Positions 1-64,000 of a stretch of DNA of 64,000 nucleotides are shown here, piece by piece. Location of the stretch: contig OX422204.1 of assembly GCA_949130485.1 (NCBI GenBank), forward strand, positions 3,073,515 through 3,137,514, in the 5' to 3' direction. Made by a program: the position numbers and the translations under genes. Numbering within the stretch: the stretch's first letter is position 1; each line of letters opens with the position of its first letter. The notes under the pieces are model-generated. The model worked only from the letters and a program-made list of their open reading frames with translations. It did no database searches and was not told where the DNA came from. This DNA comes from Agelas oroides. Its lineage: Eukaryota; Porifera; Demospongiae; Agelasida; Agelasidae.

Positions 1-360
1 AAATGGGTAAGCGGTAATTGTTGAGGACCTTAATAGAACAAGGGTACTAATCTTAAAGTGCAGGCAAGGAGTGTAGGCTTTGATAGGCAGTTATGCAGCT
101 AGCTAGATATGCATGAGACATTTACACTGTCATCCTAAAAGCTTGAGGACTCACCTTGATATGAAATTATGAAGCTTAGTTCACTAGTGAATCTTTGCCA
201 GCAAGAATCCATAGCGTCTACATCATTTAAGTTCTGGATATACGGACTGGTATGTAAAGGGGCATGACTTGCGTACTGTGTACTCACTAATTTTTAATCC
301 TATTGTTTTATTATTCTGCTATTTCGCTATTCCGTTATCCTGTGTTTTCCAGTATCCCAT
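1..360 (+). repeat. Dispersed repeat, copy 1 (partner at 13140-13495)
   Basis: This stretch resembles 13140-13495 in the same orientation. Shared blocks include 'agggtactaatctt', 'gaggctttgata', 'gtagctagctagata', 'atgaagctta', 'gccagcaagaatc' and 'ttccagtatcc', in the same order and with similar spacing. The copies differ by many substitutions and small indels, so the repeat is old. It is cut by the window edge, and I see no coding potential or clear terminal repeats. The tRNA gene just downstream is not part of the second copy. Confidence 0.7.
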
Positions 361-463
361 CTGAAGTGAAGAATGTGTTGTTCACTAGATCATATGCTGG
401 TATGCTCCACCATGTGGGATGTAGGACAGTTCAATAGCACTACAAGATAAACTAGCAGGCAGT

Positions 464-537
464 TGATTCCATGGTGTAGTGGTTATCACGTGAGTCTAAC
501 ACACTCAAGGTCCCCGGTTCGATCCCGGGTGGAATCA
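464..537 (+). tRNA. tRNA-Val (anticodon AAC)
   Basis: A full cloverleaf folds. The acceptor stem TGATTCC (464-470) pairs perfectly with GGAATCA (531-537). The D arm contains 'tagtggttatca'. The anticodon stem TGAGT/ACTCA encloses the loop CTAACAC, with anticodon AAC at 498-500. The T arm is CCCGG-TTCGATC-CCGGG, and its TTCGATC gives the B box. The gene has no intron and, as in eukaryotes, no encoded CCA. The overall pattern (GTGTAGTGGTTATCAC, then CTAACAC) is that of metazoan tRNA-Val. It is probably functional, since all stems are intact. Confidence 0.95.
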
Positions 538-538
538 C

Positions 539-543
539 TTTTT
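539..543 (+). terminator. RNA polymerase III terminator of tRNA-Val
   Basis: A run of five T residues starts two bases after the tRNA 3' end, followed by a second run of four. This is the usual pol III stop signal. Confidence 0.8.
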
Positions 544-1034
544 ATTTTCTCTTTCATCGTTCCTTTTTCTGCCGCTTGTTAACTTGTAACCAAGGAAGAA
601 CCGACTGTGTTTTGCCGGGATGTTGATGTGCTAGTTGCTGTAATCAATCAATGTTGAGCTTGCTTGGTGCTCAGCTATAACTGGCCTTGTGTGTGTACCA
701 GAATACATTTTACCACATGCCTTCAGACATCCACCTGACATCCTGATATGTCACCACTGCATATGACAAGATTCAACAAATCTTCTCTGCTTTAATACTG
801 CAAGCAATGAAAGCAGGGGTGAAGGCCCAGGTAGATGTTTTGGGATTTCAGTTGTTTTTGATGTCCAGGTATGTCACTATACATGCAACAAATCTTCATT
901 CTTCATTTTTTAAGTGACTAAAACAGAGTGAAAGGCATGAGTATGAGGTAGCCTCGTTCTAGCAATGAATTAACCTATACTGGGCTATAGCCCACTGAGG
1001 GAGTGAGCATGGAAACATTTGACTAAACGTTCTT

Positions 1035-1460
1035 AGGCCTCCTCCATTTTTTTGTTCTTCGGTTTGCATTCAGTATTATAATACATAGAAGTGGAAGAAC
1101 GGCAAAAAATGGAGAAGGCCTGGGCTCGTGAATGATGTCAGGTAGACGCAAGGTGGATGTAGGGAGGAGGGGCCCAACCGCTAAAACAGCTCACTGGATC
1201 ATCTGTTCGAGCGCTCTACCACAGTTCTGGATTTCAGACGTTAGTGTGGTCGAAACTACTCGTCTTCACCAGTAAGAAACTCGCTTTCAAGTTTAGTTAG
1301 TACATGTACATGTTAAAATATTGGCCCTTCCCCCCTAGTCCATCTCGCGTCCACTAACATGATGAATGAGCCCAGGCCTTCCCCTGTTTTTCACCGTTCT
1401 TCAACTTCCGTGTATTATGCTGAATGCAAACCGAAGAACAAAAAAAAACAGTGGAGGCCT
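1035..1460. repeat. Foldback (MITE-like) inverted repeat
   Basis: The left arm (about 1035-1130) is the inverted complement of the right arm (about 1365-1460). Shared blocks include 'ttcttcggtttgcattcag', 'gaacgg' and 'ggcctgggctc'. The roughly 230 bp between the arms have no coding signal. The outer 'aggcct' and inner 'ggcctggg' motifs recur in the foldback elements at 35461-35883 and 52325-53565, so this looks like a diverged family member. Confidence 0.65.
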
Positions 1461-1549
1461 GGGAATGAGACTAAGTATGAGGCTAGTTCCTACCACCGCA
1501 GTGGAGGCCTGGGAACGAGACTAAGTATGAGGCTAGTTCCTACCACCAC
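1451..1549 (+). repeat. Tandem duplication, 2 x 50 bp
   Basis: A 50-bp unit starting 'gtggaggcctgggaa' and ending 'cctaccacc' occurs twice in direct succession (1451-1500 and 1501-1549) with only a few differences. It sits on the right edge of the foldback repeat. Confidence 0.85.
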
Positions 1550-1797
1550 TTCACCTCAGCAGCTATTTTTGCACATAAGCACAAAACTAAGAAGCAATAT
1601 GGTACACGTTAGTGAAAACTCTAAATCCTAGGCTACTGTTAGCCTTGTTACCAGACCCCACCCAGCTTTCTGTCACTTTCGTTTGTGTGTAGGGAAAGCC
1701 TGGTAACAAGGCTAGGCTACTATCACTTTGCTACACTGCGATGTTAATTAGGTGAGGAGTTGAGGTCAGTTTCTATCTGAACATATATTTTCTGTAG

Positions 1798-1943
1798 GCT
1801 GAATGCGGTGAGCATATCAGAGGACTCCTCCCTCCTGGCTGGTTCATTCAATGACTCCATTGTTAGGGTGTGGACTTTGACTCCTAAGAAGCTGTGTCCA
1901 CTGAAGACACCTGCCCAGATGCAGCTAGTGACTCTGGCTGCAG
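1798..1943 (+). CDS. TAF5: TAF5 exon (first one visible)
   Basis: Acceptor AG at 1796-1797, donor GT at 1944. Encodes 'LNAVSISEDSSLLAGSFNDS' and then a 'VRVWTLTPKKL' segment, the first WD40 blade of TAF5. One base belongs to the preceding codon, so an upstream exon exists. Ends in phase 1. Confidence 0.9.
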
Positions 1944-4900
1944 GTGAGAGTGGGTACAAGAATGCACAAGTGTAAACTGTACATACGTACTCTTGCTTCC
2001 TTTGGTCTACCTACATGTGTATTATCGTAATCTCCTGAAAATAGGCCCACCCTCGAAAATATGCCCACCCTCCTTTTTTGATTGAAGTTGTTGCAAAGGG
2101 CGCTTTTCTCTCGAAAATAGCCCACCTATTTATGCTCCAGTACATGCGGTTATGTTAAGCAAGAAGCATTGAAGAAGCAGTACTGTGCAAGAGGAGGGAT
2201 GTCACAACTCACCCATCCCCCTCTTTAAGGAGCCACTTAAGTTCATTGCCCATGGGTGTATTTTCAAGACATTATGGTATAGTTGATGTGAGTATCTCTG
2301 TGTATTTCCACAATCTAGAAGGACTCTTTCTCCAGAACAGAATGCTCACTAATTCATAGCTGTGCATGTGAGTACGGCTGTTTACTTTGATGTAGTATCT
2401 TCCTTTATTCTCATATCACAACACACACCAGAGGATGTTCTGGAAAGGATAGTGGACACAAGGTACTAACAAACATAATCCACCGTTTGTTGGTTCCATA
2501 GTAATTGGGGCAAGCGTGAGCAAGCCCCACATTAGTGAGACTGCATTGTGGACGTGTGTGTATCTATCTATGCTTGCTTGCGGCCATATACCATAAATTT
2601 CAAAGAGCACATTCAAATATTTTATGAAGATTGATCTTGTGAACCTGAGCATGTGAAGGCCAATGGAGGGCTACTGTCAGAGTGCAGCGTCAGTGACCCA
2701 GAGCAAAGATGACTGAAGTTGAAGCATGCATGGCAACTTCTGGTTTGTGCTTCTACTGACCATAAACGGCAGGCCGCTCACAGGTGGTACAAATTTTAAT
2801 TTAGACGGTGGTTGGGTCGCTTCAGGTAAGCCCCATGTATAAACAGCACTCAAACGCCAGAAATTCAGCTCATGATTTCAGTGTAAAGCTTAGTCCATGC
2901 ATGTGTAGCCAAATTAGCTGCCCTGACTGGAGAATTGGCTGGCATATATACGTAGCTATCTCTGCCTACTCTGGTGAGGACTTATCAAGATAGCTACTTA
3001 TGCGTTATCAAGTTTGGCTTAAACAGTAGATAGTGACAAACCCTGCTATGTGCCATGACAAATCAGCAAATCAGCAGTGTGGCTTGCTCAGGCTCGTCCC
3101 AAGATGATGAATCATCTCACTAGTTATTTAGTGCTTAGAAAATAGCTTCAGCGTTTTGTCACGTGTTGTAATCTGTATGTTGCAAACTTGTCTTGGTGAA
3201 TAGCTCAAGCATTCAAAAGTACTGATTGGAACCGCCTGACTTAATAGTTAGGACTCACCTACTCTTCCTTCGTTTGTTATATTTAGCTTGAGTTCTGATG
3301 TTCGCCTGCTGTCTGGGCACAGTGGTCCAGTGTATAGCACCTCCTTCAATCCTGACAACTCATTCCTTATCTCTGGGTCTGAAGATGGAACTGGTGAGTC
3401 AAGTGGCCTGTCTCTACATGTGAGTATCTGTGTAAAGGTCATATAGCTTGGTGTGTATGAGTCTCATTCCCAGACCCTTAGTTGTACTGTATACAGATTG
3501 GACACGAGTTACATCACATGCATGTATTACTGAGGGTTTGGGTTAAGCATCACTACAACAACGTCAAAGGCTATTTCTCCTGTTGTGTAGTTCGGTTGTG
3601 GAGCTTACAGACGTTCACAGCTGTGGTGTGTTTCAAGGGTCATAACTACCCTGTCTGGAGTGTGGAGTTCAGGTGAGTGGAGGAAATGATCGGGACCTGT
3701 GGTGGCTTTGTTACTATCCAAATAGTGACTGTTTTCTCTTTCTCACGCTCTCTCTCTCTCTCTCTCTTTGTTTTTCTCCTCCAAAGCCCTCTTGGGTTTT
3801 ACTTTGTGACCGGTTCCCATGACAAGACTGCCAGAGTATGGAGCACGGACCACATTCAGCCCCTGAGGATATTGGCAGGACATCTCAGTGATGTTGATGT
3901 ACGTCCTTGCCAGAAACTGCCAATCTTCAGTTGATGAGTGTTCTTGCTATTGTAATGAAGCAGGGAGGGATGTTGCATGTTGTACTTGAAACTTGTGTAC
4001 TTTCTGTGCACTATTAATGTATGAAGACGTACGTCAAATAAATGTCATGCAAGTTGGCTAATAAAGCTCACATGCTCTTTTTGCTTCACAAGTTGATACC
4101 AATTAGAAGAGCAACCCCAAACAATAATGCATTATGCTTATTACTATTGAGTAGATGCATGATCTGTGCATATTATCTTTGTGTAGTGTTGCAAGTTCCA
4201 TCCAAATGGTAACTATGTTGCTACTGGGTCATGTGACCGCAGTGTTAGGCTCTGGGACATTCTCAATGGGCAGTGTGTGAGAATACTGACAGGACACAAG
4301 GTGCAGTAATGAAACATGGGAGATCAGAGAAATGTCTGGCACTATTTACTGTCACTGTGTTTCTATCATCTCTCCAGGGTGCCATTTACGTTTTGGCATT
4401 TTCACCTGATGGCAAACATCTTGCATCAGCTGGTACGAATGGTACCATATAACCAGATGGAAACTTTCATGATTTGTGTATATATTCAGTTGGTGGTCAT
4501 GCTAATGCATTGTGCAAGGCCCCCGAAAATCATAATAAACCATCAACAGTATATACGCAACTTCATTGCACATGTAACCCAGAACAGTACCAAGAAAGAA
4601 TGTAGGCATTTAGTTGTCAACAGTGCACGTTACCTGATATATACTTTGTGCTGTCTGTGGCTGCATACATAATCAAGTTTCATTCCTTCTTCCTTCCTTT
4701 CACTCCACATGGGAGAGCCTAGGAATGAGGCTAGCCCCTCAGTTCTTGGCTTATTTTCTGTTTCCAGAAAATTTTTAGCAACGGCTAATGACAGGGTGTC
4801 ATAGAAGTGAGGCTATTGATACATGCACTTTCAGTGTGTATGAACCTTCAAATATACCTTTACTATTCTTCAGGAGCAGACCAGCGTATTTTGATATGGG

Positions 4901-6414
4901 ATATTGGGAGTGCAGCTCAGGTATGTGAGTTGAAGGGACACTCAGACTCAGTCCACCAGCTGATGTTCAGCCGGGATGGGAGTATCCTGGCCTCAGGGGG
5001 GCTGGACAACTGCGTGAAGCTGTGGGACACTGGTGGGTTTGATGGAGATGGAAAGATTGCAGAACCACAGAAATGGTATGGGAATCACCATACATACAAC
5101 TAGGCATAATATGCTGGTATTAGTTTGAGCATAATATTATTGTTGCTGTCAGGCATCAAGCCTTAAGTGAACATAAAGCAAACATTTTGGATTACCGGTA
5201 GTCGCAAAATTAGAATCGTGTGAATCCAGTGCAGTTTCATTCTATGACATCATTGGAGTCCACTGCCAGTGTTGTCAAATCTGTTGATTATAGTGCACAT
5301 GATTGCTTGGGAGTTGGGACCAAGTAGCAGGGGAGCAGCTAATTTGCATAGGCTTTGAGCACTGAAGCGATCTGAAGATGACGGATTCTTCTGTGATCAG
5401 GTGCTGAACTATTATGAGACAATGCATAATCAGATTACAGTGGAACCCCTCTATTAACGGACACCATTGGGAACCAGCATTTTGTCCCTTATAGCAAGGT
5501 GCCCCTAACTCAGGGGCTTCCGGTATATTTCTGATAGGCGTGGTACTGTGTAATTGGGCTGTTGAGCATAACATGGCTACATTTTCAGCGATTTACTTTG
5601 CTGTACGCTGGCAGGGAAGGCTAAGCAGAGGCTAGTACTACAAGTAACAGCACTAATCTAATGTCAAGTTGTTAACTACAGCAGTGATGGTGGACAATCT
5701 TGCTGAAAAGGTCGATGAGTGTCCGCTAAATCGGGGTCATTGAGTATTATTTGCGTACAATTGGGACCACGAAAACTATCCGTTGTACGGAACAGCGTGG
5801 TGTCCACTATTCAGAGGTTGCTTAAGTATTGAAGTGAATGGAAGGACAATCAGGACTTTCAGGATTGTCTGTTATATCATAAGTGTCTGCTGTTGAGGGG
5901 TGTCTGTTAAGCGGGGTCCCACTGTATTCCATAAGCATTGAAGCAAAGCATATACATGTGAAAATGAGGAGGATAATCAGTAATATGCGGAAGCCTACAC
6001 ACAACAGCATTACATAATCTGTATTGTTAAATGTGCTTTATTGGCACCAGTAAATAACCAATGGCAGTGCTTGTAAGCTTCATCTCTTGAAAACATCCTT
6101 GAATAGTAGTGTTTGAATGTGACAGTATCAGGAAATCATAAGCAGATTAATTGCAAATGCCTATAAGTACCTACTCTTGTTAGTATGATGGTGTTATCAT
6201 GGATGGTAACCTAGTTTGTAATGGCATGTTGCCTCTGACACCTTGCACGTGTGACAAAAAGTAATGGTCACAACTGCTTGTAGTGTAATGACATTTTTAT
6301 CTCCTTGACTATTGCAGTTTGCTGTGCAGCTTTCCAACAAAGTCCACCCCAGTGCACTGCCTGCATTTCACCAGGAAGAACCTTTTGTTAGGAGCAGGAC
6401 CATTCAATGCATGA
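1798..6414 (+). CDS. TAF5: TAF5, TFIID subunit 5 (WD40 part, nine exons, 5' end not found)
   Basis: TAF5 is a scaffold subunit of TFIID, the pol II initiation factor, in the nucleus. Nine exons join without a frame break: 1798-1943, 2432-2462, 3287-3393, 3591-3672, 3787-3898, 4187-4300, 4378-4432, 4874-5075 and 6318-6414 (stop TGA at 6412). They encode the C-terminal WD40 propeller. I see 'LLSGHSGPVY', 'VRLWSLQTFT', 'FKGHNYPVWS', 'TDHIQPLRILAGH', 'CKFHPNGNYVATGS', 'ILIWDIGSAAQVCELKGH' and the C-terminal 'KSTPVHCLHFTRKNLLLGAG'. The strings SLQTFT, GHNYPVW and TDHxQPLRI..GH separate TAF5 from other WD40 proteins, including TAF5L. The N-terminal LisH and NTD2 exons must lie upstream. I could not find them in 1-1797, so they are probably outside the window. 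The gene ends tail-to-tail with GBP-Hint A, 517 bp away. Confidence 0.93.
2432..2462 (+). CDS. TAF5: TAF5 microexon (31 nt)
   Basis: Only 31 nt, encoding 'EDVLERIVDT'. This matches the acidic linker of TAF5 between WD blades 1 and 2. Phase 1 in, phase 2 out, exactly as both neighbours need. Without it the flanking exons do not join in frame. Confidence 0.85.
3287..3393 (+). CDS. TAF5: TAF5 exon
   Basis: Encodes 'RLLSGHSGPVYSTSFNPD' and then 'FLISGSEDGT'. Phase 2 in, phase 1 out. Acceptor 'atttag', donor 'gtgagt'. Confidence 0.9.
3591..3672 (+). CDS. TAF5: TAF5 exon
   Basis: Encodes 'RLWSLQTFTAVVCFKGHNYP' followed by 'VWSVEF'. The SLQTFT...KGHNYPVW signature is the best single identifier of TAF5. 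Phase 1 in, phase 2 out. Confidence 0.93.
3750..3771 (+). repeat. (CT)n tract before a TAF5 splice acceptor
   Basis: A run of about ten CT dinucleotides in a pyrimidine-rich stretch that ends in the acceptor 'ccaaag' at 3786. It probably doubles as the polypyrimidine tract. Confidence 0.85.
3787..3898 (+). CDS. TAF5: TAF5 exon
   Basis: Encodes 'PLGFYFVTGSHDKTARVWST' and then 'DHIQPLRILAGHLSDVD'. Phase 2 in, phase 0 out (donor 'gtacgt'). Confidence 0.92.
4187..4300 (+). CDS. TAF5: TAF5 exon
   Basis: Encodes 'CCKFHPNGNYVATGSCDRSV', 'RLWDILNGQCVR' and 'ILTGHK', a complete WD40 blade. Phase 0 on both sides. Confidence 0.92.
4378..4432 (+). CDS. TAF5: TAF5 exon (55 nt)
   Basis: Encodes 'GAIYVLAFSPDGKHLASA'. 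Acceptor 'tctccag', donor 'gtacga'. Phase 0 in, phase 1 out. Confidence 0.9.
4874..5075 (+). CDS. TAF5: TAF5 exon
   Basis: Encodes 'ADQRILIWDIGSAAQVCELK' and continues through 'GHSDSVHQLMFSRDGSILAS' and 'NCVKLWD'. It spans one whole blade and part of the next. Phase 1 in, phase 2 out. Confidence 0.92.
5438..5924. mobile_element. MITE, pogo/Tc1-mariner type, TA target site
   Basis: The 487-bp element lies in the last TAF5 intron. Its ends are 'cagtggaaccccTctatta' and the inverted 'taagcggggtcccactg', each flanked by TA (5436-5437 and 5925-5926). The ends match those at 32135-32594 and 58925-61770, so it is one family. There is no transposase reading frame, so it is non-autonomous. Confidence 0.85.
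6318..6414 (+). CDS. TAF5: TAF5 terminal exon with stop
   Basis: Encodes 'LLCSFPTKSTPVHCLHFTRK' and then 'NLLLGAGPFNA', followed by TGA. The KSTPV.CLHFTR.NLLLGAG string is the conserved TAF5 C-terminus. Phase 2 in. Confidence 0.92.
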
Positions 6415-6931
6415 TCAAAGAAATATCCTAGGGTTTATAGTTAGCTTTTGTGTTTGAAATTGGATTTGTCACATTATGCAAACTGGATTGTACCCCAAGT
6501 TGAGCCTGATGAGTATGTAAGAGTTATGTGTAAAGATTGCTTCCCTCACAAGTCATATTCTTCTTTGTACAGCAAAGGCAAAAACTCAAATTGCCTGTAG
6601 TTTTGTTCCCATTTCCAATGGCCTGAGTACGAGGATAAACAATCTTAGGAGAAACCTCCATCCCTGGTGTGGAAAGAGTGCCGTATAAGTGTCATCTTCC
6701 ATGGTTCAAGAATTAAGTGTTGGAGAGAGTTGTCACTTAAGCAAGAATCTTTGATCACTGGTTAGGCACTCGTACATCTAATTTGTGCTTGTAAGTCTTG
6801 AGCATAGCTCTATGTTGAAATGGTCCAGGAGTCAGGTAGCTAACTCAGTAATTTCAAATGCAGCAGATTATAGTATTCAGCATATTCAGTAAGACCAATG
6901 CAGCACTAAACTAGCTATTAAGTAAAACAAT
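6415..6931. other. Convergent intergenic region, TAF5 / GBP-Hint A
   Basis: 517 bp separate the two stop codons and must hold both 3' UTRs. I see no canonical AATAAA for either gene, no repeat structure and no further gene. Confidence 0.6.
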
Positions 6932-7584
6932 TCAGTCACATTCGTTGTTGCGCTCATCTTGGTGGACCAGTTCCATATCTTTGAATGCACTCTCGGCCCA
7001 GGTTCCAAGCACCTTGGTTAGCTCACTCTGAACTGAGGTCAATCCGGTCTTCAGTCTCTTCTTCTCGTCATCGTTTAGCTTCTTCATTCCGTCACGAACT
7101 CGCTTCTTTGTCAGGACAGGGTAGTTGGCAGCAACCACATAGCCATTGGCGTGGTAGGAGCGAGGGCCATCAAGGTGAAGGCCATAGATCTTGGAGGGCT
7201 CTGTCACTGTCATGAACATGAACTTGCATACCTTGACAGGCTCATAGAGGAGTGGGTTGGTCTGTGCTATACGGAACACTATGTCACCCACTTGAAGGAG
7301 CTTGAAGTCGATGTTCGGATTCTCTTCTTTTGCTCCTTCTGGTTCGAGACACTTCCAGCCTTCTGTTGTCCAGAAAGGGTGGTTGAGTGAGGCAAAAGGA
7401 TCGTCATCGTTGATGCCAAAGAGCTGTTGTCCAGGCAGGAGGTCATTATCGACGTACTCTTCTGTGATAGTAGTGGTTTCTCCTCCTTGAGCGAGCAGCT
7501 TCAGCCCTGCTGCCTGCTTCTCAATGGGTATCTCCTTCCCATTTGTTAGTGTGATCTTCGTTCCAGCAGTGAAACATCCACCAC
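6932..7584 (-). CDS. GBP-Hint A exon 8: Hint domain and C-terminal tail
   Basis: Acceptor 'caaaag' in a T-rich context, phase 1. Encodes 'GGGCFTAGTKITLTNGKE', where the Cys is the presumed nucleophile. 'NHPFW' follows (block B His), then 'YGLHLDGPRSYHANGYVVAA' and 'NYP' (the end of the Hint fold). After it comes a tail of about 60 residues, rich in Lys/Glu and ending NNECD before TGA at 6934-6932. It is about 94% identical in protein to 57651-58306, and nearly as close in DNA. Confidence 0.92.
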
Positions 7585-10500
7585 CTTTTGAGGCAAATTG
7601 ATAGATTGAAGTGATAATTATGAATGTCAGCTTCATCTTTTGAAGGTAGGACCATACCATATACCAACTACTATCTATGGTAGGACAACCTTTGATCACA
7701 AATTTCTGAATCATGTGGATGGATAAATAGGCATAGTCAAAGGTTGACAAAAAGTTTGCACCAAACTGCTCCCTCTACCTGGTAATGCCCAAAAAAAAAA
7801 TATATATATATATATTAAAAAAACGTAACTTTTAGTCCCTCAGCTAAAATAAAAATTTGCAGCCAGCCTCTCCAAGGCTCCTCCCCCAGTCTGACCACAT
7901 CATCAACACACAAAGAAAGTGAAAACGTTACGTATGGAATTGTCCTGGGACCACTTCAATTCCAGTCTACAAGCCAAAAGTCACTCAAATCTAGGGGCAA
8001 TGACAGGGAGTAGGTTTGTGGACATAACTCCCTGGCCTGGAGGTGAGCGGGAAAAACCATACCAAGTTTTGTAGGAGTTTCAGTTTTGGTTGGTTTCAGT
8101 GGGGGTGTGTCGAATTTTCCAACATAACCAAATTGCCTTTTTGAGAGCCAAGTTACACACATTTCTGCTAGCACAAAATGGGCAGGGCCTACAAGCCTAA
8201 AAAGTAACCTTCCTATAGTACCTCTGCTACACAACTGTGTGATGACACCCTCTCTTCCAGGATGGCTCTCTGCCCTTCCAGCACACTCACAAACATTCAA
8301 GTTTTGCTTTGTACCGTTTCGTCTACTCCCAGGGGAGTGTACGAGACTTCGTTAATCCGAGGATTTGAAGAACTTTATGCATTTTTAGCACCCGATTTGC
8401 GATCAACAATGGTACTTTCGGCGGCGATAATTTGTAGGCACACCTGCACTGGTGGGACACAGCCTCTAGTTGCTAGGGCAATTGCCCCAGTATGCCCCAG
8501 CTTGGTTCACTACTGCTGCTGTCTCGAAATTGTGTAGGAGCTAAGAACACCACACAAAGCCTTTAAGAAACATCAGTTGGTGTTGTGAAGAAATTGCTGT
8601 TGCTATCATAATTGTTGTGGACGCACGGGATGTGCTACAGGGATAATATTGCTATAGTGCAGCAAACCAGTACTTAAGTGCGCACTTCACCAACTGTGCC
8701 AAAGTGAGTTGTAGCTCAGTGTGGCTGTGCTGGATTGGTAATCTGCTGCCAGAGATGTGTAGCTAATAGATGTAGCTTGTAAACAGCTAGTGTACATATC
8801 TTAGTCTTCATACAAGATTCAAGAGCTGCAAGTTGGGTGACAGTGTGGTCACTGAAGTGACCAACACTTTTGGTCATAACTCAGGTGGTTTAAAAAAAAT
8901 CGCATATGCAAATACAAGCTAGCTTGGCCATTGTGAAATCCTATGTGACTATATAGGCCCCATTTATGGGTGGCAAATATTTCGTCTCGTGCACTCGTCA
9001 TGGGTTAGTTTTCAGCCATAGTGCTTGGACTGTAGATACTTCAATGATAACTGCTTCAGACTGTATGGTTAAACTTGAGTAGGGCCTGTTAGGCTAAGAA
9101 AGGCCAATATAGTAGGCATATGCAAGCACTCTTACTTTCATTCATTCATTCATTCATTCATTACTATAAATTTTTTTCTTTCGACTTGGGATGTTATAAG
9201 TGTTGGAGGATTTCTTCAAAGTTCCACCCAGCCACATGAAAGTGCCACCAGATCACTACAAAGGCCCGCATGCCACATCAAAGGGACACACCCCCCTTGT
9301 TGATTCTGGTTGCTTCCATGGGAAAATGTAAACAAGCCAAAGTATTTCAATTGCACTATTATAGTCACCCAGGCTTATTAATTATTCATGAGGGGGATTG
9401 GCCCGATTGGCAATTCAAGGTTGTCCTACCATGGCACATTTCTAGTTACACATGGTGAAATATTCAAATGCAACTGCTAATAAACAGTGTAGTACTCTAA
9501 AATACATAATTATGTACATGGATGTTGTAATCCCTGCAAATGACAACTAAATGAATGCTGATGTACCTTGTTGTCTTGATTGTGAGCTGCTGTTACGGAT
9601 TTGAGCTTTCAAACTGTTGATCTCACTTGCAAGGTTATTATAACTTGACTGTAAGGTGCTATTTCTCTGCTGTAAGGTATATCTTTCCTGTTGCATTCTT
9701 GATTGGAGCTGAGAATAAGCTGCTTCATTTTCTTGCTTCAGTTGTCTCAGATTAGCATCTGCCATATTTGTTAAACGCATCTTGTCTAGCTTGTGCTGTA
9801 CTTCCAATTCAGCCTTCAAGTTTGCTTGATCTCTCTGGAACTGGTCTTGCAGAGATTGTAGCTAATTAGAAAAGAAAGTTTGTTGTCATAATGGTAGTCC
9901 AGTAAAAATGCAATCCCAGGAATATAGTTAGTCTTCCCCTTTTGGGGGTTCACAGTCATACAGGTAGCTACCTCATGATAGCAGTGTAGTATCTAGTACA
10001 TGTAGCTGTAATTAGATCCTGAAAAAGTTAATGTAATTTGACAGAATGTAATTTGCCAGGATGTAATTTGTCAGGTGAGAGGAAGCATCAATCTGGGTGT
10101 ACATTAATAATTGCCATGGTCCACTTACAAAAAAATCTTGTATCTCATCAGTAATGGATGCAGGGGGGCACTACATGCACAGCAATCTCCACCCCATGTC
10201 TCCCTTGCCCCTTCAATCTCTGGATCCACCCCTGTTCATTCAGTCTGAGTGATGCTTACTGCTTGGAGCCTAGATATATTTGCCGAGCAACTTAACGTGA
10301 ATTTACTAATCTTGTAGTGTCTGTTCTCGGTTGGTGGGGTGTGGCTTATATATACACAAGTTGTGTACACTTACATAAGTTTATTGTTCCAGTGGTCTCA
10401 TTGTTTCATACCGTGTTGAAATCACCTCGCAAGAGCAAGTAAGCGAAGGCTGAGAGCTAGACAGAGTAAAGCAAAAAGACAGAAACTCGGAAAAGTGGGC

Positions 10501-13500
10501 AGAACCCACTCAACGCCTTGCAACACTAAGGAAGCAAAGGCAAAGAGCTAAGCAGAGTGAAGCGAAAACACAGCGATAGTGAAGGTGCTATGCCATTGTG
10601 GCCAATTTGGTGCTATAGGAAAAGGCTGCAACACCTCACTAACATCTGCAGACTACTCTCAAACGTTTGCTTTGCTACTACATATCATACCCGAGGAGTT
10701 AGCTTAGCTAACAGATGACCGTTGTTAGCTACTGGTGTCAGACAAGCTCCTGTACCAAGTGTTCTAATTAAAGCGCCATTGAAAAATGCCATACTTATGA
10801 CACGACCAGCATGACCAGGCTGCAAGTACATGCTCTGTATTTACCAAGGTATTCTACCCATTGGTAACTAAATGGAGACGAGAGGCCATGTAGTAATGAA
10901 AATTAGCTGCCAATCTTGAAATGTCAACTCTCAGGATGCAGCTACATGACAAGAACTATAGCAGCCACAGCAAGGAACACACAGAGAACAACATTAGCCT
11001 TACCTCAATAACACTGCTGATGCTGGGAGCAAGTCAAAGCACAGGAGAAAATACATGTGCTGTGACGTGCTTGCGCGGAACTTGTATTTTTGTGGGTGTG
11101 GCTTCTGTTTCATTCCGCCATTTCGTTTCATTTCTTGATTTACTAGCACCCTTGACCATATATATACCTTGTGTGTGCGAGGCTTACTCTGCACATGTGT
11201 ATACACCTAGTAAAACTGTTCTACAGTGCAGGTTACATTTAGAATGAAGAATGACGGGGTTTGGATTATCACTGTATGGTTACAGGAGCTATAAGGAAGC
11301 AGGATAATTCACAGCTACTTTAAGAGGGTTGGTACAAAACCTTGAATCTTGACTGGACTCATGAACTGGACTATGGACTGATTTTTGGAGCAAGTTTTGG
11401 ACAGATGTAGAGCTTGAATACTGCTTATATGCCCTTTGGCCAAGGCATTTTTGTGCATGGAGCATAAACAGACTATGCCATGCAGCAATACAGTGACTGT
11501 GACTCTGCCTTGCAAGGTCCTGGACACCCAATGGCACTCCAAGTTCTTCAAGTTTAGTCTTTGATCAAGAGCATGCCAGTAGTAGTAGGCCATGTTGTAG
11601 CATAGTTGAACTTAGTCTCGCAAGCCAGACCCACTTACGCAAAAAAAAGGAAGGGTTTGGTGAACTGCGTATACAAGCCGTGTCCCACCGCACAGTATGG
11701 TGCAGTCCAATCACGTTGCCACATTACAGTATCTTGTCACATGTCATATTACATCACTGTTTGAGTAGCAATAATGGTCTTGAAAATGGCGACAGAGAGC
11801 TAGGACATCTTTTCTGCTACTACAGGAGCTGTAACAACTATACTTTTCAGAGAGCGTCCGCACTTTGCAACAGGTATTTCAAGAGTGCATTATTTGAAAT
11901 CTGGTTACGTCATTTCGCTAATTGCTTTCCAGTGGCTTGTATACGCAGTTCCCCAGACCCTCAATAGTTGTGTCTAGCTCATTTGGTACGCAGTGTAGAT
12001 CTAGGTGTGGCCAGCTAGACCTAGGTCTTTAGAAAATATGGCTATGATATTCAATTGTACTAGAGGTTTGTGCTACTCTCCTCTCATGCCTAGCGTGGGA
12101 AACACCAAGAGATATTCTTCAAAACATGATCTCTGAATCAAAGTCTCAGTAACTTGATGTCAATAACAACTCGCATCTACAGTTTGTTGACATTTGTTAT
12201 AGAGCTCCGCATCTGTCCAAAACTTGTTCCAAAAATCAGTCCACAGTCCATTCCATGAGTCCAGTCCAGAGTCCAGGTTTTGTACCAAACCTTGTTAAAA
12301 AGCCAGCAGGTACGTCACATTACAGCAGGCGGGCTTCCCCTTGAGAATGGGATACTGGAAAATGCGGAATAACTGAATAAAAATACTGGAATACACATGC
12401 ACCGAGTTAGCCTTGTCCCCAGACCCCACACTCTCATGAGGAGAAACAGTCTGGTGAACCAAGTCATTTCTTGGGCTAGCACACACTTTACCTAGCAACG
12501 TTTACGCCAAACCCGCTCAAAAAAGGTACGGATGCTCAAGTAGAGATAAAAAAAATTTTCTGTTGTAAGGGAAGTGCCACTTACTGATCTCGCAATCTCA
12601 TTGGTCCTTTCCATTTCTAATGAATAAGCGCAAGAAATTCGACTTCGTTCACCAGACCGTTTCTCGCTGGGAGGCGCATGTGGACTGGGCACGAGACTAG
12701 CGCAGAGTATGCACATTTTGCAAGCCATACCCCTTCATCACTGGAGCCTTGGCTGGAAGTTGTAGCATAAAACATATGTTTGCCTTAGAGGGTTCACAGA
12801 GAGGAGCTGTACATACATTGTATGTATGTTTGCCTGAGAGGGTTCACAGAGAGGAGCTGTACATACATTGTATGTATGTTTGCCTGAGAGGGTTCACAGA
12901 GAGGAGCTGTACATACATTGTATGTATGTTTGCCTGAGAGGGTTCACAGAGAGGAGCTGTACATACATTGTATGTATGTTTGCCTTAGAGGGTTCACAGA
13001 GAGGAGCTGTACATACATTGTATGTCAACTGGGTACACTAAACTTGGATGTGGCTCTGAAAGGCTGACTGATCCAATGCTATTGGGCTATGGATCCTTGC
13101 TGGAAAAACAGCGAGTAAGGATACTGCTGATTCACCATGCTTACTTGGGTAAGTTGTAACTGTCAAGTGACTTAGTAGAAGGGTACTAATCTTGCAGTAG
13201 GCAAGTATTAGAGGCTTTGATAAGAAGTTATGTAGCTAGCTAGATACAAAAGCCTAATTGACAAATCAACATCACACTGTCGTCCTAAAAAAGTTGATGA
13301 CCTACTTAGGTCTGCAATAATGAAGCTTAGCTCACTAGCAAATACTTGCCAGCAAGAATCTGTACCTCGCAACAGCATCTACAGGATATAGACTGGTCTC
13401 GGCAAAGGGGTGTGGCTTACATACCCTGCGCATGCATATTTTATTCTGTTTTCCATTGTTCCACTATCCATTATTAGACGCTTTCCAGTATCCTCTTAAG

Positions 13501-16500
13501 GATAAAACCTTCAAACGCATTAGCACAATTCAATTTAGCGTGCTAACACAAGTAAGTTACAATCCAGCATTTTTGAACTGTAAATTCGCTATAGTGAGTG
13601 TTATATATGTGGGTGGCCATCACTTTCACCTTGTCACTGCCAAGAGTCTTATAATTTATTCTGCACACATACTTCTTACCTGTACTTGTTGGTCTTTCTT
13701 TGATTGTTCGACCCTATGTAGCAGATCCCTCTGCTCTCTCTAAAACAGTACAAATTGTGATTGAAAAAAGCGACTAATAAAAATTACATGGTCCAACAAA
13801 TGTACTGTAGTCTCGCGAAAGAGCGCCCACCCCCTACTTTAGGTCCAATTTCCTATAGGGTCAAAGTTTACTTGAATCAGTGCCCACCCATGGAGCAAGC
13901 TTTGCATGGCTAATGAAGTGTACTCATGGAGTTTGAGAAGCAAATATCTGAGGTAAGAAACTTCGTGTTACACTTCATTGAAGGTTACTACAAGGTTGCT
14001 TTGCGTAGACGGATGTAGTTAATGCAGTGCGCTCTGCAAGCTACACCATGCTCACGGTGACATGGTGCCATTCAAGAGTGTTGTGTACTATCAAAACTTG
14101 ACTTCGAAACTGCTGGCGGCTCTGTTATACGTTATTGTTTGTCCAATTATTTGCTTCGGGGGTATTGAGTCGCTGTTGATAACATGACATGGATGCTCTT
14201 TCGTGGTTAAGTTCGGAAACACTAGAAAGAGCACCCACCCACCTCTTTGGCAGGCTTGTAAGGTACTCCGTCCATGGGCGCTCTTTCGCGAGACTACGGT
14301 ATGTATCTGCATAGCAATATTTGTGTTAGTTAGTAAAGTAGCTAAGAGTGTGTAAAGGCAGGGAATTGAATTTTATCACAGAGTTGTCACAAATGGCCAC
14401 AGAACAGTGGAGAGAATGACTCCTCCCTCATGTGGAATGCTATATGACACATCATCCCATATAAAACCCACCAAACATTGTTTGTATCTACAACACCCGT
14501 AGAATTCATCTGCTCAGCATCCTCTACTGTAAGTAAATGAGCAAATACTTCGGCCCACCTACATCTTTCAAACCAGTATACCATTGCATCATTTGATAAC
14601 CTTTTCACCTGTAATCGTGCATCATTAGTGCCTATGGTAACAAAATGATGGTACCTCTCTGCGTTGAATTATCAGCTCTTGCTCTTTCAGTTCTGCCATT
14701 CTCCGCTTGGATTCTGCATCATAGTTCTTGAGTTTTGAGAGCTGACTCTCCAAACGCTTTCGCTCGTTCTCCTGTTCCTATAAGTATCACAATTTAAGAA
14801 AGTGTGAGCGCTAAACCACTTTTGTTTTTGACAGTCCAATCTTGCACACCGTATCTTTGCACATGGAAGTGCCACAGAGTTCTAAAGTGGACATCCATCT
14901 GTGTGGATTCATATGGCTTCATAGTTGACCATACCTACCCGTCACATGATGCTCCCAAGCCACTGACAATGCCACTGTTGCGGGCACTTCACTGGCAAAG
15001 GAGGAGATGTTAGAGGAAGCATGAAACTTTGAATGAAAGCTTAGCACAATATCATTTGATTTTGGGAAATTCGAAAACTACTTACATTTTCTCAGGACAG
15101 GCAAAAGAAGCCTTCTTGGGGGTGTGGTGAACGTACATTTTGTCTGCCTTAAACGCTATTAATAGAAGCCTGTTGCCGATTTCCCAAAACAAAATCGTGG
15201 AGTACACATGGGTACCTTCCTTCACGGAAAAAAACAGAATCTAGCAACTACACTAACTCTGCCATATTCACGGTCCTGAGACAAGATTCAACAGCAAACG
15301 AAGGCTATCTTTGATTATCCTAAACTATGTATCCACTGTAGATACCAAAAAACTATTCACATTATCAGAGTTCTAACTGTGGATCACAAAAGCCAGCGTA
15401 GGAGACAGCTACCTCACATCGCAACCTGAGCAGTTTGTGATATTCCAGACGTGATTGTGGCATAAACAATTCTTGTATGTTGCTAGGTGGTTGCTAAGCC
15501 AAGTGGACAGTCCAATACTCAAGTGGACAGTCCAATACTCAGGTGGACAGTCCAATACTCAAGTGGACAGTCCAATAACTCAAGTGGACAGTCCAATACT
15601 CAAGTGGACAGTCCAATAACTCAAGTGGACAGTCCAATACTCAAGTGGACAGTCCAATAACTCAAGTGGACAGTCCAATAACTCAAGTGGACAGTCCAAT
15701 ACTCAAGTGGACAGTCCAATAACTCAAGTGGACAGTCCAATACTCAAGTGGACAGTCCAATAACTCAAGTGGACAGTCCAATACTCAAGTGGACAGTCCA
15801 ATAACTCAAGTGGACAGTCCAATACTCAAGTGGACAGTCCAATAACTCAAGTGGACAGTCCAATACTCAAGTGGACAGTCCAATAACTCAAGTGGACAGT
15901 CCAATACTCAAGTGGACAGTCCAATAACTCAAGTGGACAGTCCAATACTCAAGTGGACAGTCCAATAACTCAAGTGGACAGTCCAATACTCAAGTGGACA
16001 GTCCAATAACTCAAGTGGACAGTCCAATACTCAAGTGGACAGTCCAATAACTCAAGTGGACAGTCCAATACTCAAGTGGACAGTCCAATAACTCAAGTGG
16101 ACAGTCCAATACTCAAGTGGACAGTCCAATAACTCAAGTGGACAGTCCAATACTCAAGTGGACAGTCCAATACTCAAGTGGACAGTCCAATAACTCAAGT
16201 GGACAGTCCAATACTCAAGTGGACAGTCCAATAACTCAAGTGGACAGTCCAATAACTCAAGTGGACAGTCCAATACTCAAGTGGACAGTCCAATAACTCA
16301 AGTGGACAGTCCAATACTCAAGTGGACAGTCCAATAACTCAAGTGGACAGTCCAATACTCAAGTGGACAGTCCAATAACTCAAGTGGACAGTCCAATAAC
16401 TCAAGTGGACAGTCCAATACTCAAGTGGACAGTCCAATAACTCAAGTGGACAGTCCAATACTCAAGTGGACAGTCCAATAACTCAAGTGGACAGTCCAAT

Positions 16501-19500
16501 ACTCAAGTGGACAGTCCAATAACTCAAGTGGACAGTCCAATACTCAAGTGGACAGTCCAATAACTCAAGTGGACAGTCCAATACTCAAGTGGACAGTCCA
16601 ATAACTCAAGTGGACAGTCCAATACTCAAGTGGACAGTCCAATAACTCAAGTGGACAGTCCAATACTCAAGTGGACAGTCCAATAACTCAAGTGGACAGT
16701 CCAATACTCAAGTGGACAGTCCAATAACTCAAGTGGACAGTGCAATAACTCAAGTGGACAGTGCAATATGGATAGTACAACAACTCAAGTGGATGATGCA
16801 ATGAATTTGTAACTATCAATATGCTCTGCAGATATTGTAGCTACACAACAACAATAGCATGGTCATAGCCATGGTGATGGTAAGCTCATGCCTTTGTATA
16901 TGCAAAAGTGGAGGCAGGCTTGTGAAAGTGGAGTGCCGGTGCAGCTAAGTGATGTAAAAAGCGTCAGCCACAATAAACTAGTGAGGTAGCAGTGTACGGT
17001 ATTAACTTTTGGATGGCTTACGTACTGGCTTAACTGATTCCTGGTTTCTGTCCATTTTTGTATATGGTACAGGTGTTCAATTGTGTCCTACATTTAAAAT
17101 GCTTTCCAGGGTAGGAATGGCAAAATCAACTTTCTTTCCATCATAAATGCACAGAACTATCAACAACACATCATCTGAAACATTCCAGACATCCGGGACA
17201 CATGGACCAGAATGTCCCAGGACTGGACATTCCAGACATCCCAGACATCTAAGCCCAACCAGAATTAGCCAAGTAACCAGGGTAACCACTATGCAGTTAA
17301 AACAACCAATCTGTTTTTACAGTATATGCATATATATATATACACGGGAGCCTATGGCGGCTCAAACTCTGACTGAAGTAATGAGCTTATCTTGTACGTA
17401 AATGTGTTGTTAACGATATATTCACCTTCTGCTTTCTCTCTACTAGCCACAGATATCTACAGTGCTGACTCCTAGAGGTTACAGAATTTGCCATTCGTGA
17501 TAGTATTTCTACCGTACACACACACACTGAAGTGTGAAAAAATTGGCATTTCAAATTTATGAAGTAAAAATATACACTTTTGCAGTTCATTTTTTATTGG
17601 TTAATGATGAAATTCACTTATTTTTATGTCCTCTGCCCGACTGGCCGTAAAGTTTTTGCAGATTTTGTTCACATGTACCAGGATGTCTCAGGACTGTCTG
17701 GGACACCCTGGGTATCCCAGAATTGTCCTATTCTTGTCAGACACTTGTAGGCAAAGCTGGACTAAACTCTAAATATGGTATCTCATATGTTGTTCTGTAC
17801 TTTCAAAAATACTCAGTCTTGCTCTTATCTTGTACGACTGGAGCTTGATGTGACACATACATTCTGTTTCACTAAAAAATTCTTCTGCATCAACTGGAAA
17901 GTGATTCAGGCCGTTATTGGTTTTGCATGATTATATGGATTTTTCACAGTCACATGCATTATGTGGGATTGCACATGCTGGCTTCCTCCAGGCAAGCCGC
18001 ATTATGGCTGCATAGCAACACTTTTCCCAGAAGTAACCTGTGCGGAATTTGCCAGAAAGGTACTGGATAATACTGTTGAGTTTGAACAGAATGCAGAATG
18101 CAGAGCCAGGGCAAGAGAGTGTCTCCAGCTATAGCTTCATGGTTTGAGTGTGCAAGTTCAATAGCTGCATATTATAGCATGCATGGCAACTTACCTCTGT
18201 TTTCTCTAAGCTGCCTCAAGTAAGGACTACTGATATGCATAATAGGTCAGGCTGTGTGCTCACAGGCAGCAGATCTAAAAGTCAGTAGGAGGCCAGACTT
18301 AGTACACTTAGTCTGTCATAGACTGGACAAATGGCTGCACTGCATGGTACCTCTTCGTGCATGGCAAGCTATTTCTGCTTTCGTGATGACAATTTCTCAA
18401 CTGCTCAATCTTATGTAATAACTTGATCACAGACAAGAGACAAACCATGCTGCTACATAGGTTTGTGTCAAGTTGCATGTGTGTTGTAATCTGGACTGTG
18501 TTGCTGAAAAAAGTTTAAGCAGACACTGCTCACTCAGACTCACCTCGAGCTCCACAATGTTTTGTATTCTTCTATCTCTAGTATAAATCAAAACTACACC
18601 AGCAAACCAGAGCTCATACTTGTACTAAATGTTATGTAGCAAATTTATTGTGTGAATGTGAATTCTTATTGCTTACCCTGATGAACTTTTCCAGTATTTC
18701 AGCTGCCGCTGGTCCAACACTCTGCTCGCGATATTCTTCCACCAGAGCAACAAAGGCTGCTTCGATTGTATCAAATTCCATATCGGGTGAGAGATCACTA
18801 ATAAAAGGCACAAGATATATATCTCTCAAGGTTTGCAGAAGGGTTGCACACTTCTCCCGGGATTTATCTCTGTTCTTCATGAGGTAGGAGGCAAGTTTTG
18901 TTCCACGCTTACAGTTGCCGTCTCGAGTATACTCTGCAAGCTGACCCTGCAGGGTGAAACATGCATTACAGTAGCATGGCTTATTCCCACTACATTATAG
19001 TCCACATTTTATTTCTGGCCTGATGTATAGGTTCAGGTGCAATAAAGACCACAATGTAGATCATGATACTTTGAAGGAGTGCAACATTATGTCATAGTGC
19101 ATGGGTCTTCACTATGAAAACTTGTATATCTACCATATAGCCGGAAATATTGGTGGGGATAAACAAAATTTGGTCTGCCAACAATTTTTACTGTGATGCC
19201 TATTGTGTAATTTTATAAGTTGAATTCCGGGCACCTGCACCATAGCTACGTTTCACTACTTCAAGAGTGAGAGTGGCCAGCATGCCCTTCTAATTTTCAA
19301 AGTGAGAATAAATCACAGTGGTATAAGTGGGGGGAGGGGTGTATCAACCCATTCATCTCCCGTGCGGTATAAATCACATTTGGGAAGGCTACTTACACCT
19401 TACCAGAAATATTCGTGCTATGCGGTACACTGGTGGTTGCCATGCTAATTTAGATTCCATGTAAGGCTTATGATCAGGCTATTGCTAGTACAAATCAAAC

Positions 19501-22500
19501 TTGAAAAAAGCCCACCACAATAAGAATAGTGCACGTGCAGCACCAACTCATTCAATGACTAGTGTAGAAGTGTTGAAACATTGCTAAAAGAAAGATCAAG
19601 ATGCAGGCATCCCATGTGAGTACACTTGTGAAAAGGGTGCCACTGAAGTAGAACAGTCTGGAGTCATCCAGGACAATTGGATATTGGATAGTGGAAGTCT
19701 GAAGTTATTTACCGTAAGCTTGTTGAGGTATGATTCATAGTGGGTATTCTCAGCATCAAGTGAGGTGGCCTGTTGAAACCTCTCTATGGATTTGGCAAGA
19801 GCTTGGCTATGCTGCTCTAGCAGCTCCTTTTCTTCCATTGGTGCCCGCAACATTGTGCGATCCATGATACTTTGATAGTTCTGAACAGCCTCCCCAACTG
19901 CACTCTCATAAGTTGCCTCCAATACACGCTGCCATGTGGATCCAACTACAGGAATACCATCAGAATTGAGGGCATCAATGTACAGCTGTACCATCGTGGC
20001 CAGTTCTGTAGAAAAGTGCATCAACAATCCACATGTATACCAATCATATGAGTGTTTAGTTATAGTTGGGATTTATGGCAGTAAACAGACCAAGTCCAAG
20101 CTAGGGCATAGCCCGAGGACAAGGTTTGTTTACTACAGCCATAAATCCCTGCCCACCTGTGCTATAACTATCATATATCCCACCTGATTGGTCCTTTGTT
20201 GTTATTACTGTAAACACATCTGTAAGTGTTTACAGTAACTTCAATATTATTTACACACAACTGTGTATAAAATCTGTACTATAGTATAGCAATGTAGTGG
20301 ACTGTAAGGTAAAAATACATGGAGAGGGAATTATGAGCCATAATTTCCCTTGTAGCGCTCAGGGAGGGAAATTATCACAGTTAAACCCCCACCTGTTGTA
20401 TAGGCAAAACTATACTAGGTGGGATATATATAATTATACTGGAAGTAGATACTTAGAAAGATGTGAAATGTAATTTCTGGAGCTCATTGGAAGGCTCTGG
20501 AGACAAACCAACTACACCAGTAGATAGGTTGTGCTACCTAATTGAATTTTCACCAGCTACATCACTCAACATCGTCCTGCTGTTGTCCAGTTGTTTTAAC
20601 TGTTAGGGAAGTACTGTATAGCTTTGCATAGAGGAGTCAATGGGGAGTCCTGACAAGTACACACAGTTTATAAAAACACGTATTCTGTACTACAAGTGTT
20701 GTGTAGAGTAGTGTGCATGGGTCAAGCATGATTTGGGATCCCTTTCAGTATCAACTGGTCACTTGCTTAGTAATGTGACAAACCACCTCGATAACTAAAC
20801 TTACGAAAGCCATTGACTTTGCTGCCAGGTGTGAAGCCTCTTTTGGCTGTGCAGCAGTCCAAGATTCTTTTGAGAGCATGCTCCACTTTCTCCAAGAAGA
20901 GAGGGCTGATATCCTTTTGGTAGAGAGGGTCATCAATGTTGGCTGTTGCCTCAGGATTAGAAGAGGGTGGGGGTATGGTTTCAGCATCAAATGCACTGAA
21001 GAAGCTCAGCAGACATTTTCGGATACCCTGTTGACATCGATCATCAGTTGCATCTGGAACAAGCACCTGCATGAATTGTTTATTAGATCTGTATCCAACC
21101 AGTTTGACTGCAACACCATCACAGACAATGTTTGACAAAGATACGTTGCTTTTAAACAATTGAAAGTAAGTGTGCAAGTGTATTTGGTTATAGTATCTAA
21201 CTCATCAGTGGAACTTACATCACTAGATATAACCATTTGTAACTACCATTTCCATAAAGCACGTGGACCTACCAACTAACGTGTACATCAACACTTGACG
21301 ACCTGAGAGTCTAGTGGTACAGTACTATTACTTCACCCACACCCAAGGGAGGAGCCAGACAATGAGTTTACTATCATGAATAGCAAGACATGCCCTTACA
21401 CTCATAGCACAAACCATTAGCAGTGAGTTTCTGGAATCAGTGTGAGAAGTGGGTGGTTTCCCTTGTACCATAAGCGTGCACTATTACACTATTACACCCC
21501 CCTTTTGTACGCCACTTTGAGTCCAAAGTGGGGAGGAGGAATTTGTTTGAATATTCAATTAGTCTCAACCATATGTCCCCCAGTTGAACATGATGTTACG
21601 CACAAGGTCAACAATACATTCATGATGACTACCGTGGCTTTCTGGAAGAACAGCAGCTTCGCTGGTTGGGTACTAAGGGAAATCAGCAATGCCTGTGTTG
21701 GTACTAAGCCAAAAGGCAACTTGCATCATCAGTGGTGACAGGGGACGATCCACTTAATTTTGTACCACGAGTGATGAAAACCTAGCCGGTGGCCTGCGAA
21801 CAAGCCAGTTATATGGTTCCATGTGTACACATTTACATAAATGCTCAATGACCGAGCTAAACTATAAAAGCATGCCTAGAAGATGCTTGCCACAAGGCAT
21901 TTAAATAAGTGAAAAGTACCTACGTAAGAACTTGGTGGGTAAAGAGGGGGGAGGGCATTTACTTGAAGGGAACATATTAGTGCATGCTTACGGTACATGT
22001 GCTAGTAGTGTACCAGTTCAACATCCATGTGCTATGAATATAGTAAATGCAGCATTCATTTGTAATTGCATGTTTGTGCCAGAGAAGGGATGGAATTCTC
22101 AACTGTTAAAATAACACAATTTTAATTTAAATGGAACAAAGCCTTTTTGCTTTGTATAGTGCTGACCTATATGGTCTAGGGAAACTTTCCCAGGATTATT
22201 TCATTACATGAGCTTGCATCCTGGAATGTAGCATTACCTCTTGTGTGCATGTGCACAGCTGTGTTAAGCAATCTGTCTGTATCTGTTAGTAACAAATCTT
22301 GAAAACAGGAAAACTCAGCAGTTCAAAAACATTAAAAAGCTTTCATCTCACTACAATAACATTAGTTTCACATAAGCATTCACTAATGACAGGGTTAATT
22401 CTCTGCACGTTAAACTTAATAAAGTACAGGGCAAGTGTTCTACCGAGCATTGCTAGTTGTTATTGGTACTGGTTGTTGGTCTACAAACCAAGGTAACTAC

Positions 22501-25269
22501 TGTGTGCTTAAACAACCAATATCTCCTGGACTACAAATACTGCCCATGATGGTTCAAGGAAGTGGCATATCAAGAAGACAAACTTTGTCTATTGAAATAA
22601 ATCTTGGACCACGTTCTTCAACCTATTAGCTAGCTACATTTTGGTGTGTGTTTGATGAATGCCTAGTTAAGTAAGTTTTAGTTTAAAACTCTTTCATTAC
22701 AGCACATTTTCTGCACAAATATTACAGGATGAAATCTCTTGGATACGTATGCTTTGCATTATAACTTCAACACTAAGGCAAATGAAATAAATTGTAACTC
22801 AGATCATGACCTAAAGAGCAATGGTTTTAAATGCAAGTAGCAGTGGTAGTTTTCTAGTGAACATGCTTCACCTTCCTTTGTAAGAGAAAGCCATTGTTTT
22901 TAAGACACACCCACAAGTTTGTAATTGAAACCATTCAAGGTTAATTAACACATCCTACTTAAAAGACAGGAATGATCGTACATCATAACAGAAAATGTCC
23001 TATTTGGCTCAAAACATCTTTGATATGACATGTTATTACCCCGCAAGCACATGTGCGAAGTGGTTAAGCAATCGGTTTTGTCTGTCAGCTTGTTTGTCAG
23101 TTTGTCAGTTTGTCAGTCCGGTGAAAAATTTTGAAACCTGGATATAGACAGGGTTAAACGATTTCTAAAACTGACAGTCATATTGAAATTGTAAAAAAAA
23201 AGTGACGTATGTGTACCTCATAGGGAGCAAAGCGATTCTACCCTCTGCTTTTCCAGCTGTTTCCTATTTAATGTTGGAATCGTCTGCCATTTTAATGTGG
23301 TCATTACCTTGGATATGGCAGAGCAGGTACAGCGGTTTGTGTTGACCTTGCAAACTGTGAACCAAAAAGCTGTGCACATGAATATAATTGGGCGAGCGTG
23401 AGCGAGCCCCACACTAGTGAGTTGAATCGAGATTTTTCATCGAATATTATTACTAGGGGGAATGTAGAACATTGTGGGGCGAGCGTGAGCAAATGATGCA
23501 CTACAGCATTGACTGTTACGTAGCAGCACGCCTAGCCCTGTCAGCTTCCCTGCGCCTTGACAAGCGAAGTTCTTTCTGTTCTGCTGTTTCTGCAGAGTGT
23601 CGAGCTCTCTCATATTCCTCAATCTGTCTTCTCTATCCATAATTTTACAGTTTAGCTCATTAATGCGCCACGTGCAACAAGAAATACGCTCTTGTGTGGT
23701 GGCCCAGTAGTGTCAAAAACGACTTTCGCATGTCACATTGAATTCGGCTCCTCAATCGCTAAATTAGATATACGGCATTGCGTTATTCGTAAATATACGG
23801 TAGCGCGATCGGTCAGTGATCACCCTGTGCGGTCACCGATCGGAGTGGTGCGGTCTGTGATCACCCCGTGCGGTCACCGATCGGAGTGGTGCGGTCTGTG
23901 ATCCACCTGTGCGGTCACCGATCGGAGTGGTGCGGTCTGTGATTCACCTGTGCGGTCACCGATCGGAGTGGTGCGGTCTGTGATCACCCCGTGCGGTCAC
24001 CGATCGAGGTTGTGCGGTCTGTGATCACCCTGTGCGGTCACCGATCGGAGTGGTGTGGTCTGTGATTCACCTGTGCGGTCACCGATCGGAGTGGTGCGGT
24101 CTGTGATCACCCTGTGCGGTCACCGATCGGAGTGGTGCGGTCTGTGATCACCCCGTGCGGTCACCGATCGGAGTGGTGCGGTCTGTGATCTACCTGTGCG
24201 GTCACCGATCGAGGTTGTGCGGTCTGTGATCACCCCGTGCGGTGACCGATCGGAGTGGTGCGGTCTATGATCTACCTGTGCGGTCACCAATCGAGGTTGT
24301 GCGGTCTGTGATCACCTTGTGCGGTCACCGATCTGCCCTGTGCGGTGACCGATCACTCAGTGCGGTCACCGATCTGCCCTGTGCGGTGACCGATCTTAGC
24401 GTGCGGTCATCGATCTTAGCGTGCGCTCACCGATCTACCCTGTTCGGTGACCGCACTGAGTGATCGGTGACCGCACAGGGCAGATCGTTGACCGCACTGA
24501 GTGATCGGTGACCGCACAGGGTGATCACAGACCGCACAACCTCGATCGGTGACCGCACAGGTAGATCACAGACCGCACCACTCCGATCGGTGACCGCACG
24601 GGGTGATCACAGACCGCACCACTCCGATCGGTGACCGCACGGGGTGATCACAGACCGCACCACTCCGATCGGTGACCGCACAGGGTGATCACAGACCGCA
24701 CCACTCCGATCGGTGACCGCACAGGTGAATCACAGACCACACCACTCCGATCGGTGACCGCACAGGGTGATCACAGACCGCACAACCTCGATCGGTGACC
24801 GCACAGGGTGATCACAGACCGCACAACCTCGATCGGTGACCGCACAGGTAGATCACAGACCGCACAACCTCGATCGGTGACCGCACAGGTAGATCACAGA
24901 CCGCACAACCTCGATCGGTGACCGCACAGGTAGATCACAGACCGCACCACTCCGATCGGTGACCGCACAGGGTGATCACAGACCGCACCACTCCGATCAG
25001 TGACCGCACGGGGTGATCACTGACCGATCGCGCTACCGTATATTTACGAATAACGCAATGCTGTATATCTAATTTAGCGATTGCGGAGCCGAATTCAATG
25101 TGACATGCGAAAGTCGTTTTTGACACTACCGGGCCACCACACTGTGGACCTCTTACCCATGCCAGTTGATCTCGTGCCCAGACCTGGGGCAGGGCGCCGC
25201 TTAAATAGATCATTGGGGCGAGCGCAGCGAGCCCCACACTTGTGGTGAAAACGGAAAATTGTCTATATA

Positions 25270-25304
<35 letters not shown>

Positions 25305-27581
25305 GGTACGTGCGTATTCCGTATATGCATTCTGCCCTATTTGTGCGCGATGCAATATTTCCGCATTACATATTGGGTTCATGTATTACTGCTTGCTCAA
25401 GAGACAAGACTAGAAAGGCTGAACAGTGGGAATCAACGCAACAGGGACTTGAAAACGGTGAGGAAAGGGAGGCACTACTAGCGAGACCGAGACTGATTAT
25501 TGACGGCGTACTTCGTGACTCTGCCACCAACGGGGAGTGCTCAGTGTACAGAGCGATCAGCTTGTGAGAATTCGAATCACGGAGGCCTGCGTGACTCGAT
25601 CAAATACGAGCAACAGCTAGAGAAGAGCTTGTGAAACTTCCATACCACAACTCCAGTAATTGTGCTCAGGAAATGAGCTGACAATATAGACTACATCAAA
25701 AAAGACCTGGCTCCATACTCCATAGCTGAGAGAATCCTGATTCCACAGCTCTATGGGCTCAGCAAATATCCACTATATAGACATGCACTTGAGGAGACAG
25801 TGCCGAAATGTGGAGTCACAGGAAACCAATGGAATATACTTGTTCGTACTAAGCTGTTGAAGAACCCTGATTCCACAGCTCTATGGGCTCAGCAAATATC
25901 CACTATATAGACATGCACTTGAGGAGACAGTGCTGAAATGTGGAGTCACAGGAAACCAATGGAATATACTTGTTCGTACTAAGCTGTTGAACCCTCACCC
26001 TTGACTTGCAACTCTTCAGGCCAATTGCTTGGAGACTAAATTTGTTGCCTACAGCTGTAGCTACTACCCCACTGTAACGACACAGAGTGTGTACAATGAA
26101 CCCAACCACATAGCTATCCAGATGAGCACATAGCTATACCCAAGCTATATGGCTCCATGAACACCGGCATACATTTGATACCCTAGCCTCACCCCTGGGC
26201 ATTTCCCGCCTCTACTGTTACAGGCTACAGCTGGAGGTGGAGAAGACCTGGGAACGAACCTATTGTTATGTGAGACTTAGTGTATGCAAGTGGGTAAATG
26301 TAGTGCTATGAAACTCTAATGCATCATGTAACTCATTCATGCTCGCCCCACAATGCACTGCATTCCCCTAGTAGAGATATACGGAATCACGTACGTACCA
26401 TACGTACATATCGAGAATCCCCCAGCCAACTCGCTAGTGTGGGGCTCGCTCACGCTCGCCCCAATTATCTGTCGTACGTCATTCCGTATATTCTTGACAC
26501 TGTAATTTAACGTGATAGCCGCGGGCCGTGTGCGGACCTTAAGTAAGATTTTTGTACAACTTGGCAGCCAGCTAGCTCCAAGGTGACTTTGAAAGATGAA
26601 AGGCAGCCAGGAATTGCAGCCGGAGCTTGTGCACATATTGAACAAAGGATAGCCTATAGAAGTTGTGTTTGCAGCGACATCCAGGATAGATGGCTAGAGC
26701 GTGAGTATCTACTATACAGAGGAGGTCGGACATGGTTGACCTTTGCTAATTGAAACAACTGAGGTCACACTAATTGATCTTGGATATTGCAAGGTAAAAA
26801 GTTTTTTTAGCTTTTTCTATGACTGGATCCAGCCTTGAATCCTGATTTGAAAACTGGGACCCACCTCGGTGAAAGTCAAGAGAGCTAGTCTGTTGAGATA
26901 CGAAAAATCAATTAGTGTGACCTCAGCCATTTTAATTAGTAAAGTTCAACCATGTCTGACCTCCTCTGTCTACTATATGTATGTATACAAGGGCTATTAA
27001 ACAGTTGTGTAGAGAGGCTGAAAGCAGAAAGCGGCAGAGACCCTCCTTCTATCCGGCTGATGGATGGCGAACCCCATCTGCTATACCTCTTAGATGCCTC
27101 AAGTAAGGACTATGCGCGACAAGCCAGACTGTGTTTAGACTTAGCCTACAGTTAGCCAGAGTAGATGCTTAGGTTGCACTAATGGCTGCACTAATGGCTG
27201 CATTGTATGGTACCACCCCATGACAAGCTAGTCTCTGCAACCATCTTCTCTAAGCTGTTAAGCACTTTTGTAGAGAGTAGGGTGACAAGCTTTGTTCAGC
27301 TACATGCCACGCCACCTGTGTGCTGTGATGTGACACTTCACTGATTCAGCCTTTGATATAAGTTAAAGCTGTGTATTGCTTGCTCATGCTCGCCCCACAA
27401 TGTTCTACATTCTCCTAGTTATGTGGTAAACTTCTTTACAGGCTGAATAGGAAGCCTAACCACATAATTGAGCGAGCGTGAGCGAGCCCCACACTAGTGA
27501 GTTGAATTGAGATTTTTCATATAATTGGGCGAGCGTGAGCGAGCCCCACACTAGTGAGTTGAATCGAGATTTTTCATCGAA

Positions 27582-27635
<54 letters not shown>

Positions 27636-30600
27636 CTGTCGTACGTCGTTCCGTATATTCTTGACGCTGTAATTAAACACGATAGCCGCAGGCCGCGTGC
27701 GGACCTTAAGTAAGATTTTCGTACAACTTGGCAGCCAGCTAGCTCCAAGGTGACTTTGAAAGATGGCACTTATGAAAGGCAGCCAGGAATTGCAGCCAGA
27801 GCGTGCGCACATATTGAACAAAGGATAGCCTATAGAAGTTGTGTTTGCAGCGACATCCAGGATAGATGGCTGGAGCGTGAGTATCTACTATACAGAGGAG
27901 GTCGGACATGGTTGACCTTTGCTAATTGAAACAACTGAGGTCACACTAATTGATCTTGGATATTGCAAGGTAGAAAGTTTTTTTAGCTTTTTCTACGACT
28001 GGATCCAGCCTTGAATCCTGATTTGAAAACTGGGGCCCACCTCAGTGAAAGCCGAGAGAGCTAGTCTGTTGAGATACGAAAAATCAATTAGTGTGACCTC
28101 AGCCATTTTAATTAGTAAAGTTCAACCATGTCCGACCTCCTCTGTCTACTATATGTATGTATACAAGGGCTATTAAACAGTTGTGTAGAGAGGCTGAAAG
28201 CAGAAAGCGGCAGAGACCCTCCTTCTATCCATGGCTGATGGATGGCGAACCCCATCTGCTATATCTCTTAGATGCCTCAAGTAAGGACTTAAGCACTTTT
28301 ATAGAGAGTAGAGTGACAAGCTTTGTTCAGCTACATGCCACGCCACCTGTGTGCTGTGATGTGACACTTCACTGATTCAGCCTTTGATATAAGTTAAAGC
28401 TGTGTATTGCTTGCTCATGCTCGCCCCACAATGTTCTACATTCTCCTAGTATTATATAATATTATCTGTCGTACGTCGTTCCGTATGTTTTTGACGCTGT
28501 AATTTAACGCGATAGCCGTGGGCCGCGTGCGGACAGTAAGTAAGATTTTCGTACAACTTGGCAGCCAGCTAGCTTCAGCTCCAAGGTGACTTTGAAAGAT
28601 GACGATTATGAAAGACAGCCAGGAAAAGCAGCTGGAGCGTGCGCACTTATTGAACAAAGGATAGCCTAGAAGTTGTGTTTGCAGCGACATCCAGGATAGG
28701 TAGCTGGAGCTTGAGTATTTACTGTATGTACGTATGTATACAAGGGCTATTCAACAGTTGTGTTGAGAGGCTGAAAGCAGAAAGCGGCAGAGACCCTCTT
28801 TCAATCCATGGCTGATGGATGGCGAACCCCATCTGCTATTTCTAAGATGCCTCAAGTAAGGACTATCAGGCATGACAAGCCACCTAGGCTGTGTTTAGAC
28901 TTAGCCTATACACTTAGCCAGAGTAGATGCTTAGGTTGCACTAAGGGCTGCATTGTATGGTACGTATACCACCCAATGACAAGCTAGTCTATGCACCCAT
29001 CTTCTCTAATTAAGCACTTTTGCAGAGTAACAAGCTTTGTTCAGCTACATGTGTGCTGTGATCTGATACTTCACTGAAAAGCCTTGGATATATAAGTTAA
29101 AGCAGTGTATTGCTTGCTCACGCTCGCCCACAATGTTCTACATTCGCCTAGTGATATTCATGTGCACAGCTTTTTGGTTCACAGTTTGCAAGGTCAACGC
29201 AAACAGCAGTAATTGATTTTGTGGTTTGGGCTTCGTGCGTTCCAATTTTGCAAGGTCAACGCAAACCGCTGTATAGGTGGACTCAATGTGATTCCACCAA
29301 AAGTTCGGATACGGTGGAGTCCAGGCATACGCAGACTCGACACGTGTCCAGTCTAGGACTAGCCTCATACCCAGGCCACGTGGGAGGATGGAAAAGTGGC
29401 CTGGTATCCACTGTTTGCACATGCATGAACAATTCTGGAAATCTTCCGCAAACGAGTCCGATTATGGACAAGTTACACATGGTTGTTATCCGGAGAAATA
29501 ACCAAACTAGATATACGACTTGCAGTGTGGCAGCTATGTTTACGCGGCGATGGCTTCCATTATCAGATACACAAGGGGTGACACGACAAGGACTACGCTA
29601 CAACCACCGCCAGTTCCACTGTCACTGTTCTTGTAGTTGAAAACAAACGGCAGAGTCTCGTAGCAGATGGACTTACCAAATCCCGTGGGTAGCCACAGGA
29701 ATACGTCTTTACCATCGCAGATACATTTGATCACATCCAGCTGCTCTGCTTTCAACGTGAAATCTCCCTTTCAATACAACAAAGAGCGAACTTGAGCGCT
29801 TTATCAAAGTCCTCGCCATGTTCGCGGGATTAGCTCGAGACGGACGTGCTTCGGAGCTATACGCCAGTATACGGTAAAGATTAACGGTTCGTAAACGATG
29901 GTATACGATACCTCATGCAATCGTGGGGGGTTTCGCGCATGCGCAAACAGTCCACTTTTCCCTTCTCCCACATGGCCTAGGTACGAGGCTAGTCTAGGAC
30001 GGGAAGCTGTTTATGTCAGCAAGGCAATTTTCTAGCAAAGCGACCTTTGAAAAAGCATTAGGGAAACGCTGGAAACCCAAGAATATGCACAAGCCCAGGA
30101 TGCAGAAGAGAGGAGACAAGAGAAGCCCAGTCAAAGAGAAGGTCTATTAATTAACAATAACATGTGTTATTAACATAACAAGTTTGCATTTACATGACGT
30201 TATTGGTCACGACCTTCCTGTGGGGGGAGGGGCCTATAACAAGAAACAGACACTGGAAGGTACACCACCTATGGGGTGGTAGTTTGGTATGCAAGCACAC
30301 ATATGCTAGGGCACGTTAGGGTATATGCATATACAATTATGCACAACACTTTCACATACAGCGAACCCACCAGCTATGGAAACAGGTGCCAGTCAGCAGA
30401 CCATTCAAGACACGGCCACCCTTAACCTACTGGCTAGACAAAGAGGCTTTATGGTGATAGATGTAGCTTGGGGACTGCATTTTTACAGCCGTTGAGGCCC
30501 AATTGCAGAGGTGTGGAACCCACACGATGGAACTTGTCACTTGAGGGAATGTATTGCTGATCACGTGATCTTCAGCCAATCAGGTGTTTAGAATTTGGTC

Positions 30601-33600
30601 AGGTGATTGTGCATTAAATCGCTTAATGTACACTTAAGTGTGCATTAAGTTATTAGTGCACACTTTTCTAAGTACAACGTTGAGTGATTTCCATAAGTCT
30701 AAGGCATGAAATACAGGCAAAACGACGTCCATGGAAGTATATTGCTGACTGAAGGTACTAAAACTGTTTTTTTCTGCGCACATATGCGCGTCCGCACAGA
30801 ACGGGCCGGTAAGCCTTCAATTTTGTTGAAAAGTGCTAAAGCGTGCAACGTTTGCACTTAACGAAGATGCCAACTCTACTATTCACTTCACGGAAATGCT
30901 TTAAAACAGCACAGAAGCAAGTATACAAAAAACACGAATACGGAAAGTACTTACAAAGTGTTAGCTTACTTGGTGCCATCTTTTCGGACTTCCATGATGC
31001 GTCTACCCGCTTCCCCAACCAGTAAGCAAGTCTAACTAGCATGGACAACGAACTTATGGTGCAGGACATCGATTTGAGCGGCAGCCCATGCGCTCCAGAC
31101 ACGAATCCACCGGTCGTTAGGCCACTGCCTTGTCTATAAAACAGCTCCCAATGTTATGTCTACCTTTTTGCCTACCTAAACTAGTGATAACACGACGTAC
31201 AATTGCCATTCACACAACAACAGCTCTCTCGAATGCGCGAACGTTTGGAATGACTCAGCAACAACAAACCCGCCACCTGATTGGCTGAAGGTCACGTGAT
31301 CAGCAATAAATTCTTTATAACACACTTAGCTGTACTTTATGGCATGTAATTAGTGCACTCGTATGCTCTCGATTGCATAAAGTACAGCTAAGTGTGTTAT
31401 AAATATTACTTATTGCAGCCTCTGTTGGTCCCTACAGTGCTGACACTGAAACACTCAACGGTCAGGGTGAACGCACAGACTTGGCACTGATGACATATAA
31501 ACCACCACCTCTACAACCCAACACCAGCAGACATAACATGTACCAGCCCCCCTGAAACGAACACTGGTACCAGACACCATGCAAACCGTGCACTATGCAG
31601 AACATGTGAAACCAAACACGATACCCCTCTACTGAAAATTGTTAAACAACATCTCAGGGCCACTTTATTCCATAGAATAGTGCAGGGTATGTCTTCACTG
31701 AAGACTTTTAGTTATCAATGTTGATGGTTACACCCCAAGATGCGAATTAAAGGATTCACGTAATGAATGAATAAATGAATGAATTGCCAGACCAGAGGGA
31801 GTAATGGACATCCAATCTGAGTGCATATTCATCAGTGCCATGGTGAATACACAAAGAAATTGGCTTCTGGAGTTGACCAGATGGTAGCAGAAAAGACCCA
31901 GTGACCCATATTAAAATGTCCTTTGAACTTACCTAGAGTTTGTACAGATGCCTAGTTTGAAGCAAGAACAGAGATTCCATTATGTAGGTGTTTTTTTGAC
32001 ATCTTGAACTGAGTGGCTACTAGCCATCATGGTGACACAGCACTAGAACAATGGAAAACTAGAGGTGCCCGGTAGATCACTTTGTACATGCATGCGCTTT
32101 CTTGAAACAGCTATAACACCAAAAGAACATTGTATAGTGGAACCTCCCTTAATGGACACCTCCCAATAGCGGCCACCTTGCTTACACAGCCACTTGACGC
32201 GGTCCCGGTTGAGGTGCCATTAACATCCCAAATGTGGACATTTTGCTATTCCGTAAAGCGGACAGATTTTTCGGTCCCGCTAGTACCTGGACTGTACAAA
32301 ATTCACTAGATAATGCAGACGCTGGCATGCCTCTCGAACAAGACTGTCCAGCACCGCTGATTGATTCACCAACTGGACACACTGGTACGCATAGTTCTAG
32401 CTCTCTGGACTCTGGTTATCCTTTCTTGCCATCGTACAGCAAGGGAGAGCTCTGGAATGTGCCTTTGTAGCACTCAGAGTACACATCACCACGCCTACCA
32501 GAAATATACCAGAAGCCTCCGAAGTAGGGACACCTCTTTACTCAGGACACTTTAGATGGCACTATTGGTGTCCGCATTAATAGAGGTTCTACTGTAGTTT
32601 ACACATGTACATAACCAGTTTCACTCGCAGCCTCGTACCCAGACAGTGATCTTACTGTATGGTCACAGGGACAATCCAGAGACCACCGATAATAAGAAAT
32701 TGCTGAAAATGCAACTGCTTCAGCCCTTTTCAGGTGCCTTGTAATTGTCACATGCATGAGTCATAAAGCCATCTAAATCACCTGTTTGAGTGATTTTTCC
32801 AATGCTTTTGATGACTGGCAGACTGATAGACTCACAGATAGACACAACCGATTACTTAACCCATGCAGTCATTACTGCTTCATTAATGTGACATGCAAAA
32901 CTGTTGTGTCTACAATAAAAATTTAATGTTAATACCATTACAATGGTCTAGATGCGTGATTGTCCACAACATAAAGGTGTATGTTACTGTAGTTGAAGCA
33001 GCCTGGTTTCCAAATAGCTCAGTGGCGTAGCCAGGTCAGGGACAATGCTAGGGCACACCATGGGCACACTGCGTTTCTGAAAACCACGGGGGTACGTACT
33101 GCGTGAAGCGCATAAGCAAGTAGGGGGGTCCTGGGGCATGCTCCCCCAGAAACTTTTTTCGTTTTTACTCTAAGGTCGGTCCTGAGGCTATTTCTAGTCG
33201 ACTGGCATCGCCGAATCGAGAATACTTTCGACCAAAGACTTCGGTACGTATGTGTGCGTGTAGTATAGGTGGCGGCAAAATCTTGAAGTGAAGAGAGCGT
33301 GGGAGACTGCATAATACTCTAGATACTAGTATATTCGATTTTTGAGGCCTTTTATGGATTTCTAGCCACCCAATTTGCGATTGACAACAGTACAATCGGC
33401 ACAGATAATTTACAGCCACACTGCACTAGTGGGGAACGGCCCCTAGTTGCTGGGGCACGTGCCCCAGTGTGCCCCAGCTTGGCTACGCCACTGTAATAGC
33501 TAGCTACACACTGCATGCATATCACTGCAAAAACAACTCAGTTAAAATAACTGGTTACTCTAGTTTCAGGATTTATTGAACTGGTACAGTCCATCAATCC

Positions 33601-36600
33601 ACCTCCTATACCTTATGTTGTGGTAGAAGGCTTTTGTTTACTGAGACCACTGTCTTCACAATATATCCTAGAATACTACAACAATTGAAGTTGCTACAAG
33701 GAATGGGAACTTAAGTTTGCTCTTAGAGATGGTTTACAGTTCACATGACAAGAATCTCGGTTACAGGAACAATGCCTGTTTGCTTTGTATGGCATGTTTC
33801 CCACACAGCCCTTGTAGTAAATTGAATTGTGAATTGTAGTAATGTAGTACTCCCCCTTTGTCTTTGCCCATACCTGGCTGTCACAGGGTCATTGTAAAAG
33901 CTGGACCCTGGACTCTGGAATGGACTTGTGGACTGGAGTATAGACTGGATTATGGACTGACATTTGGACCAATTTTTGGACCAATCCACTCTTGCCGTTG
34001 CCAATCTGCTAACCTCAGTGTCTGCATGAAGCTGTTGTTTAAGTTATATATATATATATTTAGTGTTGGAGGATTTCTTCAAAGTTCCGCCTGCCCACAT
34101 GAAAGTGCCGCCAGACCAAGGGCCGGACACCACATCAAAGGGACATGCCCCCTTGTTGATTCCGGTTGCTACCATGGGAAAATGTAAATCTCCTTAGTAA
34201 CTGGTGAATAATAAATTTATTACACATATAGGTAATAGCACACTTTACTGTGGTATTTGGGATTACCGTAGTCTCGTGAAAGAGTGCTCCGCCCATTTGC
34301 CCATGGGCGGAGCACTCTTTTGAGTGTTCCCGAATTTAACCACTAAAGAGCACCCACATTGTGCAGGCCCGTAGCCAGGATTTTTGCAAGGGGGATTACA
34401 TGGGTGTCTGATGTGTATGCATGCATGTATAACCATGCAAGGTGGGTCTGGGGGCATGCTCCCCCAGGAATTTTTTAGAAATTGGGTGCTCTGAGATTGC
34501 TTCTGAGGCCATTTTTGGACAGAAACAGAGCCGTTGTAGAAGTATACACTACATGGCTCACAGAGTACTGTATCTAATTTTTGGCTGTCCTGTATGCATT
34601 TGCTAAGCCAGCTGACATGGAATTTCCATGAGAGAAGGTACTACGGTTGACAAAACAGTAGGTGGGTGACAGACGGTGAAATTGTATGCAGAGTATGCTG
34701 AGAACAAAATGTTTATAGACTACCATAATATACCGTACGTTTCCATGGGTCGTTGAATCCAGCAACGGTGGTGCACAATCTTACAGAAGCTGTCGACAAA
34801 CGTTCGCATTTAAAACTATTGGTGGGTGTAGTTTCACTGTCGGTTTTCGTTGGTAATTTTATATTGGCTAATTATAAGGTAAGCCTGGGGCTCATCAGTG
34901 TCCATTGTACAGAGTTGAAAGGTGTCCGCTTTTCGGAGGTTCGAAATGTATTAGTTCTATGGTAAAATCAATTGGGGGCAAGGGATCTGTCCACTGTAGA
35001 GAGGTAGTCCACCTTCGGAGGGTCCGTTATTAGAGGTTTTACTGCGTGGGTATAATCATTTCTTGGTATGGAAGTAGGCATACCATAGTAAATTATTGGG
35101 ACTTTTGTTACTAACTTGAAGTACAAAACAGCTGCCTGGGCATGTAGGAGTCAGAGAACTGCCTGTGGGATTTCTAGGTATAATTGAACAATTTGTAACC
35201 TTCAATGAATTTTCTAACCTCAGATATGCATTAGTGCACAGGGCTGTGCTTCTCAAACTTTATGGGTACACTTCAATAGCCACGCAAAGCTCACTCCATG
35301 GTGGGCACTCATTTGAGTAAACTTTGACCCTATACTGGAAATTGGACCAAAAGTAGAGGTTGGGTGCTCTTTTGGGGGTGGGTGCTCTTTCGCGAGACTC
35401 TACAGTAATAGCACAAGTAAATATGTATAATAGCATGGTTTGCTGTAGTATTAAAATACATAGCCTCATTCCCAGGCCTTCCCACCATCCAGTTTTTGAT
35501 TGCCTGCAGTATGTAAAAATGGAGGGGGAAGGCCTGGCATATTTTATGACGTGAATGACATCAGTGTCTACCTAGGTAGCTAGACAGAGGGGGGAGGGTT
35601 CTCCCATCAAAAGAATGAGTTTGAGGCCTTATCTTGTAGTTTCTGCCCCAAGTGCTGGAGTTTTGAATGTTCACAAAGCAAAAAACGTACCGCTCCAGGT
35701 TAGAATGAAGAACGCATGCGTGAAATGTGTTCTTTTGATGGGGGACCCCTCCTCCCCCCTCTGTCTACCTAGGTAGACACTGACGTCATTCACATGATAA
35801 AATATACCAGGCCTTCTCCCTCCGTTTTTGCATACTGCAAGCGATCAAAAACTGGACGGTGGGAAGGCCTGGGAACGAGGCTACACTGCAAAAACAAAGT
35901 TGTTATTTCAGCTAAGTATTTGGTTACCACATTTGCGTGACTATCCTTACTATGCAATGCAGTGCTGGAAAAGGATTCATGCAGTGGGAGCTGATACTTG
36001 AATAAACTTTACTAGCCTCCCACAAATGTTTTACAAGCACCACATTCTTTGAATTGACGTAGGAAGGACAGTCATGCAATTGTAGTAACCAAATAATTAG
36101 CTAAAACCACAATTTTGTTTTTACAGTGTAGCTATTACATACACATAATGGTCAGCCTTTCCCATATTGCAATCACAACCTACCATGTAATAACATGTTC
36201 ACTAATAACCATATCACTGCAAAAGGTACTCAGTTAAAACAACCCATGAGTGGTTACTCTAGTTTCAGTGAGTTCACACTATAGGTTAATTGAATTGGTG
36301 AGCTGCTATGAAGAGAATTTTTTGCAAACTTAATATTACCATCTGGCATCCCCCTCATAAATCTATCAAGCCTCATTATGACTCCAAAGAGCTAGCAGAG
36401 ACACTTGTCAGCTAAACTTTCCAGTTAGTTATGTGCCATCTTTTTGCTATTATCAAATTGGATAGTAGCTAGGACATACATAACATCTGGTCTGTGCTAG
36501 CTCTTTGATTCTTAATGAGGCTTCATCGAATTGCAAGGGGGATGATGAACAGCAATTGTGTTTGTAAATTCTCTCCATAGTACTAACCAGTTCAGTGAAC

Positions 36601-39600
36601 TCTGAAACTGGAGTAACCACTCAGTTGTTCTGAGTAATTTTTGCAGTGATGTAGTTGATTTCGCTTGATCACAAACATCATACCATGGATTTTTCATAAA
36701 ACTATTCTGCAAGTAAAAGCACCTATACAGATGTAAGTGTAATCCTGAGATGTGTAATATATGGCAGTACTAGCTATCAATCCCAATAGGAACAACTTTG
36801 TAGTGTTTATCAGTTGTTGTGTGTAAGTACACCAGGAATCAAAGTGCCAGATACCGTATTTCTTCGATCAGACGCCGCGGCTATTTGAGGGCGGCTACTA
36901 TTCAAGGGCGGCTACTATTCAAGGGCGGCGTTTATTTCTTTGGAAAGCCCGCAGACATCTGAATAATGTACGTACGAATGAAACGATGACGATTGCTAGA
37001 CGCTGTCAGTAGTATGCGCAGCCTCTCAGTCCTGCTGTCAGCCGTGGGAACGACTCATACAACACGAATAGCCTAGTGTTAGCGAGGTGACCGTCGTCAG
37101 AAACTATTCGCACATGTGTGCACGTGTCGCATATACTACTATTCGAGGGTGGTGTTTATTCCCTTCCAATTGTGCGGCTACTATTCGGGTGCGGCGACTA
37201 TTCGAGGGCAGGGTCTTTTAGCCTGATTAAAGGTTGTTGGTTAGTACCATACATATGTTCAAAATTCATACTAATGTTGCAGTACCATGTTATTTCCTGG
37301 CTGTGCAGGAAACAGGGGGTTTATCCCCTAGGTGATCATGTGGTACAACTGTTAGTAGCCTAGTACAGCCAATGTAAAATGAACTGACCTTTTGCAGCAG
37401 GTAGTCCTTGAAGTGGCAAGGCCTTTCGTCCTTGTCTGTTGGTTTCAGCATTGCATCTCTGAGCAGCCACATGAATCTTGGATTGCTACGAGACAGCTGT
37501 ACACCCTCAGTCCCCTCTGCAGACTTTCCAGCCTGCACCTGAATACTCTTGGACAGGTTCGCAATAAAGCTAGGAAATTGTTAAGTCTTCTGCTTTCATC
37601 CCAATGTATTGACATTCTGATTACATGTCCTGTAAGCATAAAACTTCTGGTTAGCTACTAAATATACTTTGGCAATATTTAACCACAGAGTGGTTACCCA
37701 GAGTAGTTGACTTTGGTATTAGAGGCTAGTTGTATAAGACAACCAGAATAGCAGTTTCCTTGTTTTTACCTCCTCTTTTCATCATTCTAGAATGAGGAAA
37801 CAAGGAGGAAACCACTAGTAGCTCTGGGATGAGGAAAAGTGGAGGACCATGAGTACAGGAGGTTTCAGGGTTCATTGAACAGGTTGTGGTGTGTGTATGT
37901 GTGTGTGTTGTGTGTGTGTGTGTTGCAATGGCAGGGATTGAGTCTGTGACTGATTATTATTATTTCAATTGACAGAGTTTATATACAGAGGAAGTTACTT
38001 AAAATAGAACAGGAAATTAAACACAATCTAAATACAATAATATCTCATGCTACACAGGTGAGTCTGTGATCAAAACACAATTAGCATCCATCAACCCCCT
38101 GGATGCACATGAACTGATATATGTTGGCTAGCAGACAAGTGTCTGTGCTAGCTAATTTGAAACTAGATGGAATTGTGAGGGAGTTGATGGACCCACCTGT
38201 TCAATGGACCTTGATAACTGTAGTAACCCCCCCCCCCCCCCCACAACACTTGTGATCATTTTAGTGTTTGCAGTGCATGGAGTAGCTCTGGCTGTCTTAT
38301 ACAATTAGCCACTAATATTAACACTATAGCCTCGTTCCCATGGAAACCTTCCCACCGTCCAGTTTGTGATCACTTGCAGTATGCAAAGAAGGAGGAGGAA
38401 GGCCTGGTCCATTTTATCATGTGATTGACATTTTGTGTACCTAGGTAGCCTCGTTCTACCAACTAAGTTGGAGAAATAAGTGTACCGAGACCTATAGCTC
38501 CCATGCAATGTTTTGTTTATCCTAGGTAGCTAGTCTGGCTGCCAACTTTGGTACACACAAGCTAAGTCTGGTCCTTAGTCTGGCGAAGCCAGACCCGAGC
38601 GCAGCGCGAAGCGAGGCTTGGTCGCAAGCCAATATTGCGTTTTGTCATAGATAATACAGTAGGAATGCCGTCATTACGTAATGCCTAATAAGTTTTTGAA
38701 TTCAGGCTGCGGGTCGTTGTAGCCCAGTTCCTACCTCTGCCAAGTTTTGACTGCTTCTCAAACACTTTCTGAATCTTTGCTACAACGCAACGTTTGACGA
38801 GTCCTCGCGCGAATAACGAAGTCTACTGTTTTCACCGGATGTCAGTATGTTGTAATTGCGCACGTTCTGCAATCCGATTGGACTGCTGCAGCTGGTACAA
38901 ATCGCAATATAGGCTTGCGACCAGACCCTCACACGCTATGCTTGGGTCTGGCTTCGCCCACGCAAGGCCCCAAGCACCCTAACAACTTTCCGTTCTCGCA
39001 AGCCTCATCTGCGAAGGGTGTGGCTTTCGATCGCGGAAAGCCGACACTAGTACCGTATTGTCCCGAGCAAGCGCCCACCCCCCAATTTTGACAGTTTTGT
39101 GGTTTTTTGAGGTCCTCCGTGTAACCGCCCACCATGCTAAATTCTTGCGTAGTGAATCGAAAGTAAGTCCACTGAGCTCACGTACAGAGCTGCGATCGTT
39201 CTGATGTGCTTCAGGCGCGGCATCAAGGTTTCGCACATACCCGTCCATAGCCTTGTTCGCAGCGTTCTCCGCCTGCAGTACGAAATTCGCGTGCTACAAG
39301 CGACGAACGCTTCGGAAGGTTGGCAATGAGGCTACGACTCTATGGGTCGGTCCGCTTTCTAGCACGATGCAGCTTTCTCCACTGTCGGGCTGACCTCAAC
39401 GAAACACGGGCGAAACGACGATGCAGGTCGATTCGGTACACCCAGACAGCTAGCTTCGCATCCGGGGTGGGCGCTTGCGCGGGGATAGTTGAACCATTCA
39501 AGCACCTCCTCCGTCTAACCGCCCACCCCTACTTTTGGGGTGCTTGAGCTGCGAGCGCCCGTGGGCGCTTGCTCGGGACAATACGGTATTGTACGACGCA

Positions 39601-41827
39601 AATGGGCAGAAACGGTAGTTGTGAAACTCTGTCGTCTGGCCTCTGAGAAGCATTGTATTGACCTAAAAATGGTCTCAGAAGCAATCTCATAGCCTCTAAA
39701 TTCCCAAAATTTCTGGGGAGCATGCCCCCAGACCCCCCTAGCTCTAGGGTGCTTACGCACGCACTACGAACCTGACCACTCAAAACCTGATGGCTACGGC
39801 ACTGGTACAGGCGCATGCATGCTGTCATGCGTTAGGCGTACAACAAACACGGGGCTCGCTCAAGCTCACCTCAATAAACCCCATAGGCGACGGAACCGGG
39901 GGGGCCAGGGGGGCACGTGCCCCCCCCCAAACCTTGAGGCTGGGGGGGGGGGGGGGGGGGGGGGGAGGCACGGGGGGGGCACGCTCATTTTCGAGCGAGC
40001 CAGAGAACGCTTGACACTTGGCTACCTGCAGCTAAGAAAACAAGTGACACCGAGGTAAAAAGTACACGCCTTGTAACGTTACCAGGTTGCGAATGGAAGA
40101 AGTGGGTTACCTTCCTGTAGTCTCGCGGCCATTCTGACCTTTTCAAGTATAGTACGGTACACTCTAAGCTGCGTGGGAGGGGGGAAACCCCCTACGGCCG
40201 CCGCGCTACAACTGTGCCCCCCCAAATTCGAAGTGCTTCCGGCGCCTATGAACCCACTTTCTTTTCAGCATGTCTGCGACCAGCTAAGTTAATACACAGG
40301 CCACAGGAAGTGTTGCATGTCCAATCTGAGTTGATATTCGTTAATGGCACGGCTCACTTACCCCAGGAATGAAACCTTTTTTTGGGAACCGAAGTGGAAA
40401 GAAAATGGTGTGCAAACAGCAAAATGCATCACGGTGAGGTCTGCATGGGCACAAGACTAAATACAAATGCAGATACTTGTGCAGCCAAAATATAGAAGCT
40501 TGGATGGTGAAGCCACTGAGTGCACGTTGTGTAAACATTGTGGTTGCAAGCTGAATACTGTTTAACTACAGTTACAGACTTAAGTCTGGTAACTCAGTGA
40601 AGATTGACCCGCACGCAGACCAGAAACAGAAAATTGTGTGGTCGTATGCTTAAAATATTATCGCAAGCCTGAGCACCATTGGAGATTATGTAGATATAGC
40701 TATAGCAGGCGCGGAGGAGGGGGAGGAGAAAGAGCGCCTGGTATACACTGTTTGCGCATGCACTAATCGCCACGGTCCGCGGCGACCGTGTTTGTATGCG
40801 TACATACGTATCTGGTGATGTCATAAACTCGCCGCGTTGATGTGTCAGTTGGCGTTCTGTTCGAGCGAGTTTTGTATATGCCTTCTGGTAGCTGGGTACC
40901 TCGAGATAAAGCCCAAGAACAGGTTGCCTCCATTGAGTGTGTTTACCGAGGAAGCATACCTTTTGCGGTTATCCAATTTCGGTAAGTCGATTCCTACCAC
41001 TGCCTACCGGACATTTCTCTTTGTATCCGACAGTATAAAACTAGGCAGAGCATGTAGCAGCAATGTTTATAGCGTCCTAAGAAACAAAAGCTGAGGTAAT
41101 TTTTATGACGGTTCATGCTATTCACGTGAACCGTTGATCGTCATGTTAGTACACGCCCCTAATTCTGGCCTTTGCTATAATTAGGCGCATGCACGAACAG
41201 TGTAAACCAGGCAGCCTACGAGGCTAGTATAGCTACTTCACTATGATGAGGTAGTAGTGCATGCATGACTTATGAAGTGATGAATAATAAGAACTGTGAT
41301 TGATGGTAAGGATACTGCATTTGTTGCAAATCTCCTCTCCTGGGAACTGTCGTGGAATTGTAGATTAGGAGTGAACTCAGCAGAACACTCAGTGTAAAAA
41401 TCTGGTTGTCACTCTTGTCACTAGCAGAGGCAGCATCAATCCCTTCGGTATCTAGTAAAACCATGGTGACTTCTTCGCCATTTTTCAGACGCAGCTTGAA
41501 AGGGCGATCCCACATCCAAATTCCCATAGTCTCAGGATCCATATTGTGGCCCAGTTTGAATGGGCATTGCTGATGAGAGTTGCTGATAAGCCGCCCAAGG
41601 ATGTACGACTTGCCAGTTCGGCATGGACCTACCACTGCTAGCACACATACAGGGCCTGAGATTTCCCTCAGAACATGTAGTGCTTGGGGAATAGCTTTTA
41701 GGGAGGTACGTTTGATACCTCTGTGATGTTTGCATTCGCGAGTGTGCTTATTCCATTCCATATCATTCGGAAGACAGAGTGGGATTGCATGCCCTTCGTC
41801 AACCATTGATTCTGACCCAAAGTGCAT
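6932..41827 (-). CDS. GBP-Hint gene A: GBP-like GTPase - coiled coil - Hint protein (eight exons)
   Basis: Eight minus-strand exons join in frame to 862 residues: 41827-41316, 37569-37389, 21066-20805, 20005-19713, 18946-18677, 14777-14655, 9861-9567 and 7584-6932. The N-terminal G domain has P-loop GPCRTGKS (residues 67-74), DTEG (126-129) and the G4-type 'WLLRD' (205-209), the marks of the GB1/RHD3 (GBP/atlastin) GTPases. A helical region follows, then a Gln/Glu/Lys-rich coiled coil, then a Hint domain starting with GGC (Cys649) and containing NHPF and 'SYHANGYVVAAN'. Family members hydrolyse GTP and self-assemble, and vertebrate GBPs attack intracellular pathogens. A Hint domain suggests self-cleavage or ligation of the C-terminus. 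Exon 1 could be internal, because the frame stays open to a TAA about 95 nt upstream of the chosen ATG. The span includes a 16.3 kb intron full of mobile elements. Confidence is high for the parts and moderate for the complete join. Confidence 0.8.
7788..7816. repeat. A-run plus (TA)n tract
   Basis: Low-complexity A run followed by alternating TA, in intron 7 of GBP-Hint A. Confidence 0.8.
8330..8520. mobile_element. Diverged partial hAT-like MITE (family of 33020-33493)
   Basis: It shares blocks with the right half of the complete element at 33020-33493: 'aatttgcgat', 'gataatttg.ag.cacac', 'gcactggtggg', 'ctagttgct.ggg' and 'ccccagcttgg'. The terminal inverted repeat is degraded. Confidence 0.6.
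9136..9162. repeat. (ATTC)n microsatellite
   Basis: About six perfect ATTC units in intron 7 of GBP-Hint A. Confidence 0.9.
9203..9332 (+). repeat. Dispersed repeat, copy 1 (partner 34062-34187)
   Basis: Starts 'gtgttggaggatttcttcaa' and ends 'ccatgggaaaatgtaaa'. A similar sequence in the same orientation occurs at 34062-34187, and a third fragment near 49800 shares 'tcttcaaagttcc'. No coding frame is conserved between copies. Confidence 0.75.
9567..9861 (-). CDS. GBP-Hint A exon 7: coiled coil
   Basis: 98 codons rich in Gln, Glu, Lys, Leu and Asn. The frame opens 'LQSLQDQFQRDQANLKAELE' and later has 'LKQENEAAYSQLQSRMQQER'. Leu and other aliphatic residues recur with heptad-like spacing and there is no Pro, as expected for a long parallel coiled coil. 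Phase 0 in (acceptor 'aattag'), phase 1 out (donor 'gtacat'), matching the Hint exon. It is the counterpart of the coiled-coil end of the large exon in gene B. Confidence 0.85.
11324..12295. mobile_element. Foldback element with ~100-bp inverted ends, carrying a nested MITE
   Basis: The left end (11324-11410) and right end (about 12205-12295) are inverted copies. Both contain 'ttggtacaaaacc', 'gactggactcatg', 'actgatttttgga' and 'caagttttggacagatg'. The GGACT/CCAGT-rich ends resemble those at 60287-61029 and a fragment near 33900. It lies in intron 6 of GBP-Hint A. Confidence 0.8.
11651..11962. mobile_element. MITE nested in the 11.3-12.3 kb foldback element
   Basis: The ends are inverted copies built on 'aactgcgtatacaagcc' and its complement. 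The ~250-bp interior has no coding signal. Its position between the arms of the outer element shows a later insertion. Confidence 0.7.
12777..13025 (+). repeat. Tandem repeat, five 50-bp units
   Basis: Units begin at 12781, 12831, 12881, 12931 and 12981, each reading 'tgcct.agagggttcacaga' and on to 'gtacatacattgtatg'. The copies are virtually identical. The first and last have T where the three inner ones have G ('cttag' versus 'ctgag'). Confidence 0.95.
13140..13495 (+). repeat. Dispersed repeat, copy 2 (partner 1-360)
   Basis: Co-linear with 1-360 over the whole length, with substitutions and indels. It lies directly after the 50-bp tandem array in intron 6 of GBP-Hint A. Confidence 0.7.
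13805..14299. mobile_element. MITE with TIR CTGTAGTCTCGCGAAAGAG, TA target site
   Basis: The left end 'ctgtagtctcgcgaaagag' is mirrored by the right end 'ctctttcgcgagactacgg'. TA dinucleotides flank it (13803-13804 and 14300-14301). Subterminal 'gcgcccaccc' blocks are also inverted. No transposase is present. A second copy, interrupted by an insertion, is at 34266-35405. Confidence 0.88.
14655..14777 (-). CDS. GBP-Hint A exon 6: coiled coil
   Basis: 41 codons starting 'EQENERKRLESQLSKLKNYD' and ending 'ELKEQELIIQRRE'. Strongly charged and helical. Phase 0 on both sides (acceptor 'cttatag', donor 'gtacca'). Confidence 0.82.
15501..16800 (+). repeat. Large minisatellite of 20/21-bp units (41-bp dimers)
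   Basis: About 60 tandem copies of 'ctcaagtggacagtccaata', mostly alternating between a 20-bp form and a 21-bp form with one extra A, which gives a 41-bp higher-order unit. Sequence identity is almost complete from 15540 to 16740. Only the last units, from about 16741, degrade ('cagtgcaata', 'gatagtacaa'). It lies in intron 5 of GBP-Hint A, between exons at 14777 and 18677. Confidence 0.97.
18677..18946 (-). CDS. GBP-Hint A exon 5: GBP helical region
   Basis: 90 codons beginning 'GQLAEYTRDGNCKRGTKLAS' and ending 'AAAEILEKFIR'. Predominantly helical and charged, in the position of the GBP C-terminal helical domain. Phase 0 on both sides. Confidence 0.85.
19713..20005 (-). CDS. GBP-Hint A exon 4: GBP helical region
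   Basis: Encodes 'MVQLYIDALNSDGIPVVGST' followed by 'WQRVLEATYESAVGEA'. It aligns with 'KYIEALSDPDSIPCLDNTWQ' of gene B, the GBP motif (Y.....G..P.....W) at the start of the helical domain. Phase 1 in, phase 0 out. Confidence 0.88.
20050..20178. repeat. Inverted repeat (foldback) in intron 3 of GBP-Hint A
   Basis: 'agttatag' and 'gggatttatggcagtaaaca' on the left recur inverted on the right ('gtttactacagccataaatc', 'ctataact'). About 55-bp arms, with a short centre at 'cccgagg'. Confidence 0.75.
20805..21066 (-). CDS. GBP-Hint A exon 3: end of G domain to helical region
   Basis: Encodes 'VLVPDATDDRCQQGIRKCLL' and then 'SFFSAFDAETIPPP', ending 'GSKVNGF'. It aligns with 'ILSFFPTVECMTLP' and 'KKGYMKGMLVDG' of gene B. 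Phase 0 in, phase 1 out. The SFF...E.. string followed by a Pro-rich loop is typical of GBP-family proteins. Confidence 0.88.
23694..25142. mobile_element. Foldback element built from ~40-bp satellite units in inverted arms
   Basis: Both ends carry an inverted ~125-bp unique segment: 'gtgtggtggccc', 'gacatgcgaaagtcg' inverted, and 'accgtatatttacgaataac' inverted. The interior of each arm is an array of units containing 'ggtcaccgatcggagtggtg' and 'cggtctgtgatcaccc', in opposite orientation in the two arms. The arms meet near 24430. The whole 1449 bp could form one giant hairpin. No transposase frame and no clear target duplication. The structure recalls foldback elements with repeated inner arms. 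Confidence 0.9.
25264..25304. repeat. (TA)n / (TTTA)n microsatellite
   Basis: 'tttatttattta' followed by about twelve TA units, just right of the foldback satellite. Confidence 0.9.
25731..25996 (+). repeat. Tandem duplication, 2 x 130 bp
   Basis: The block beginning 'ctgattccacagctctatgg' and ending 'cttgttcgtactaagctg' occurs at 25738 and again 130 bp later, with about three differences. Confidence 0.92.
26717..26968. mobile_element. MITE with 9-bp target duplication TCTACTATA (repeat copy 1)
   Basis: Ends 'cagaggaggtcgg' and inverted 'ctgacctcctctg'. Inner inverted blocks include 'gaggtcacactaattga'. Flanked by TCTACTATA at 26708-26716 and 26969-26977. 252 bp, no coding frame. The 9-bp duplication suggests a Mutator-like (MULE) transposase. 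Confidence 0.9.
27582..27635. repeat. (ATT)n microsatellite
   Basis: About 18 uninterrupted ATT/TTA units between repeat copies 1 and 2. Confidence 0.95.
27893..28144. mobile_element. MITE with 9-bp target duplication TCTACTATA (repeat copy 2)
   Basis: Same 252-bp element and same flanking TCTACTATA (27884-27892 and 28145-28153) as in copy 1, so the insertion predates that duplication. The homologous point in copy 3 (near 28716) reads as an empty site. Confidence 0.9.
29540..29824 (-). pseudogene. RecQ-like DNA helicase fragment (motif I)
   Basis: The minus strand encodes 'LKAEQLDVIKCICDGKDVFL', then 'WLPTGFGKSICYETLPFVF' and 'VVLVVSPLVYLI'. These correspond to RecQ motif 0, the Walker A motif (TGFGKS) and motif Ia. 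Upstream, 'EDFDKALKFAL' reads in the same frame but is cut off by an in-frame TGA before LKAEQ, so a small indel is likely. Downstream the frame ends soon after SPLVYLI. No other helicase motifs (DEAH, QxxGRxGR) are nearby. It is probably a dead fragment of a multi-copy RecQ-like gene. Confidence 0.75.
30545..31312. repeat. Inverted repeat pair, possible degenerate DNA transposon
   Basis: 'gctgatcacgtgatcttcag' plus 'ccaatcaggtg' at about 30551 recurs inverted at about 31273-31305 ('cacctgattggctgaaggtc', then 'acgtgatcagc'). No recognisable transposase lies between. 29825-30544 holds nothing I can identify. Confidence 0.6.
31309..31406. repeat. Hairpin with 26-bp arms
   Basis: 'tataacacacttagctgtac' and the inverted 'gtacagctaagtgtgttata' surround a loop of about 40 nt. 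Confidence 0.85.
32135..32594. mobile_element. MITE, pogo/Tc1-mariner type, TA target site
   Basis: Ends 'tagtggaacctcccttaat' and inverted 'attaatagaggttctactg', flanked by TA (32133-32134 and 32595-32596). Same family as 5438-5924. Confidence 0.85.
33020..33493. mobile_element. hAT-like MITE with TIR CAGTGGCGTAGCCAGG
   Basis: 474 bp. The left end 'cagtggcgtagccagg' pairs with the inverted right end 'ggctacgccactg'. Flanked by the 8-bp near-duplication aaatagct/taatagct (33012-33019 and 33494-33501). An 8-bp target site and ends beginning CAG(T/G)G fit hAT elements. Confidence 0.85.
34062..34187 (+). repeat. Dispersed repeat, copy 2 (partner 9203-9332)
   Basis: Same order of blocks as 9203-9332: 'gtgttggaggatttcttcaa', 'cacatgaaagtgcc', 'cacatcaaagggaca' and 'ccatgggaaaatgtaaa'. 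Confidence 0.75.
34266..35405. mobile_element. MITE (family of 13805-14299) split by a later insertion
   Basis: The left end 'ccgtagtctcgtgaaagag' and right end 'ctctttcgcgagactctac' are flanked by TA (34264-34265 and 35406-35407). Only the outer parts (to about 34358 and from about 35195) match the 495-bp copy at 13.8 kb in reverse orientation. The ~840 bp between are foreign and contain another repeat end ('gcatgctcccccaggaattt'). A short perfect hairpin built on 'gtgctccgcccat' lies at 34284-34317. Confidence 0.8.
35461..35883. mobile_element. Foldback MITE, tagcctc...gaggcta ends
   Basis: Arms of about 170 bp are inverted copies: 'cattcccaggccttcccacc', 'tacctaggtag' and 'ttcttttgatggg'. 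The outer 'tagcctc/gaggcta' is shared with 52325-52876 and 52984-53565. Confidence 0.85.
35884..36128. mobile_element. Short MITE, TA target site, cactgcaaaaac ends
   Basis: Left end 'cactgcaaaaacaaagttgt', right end 'attttgtttttacagtg', flanked by TA (35882-35883 and 36129-36130). The internal block at 35990-36126 recurs at 44036-44172. Confidence 0.8.
36215..36650. mobile_element. MITE with ~60-bp TIR (tcactgcaaaa...)
   Basis: Left 'tcactgcaaaaggtactcag' plus 'gtggttactctagtttcag'. The right end is the inverted 'ctgaaactggagtaaccac' plus 'tttttgcagtga'. The right end also overlaps a fragment near 33525 of the same family. Confidence 0.75.
36854..37220. repeat. Repeat with recurrent 'ggcggctactattc' blocks
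   Basis: 'gggcggctactattcaa' is repeated at 36890 and 36909, and related 'cggctactattcg' and 'ggcgactattcgaggg' blocks recur at 37172-37207. Probably the remnant of a TA-targeted element starting 'ccgtatttcttcga'. Confidence 0.6.
37389..37569 (-). CDS. GBP-Hint A exon 2: G4 region of the G domain
   Basis: Acceptor 'cctag', then 'FIANLSKSIQVQAGKSAEGT' and 'SNPRFMWLLRDAMLKP', ending 'FKDYLLQK'. It aligns with 'FPNFLWLLRDVHLLPVD' and 'EYLKTK' of gene B. The WLLRD is the GBP equivalent of the guanine-specifying RD motif. Phase 2 in, phase 0 out. A lone 181-nt exon between two long introns, found by paralogue comparison. Confidence 0.85.
37887..37927. repeat. (GT)n microsatellite
   Basis: Interrupted GT/TGTG tract in intron 1 of GBP-Hint A. 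Confidence 0.9.
38227..38242. repeat. Poly-C tract
   Basis: Sixteen C residues in a row. Confidence 0.9.
39053..39586. mobile_element. MITE with TIR CCGTATTGTCCCGAGCAAGC, TA target site
   Basis: Left 'ccgtattgtcccgagcaagc' pairs with the inverted 'gcttgctcgggacaatacgg'. TA at 39051-39052 and 39587-39588. Subterminal 'gcccacccc' is also inverted. 534 bp, no transposase. Confidence 0.9.
39895..40010. repeat. G-rich low-complexity repeat including a 24-G run
   Basis: 'ggggcacgtgcccc'-type palindrome followed by a run of about 24 G (39942-39965) and further G blocks. A strong G-quadruplex candidate and a likely assembly risk point. Confidence 0.85.
41316..41827 (-). CDS. GBP-Hint A exon 1: GTPase core
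   Basis: Start ATG at 41827-41825. Encodes 'VLAVVGPCRTGKSYILGRL' (P-loop), 'KLGHNMDPETMGIWMWDRPF' (G2/switch I region with the GBP-like GIWMW) and 'MVLLDTEGIDAA' (G3). The donor after 'atgca' at 41315 leaves phase 2, which the exon at 37569 completes. It is clearly paralogous to the first exon of gene B. The frame is open upstream to a TAA about 95 nt before the ATG. Confidence 0.88.
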
Positions 41828-42958
41828 ATCAAATTGCTTGAAATGTGCGCACGACTGTTGACTCTTGTTCAGTTTGAGCTGGGCTGGGTTTAAGTGTCCA
41901 ACATTTGGCTTTTACATTGCTTTCAAGTTTTCCTGCAATGCAGATACACACAATCTAACGCCAGGAAAGGATAATGAAGAGAGGAGCTAGAGAAATTATG
42001 GACCTAAAATAAGCATACACTTTTGATTGAAACTGAAGTTTCCCACTGCATGTATTCATAAATTAGTGCATTACTTACATGTCCAATGCTCACAAATAGG
42101 GTGCACTACCGTAAATTTGGGAGTATAAGCACCATGACTACAAGTACCCTATGAATATATGAGTATACCAATACCTTTACTATAGCCACCACCCATTGGC
42201 AAACGGAAATATGTTGACAATCAAACATATACCCACTAACGCAGAAGAATGGTAGGAAGTCTGGAATAAATAAAATCAATCAGTTTGTTTCTTGGCCTTC
42301 TGCTATCTTTAGCCGACGTCTCCTGGTGCTGCCTGATGCCGCTAAACAAACCGCCAAGTTAGCTAGTCTATATACGTGAATGCTAATGTATATATTAAAG
42401 CTCGACTTCAGTCCGTCTTCTGAACGACAATGATTGTACATATAGTACACTAGTTTGCCTGGCGGGAGATACTATGAGTACAACCACGTCGAGTAAATTC
42501 AGGCCGTTCCGTTCTGTCGCGGAATTTACTCGTAATAAGTAATTACAGCCGTTCCGTTGACCGGCGTGCAAGACTACCATCTAAGCTTACGGATTTGGAG
42601 CCCTCGCCAGGGATTAAACTTTATCTTGCAGATCCTCAGTCCACTGCCGCACACTCACCAACTGTTAAACGGTGGGCTATCCGGCTTGTGTAAAAGTCTT
42701 TATTCCATCATCATACCGGAAGTCCATATATACGTATCCACACAAAATTATTTTCGCGGCACGTTGACATGCACCCGCACGTCCAATATAAGCTTGGACC
42801 CAGTCTCGCAAACTGGACCCAACCAATCCCAGCGCGGATCCCCAGTTGATTTAACTCAAGAAGGGTATGTACCTCAGTTGCAGGACCTTGGCCTAAACTG
42901 CCTCCCACTTTTACCACAGTGTAGGGTTGCAGCCTTTGCTACTCAAAAGTTTCAATAA

Positions 42959-43012
42959 GCATAGATAATATATGGCCTTTGGATCGTCTTCAAGGTTATA
43001 TATTATCTATGC
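42959..43012. repeat. Small hairpin (15-bp perfect arms)
   Basis: 'gcatagataatatat' and inverted 'atatattatctatgc' around 24 nt. Confidence 0.85.
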
Positions 43013-43456
43013 AATAAGGCATGAATACTTGTGGACAATCATTACTGCCCAAACGTTAGCCCATAGTGCATGAACACATGAATATAGTCTGACCCTTTTG
43101 GCAGAAATACAAGCAATTACAAAATGAATTTCATTTGCAACCTAATTTATAGTTTGCTAGAAACCTTCACTGCATGGACAAGAGATGTAACCCTAAACCA
43201 TGGCAAACCATGGCAAAAGGAGGTGGGAAACTGCCTGAAACTAGATGTATCCAGACTGCAACTGAGGTGACATTTCTGGTTAAATCAACCTCCAGTTTTT
43301 TACAGTATAGAAGTACATATAAACTGAAGTTACACGCATGTATGGTAACTCCATAAGAAAGTTATAGCTGTTCAAGGTAGATGCTGAACAGCCTGCATGC
43401 ATGACTCGGGGAAATTTACAGTTTCCTGAAGAGACAGCTAAGACACTGGTAAAAAC

Positions 43457-43682
43457 TATTACTGCAAATTATTTGGTTACTATATATACAGTTGCGTGGC
43501 TATCCTTGCCTTGAAAGGAAATTAGTGCTTGTAAAAATTTTTGCAGGAGGCTGTATCAATTAATTATCAGCTCCCACTGCACAAATTCTTTCCAGCACTG
43601 CATTTATAAAAATTAGCATACATGCAAATGTAGTAGCTAATCAAATTTTTTTGCTAAAATAACAACTTCGTTTTTGCAGATA
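43457..43682. mobile_element. MITE fragment (family of 35884-36128)
   Basis: Shares 'tatttggttac', 'gctatcctt' and the end 'ctaaaataacaacttcgttt' with 35884-36128, partly in opposite orientation. Confidence 0.6.
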
Positions 43683-44035
43683 TATAATATATATACATAT
43701 ATATGTACATGCATGGAATTGGTGAATGAAGCAGTTGGCGATTGTTTATGTTCCCCCTGCAACACACTACTGGCTGCTTTCTTGTACTTTGAGGACAAAC
43801 TTGAGGCCGGCAAACAACTTAGTTAGCTACCAACTTCAGTTCAGAAGCAACTTCCTATTAAAGAGCAGACTCAGCAAAGATGAAAAAGAACTTGTGAGAG
43901 TGTGAACCATGATGTCAATGCCTTGTACAAATGCCTCAAACCTTACACGCCATGCAGGTATTTACACCAAACACAAGTGTGCAATGCACTCAAAACTTGT
44001 ATTATCCAAGTACATGATACAAGTAGGTAGTAAGC

Positions 44036-44172
44036 TGATACTTGAATAAACTTTACTAGCCTCCCACAAAATGTTTTACAAGCACTACATTCTTTGAATT
44101 AGCGTGGGAAGGACAGTCACGCAATTGTAGTAACCAAATAATTAGCTAAAACCACAATTTTGTTTTTACAGG
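44036..44172 (+). repeat. Repeat block shared with 35990-36126
   Basis: Direct copy, with few differences, of 'ctgatacttgaataaacttt' through 'cacaattttgtttttacag'. Confidence 0.9.
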
Positions 44173-44765
44173 GCAGCAGATGGATGCATATGAACTGCTA
44201 TATATTGGCTAGCAGACATGCAAGTGTCTCTGCTAGCTCTTTGAAGCTTGATGGATTGTGAGGGGGTTGATTGATGATAATTGTGTTTTTGATCACCTGC
44301 ATGTGCAATAAACCCTGGAACTGCAGTAACTTTCACTTGTGGTCATTTTAACTAAGCAGTTTTTGCAATGTTAAGCCAACAACAAGCCATGCACATTCTG
44401 CGCACAGCCAAACCCAAATTATGAAAACATTCTCCCAGTCTTCTCCACAGTGTCTGTACTGCAAGTGACAAAATGAGGTGGAGGCTAAGAAACAAGGCTA
44501 TGAAAGCACTTTGTTTACAACAATTGTGGGTTTAGGGAGTACGCGTCCAATTGTTCAGTCTACAATTGCTGTAGTAATGCACGTAGGATGAGGTCATTTA
44601 CACCTACACTTATACTTCCGGGGTTGTGTATTGCAAAATTAAATTTATGGGCAGTTGCACAGCGGCAATTTGACTGTATATGGCATGTATGTCGATACAT
44701 AAAACCAACTACAGCGTGATGTGCGTCAGTCGACGAACGAACTTGCAAGTGAGGGAAACTCGACG

Positions 44766-45283
44766 ATGGCAGCGCCAAAGAGAAGGTTTATCCAGAGGGT
44801 TCTTCAGCACCCCGAACTAGCAACATTGCCTGCTTCCGTCCCCCTAGTCATCCCCGACGATACCGAGTACGATTTCGCAAACAACGAGTTGCGCCTCGTC
44901 GAGGGAAAGCCACGCTCCAAACTCGTACTCGTGCCGCAAACGTTAGAGCTGATCAAAAGCATCAAAAAAGATTTGGGCGTTCTGTCTATCTGCGGACCCT
45001 GCCGTACAGGGAAGTCTTACGTTCTTTCGCGAGTGCTAGGTTCGTCGGACGCTTTTGAACTAGGCCACACGATGGATCCCAAGACATTCGGAATCTGGAT
45101 CGGGACTACGGTGCTCGAATGCGATGAGTTTACTCTCCTGCTGATGGATACAGAAGGTATCGACGCTGCAACCGCACGAATGAAGGACGACGCCAGCGTA
45201 TTAGTGATGACGATTCTCCTCAGCTCCTTCATGATCTACAATTCGCTACAAGTACCAAAGAAGAACGACCTTGAAAAAATGAG
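44766..45283 (+). CDS. GBP-Hint B exon 1: GTPase core
   Basis: Starts MAAPKRRF and includes 'LGVLSICGPCRTGKSYVLSR' (P-loop), 'LGHTMDPKTFGIW' and 'LLLMDTEGIDAATA'. Donor 'gttagt' leaves phase 2. GC-richer and with fewer T-ending codons than the large exon 55268-56817. Confidence 0.92.
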
Positions 45284-48200
45284 GTTAGTGATATTCTTGG
45301 CATAGTGATGATGAATTTGTGCGAAGTAAAAATGATTGATAGGCCTTGTTTCCGGCCCCTTGACTATATCCAACCTTATTTCAATAACCACGGTTTTATA
45401 TACACAATGCGAGCTAAAGTACGGTTGATTTCACTTTTCTTCGAATGAGCGTCACCGTTAAGTGTAAGCGTACATGATCAACGCTCTGTGTGGAAGATAC
45501 TATAGTAAGTACGCGCGCTTGTACAAGTACAAACGCACGCAAACTGATACCCTCACGTCACGCTATTAAAATTCGATGAGTGCATGGTACGCCATGCCAG
45601 GGACTGTCTCTAGATGTCTTCTGACCAGGAAGAATTTTAAGAGCAAAGTGATTGTCCTAGTGCATTCAAGTAAGACTCAATTCCGTACGAGATAAGTACT
45701 ATGCAAAACAGCTAACACTCTAAACCGTACGAGATTGTTGCAAAATGACTGTACGAGATAGGCCTATTTCGGGAGATTTTTGCGTGTTAGTTCCGATTCG
45801 TTGCGTACTATCATGAATACTTGCAGCGGCCGCGTAGTCTAGCAATGCACATGGCAACGCGCGCCCACGGTCCGATTACCGTATTTCAATTTCAATTTCA
45901 ATTATACCATGCGGCACGCGTTGGCACCTTATCTCCTACAGGTACGCGTGTTAGTTACTTACAATTGCGTCGTGCAGATTTTGCGTGTTAGTTTCAAGTT
46001 TTCTTGACGTAAGAATTTGCGTGTTAGTTTCCACCAAATTAATCCATCTCGTACCGATTTGAGTGTTAGTTCAGCCCTAAATTCAGCCTAAACTCGTACG
46101 GATTTGCGTGTTAGTTCCATCAGCATATTCTGGGGTCCTGTCACTACTCTTTTTTTTATAACAGTTCTGGGGTACAATAATAGCAAGTGATAATTGTAAT
46201 AGAGGGGGATAAATATTTACATTGTACATAATTGAGTTGCAATAAAGAACGTTTAAAGGAGTATAAATAGTCACAACCATGTACTGGAGGGGGGAGGGAG
46301 TTCCATAAGTCAATAGTACAGTGTGGGGAAAAAAGGAGAACTGATGTGCATTAGAATAGGTAACAGGTCTCAGAAGTAGAAAGGTGCTGTTGTTTCTCAA
46401 ATTTAGAGGCAGGTTTCTCCAGACAACAGGTGCACTAGGGAAGTCAAGCTGCCCTTGAATGACTTGGTAGAGGAGGCACAGCTTTAGGTAATGCCTTAAT
46501 TCTGCTTGCTAGATTGGGCAGATTACTAGACTGCAATAGTGTGGCATAGTCAGAGCTCAAATTTCTGTACTCTCTCCAGTGAGTCAGAGAGGCCTTGTCG
46601 GTGGGGGTCCAAAACCGGAGCTGCATATTCAAGGTGTGGTCGAACAAATGTTAGAGTTGCAACAGGGTCGAGCTGCTTGTATTGCTGTAAAACTTGCAAT
46701 CTAGCCCTTGTACAGATTTCAGAAATGTCAGTAGACCAGTTCAGAGTGGATGTTATTCATATACCAAGATATTTATAGGAATTGACTCTCTCTAGACAGC
46801 AGTTGTTGATAAGAAGGGGAGAGTTAGGTATGATGGGCTGTTTCTTTCTAGATTGTTGACATCACCTTGCAGATCATGATAGTCGGCAGATGTGTAAATT
46901 GGGTAGTAAAGCAAGATGTCATCCGCATAAGTTCCATCAGACAAAGGGATCATGGTGATGTCATTGACATAAACAATGAACAGCAATGGCCCAAGAACAG
47001 AGCCTTGAGGAACTCCAGAGTAAACAGGCAAGATGTCAGATGAGGAGCTGTTTACGCAAATGTACTGATGTCTAAAGCTTAGGTAGTGAGTTAACCATTT
47101 CAAGATGTGAGAATGGACATTAAGGTCCTTGAGCTTCTGTAATAGGGGTCGGTGGGGGACTGTGTCAAACGCTTTTTACTAAAGTCGAAGAATACAGCGC
47201 AGATATCAAGTTCTGAGTCAAGTACTCTGTGCCAGTTATCAGTAGCGGCGAGTAAAGCTCCAGTGGTGGATTTACCATGGGTAAAGCCCCACTGTTGGGT
47301 AGAGAGAGGATGGAATTCTTCAAAGTGGTCAACCAGTAGGTTTCTCACATGCTTTTCCAGAAGTTTGCTCAACACAGAGAGCAGTGAGATTGGGCGGTAG
47401 TTTCCTGGATCGGACTTGTTGTGTGAGTGGGAGAGTCTACAATCTGAGAGAGGCAGAAACTAGTCATAGGGTCAGAGAGGTGAGCATACAAAGGATGAGT
47501 ACTAGTAGTAAAGTCAACATTAAAGTTGCCAACAATTACAAAATTAGAAAGATATACATGTACATACTGAGATAAAGAATTACACAACAGGTCAAAAATA
47601 ACAGGTGAAAAAGATGGGGGTCTGTAAAACACACCTATGCTCTATACAATGACACAACAATGAGTTCCAGGCCAGCAGGACCACACAACAGGACATTGTA
47701 CAATATGCTATTATGAATGTACAAAGCAATACCACCACCATGTCTGTTCCTGTCAAGCCTCAGGATAGAGTAATTGGGGATATGTATCTCTGAGTCCAAA
47801 ACATCTTCACAAAGCCATGTCTCAACAAGACATATGATATCAGGTTTATCATTTGAACACAGGGCAACATGTTCGTCAAACTTGGGCAACATGCTTCGAC
47901 AATTAAAGTACATAATAGAGAACTTACTGCCAGGAGGTCCAGGAGCTTGGGGGCGAGATTGAAAATGGGGCAAAGATTGATCAGAGCTATCACCCTGCAT
48001 GGAATCAACAGAGTTCATTGAGACTCTAAAAAAAGATCCTCAGGTTCATTAGTGGAGATGTTAACTGAGTGCTCAGTGGTGGGAGGTGGATTGGGAGGTG
48101 GATTGGGAGGTGACGGCAAGGTGGGCATGAGTGAGATAGGGTCAGGTGGGGCTCCATCAGACTGCTCTGGTGGAAGTTCCCTATACACGAGACACTCCTC

Positions 48201-51200
48201 AAGCCTCCATGATGTTTGGATTGAAACACGTTCCCATATCTGCTGTACTTTGACAAGCACATCCTCTTCTCCCCGGATGAGAAACCACCATCTTGTAACA
48301 CGTCCATTGTCATTAGTTTTAAATTTCCTATGAAGTTGAAGTTTTCCAGCAACAGTTGGACAGCGTTAAGCAATGGTAGTTGACACTCTCTGCATCGTAC
48401 AAGCTTTCATGGTACCCCAGACCTTGTGGGCACCAGGAACACTGACCTTTTCTCGTACAACTCATGGCTCTGTTCCATACACAACCACTTTTCAGCTCCT
48501 TCGGGTACTGGAGTGTAGTACCAATCAGTGTTCCCAGACTTAGGGAAATATCCCTAGATCTAGGGGATTTGATACTAGTTTAGGGACTAGGGGAATTGTA
48601 CAGAGACTTTAGGGATAAAATGCCAGTATCTAGGGAATTACAGTAAGAAGACTCATACAGATTGTTTTGGGGTGATATTGAGAGTCAATAGGAGGCCAGA
48701 CATGACTTGGCATACTGCTTGCTCAGGCTCGCCCCAAAATGCCCTACATTCGTCTAGTTAGATAAACACGCAAACATTTCTGGTACACTACAAGTAGCCA
48801 TGGCAGCCTTCGCGTCGTTCAGGCACCATGTTGCCAAGGCACCACTCTTGCAACCATGCATAATATCTACTTACCTAGATCTGATTCATCCCATGCAAAT
48901 CACCATGGACACATTTGCACAGCAGCTGCTACGGGCTAAGTGAACTGCGCATGCTATAATCACCACCCTACGCAAACCATCCACGCGAAGGAGCTGTATG
49001 GTTTCCTCCCCCACTAAAAGCTGAAAGTTTTTACAACAACAATTTAAGGTGGCACGGTCGTCCCTCGGCGGAGGTTAACGAAAACATAAACTTGGGTTAC
49101 AGTCAGGACCAGGGTTACTCCTAGTTTCAGGGTTAGGGTTTGGTTTAGGGCAATCTTGCTTTGCCTAATTTTAAAAAGGGTTTCAGTAGCTCATTAATAT
49201 ATTCATGAACCCAAAATTGCCACTCGATGGACGCATCTACACGCTCACTGTAGGTAGCGTCCCAACCACCAATGTATCTCAAATCAATCTATGCCAGCTT
49301 TTGTTCAAAGCTACTCTCAAAGTCAGGCTAGACTCATGTTTGTCACTACTCTTGGAATGGACAACTTTGACTGCACCAAAATGAATGCACATTTCGAAAA
49401 ATTCACAGCTTGTCTACGGGAGGGGCTCATTCACGAGTGGAAGCAAGCATTACTAGCCCCACCTCTCCCCCTTATGTCGCTAAACAACTCACGGCTCTGT
49501 TCCACACACAGCCACCGTTCAGCTCCCTTGTCTGTCAGACTGTAGCACAAACGATAAATTGCGTATTCTAGTTAAAGCCCAGCCCAGCACTCGAAGCACC
49601 TGGCCACGGTCACCAACTAGACTAGGCATACGGCCGCGAGACCTGGGCCTACTCAACAAATACAGTCTTGGCCACTGTGGCCTTTCTGCTGCTTCTAGAC
49701 ACAAGCTTGCTTTCACAAGCAGGCATCACGCACTACTCACAGCTACTGACACTACAGCACTCTACTAAACTCCTTCTCTTTTTTTTTTAAGTCGATCTAA
49801 GCTTATCTTCAAAGTTCCGAGCACCACATGAAGGGTGCCGCCAGGCCACATCTTAACTAACTTAATTATAAACTGATTATTGGATGGCAATGCCGACAGG
49901 AAATGGGGAAAATCTCCAATTTTACGGACCGTGAACGGTTTGAGACTCCCAAAACGGACTGTGCGCTAAAATTTTAACAGGACAAAGAAGACTATCAACT
50001 TGGATTCCAGGTTTGTTGACCTTGAAAATACAGGGTACCGTGCCACCTTAAGCGCAAAAGTGTAGTAAGAAGGCGGTACTTCACTTCCCAATGTATTATA
50101 GTCAACTTATAATTTTTGGGGGGGAGTAGAGAAAGCATAAAATACCATCAAAATCAGTTAGCTTGCTGGGTGTGTGGAAAGGCACGGAAGGAGTATGCAC
50201 AGTGTAAATAAAAAAAATTTGTTGTGGCAGACATTGGCACCAGCCAGGAAGCACACTCCAACACCTTCCAATTGGCACTGCAGCAGATGTAGACTTGACT
50301 GCCAACATCCGAGAGACAGACAGCACTGTGTCTTTTTCAGGGGATCCCTCTCCTGCACAATATGCAAATTTTCAACATTATCTCTAAGAGGAGGGAGGCA
50401 ATGACAGCACATAAACCTTTCGGTAGGCCAAGAGAGAATGGAAAGCGCAAAGCATACACTTACCATCAGTCCTGCCAGCTGCATGGCTAACTCTACGTCT
50501 CCAGATTGTCTCAGCCTGTGTCCAATTTCCCTCTCGGATCTGCAATGCAAGCTGTGTCAGCACATTGTTGACCAACGTTGCACCATCAACATCTCATGTG
50601 CCACCACTTAGAGAAGAAAATAGTTGGCATTCCAACACTGAGGGCTGCTCCAACTACAAAATCAAGAGGGACACTCAGACCATCATGTTGCATGCACCCG
50701 GTTCCCCATTTTACAGTGGTTAGAAACTGTCTCCAGTATTCAACTACATAATGTATAATTTTTTCCAGTTAAGGGGTGGTATTTAGGCCACTACCCGTTG
50801 AATATAAGTTTCTCATCCCCTGCACGCACGCTTTTTTGGGACCCGCTTCACCGGACCATTATCGCCATAATTGTCGATCTCTTGCTCTGTATGCGTTGGT
50901 ACTGTTGAGTTGCATGTCAGTTTGAGCATATTGCAAACCAGCTAAAAGATGTCTCCTTCCTGAACACATCGGAGCACTCACCCCACAGATGCTATATTCA
51001 TGATTATTTCATAGGAGGTGTGGCCTCTCAAGTCCAGGACCCAAACTTTTTTGTGGTCGACGAATGTTATAATGGTAATGGCCACCTGCTCGCATTAACT
51101 TCAGCAAAAGTGCCTGATGAGAAACTAATACTCAATAAATAGTGTGTTTACAACTGGGCTTGGCGACGCTGCTGAGTAAAGAGGTGTGGCTTACATAGTG

Positions 51201-54200
51201 CTCCATATACCACTAAAAATTAAAAAAAGCACAGCAAAATTTTAGCCTAAGACACAATGCTACTAACTTCTGCCAAAGTCACAGTCACAAGCAGTTATAT
51301 ACAGCAGTGTGGTCAAGGGGTCAAAGAAGATTTTAGTCAAAAATATTGACCCCAGGCGGAAAATAGTCTGGGCACGAGACTACCCATGCAGGCACAAACG
51401 TAAATCTGCGCCTATGGAAGTGACCACACCTTGCCTCATACCTTAGTATCATATTCTTTCTTGTCTCTTTTAGGATGCTAGATGCACAACTCAACTTTAG
51501 TATATCAAGTTAATAGCTACTGTAGTGAACTTACATTGACTCACCAAGGTGCCAACTTGAACAGTGTGTATCTACCACCAAAAAATTCTAAGTAGCCCCA
51601 CTTCACATGTGCCACCGAGTAGAAGCCTAGAGCTTCACAAATGACTGTTTTTCATCCTTCACAAAACTTCTTCTTCGTCCAGAGAGAGCCCAAAACACAG
51701 CTTAAAACGCGTGCCACTCGCGGAGATGTACCTTGGCAACTGAACCACCAATTTTCACCGGGTTTGCGCCATTCGCCACAACATGGACAGCAGCTTCAGC
51801 TGCCTCTGTCCACCATGCGCTAGAAGTAGGGATGCGGCTAATATGTGGGCATAGTTTCCGGAATAATCGGTACCACTGCCGAGCAAGCATAATCGGGAAT
51901 AATCGGAAGGCAACATTGAGCGCGCTAGGTGCTTCTGGCTGCGCGCACGGGTATAAAGCTGTTACAGGTGTGCCATAAGGGATGTTTCATGTCTGACTCC
52001 TCCTTTTGGTGAAGCTTGCTTTGATAAAGATCATGATAAGTCACACTACACTCTAAAGGATGGTTGGTGTGAGCATCTTGGGGGCACAGTTTTAACTAAA
52101 TTCTGTTAATTGATTAGCTTGCTACATGAGCACAATAGGGACACACCAAGAGCATAATCGGACATTGTTTGAAGCATTCTAGCATAGCATAGCATAAAGC
52201 CACGTGCTTGGTGTGGGAGGAGTTTGTTAAAAAACCGGAAACATCGCGGAAGCGCGTTGCTACGCAGTTGCCATGCAGTACGAAAAAATTTCATTTACAA
52301 CTTTTTGTCCATGCGGCCGTTGTATAGCCTCGTTCCCAGGCCCAGCGCGTTCGTCGCTTGCAGTACGAAATTCGCGCAGAGGGCCTGGGCTCGTTCATCA
52401 CGTGATGCGTGCCGCAGGCGTCATTTTACGTCACACCAGATATAGCAAAATCGCTGTGTTGCAGAGATCACCACAAATGGAGTTGGAAGAACCTGGAACA
52501 GGTCACGCGCGTACGGTAGACTACAATAGTCAACTCGAGCTGAAGACGAGGAGCCGAAATCCAGGTTCGACCTAGTAACACGATGTGGCCAAGGTATCTG
52601 AATATATACGTCTACTATCCACCTAAGCATGGCAGCTTGTGCTCTTGCGCTGCCGAGACTTTTAACACTTAGGTAAGTTCCCACGCACCATTACTGTGAT
52701 CTCGGGGGGCCTCTTTCAACGGTAAACAAGGCGCTAGCTCATCTATGACATCATTGATTCTAGTAGAAGGGTCGTGACGTAAGCTGCGGCACGCATCACG
52801 TGATGAACGAGCCCAGGCCCTCTGCGCGAATTTCGTACTGCAAGCGACGAACGCGCAGGGCTTGGGAACGAGGCTAGCCGTTGTATACATGTAATGCTGC
52901 AGTGTGATGTCACTGTTACCATGGGTTGCTAAGGGTTACTATCGGTTGTCGTGCAACAAATTAGTTATTACACGGCGGTGCGTTAGCCTCGTTCCCAGGC
53001 CTTCGCGCGTTCGTCGCTTACACACAGTACGAAATAATTCGCTCAGAAGGCCTGGTCCATTTCATCACGTGATGTGTGCCGCAGCTTACGTCACGACCAA
53101 TCTACTGGAATCAATGATGTCATAGATGAGCTAGAGCCCAGTTTAGCGTTGAAAGAGGCCCCCAGAAATCACAGTAATGGTTCGTGTACGAACTTACCTA
53201 AGTGCTAAAAGTTTCGGCAGCGAAAGAGCACAAGCTGCCATGTTTAGCTGGATAGTAGACGTCTATATTCAGATACCTTGGCCACATCGTGCTACTAGGT
53301 CGAACCTGATTTCAGCTCCTCGTATTATTCAGCTCGAGTTTACTATTGTAGTCTATCGTACGCGTGTGACCTGTTTCAGGTTCTTTCCAACTCCATTTGT
53401 GGTTATCTCTGCAACCAATGCTACAACACAGCGTGGCCATATCTGGTGTGACGTAAAATTACGGCTGCGGCACACATCACGTGATGAAATGGACCAGGCC
53501 TTCTGAGCGAATTATTTCGTACTCACGGCAAGCGACGAACGCGCGAAGGCCTGGGAACGAGGCTAGCGGTGCGTGCCATATACCGGATATCGATATGATA
53601 TTGGCACTGTATGACGTCAGAGTTCTCGGGCCTATATACCTATAGCGCTATAGCCTATATTAGTCTCGCAAGCCAGACCCAACCAACCCCAGCGCGGATC
53701 GCTTTCAGTATCACGCAAAGCGATCCGCGCTGGGGGTGGTTGGGTCTGGCTTGCGAGACTAATCCGGCCCTCGAGCTCTGACGTCATACAGCGCCAATAT
53801 CCGGTATATGGCGCTTGCCGTGGTGTAATAACTAATACAAGTCACTTATTGAGAGTGACAATGTAGCTCAGGGTAGGGTGTGAGTTGGTTCACGCGATGT
53901 ACAGGTTCAGCTTGAGCAGTAAGAAACTTCACAAGATGTTGTTGTTTTGTTTTTTTTTAGCTAGCACGTGCCGATCTCAGGGACAGGTGGGAATGTCTAA
54001 ATTGCGCATAAATCTATCTGCACAAAGCACGGAAAATTTTTGACCAGCACGATTTTCAGCTGTTATAGGAACGCTCTTGTGGCATGCTGCTAGTCAATTT
54101 TTGCTTTCCAGGCTGAGTCATCATACCCAGCTGACTTACACACGGTACACCCAGAATGTGCTGGCACATGCGTGAGCCGTCACCAGTGGTGAGTGAAAAT

Positions 54201-57200
54201 TAAAATTGTGTAGGCCCTGGCAAAGGGGCTTTCGATTGCAACCACAGAAAACTGTCTGAATCCACCACTGCCAGGCCATCCCACTTTTTAGATAACTTTT
54301 ATACCAATTTGAACCTTCAACTTGTGCATATTCCTGTCCAAGTTGATGGTCATTGTTGAAACTGTCAACACCAGCAATTGGAGATAGGCACACCAACTTG
54401 GCCTTCTTCCTCTGATTTTCCCAAGCTTGAATTTGGAAGTTGTGTAGCAACATGCCACGAGAGCAGCTTCTTGACCGACAAAACTTGATCCAAGGTTTTT
54501 TGTGTATGAACATCAGTTTCAACATCATGCCTGATGGTTGCTCCACCTCGAGAGAGCTCCACTTAGAGAGAGTTTCATGTTGGCATCCCTAGTGTGTAGT
54601 AGAGCATGCTTTTGCAATTATGAAATCTAGCATAGCTGGATGTATGTTTCATTGCTTTAGCATAGCAGCAGTTTAAAGAGTCCACCACAAAATAAGTAGT
54701 GAAGGAATATTCAACAAATCTGAAGTTGAATTTCATACCAGAAAATCACGGCAGGCTCTTAGTTTTGTGATGAAAACCACATAACCATCTGTAAACCACA
54801 AACTAGTCTGAAAAAATCCTTCTCTTCCATTGGAGGGCCAACTTCAGCAATCTTGGATATGTTTAGGCATCATACTTGGCTGAAGCTCTGAGTGACCCAC
54901 AAAATCTGCAGATGCAGACATTTGGAGGAAGAAAAAAAAAACATTAACACCCTAGCCTTGCATCCAGGCCATGTGGGAGGAGGAAAAGTGTTAGGGTAGA
55001 AGGCTATTAACATCCTTCAATTAAAACTCACATATTTTCTCATACATGCATGACTTAAAATGTGGTAGGTGGTTTCTAAGATCAATAAAAAAAGTATATT
55101 GTTTCCCAAAAAAGTGATATCTAAGATCAGTTTGAATTCCACAAAAAGCCTGTTTTTGAGAGTTAGGAGTCTTTTACACGAAGGCTACAAAGGGTTATCA
55201 TAACTTATCAAGACTTATTAACTTTACTTACTTGGCAATTAATAGTTACTGTTCTTTAATTTTGCAGCTGTTTTGTCAATCTCTCCAATTCAATTGCTAT
55301 ACGAAGTACCACACAAGATGAGGAAGAAGATGAGCTGACTGAGTTTCGAAACCACTTCCCTAATTTCCTGTGGTTGCTGCGTGATGTCCACCTTCTACCA
55401 GTTGATGGAAGTGGGAAAGAGATATCACCAACTGAGTATCTAAAGACAAAAATCCTAGTTCGCAGCAAAAGATTTAATCCTACAAAGAGTGATGACGTTT
55501 CACGTGCCATTCTCTCATTCTTCCCGACAGTTGAATGCATGACTCTGCCATCTCCACATAGTGATCCATCAGTGGTATGTGACATAGCCAAAAATGAGCA
55601 CGTTCTCGAAAAAAGATTCAATGATAAAGCCAACAAGTTGGTTGAGTACCTGTTACAGAAGGTTCAACCAAAGAAAGGGTACATGAAGGGCATGCTTGTT
55701 GATGGTCCCCTGTTTGCTGAGTTGGCAGTGAAATACATTGAAGCTCTGAGTGATCCTGACTCCATTCCCTGCCTTGACAACACATGGCAGTCAGTTGTCC
55801 GAAAGAGGTGTAGTGCAGTAATAGATGAGCTTGTAGCCGAGTATGATACCAAAATGTGTGCCAAGATTGCTGAAGTTGGTCTTCCATTGGAAGAGGAGTC
55901 TTTCTCGATAGATGATAACCAGGCAGTCACTCTATTTGGACTACACCGTACAATCGAGCTACAGCAGACAGAAGCCCTCCTGAAGCAAGTTGGACACTTT
56001 CTTGTTGACCCAACTGCAGCTGACTATGACACTGCTCTGAGCAAAGAAAGCCTGATAGCTGAATTTGAGCAAAAGCTTGCCATCTTTGAGGAAGAGGAAA
56101 AAGTTTATGAAATCCAGGGCAGACAGGCTCGAAAGAAGAAAGTTATAGGAGGTGCACTTGAGAAGTACACCGGACAAAACTACACTGAGTCACACACGTT
56201 TTGCACAAAGCTGTTTTCGGATCTTTATCAGCCAGTAGAACAAAGGGCTCTCGATTCTGATGCAAGCTACACATTTGAGGAGCTCCTAAAAGACCTAGAT
56301 GATTTAAAATCCCAGTACCTTGTAAAGGCATTAGGGCCAGCAAAATGGGAAGTTTATCGTGAATGCAGTGAGCATGTCAAATCGCAACAGGCCATGTTTA
56401 AGAAAGTTCGAGGCTTCAAGGATGAGGCTTTCAAAGCTGCGCAAAAGGCTTCAGAAGCAGGTGTTAAAGCAGCTGAGTTGTCCAACACATTGAATGATCT
56501 CCAGGCACAAATGAAAGATGAAGCTGAACTTAGTGCAAAGAAACTGGAGAAATTTCAAGAACAGCACCAACAGGAAATGGAAAGATGTCGGCAGCAAGAC
56601 CTTCAAAGAATGGAGGATGAACGCAGAAAATATGAAGACTTTGTAAAGACCCAGATGACTCAAATGGCAGAGATGACAAAGCAAAATGAAGAGCAACTAC
56701 ATGAACAGAACAAAGCTTTCATGGATGCAATTCAGCAGAACATGGATCGAAATGACAAGACAATGGAGATGCTCACAGGCGTACTGAAGGAGATGAGTAA
56801 ACAACCTCCACCCCCAGGTATTAGGAATTTTACTAGTAACAGCTCATCTCAAATGAGAAAGTACTTGCAAGTGAAAGATATTTACCATTGTTAGGTACTT
56901 GCTAAAATGAAAACAACTGTTGCACTATGGTTAGGGCAATATTGCACTGTGGATAGGGTTACTGCTGTGTCAGCACAGACTCCCAGCTGTCAGTACCAAT
57001 GTAGGTGCACTAAAACTTGCCAACATCTGTCTATTCAAGTGATTGGGGTATACTTTGAATGGTCAAGTAGGGATCAACTCCTTTTCACCTTGTTCCACAA
57101 CACAAAATGGGCTAGGAACAGTGGTTAGCTGTGCATCTTGTCTAAACTACATCAGAGCCAAAGGAAGCATGCGGGCTTAATAGTGGTGGAAGTGACACTG

Positions 57201-58306
57201 CATGGTTGTTTATATGCCATATCAAGTGGTAGTCACTTATATGTTGCCTGTAGAAGTGTTTGCGACCGCGATCAAGTTTTTTGATACAATCTATTTGCTA
57301 CTTGGTTAATCAATGATTGTTAAGTTAGAACATGTACTTCATCTTCAGGGATGGCCACATTCTTTCAACTTGTATAAGCCATGTACCAACAAGGTCCATC
57401 CTTAGGCACTTGTAAAGTGCTGTGTTTATGTACAATCTGCAAACTGGTAATTTATTTACCACAGGGCACTGAACTGGCTGGCAATGCATGGCTGGTGAAG
57501 CCACACAGTCTTTCGTGCTTTTTAACTAAAAGTGTCTCTCTTCCATTAAATGTTAATAATAAATAATATCCAGTGACTCCACAAGAATCTGTAATGATGG
57601 TACTATCATTAACTCTTCTGTTCATTATTAGTATCTATCTTGCTACATAGATACTAGTGGATGTTTCACTGCTGGAACGAAGATCACACTAACAAATGGG
57701 AAGGAGATACCCATTGAGAAGCAGGCAGCAGGGCTGAAACTGCTCGCTCAAGGAGGAGAAACCACAACTATCACAGAAGAGTATGTCGATAATGACCTCC
57801 TGCCTGGACAACAGCTCTTTGGCATCAATGACGACGATCCTTTTGCCTCACTCAACCACCCTTTCTGGACAACAGAAGGCTGGAAGTGTCTCGATCCAGA
57901 AGGAGCAAAAGAAGAGAATCCGAACGCCGATTTCAAGCTCCTTCAAGTGGGTGACATAGTGTTCCGCATAGCACAGACCAACCCACTCCTCTATGAGCCT
58001 GTCAAGGTGCACAAGTTCACATTCATGACAGCGACAGAGCCTTCCAAGATCTATGGCCTTCACCTTGATGGCTCTCGCTCCTACCACGCCAATGGCTATG
58101 TGGTTGCTGCCAACTACCCTGTCCTGACAAAGAAGCGAGTTCATGATGGAACGAAGAAGCTAAACGATGACGAGAAGAAGAGGCTGAAGACAGGATTGAC
58201 CTCAGTTCAGTGTGAGCTAACCAAGGTGCTTGGAACCTGGGCCGAGAATGCATTCAAAGATATGGAACTGGTCCACCAAGATAAGATCAACAATGAATGT
58301 GACTGA
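44766..58306 (+). CDS. GBP-Hint gene B: GBP-like GTPase - coiled coil - Hint protein (three exons)
   Basis: Exons 44766-45283, 55268-56817 and 57651-58306 join in frame (phases 2 and 1) to 907 residues. G domain: P-loop GPCRTGKS (77-84), DTEG (128-131) and WLLRD (208-212), with GBP-type 'KTFGIW' between. Helical domain from about 220, with 'SFFPTVE', 'KKGYMKGMLVDG' and 'IPCLDNTWQSV'. Charged coiled coil from about 500, then a Pro run (QPPPP) as hinge. Hint domain with Cys694, His759 in NHPF, 'SYHANGYVVAAN' (833-844) and a 63-residue tail. There is no signal peptide or membrane segment, so it is probably cytosolic. GBPs bind and hydrolyse GTP and oligomerise. The Hint module suggests C-terminal self-processing. 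ATG 44766 has G at +4. It is head-to-head with gene A. The GTPase and Hint assignments are strong, and biological function is inferred only. Confidence 0.88.
45760..46115. repeat. Cluster of 'gcgtgttagtt' motifs
   Basis: The 11-mer or a close variant occurs six times (near 45783, 45948, 45980, 46020, 46061 and 46106), always in the same orientation. Inverted 'gctaacactc' plus 'gtacgaga' blocks lie to the left at 45692-45760. This could be the subterminal region of a DNA transposon. Confidence 0.6.
46140..48400 (-). pseudogene. Degenerate LINE (CR1/Jockey-like) retrotransposon
   Basis: Read on the minus strand from about 48400. First comes an ORF1-like segment ('WWFLIRGEEDVLVKVQQIWE') and a Pro-rich linker. 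An AP-endonuclease follows: 'IMYFNCRSMLPKFDEH', 'DIICLVETWLCED', 'RLDRNRHGGGIALYI', and 'IVGNFNVDF' where GDFN is expected. Then reverse transcriptase pieces: 'WGFTHGKSTTGALL', 'FFDFSK', 'SGVPQGSVLGPLLFIVYVND' and 'YADD'. Last is the C-terminal 'WTPTDKASLTHWREYRNL'. At least three frameshifts and a deletion between endonuclease and RT make it inactive, though YADD is intact. It is antisense inside intron 1 of GBP-Hint B. Confidence 0.88.
49048..50047. mobile_element. TTAA-flanked MITE (piggyBac/Kolobok-like target)
   Basis: Exactly 1000 bp between TTAA at 49044-49047 and 50048-50051. Ends 'ggtggcacggtcgtccc' and inverted 'ggtaccgtgccacc'. No transposase. Internal sequence near 49488-49545 resembles 48462-48530 ('ctctgttcca.acaca'). 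Confidence 0.75.
52325..52876. mobile_element. MULE-like foldback MITE, 9-bp target duplication GCCGTTGTA
   Basis: Ends 'tagcctcgttcccaggccc' and inverted 'gggcttgggaacgaggcta'. Long inverted arms ('ttcgtcgcttgcagtacgaa'). Perfect 9-bp duplication at 52316-52324 and 52877-52885. 552 bp without transposase. Confidence 0.93.
52984..53565. mobile_element. MULE-like foldback MITE, 9-bp target duplication GCGGTGCGT
   Basis: Same family as the element 107 bp to the left, in opposite interior orientation. Perfect 9-bp duplication at 52975-52983 and 53566-53574. 582 bp, no transposase. Confidence 0.93.
53575..53812. repeat. Nested palindrome (outer and inner inverted repeats)
   Basis: The outer arms ('gccatataccggatat', 'gacgtcagag') are inverted at 53768-53812. 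Inside lies an almost perfect palindrome at 53659-53763 built on 'attagtctcgcaagccagac' and 'gcggatcgctt'. Fragments of the inner arm occur at 11617, 38578 and 42808, so the inner part is a mobile family. Confidence 0.85.
55268..56817 (+). CDS. GBP-Hint B exon 2: rest of G domain, helical domain, coiled coil
   Basis: One uninterrupted 1550-nt exon, 'tttgcag' acceptor and 'gtatta' donor. It starts 'CFVNLSNSIAIRSTTQDEEE', then 'HFPNFLWLLRDVHLLPVD', and ends in a coiled coil ('QHQQEMERCRQQDLQRMEDE') and QPPPP. It corresponds to exons 2-7 of gene A without their five introns. Phase 2 in, phase 1 out. Confidence 0.92.
57651..58306 (+). CDS. GBP-Hint B exon 3: Hint domain and tail
   Basis: The acceptor 'ctacatag' gives the junction PPPP-DTSGCFTAG. 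Same landmarks as in gene A exon 8: Cys, NHPF, 'YGLHLDGSRSYHANGYVVAA' and a tail ending NNECD, TGA at 58304. It differs from A at about 12 of 215 residues. Confidence 0.92.
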
Positions 58307-59840
58307 ATTGATTTTAAAACTATAGAAACTTGCTCAAGCTTAGCTGCATTTGGTTATGCTAAATACTTTGTTACTGAGTAAAAAATGTTTTTCACTTGCA
58401 GTTTTGGGAAATCTAATTCACCTCTGACCACTGTTTGTTTATGCTCTATACTGAAAGCAGTAACAAACCAGAATGTAAGAGAGATGAAAGCTATGGTGTT
58501 ATATCTGTTGGTATAAAAGTTTTTAAAAAATGTATTTTTGCACGTGGTTGCTAAATAGTAAAAAGTGAAGCTGTGCTGCTGTAGTGATATAAATTACAGT
58601 GACAGCAGGCTCTTCATGACAAATAATTGTGCTATAAATGCATGACAACACCATAATTGCCACGATGACTAACAAGAAATTAATACTGAAATTCCTATCA
58701 AAAATTGAAAATAGGAGCTAGACTTGGCTTCCTTCCTCAGTAGAATATGGAGGTAACATTTCCAACTTTCGTGGGTGTAAAATGCAAGGCAGGCAGAAGG
58801 CAATGTGGATGCAACATTGCAGCAGTCTGGGGGCAGATGGGTATAGGAGGTCATTGTTCTTTAACTAGTCTTTCTGTAAATGTGGGCCACTAATTAGCAT
58901 CAAAAGAGAAGATATCAAGCATTACAGTGGAGTCCCGCTTAACAGACACCCCTCAACAGCGGACACCCTCAATATAAGGTGAAAGTCCCAACTGTCCTTC
59001 AATACTTTTAATCGCGGACACCGTATAACGGACAGTTTTCGCGGTCGTGGTCATTGTAATAAACTAGACGAATGCAGGGCATTGTGAGGCGAGCCTGAGC
59101 AAGCAGTATGCCAAGGACTACAATTGTGCCCTTTCGCACTTCTTGTCGAGGTGTCGAAGTTGGCGTGGCGTTTAGTAAGAAGTGAAGTTGCTGTTTGTCT
59201 ACTGTGCCTCATCCAAGTGTATAAATGACAAAGGCAGTGTTGTACATTATTCACACAGGGATGACCTCGTAATTGAAAGTCTTCAATTCCGTTGGCCAAC
59301 CCACATCTAGTTTTCTGCTTAGGGATGAGAAACAATGAACTGATTTGGAAGAGGCTAACATGCAATTTTTTGTGTACACAATCACCGTTATGGTTTATCA
59401 ATTTTTGTTGTAAACAACATGACATTAGTGTGATATAAAAGTGATGACATAATATTTCCTGTGTACATGAGAGCTTACATTGGAGTTTCTATCGACCAAA
59501 TGAGCTTCAAGTGGTGTATGGTGGTAGTTTTTATACACATTGCCAGTGAGTTAGTGGATGTTGGTTGGTTCAGTTTTTCCATTAGGGCTGTATCATTGCT
59601 ATCTCAACACCATTGTTGGTAGCCACAAAAGTTTTCCATATTTTCTATGACATCATGGGTTGAAGTTGCAAGGCCTATTAAAGATCACATGAATCCTTCC
59701 ATTTTCTCTGAGCGTTTCTACTCCAGGTTGCTGAACGTCGTGCTGCCTAGAAGAGTCTATATTTTGCATCATCATTGTCTCTGGCAGATTGTGTAGTGGA
59801 GACAACTGTGGCAAATGCTTCTCATTCTTGCTTACCTGGG

Positions 59841-59916
59841 TAGACTCGTTCCCAGGCTCTCCCCGCTAAGAAGGGCTCTCCCCCTTCTTAGTGGGGAGAG
59901 CCTGGGAACGAGGCTA
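59841..59916. mobile_element. 76-bp palindromic mini-MITE
   Basis: 'tagactcgttcccaggctct' and inverted 'agagcctgggaacgaggcta' around a short centre. Flanking 'acctggg' appears on both sides. The ends match the tagcctcg foldback family. Confidence 0.85.
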
Positions 59917-60017
59917 CACCTGGGTACAGTTCACTGAAATCACATAGCTATTGCTTGAATTCTTTGTTGTTAAAGATCACCTGACGGATGGCGTCCTTGA
60001 CGTCGGCTTCTCTTCGA

Positions 60018-60190
60018 TCACGGAAGCCATGTACGCTAATGTGATATTGGAAGCCCTACATCTTCGTGCGACCAAGCGCGGCGCGCGGGTGATTCTCTTG
60101 CGGTCACGGAAGCCATGTATGCGAATGCGATATTGGAAGCCCTACATACTTCGTGCGACCAAGCGCGGCGCGCGGGTGACGGTCGTACGA
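60018..60190 (+). repeat. Tandem duplication, 2 x 86 bp, GC-rich
   Basis: 'tcacggaagccatgta.gc' through 'gaccaagcgcggcgcgcggg' occurs at 60018 and 60104. Confidence 0.92.
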
Positions 60191-60286
60191 TAATACATAT
60201 ATGATTTCGCCCAGTTGTACCGTCTATGTGGGGCTCGCTCAGGCTCGCCCCAATTAAGTATCCTTGATTGTAAGCAAGCAATTCTT

Positions 60287-61029
60287 TAATGAGGGTGTCT
60301 CTATTCACTGGACTGGACTACTGACTGGACTAGTGGACTGACCTTTTTGCCACCAAAAATCATTTTTATGCCCTGTAATTAGACTCACCTCCCAGTAGAG
60401 TTGCAAGGTACGTTATACTAGCCTGTAAAACATGACCTCTTGCTGCTCAATGCCCTTTTGACTACAGATAGTTTCCAAGTGGGTGGGGCCAACCACTTTG
60501 GAGAGCAACTGTCATGGTAATCAAGAGGTACCTTTGGCCTTGAAAGAAGCTTCTACTTGTGTATCTTACTTGTCACTCATTTTAGGGAGATAGAATGCTT
60601 CTTTGCCTGCATTTTTGTGTAGCTGCACTGCATGCTTTCCTTGCCTGTTGCCATCCAGAATTGAGTATACTAAACCACACTCCATATGCCATGAACTGGT
60701 CACTTCATTATACTGGCAGATTGATCATGCTCACTAGGCAAGTTTGTTCACAACAGTGATCATGCTGGAGTGACAACTGTGGTATAAATGCAAGTTGGCA
60801 GCTTACCAGACTCCATGTGTTTTCCTACTTGTAACATTTACTAGTCTAAGACTTATATTTGCCAGGAAACAGCTCCATTTGCATAGTGTAAAGCTGTGTT
60901 TCTAGGCAGTATACAACACTACAGGAAAGTGAGACTAATTACAGAGCATAAAATGATTTTTAGTAGCAAAAAGTCAGTCCAGTAGTCCAGTCCAGTAGTC
61001 CAGTCCAGTGAAAAGAGACACCCTTCTTA
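60287..61029. mobile_element. MITE with GGACT-rich inverted ends, nested in the 58.9-61.8 kb element
   Basis: Left 'gagggtgtctctattcactg' plus 'gactggactagtggactga' versus right 'agtccagtccagtg' plus 'aaaagagacaccctt'. Inner 'ccctgtaattag' is inverted at 60938. Related ends flank 11324-12295. Confidence 0.8.
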
Positions 61030-62053
61030 ATGACCCCGATTTAGCGAGACACTCGTTGACCTTTTCAGCAAGATTGTCCACCATCACTGTTGTAGTTAAC
61101 AACTTGACATTAGATTAGTGCCGTCAATTTCGCCTACTAAAAACCAAAATGTGCCATTTCGCCTACTCAACTAAAAACAGTTTCTAAGTAAAGCAAGGAG
61201 TACTTACTACAACACTTTATGGTGGTTGGGAACCAGTTACAAGCTGAGCATGCAATCAAAACTTCTGTGTGTGCTTGAAAAAAATTTCAGTCAGTTTATA
61301 TACATTGGGATGAGCTTTTTCTGGCAACTCATGTTGCTCACCATGCAACCATGTTCCTTCAAAGTATGTTACAAAACTCATCAACTCTGGACAGATTAGG
61401 AGCTGTAACCTTGGCTGCTTCCAGGCTAGTTGTACAAATCAAAGAGGCAACTGTCTGGCGTATGAAATGAATAAAAGAAGCCCAAGTGTGGATATCTTCC
61501 GATTTAGGGCTTGAGCAAAGTGGAAAAGGCACCCCTTCACCTCTGTTGTAGAAAAGGCAAGCTCAGTTGCTTGGATGCTTGTCTTAGTGTCACAAAACTA
61601 TTTTTAGGCGAAATGGCACAATCTGATATTTAGTAGGTGAAATGGGAGTAGGCAAAATGGGAGTAGGCAAAATGGGAGTAGGCAAGATGGGGACTAACCC
61701 GCCCCTGAGTTAGGGACACCTCGCTATAATGTTGGCTCCCAATGGTGTCCGTAATAGAGGGGTTCCACTGTAGTGGAATTCACTAGCTACAGGGAGCATG
61801 AAGGAGGCTTCAGAGGTAGCTAAGTGCATAGCATAGTAGCAAAGAAGCTATTTCAAGATGAAGTACCAGTGGGATAGTCTATCCCAGTGCTTGTATGTAC
61901 TGCCTTCCATTTTTCTATGACATATAATTATAAAATCAATTCAACAACTACAAGTATTGTCTGTGAAACAATTTTCCTGTTTCTAACTCTAGCAAATTTA
62001 ATCTTTTAGCATTGTATCAACTCTGAAAATACTTTTGGTTTCTTGAATTGCAG

Positions 62054-63606
62054 CTGTTTTCTTGGCCTCTCATCCTCAATTGCTGTTCGAAGCCGAACGC
62101 AAGAAGAAGAAGATGATGTGGTTGAGCTTCGAAACCACTTTCCTGATTTCCTCTGGTTACTTCGTGACGTCCACCTTCTGCCAGTTGACGACTGTGGACT
62201 AGAAATACCACCAACAAAATACCTCAAGACAAAAGTCCTTGTTCGTAGCAAGCGATTTACTCCAACAAAAAGTGACGATGTTTCACGTGCCATTCTTTCA
62301 TTCTTCCCTACAGTTGAATGTATGACTCTGCCACCCCCACACAGTGATCCATCCATGATGCGTGACATTGTCAGCAATGAGCACCTACTTGCGAAAGGAT
62401 TCAATGACAAAGTTCACACCTTAGTGCAGTACCTGTTGCAGAAGGTACAACCAAAGAGAGGGTATTTAAAGGGCATGTGTGTTGATGGCATTCTATTTGC
62501 TGAAATGGTTACCAAATACATTGAATCCCTCAATGACCCTGACTCCATCCCCTGCCTTGACAACACATGGCAGTCAGTTGTTCGCCAGAGGTGCAGTGCA
62601 GTAACAGAAGAGCTCATAGCTGAGTATGATGCTGAGATGTGTTCCAAGATTGCTGTAATTGGGTTACCACTGGAAGAAGAGTATTTTTCAATAGACAACA
62701 GTAAAACCACTCTGTTTGGTCTACATCGTACAATTGAGCTGCAAAAAACAGAAGCCCTTTTGAAGCAAGTTAGACACTTTCTTGGTGACCCAACTGCAGC
62801 TAACCAAGACACAGTTCTCAGCAAGGAAAGCTTGATAGCCGAGTTTGGGCGAAAACTTGCCATCTTTGAGGAGGAAGAGCAAGTTTATGAAATCCAGGGC
62901 AGACAAGCTCGGAAGAAGAAGGTTACTGGTGGTGCCCTTGAGAAGTACGCTAGACAAAATTACGCTGAATCACACACATTTTGCACAAAGCTGTTTTCTG
63001 ATCTTTACCAGCCAGTGGAACAAAGGGCTCTCGATTCTGATGCAAGCTATACATTTGAGAAGCTGCTGAAAGACCTTGGTGGTGTACAATCCCAATACCT
63101 TGAAAAGGCAGTGGGGCCAGCAAAGTGGCAAGTCTATCGTGAGCGTAGTGAGTATGTAAAGTCACAACAGGCCATGTTCAAGAAAATTCGAGGGTTCAAG
63201 GATGAGGCTTTCAAAGCTGCCCAGGAGGCCTCTGAGCAAAGTGCCAAAGCGACTGAACTGTATAACACCGTGTGTGACCTCCAGGCACAAATGAAAGATG
63301 AAGCTGAATTTAGTGCAAAGAAACTTGAGAAGCTCAAAGAACAGCACCAACAGGAAATGGAAAGATGTCGGCAGCAAGACCTTCAAAGAATGGAGGATGA
63401 ACGCAGAAAGTGCGATGACTTTGTAAAGACCCAGATGACTCAAATGGCAGAGCTGACAAAGCAAAACAATGAGCAACTGCAGCAACAGAACAAAGCCTTC
63501 ATGGATGCAATGAAGCAGAACGTGAAGGGAAGTGAAGAGACGATGAAGGTGTTTGCAGACACACTGAAAGTAATGCAAAGGCCTCCTCCACCTCCACCAA
63601 AGAAAG
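62054..63606 (+). CDS. GBP-Hint copy C: large middle exon (second copy of B exon 2)
   Basis: A 1553-nt exon without stops. The 'aattgcag' acceptor takes phase 2, and donor 'gtaaga' leaves phase 1, exactly as in gene B exon 2. It encodes 'CFLGLSSSIAVRSRTQEEED', 'HFPDFLWLLRDVHLLPVDD', 'SFFPTVECMTLPPPHSDPS', the helical domain, the coiled coil ('EQHQQEMERCRQQDLQRMED') and a Pro stretch (RPPPPPPKKG). By eye about four residues in five match B. No GTPase exon precedes it after gene B. It is either an alternative exon 2 of gene B, or a tandem gene copy that lacks its first exon. A Hint exon would lie beyond 64000. Confidence 0.88.
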
Positions 63607-64000
63607 GTAAGATAACAGCTTTATTGGACAATTTCTACATGTATACCACAAGGACTCGATCAGACTTGACAGTATCTTTTTGAATGAGACTACGATAGGT
63701 TGCCAAATTTTACACCACCAGCTCTTCCAGGTACCCCACTACCGCTAGTATCAGCACTTGTACAAAGCTTCCAGTGTTGTTTTAGTATAGGGTTTGTGCT
63801 TTTATTTTAGTTATAGTTTTGGATATGGAAAATACTTTTGGTTTAGTTTAGTTATAGTTCCCGGTTTTACAAAATTTTTAGTTATAGTTTCAATTACTAA
63901 AACTCTGAAACCCCTTACTAAAAGGTATTTAGTTACAGTTATCAGTGAAAAGAGGCTGTTTTCTGTTTTAGTATAGTTATGGTTTCTTCTTGGATGTTAT
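63607..64000 (+). other. Start of the intron after copy C
   Basis: Begins with the donor at 63607. Contains repeated 'tttagttatagttt' blocks (63808-63950) and no coding signal before the window ends. Confidence 0.6.

Follow-up and report, generated by a model that had tools for sequence, protein, structure and literature searches.

A predicted GBP-type large GTPase with a C-terminal Hint domain encoded in the genome of the sponge Agelas oroides

The window, a stretch of 64,000 nucleotides from the genome of the sponge Agelas oroides, carries exons for a GBP-type large GTPase and, downstream on the same strand, an exon for a Hint domain, which raises the question whether the two belong to one protein and what a Hint domain would do at the end of such a GTPase. 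Exon 1 (positions 44766..45283, + strand), which was matched by PF02263 in a profile search of the sponge's own genome, has a start codon and encodes the N-terminal half of a GBP-type GTPase domain, including the motifs GPCRTGKS and DTEG. Exon 2A (55268..56817, +) encodes the remainder of the GTPase domain with WLLRD, a helical GBP_C-like region, a coiled coil and a Pro hinge, and exon 3A (57651..58306, +) the Hint domain, from Cys694 to approximately Asn844, followed by a helical tail of 63 residues. The donor sites were read as AATGAG/GTTAGT and CCCCAG/GTATTA and the acceptors as TTGCAG/CTG and ACATAG/ATA (slash at the exon edge); with these GT-AG sites the phases of the three exons agree, giving an unbroken frame of 907 residues. 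The coordinates, splice sites, matching phases and 907-residue product given in a preliminary description of this DNA were all found again in the sequence. Exon 3A contains no in-frame ATG before Cys694, the first Met being residue 132 of that open frame, so a start for this Hint copy (copy 1) requires splicing from an upstream exon, and the nearest recognised exon upstream on the same strand is the GBP exon.

The same pairing was found in other sequences. P0001, a predicted protein from a contig of 404,986 bases, contains the remainder of a GBP, the coil, the Hint domain and the tail in one frame and is 49 % identical to the 907-residue product. It begins at about residue 190 of that product, without the first half of the GTPase, and has approximately 20 residues between coil and Hint which are either a linker or a short intron read through. 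As a predicted protein it supports the join of coil and Hint. Another 13 contigs were found to hold a GBP ORF together with a Hint ORF when 71 Hint contigs and 51 GBP contigs of distinct size were compared for shared presence only, equally long contigs being taken as the same contig; 12 of the 13 are longer than 5 kb and the smallest has 3,126 bases. With the GBP exon (A3) as query, 70 proteins reached E ≤ 1e-40 among the 7998 scored candidates, those sharing most words, and the named GBP relatives include coral and lancelet. The fusion in one frame claimed in the preliminary description is thus supported by splice sites, phases and the predicted protein P0001. It appears very improbable that the Hint exon comes from another transcript or that the locus is mis-assembled. 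The first intron, approximately 10 kb long with a retroelement-like stretch, and the in-frame Met present upstream of the Hint in the two other copies, 2 and 3 (P0006 being among the basis for this), would fit such an explanation, whereas the single frame of P0001, the 13 other contigs, the matching phases and the lack of a start codon before Cys694 all argue against it. The missing-ATG argument does not hold for copies 2 and 3, because of their upstream Met, and these might be started separately.

The assignment of the N-terminal part to the GB1/RHD3 (GBP) GTPases was borne out. In a Pfam scan, PF02263 (GBP) matched residues 52-306 with 157.4 bits (cut-off 21.1, E 5.3e-46) and GBP_C matched residues 314-373 with 42.9 bits (cut-off 24.3, E 5.3e-11), the latter over profile positions 2-60 of 297 only; AIG1 was not among the eight families listed at E up to 1. 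Structures of GBP1, GBP2 and GBP5 matched at 2.3e-38 to 2.9e-29 and atlastins no better than 2.3e-6. GPCRTGKS (residues 77-84), DTEG (128-131) and WLLRD (208-212) align to the GBP1 and GBP2 structures. R80, K83 and S84 fall in the P-loop, R211-D212 lie on the RD pair of GBP1/2, and DTEG is shared; we take R80, K83, S84, D128, E130, R211 and D212 to be the GTPase motif residues. Thr107 aligns with the switch Thr of the GBP structures, and Pro105 occupies the place of Ser73 of human GBP1. The sponge protein thus resembles vertebrate GBP1, GBP2 and GBP5 in its near full-length GTPase profile, P-loop Arg, DTEG, RD and start of the helical domain. In vertebrates, several GBPs are anchored in membranes through a lipid attached to their final residues. 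Unlike these prenylated proteins, the predicted product has no CaaX box, its C-terminal end being NNECD, and a long coiled coil and the Hint domain are found there instead.

The coiled-coil middle described earlier could be retained for part of its length. Heptad-like periodicity was strong at residues 550-669, where 1, 2 and 2 of 1000 shuffles reached it in three overlapping 60-residue stretches, and weaker at 520-579 (25 of 1000) and 640-699 (29 of 1000), but the four stretches examined from 400 to 549 showed none. The Pro hinge (PPPP) comes after the coiled coil.

Whether the C-terminal part matches Hint profiles, as the earlier proposal required, depended on the method. Single-sequence scores were below the Pfam cut-offs for Hint PF01079 (14.4 against 29.7 bits), Hint_2 (12.4 against 28.4) and Hom_end_hint (13.1 against 32.1), and a single-sequence NCBIfam scan likewise gave too little signal for a decision, but the match was strong with a multi-sequence profile and in structure comparison of the predicted model, both of which recovered the fold of a complete Hint domain. 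The final model was built from 55 sequences (A4), a hand-picked set of 54 of the 108 Hint relatives and the window's own Hint exon. Foldseek also ranked BIL2 first with an earlier, poor model from five sequences (pLDDT 64). Sequence and predicted fold both place the domain nearest to BIL2 and further intein-like domains rather than to Hedgehog. Taken together, sequence and model point to a GBP-type large GTPase with a C-terminal Hint autoprocessing domain of the bacterial-intein-like/Hedgehog superfamily.

The predicted nucleophile, Cys694 (codon 57662..57664, +), with predicted cleavage after Gly693, is residue 5 of the model and aligns structurally with the first residue of inteins and with residue 258 of Hedgehog. 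When 113 rows were aligned to A4, 60 had a letter at this column, which is Cys in 50; the other 53 have none (21 begin after it and 32 are gapped), so conservation of the nucleophile rests on 60 rows, ten of which lack Cys. The block-B histidine, His759 (codon 57857..57859, +), aligns with a BIL2 His in the profile alignment and is His in 96 of 113 rows, and His835 in 112 of 113. Of the intein TxxH motif, His759 is present but the Thr position is Ser756. The catalytic Cys694 and His759 appear to be in place, which makes N-terminal self-processing plausible, and the Gly-Cys junction, block-B His and Hint fold make up an anatomy consistent with it.

Loss of Cys1 tends to go with loss of the block-B His among the relatives: over the 60 rows both are present in 47, only Cys in 3, only His in 4 and neither in 6. 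The last six (P0091, P0092, P0096, P0097, P0103 and P0078), four of which have fungal names, are probably inactive Hints. The Hint fold can thus persist without catalysis, and a non-catalytic Hint serving as an oligomerisation or ligand-binding tail would find a precedent in these six relatives. For the sponge protein we consider this unlikely, since the rows on GBP-bearing contigs keep Cys in 10 of 10 and His in 20 of 20 cases where there is a letter.

A real fusion with active N-terminal self-processing is the reading which we hold to be probable, if well short of certain, from sequence comparison and a predicted model. Cys694 would attack the carbonyl of Gly693 in an N-S acyl shift, yielding a thioester between GBP and Hint which would be resolved by water or by a nucleophile, an amine or a lipid alcohol. 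The mature GTPase would then end in Gly693, free or modified, and Hint and tail would leave as a piece of 214 residues. GBP assembly may, less certainly, bring the processing to a target membrane.

The preliminary description had further proposed release of the tail at Asn844 (codon 58112..58114, +), and this was not upheld. The residue is conserved (Asn in 106 of 113 rows), but it apparently lies one residue beyond the terminal-Asn position of inteins, whose ends fall on Ala843 in the structural alignment, a register taken from range ends only. The terminal His-Asn is absent, residues 842-844 being Ala-Ala-Asn with no His in either register, and Asn844 is followed by Tyr845-Pro846 rather than by Cys, Ser or Thr. 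Intein-type splicing and a release of the tail are not favoured, and were set aside, because Asn844 seems to be out of register and precedes Tyr-Pro. The start of the tail, which lies directly behind the Hint and is helical in the predicted model, is conserved as well, with Tyr845 in 107 of 113 rows, Pro846 in 106 of 113 and Thr849 in 105 of 108, so that the 63 residues look like part of the Hint domain rather than cargo. Hint and tail are also found downstream of another kind of sequence (YG...F...TG.KPDN or similar) in P0002-P0004, P0059, P0063, P0064, P0065, P0068, P0069 and P0072; in P0002-P0004 a long sequence also continues after the tail.

The same register bears on a ligation of the kind performed by BIL2, in which a lysine or other amine would attack the thioester and the GTPase would be conjugated to a target without E1, E2 or E3 enzymes. 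According to the published account (PMC8616854), BIL2 links the ubiquitin-like domain beside it to other proteins by way of lysines. We regard such a ligation as distinctly unlikely here: the active set of BIL2 includes the C-terminal Asn143, in the place of which Ala843 seems to stand, with Tyr845 following Asn844. Unlike BIL2 (Tetrahymena BUBL1 locus; 6y75, 6tmm), the sponge protein lacks an in-register His-Asn end and has an extra helical tail, and its partner domain is a GTPase instead of a ubiquitin-like domain.

In a Hedgehog-like lipidation, a sterol or other lipid alcohol would attack the thioester, the Hint would replace the CaaX prenylation anchor and the tail would be the region recognising the sterol or adduct. 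In keeping with this, the Hint occupies the place at which another GBP frame of this genome, at the C17 locus, ends in the CaaX-like CILQ, the helical tail of the model lies directly behind the Hint, and the Gly-Cys-Phe at the Gly693-Cys694 junction is what we take to be a Hedgehog-type junction. We nevertheless think this outcome unlikely, given that in sequence and in fold the domain is closer to the intein-like domains, BIL2 included, than to Hedgehog. Moreover, the equivalent of the general base Asp46 of Hedgehog presumably lies at about 738-739 of the product, and column 738 shows 18 residue types, a register that depends on our assumed numbering. The protein also differs from Hedgehog/Hog proteins in that PF01079 is under the cut-off, no Hedge domain was found in the Pfam scan and the Asp46 position seems unconserved.

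Returning to the preferred reading of fusion with self-processing, its most far-reaching form would be a GTPase which attaches itself, GTP-driven assembly leading to the Gly693 thioester and transfer to a target amine or lipid. This would be an enzyme-free conjugation in animal cell-autonomous defence, replacing a prenyl anchor, and we give it only a small chance. If it were true, the GIMAP and GBP families would each have acquired a device of this kind independently.

The claim that no such architecture has been described was not contradicted for GBP and Hint, since no GBP-Hint or GBP-intein protein was found in the literature searched, which leaves out most subscription papers. Published reports describe coral AIG1 proteins with a C-terminal Hint, reported as pfam01079 (PMC3723955), CARD-AIG1-HINT proteins with C-terminal Hint in amphioxus and a few fungi (PMC12373286) and Hint among snail GIMAPs (PMC7053062), so the general idea has precedent. 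The sponge protein shares with the AIG1/GIMAP-Hint proteins of coral, amphioxus and fungi, as there described, the combination of an immune-type GTPase and a Hint, but its GTPase is GB1/RHD3 and not AIG1, and its Hint does not reach pfam01079, the family given for the coral Hint. VWA-Vint proteins are reported to have a C-terminal Hint-like domain and no signal peptide (PMC2362128); the sponge protein is like them in the position of the domain and unlike them in having no VWA domain in the Pfam scan and a weaker Foldseek match (8r2c, E 7.1e-5). Hedgehog is reported to take up cholesterol (PMC7765530). GBP-Hint looks like a real, apparently conserved and undescribed architecture, which would make the GBPs the second family of immune-type GTPases in which a Hint is found at the C-terminus. 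Taken with the AIG1-Hint proteins already in print, this suggests that GTPases of the immune type have recruited Hint domains repeatedly. A GBP ending in a self-processing domain would show a further way of controlling the place and time of its action, and would allow a test of whether Hint domains play a part in immunity as they do in Hedgehog signalling.

The own genome (259 Mb, 141 contigs) was searched for further copies. At least three places match the Hint well, all in one cluster on the contig of the window, C22 (copies 1, 2 and 3), and one further match was at chance level (E 7.96). Profile searches of this genome with PF01079 and PF13403 found nothing; as three copies exist, these profiles are blind to the copy-1 type of Hint family. 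Exon 2B (62054..63606, +), a second GBP exon 2 with its own Pro run, a phase-1 donor and phases as in exon 2A, has its Hint exon in copy 3, just past the window end (G000:C22:3137824-3138462, L013). A five-sequence exon-1 profile run over the window plus 6.4 kb revealed no exon 1 for exon 2B: it gave good scores to the two exon 1s already known, and the next match had E 2.1. A similar arrangement is present at the C17 locus, where one GTPase exon is followed by two exon-2 cassettes (L014 4388-4903, 6435-7880, 8400-9698), the frame ending in CILQ being L014 8274-9890. The C22 and C17 loci suggest, as far as exon order can, that one N-terminal half is spliced to alternative C-terminal cassettes. 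On another contig (G000:C19), GBP exons of L016 and L017 run into frames of 1819 and 2024 amino acids with, by eye, fibronectin type 3 repeats, and PF02263 and PF00041 occur together in the outside protein P0181.

On the minus strand of the window a third GBP-Hint gene is tentatively recognised, with diverged GBP exons from 41.9 to 18.6 kb, a coil at 9.9-9.6 kb and Hint copy 2. It would comprise an open frame with GTPase exon 1 (41273..41911, −), found in the own-genome and exon-1 profile searches, an exon for the second half of the GTPase (approximately 37293..37580, −; profile E 5.8e-8) and tentative helical-region exons (approximately 18635..21201, −) in three pieces, 20770-21201, 19599-20072 and 18635-18994, with profile E 2e-6, 9.7e-6 and 0.044. 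These would be followed by a coiled-coil piece (9567..9861, −; profile E 1.9) with a possible phase-1 donor CAACAAG/GTACAT and by Hint copy 2 (6932..7584, −), whose protein is 94 % identical and for which a possible phase-1 acceptor was read from the sequence. The gene is tentative because the last two matches of the exon string are weak (E 0.044 and 1.9).

Divergence differed between the two parts of these genes. The dN/dS ratio was 0.17 (0.13-0.23) for exon 2A against 2B and 0.32, 0.32 and 0.19 among the Hint copies, with all upper bounds below 1 and wide intervals for the two pairs with Hint copy 1 (0.12-0.72 and 0.13-0.68). In DNA, the Hint block has 95 % identity between copy 1 and each of the others, and 91 % over a longer stretch between copies 2 and 3 (blocks 57657-58314, 7581-6924 and 64309 on, the last in L013), whereas for the neighbouring GBP exons the identity is 81 %, with a dS several times that of the Hints (0.70 against 0.10-0.16). 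The similarity sets in no more than two bases from the Gly codon that precedes Cys1 and not at the exon edge. From this position and the lower dS, copying or conversion between the genes seems to be more recent for the Hint block than for the GBP part. Within intron 1, positions 46083-48039 (−) contain broken frames which by eye resemble a non-LTR retrotransposon, with endonuclease- and reverse-transcriptase-like pieces, and a tRNA-Val (AAC) gene lies at 465-538.
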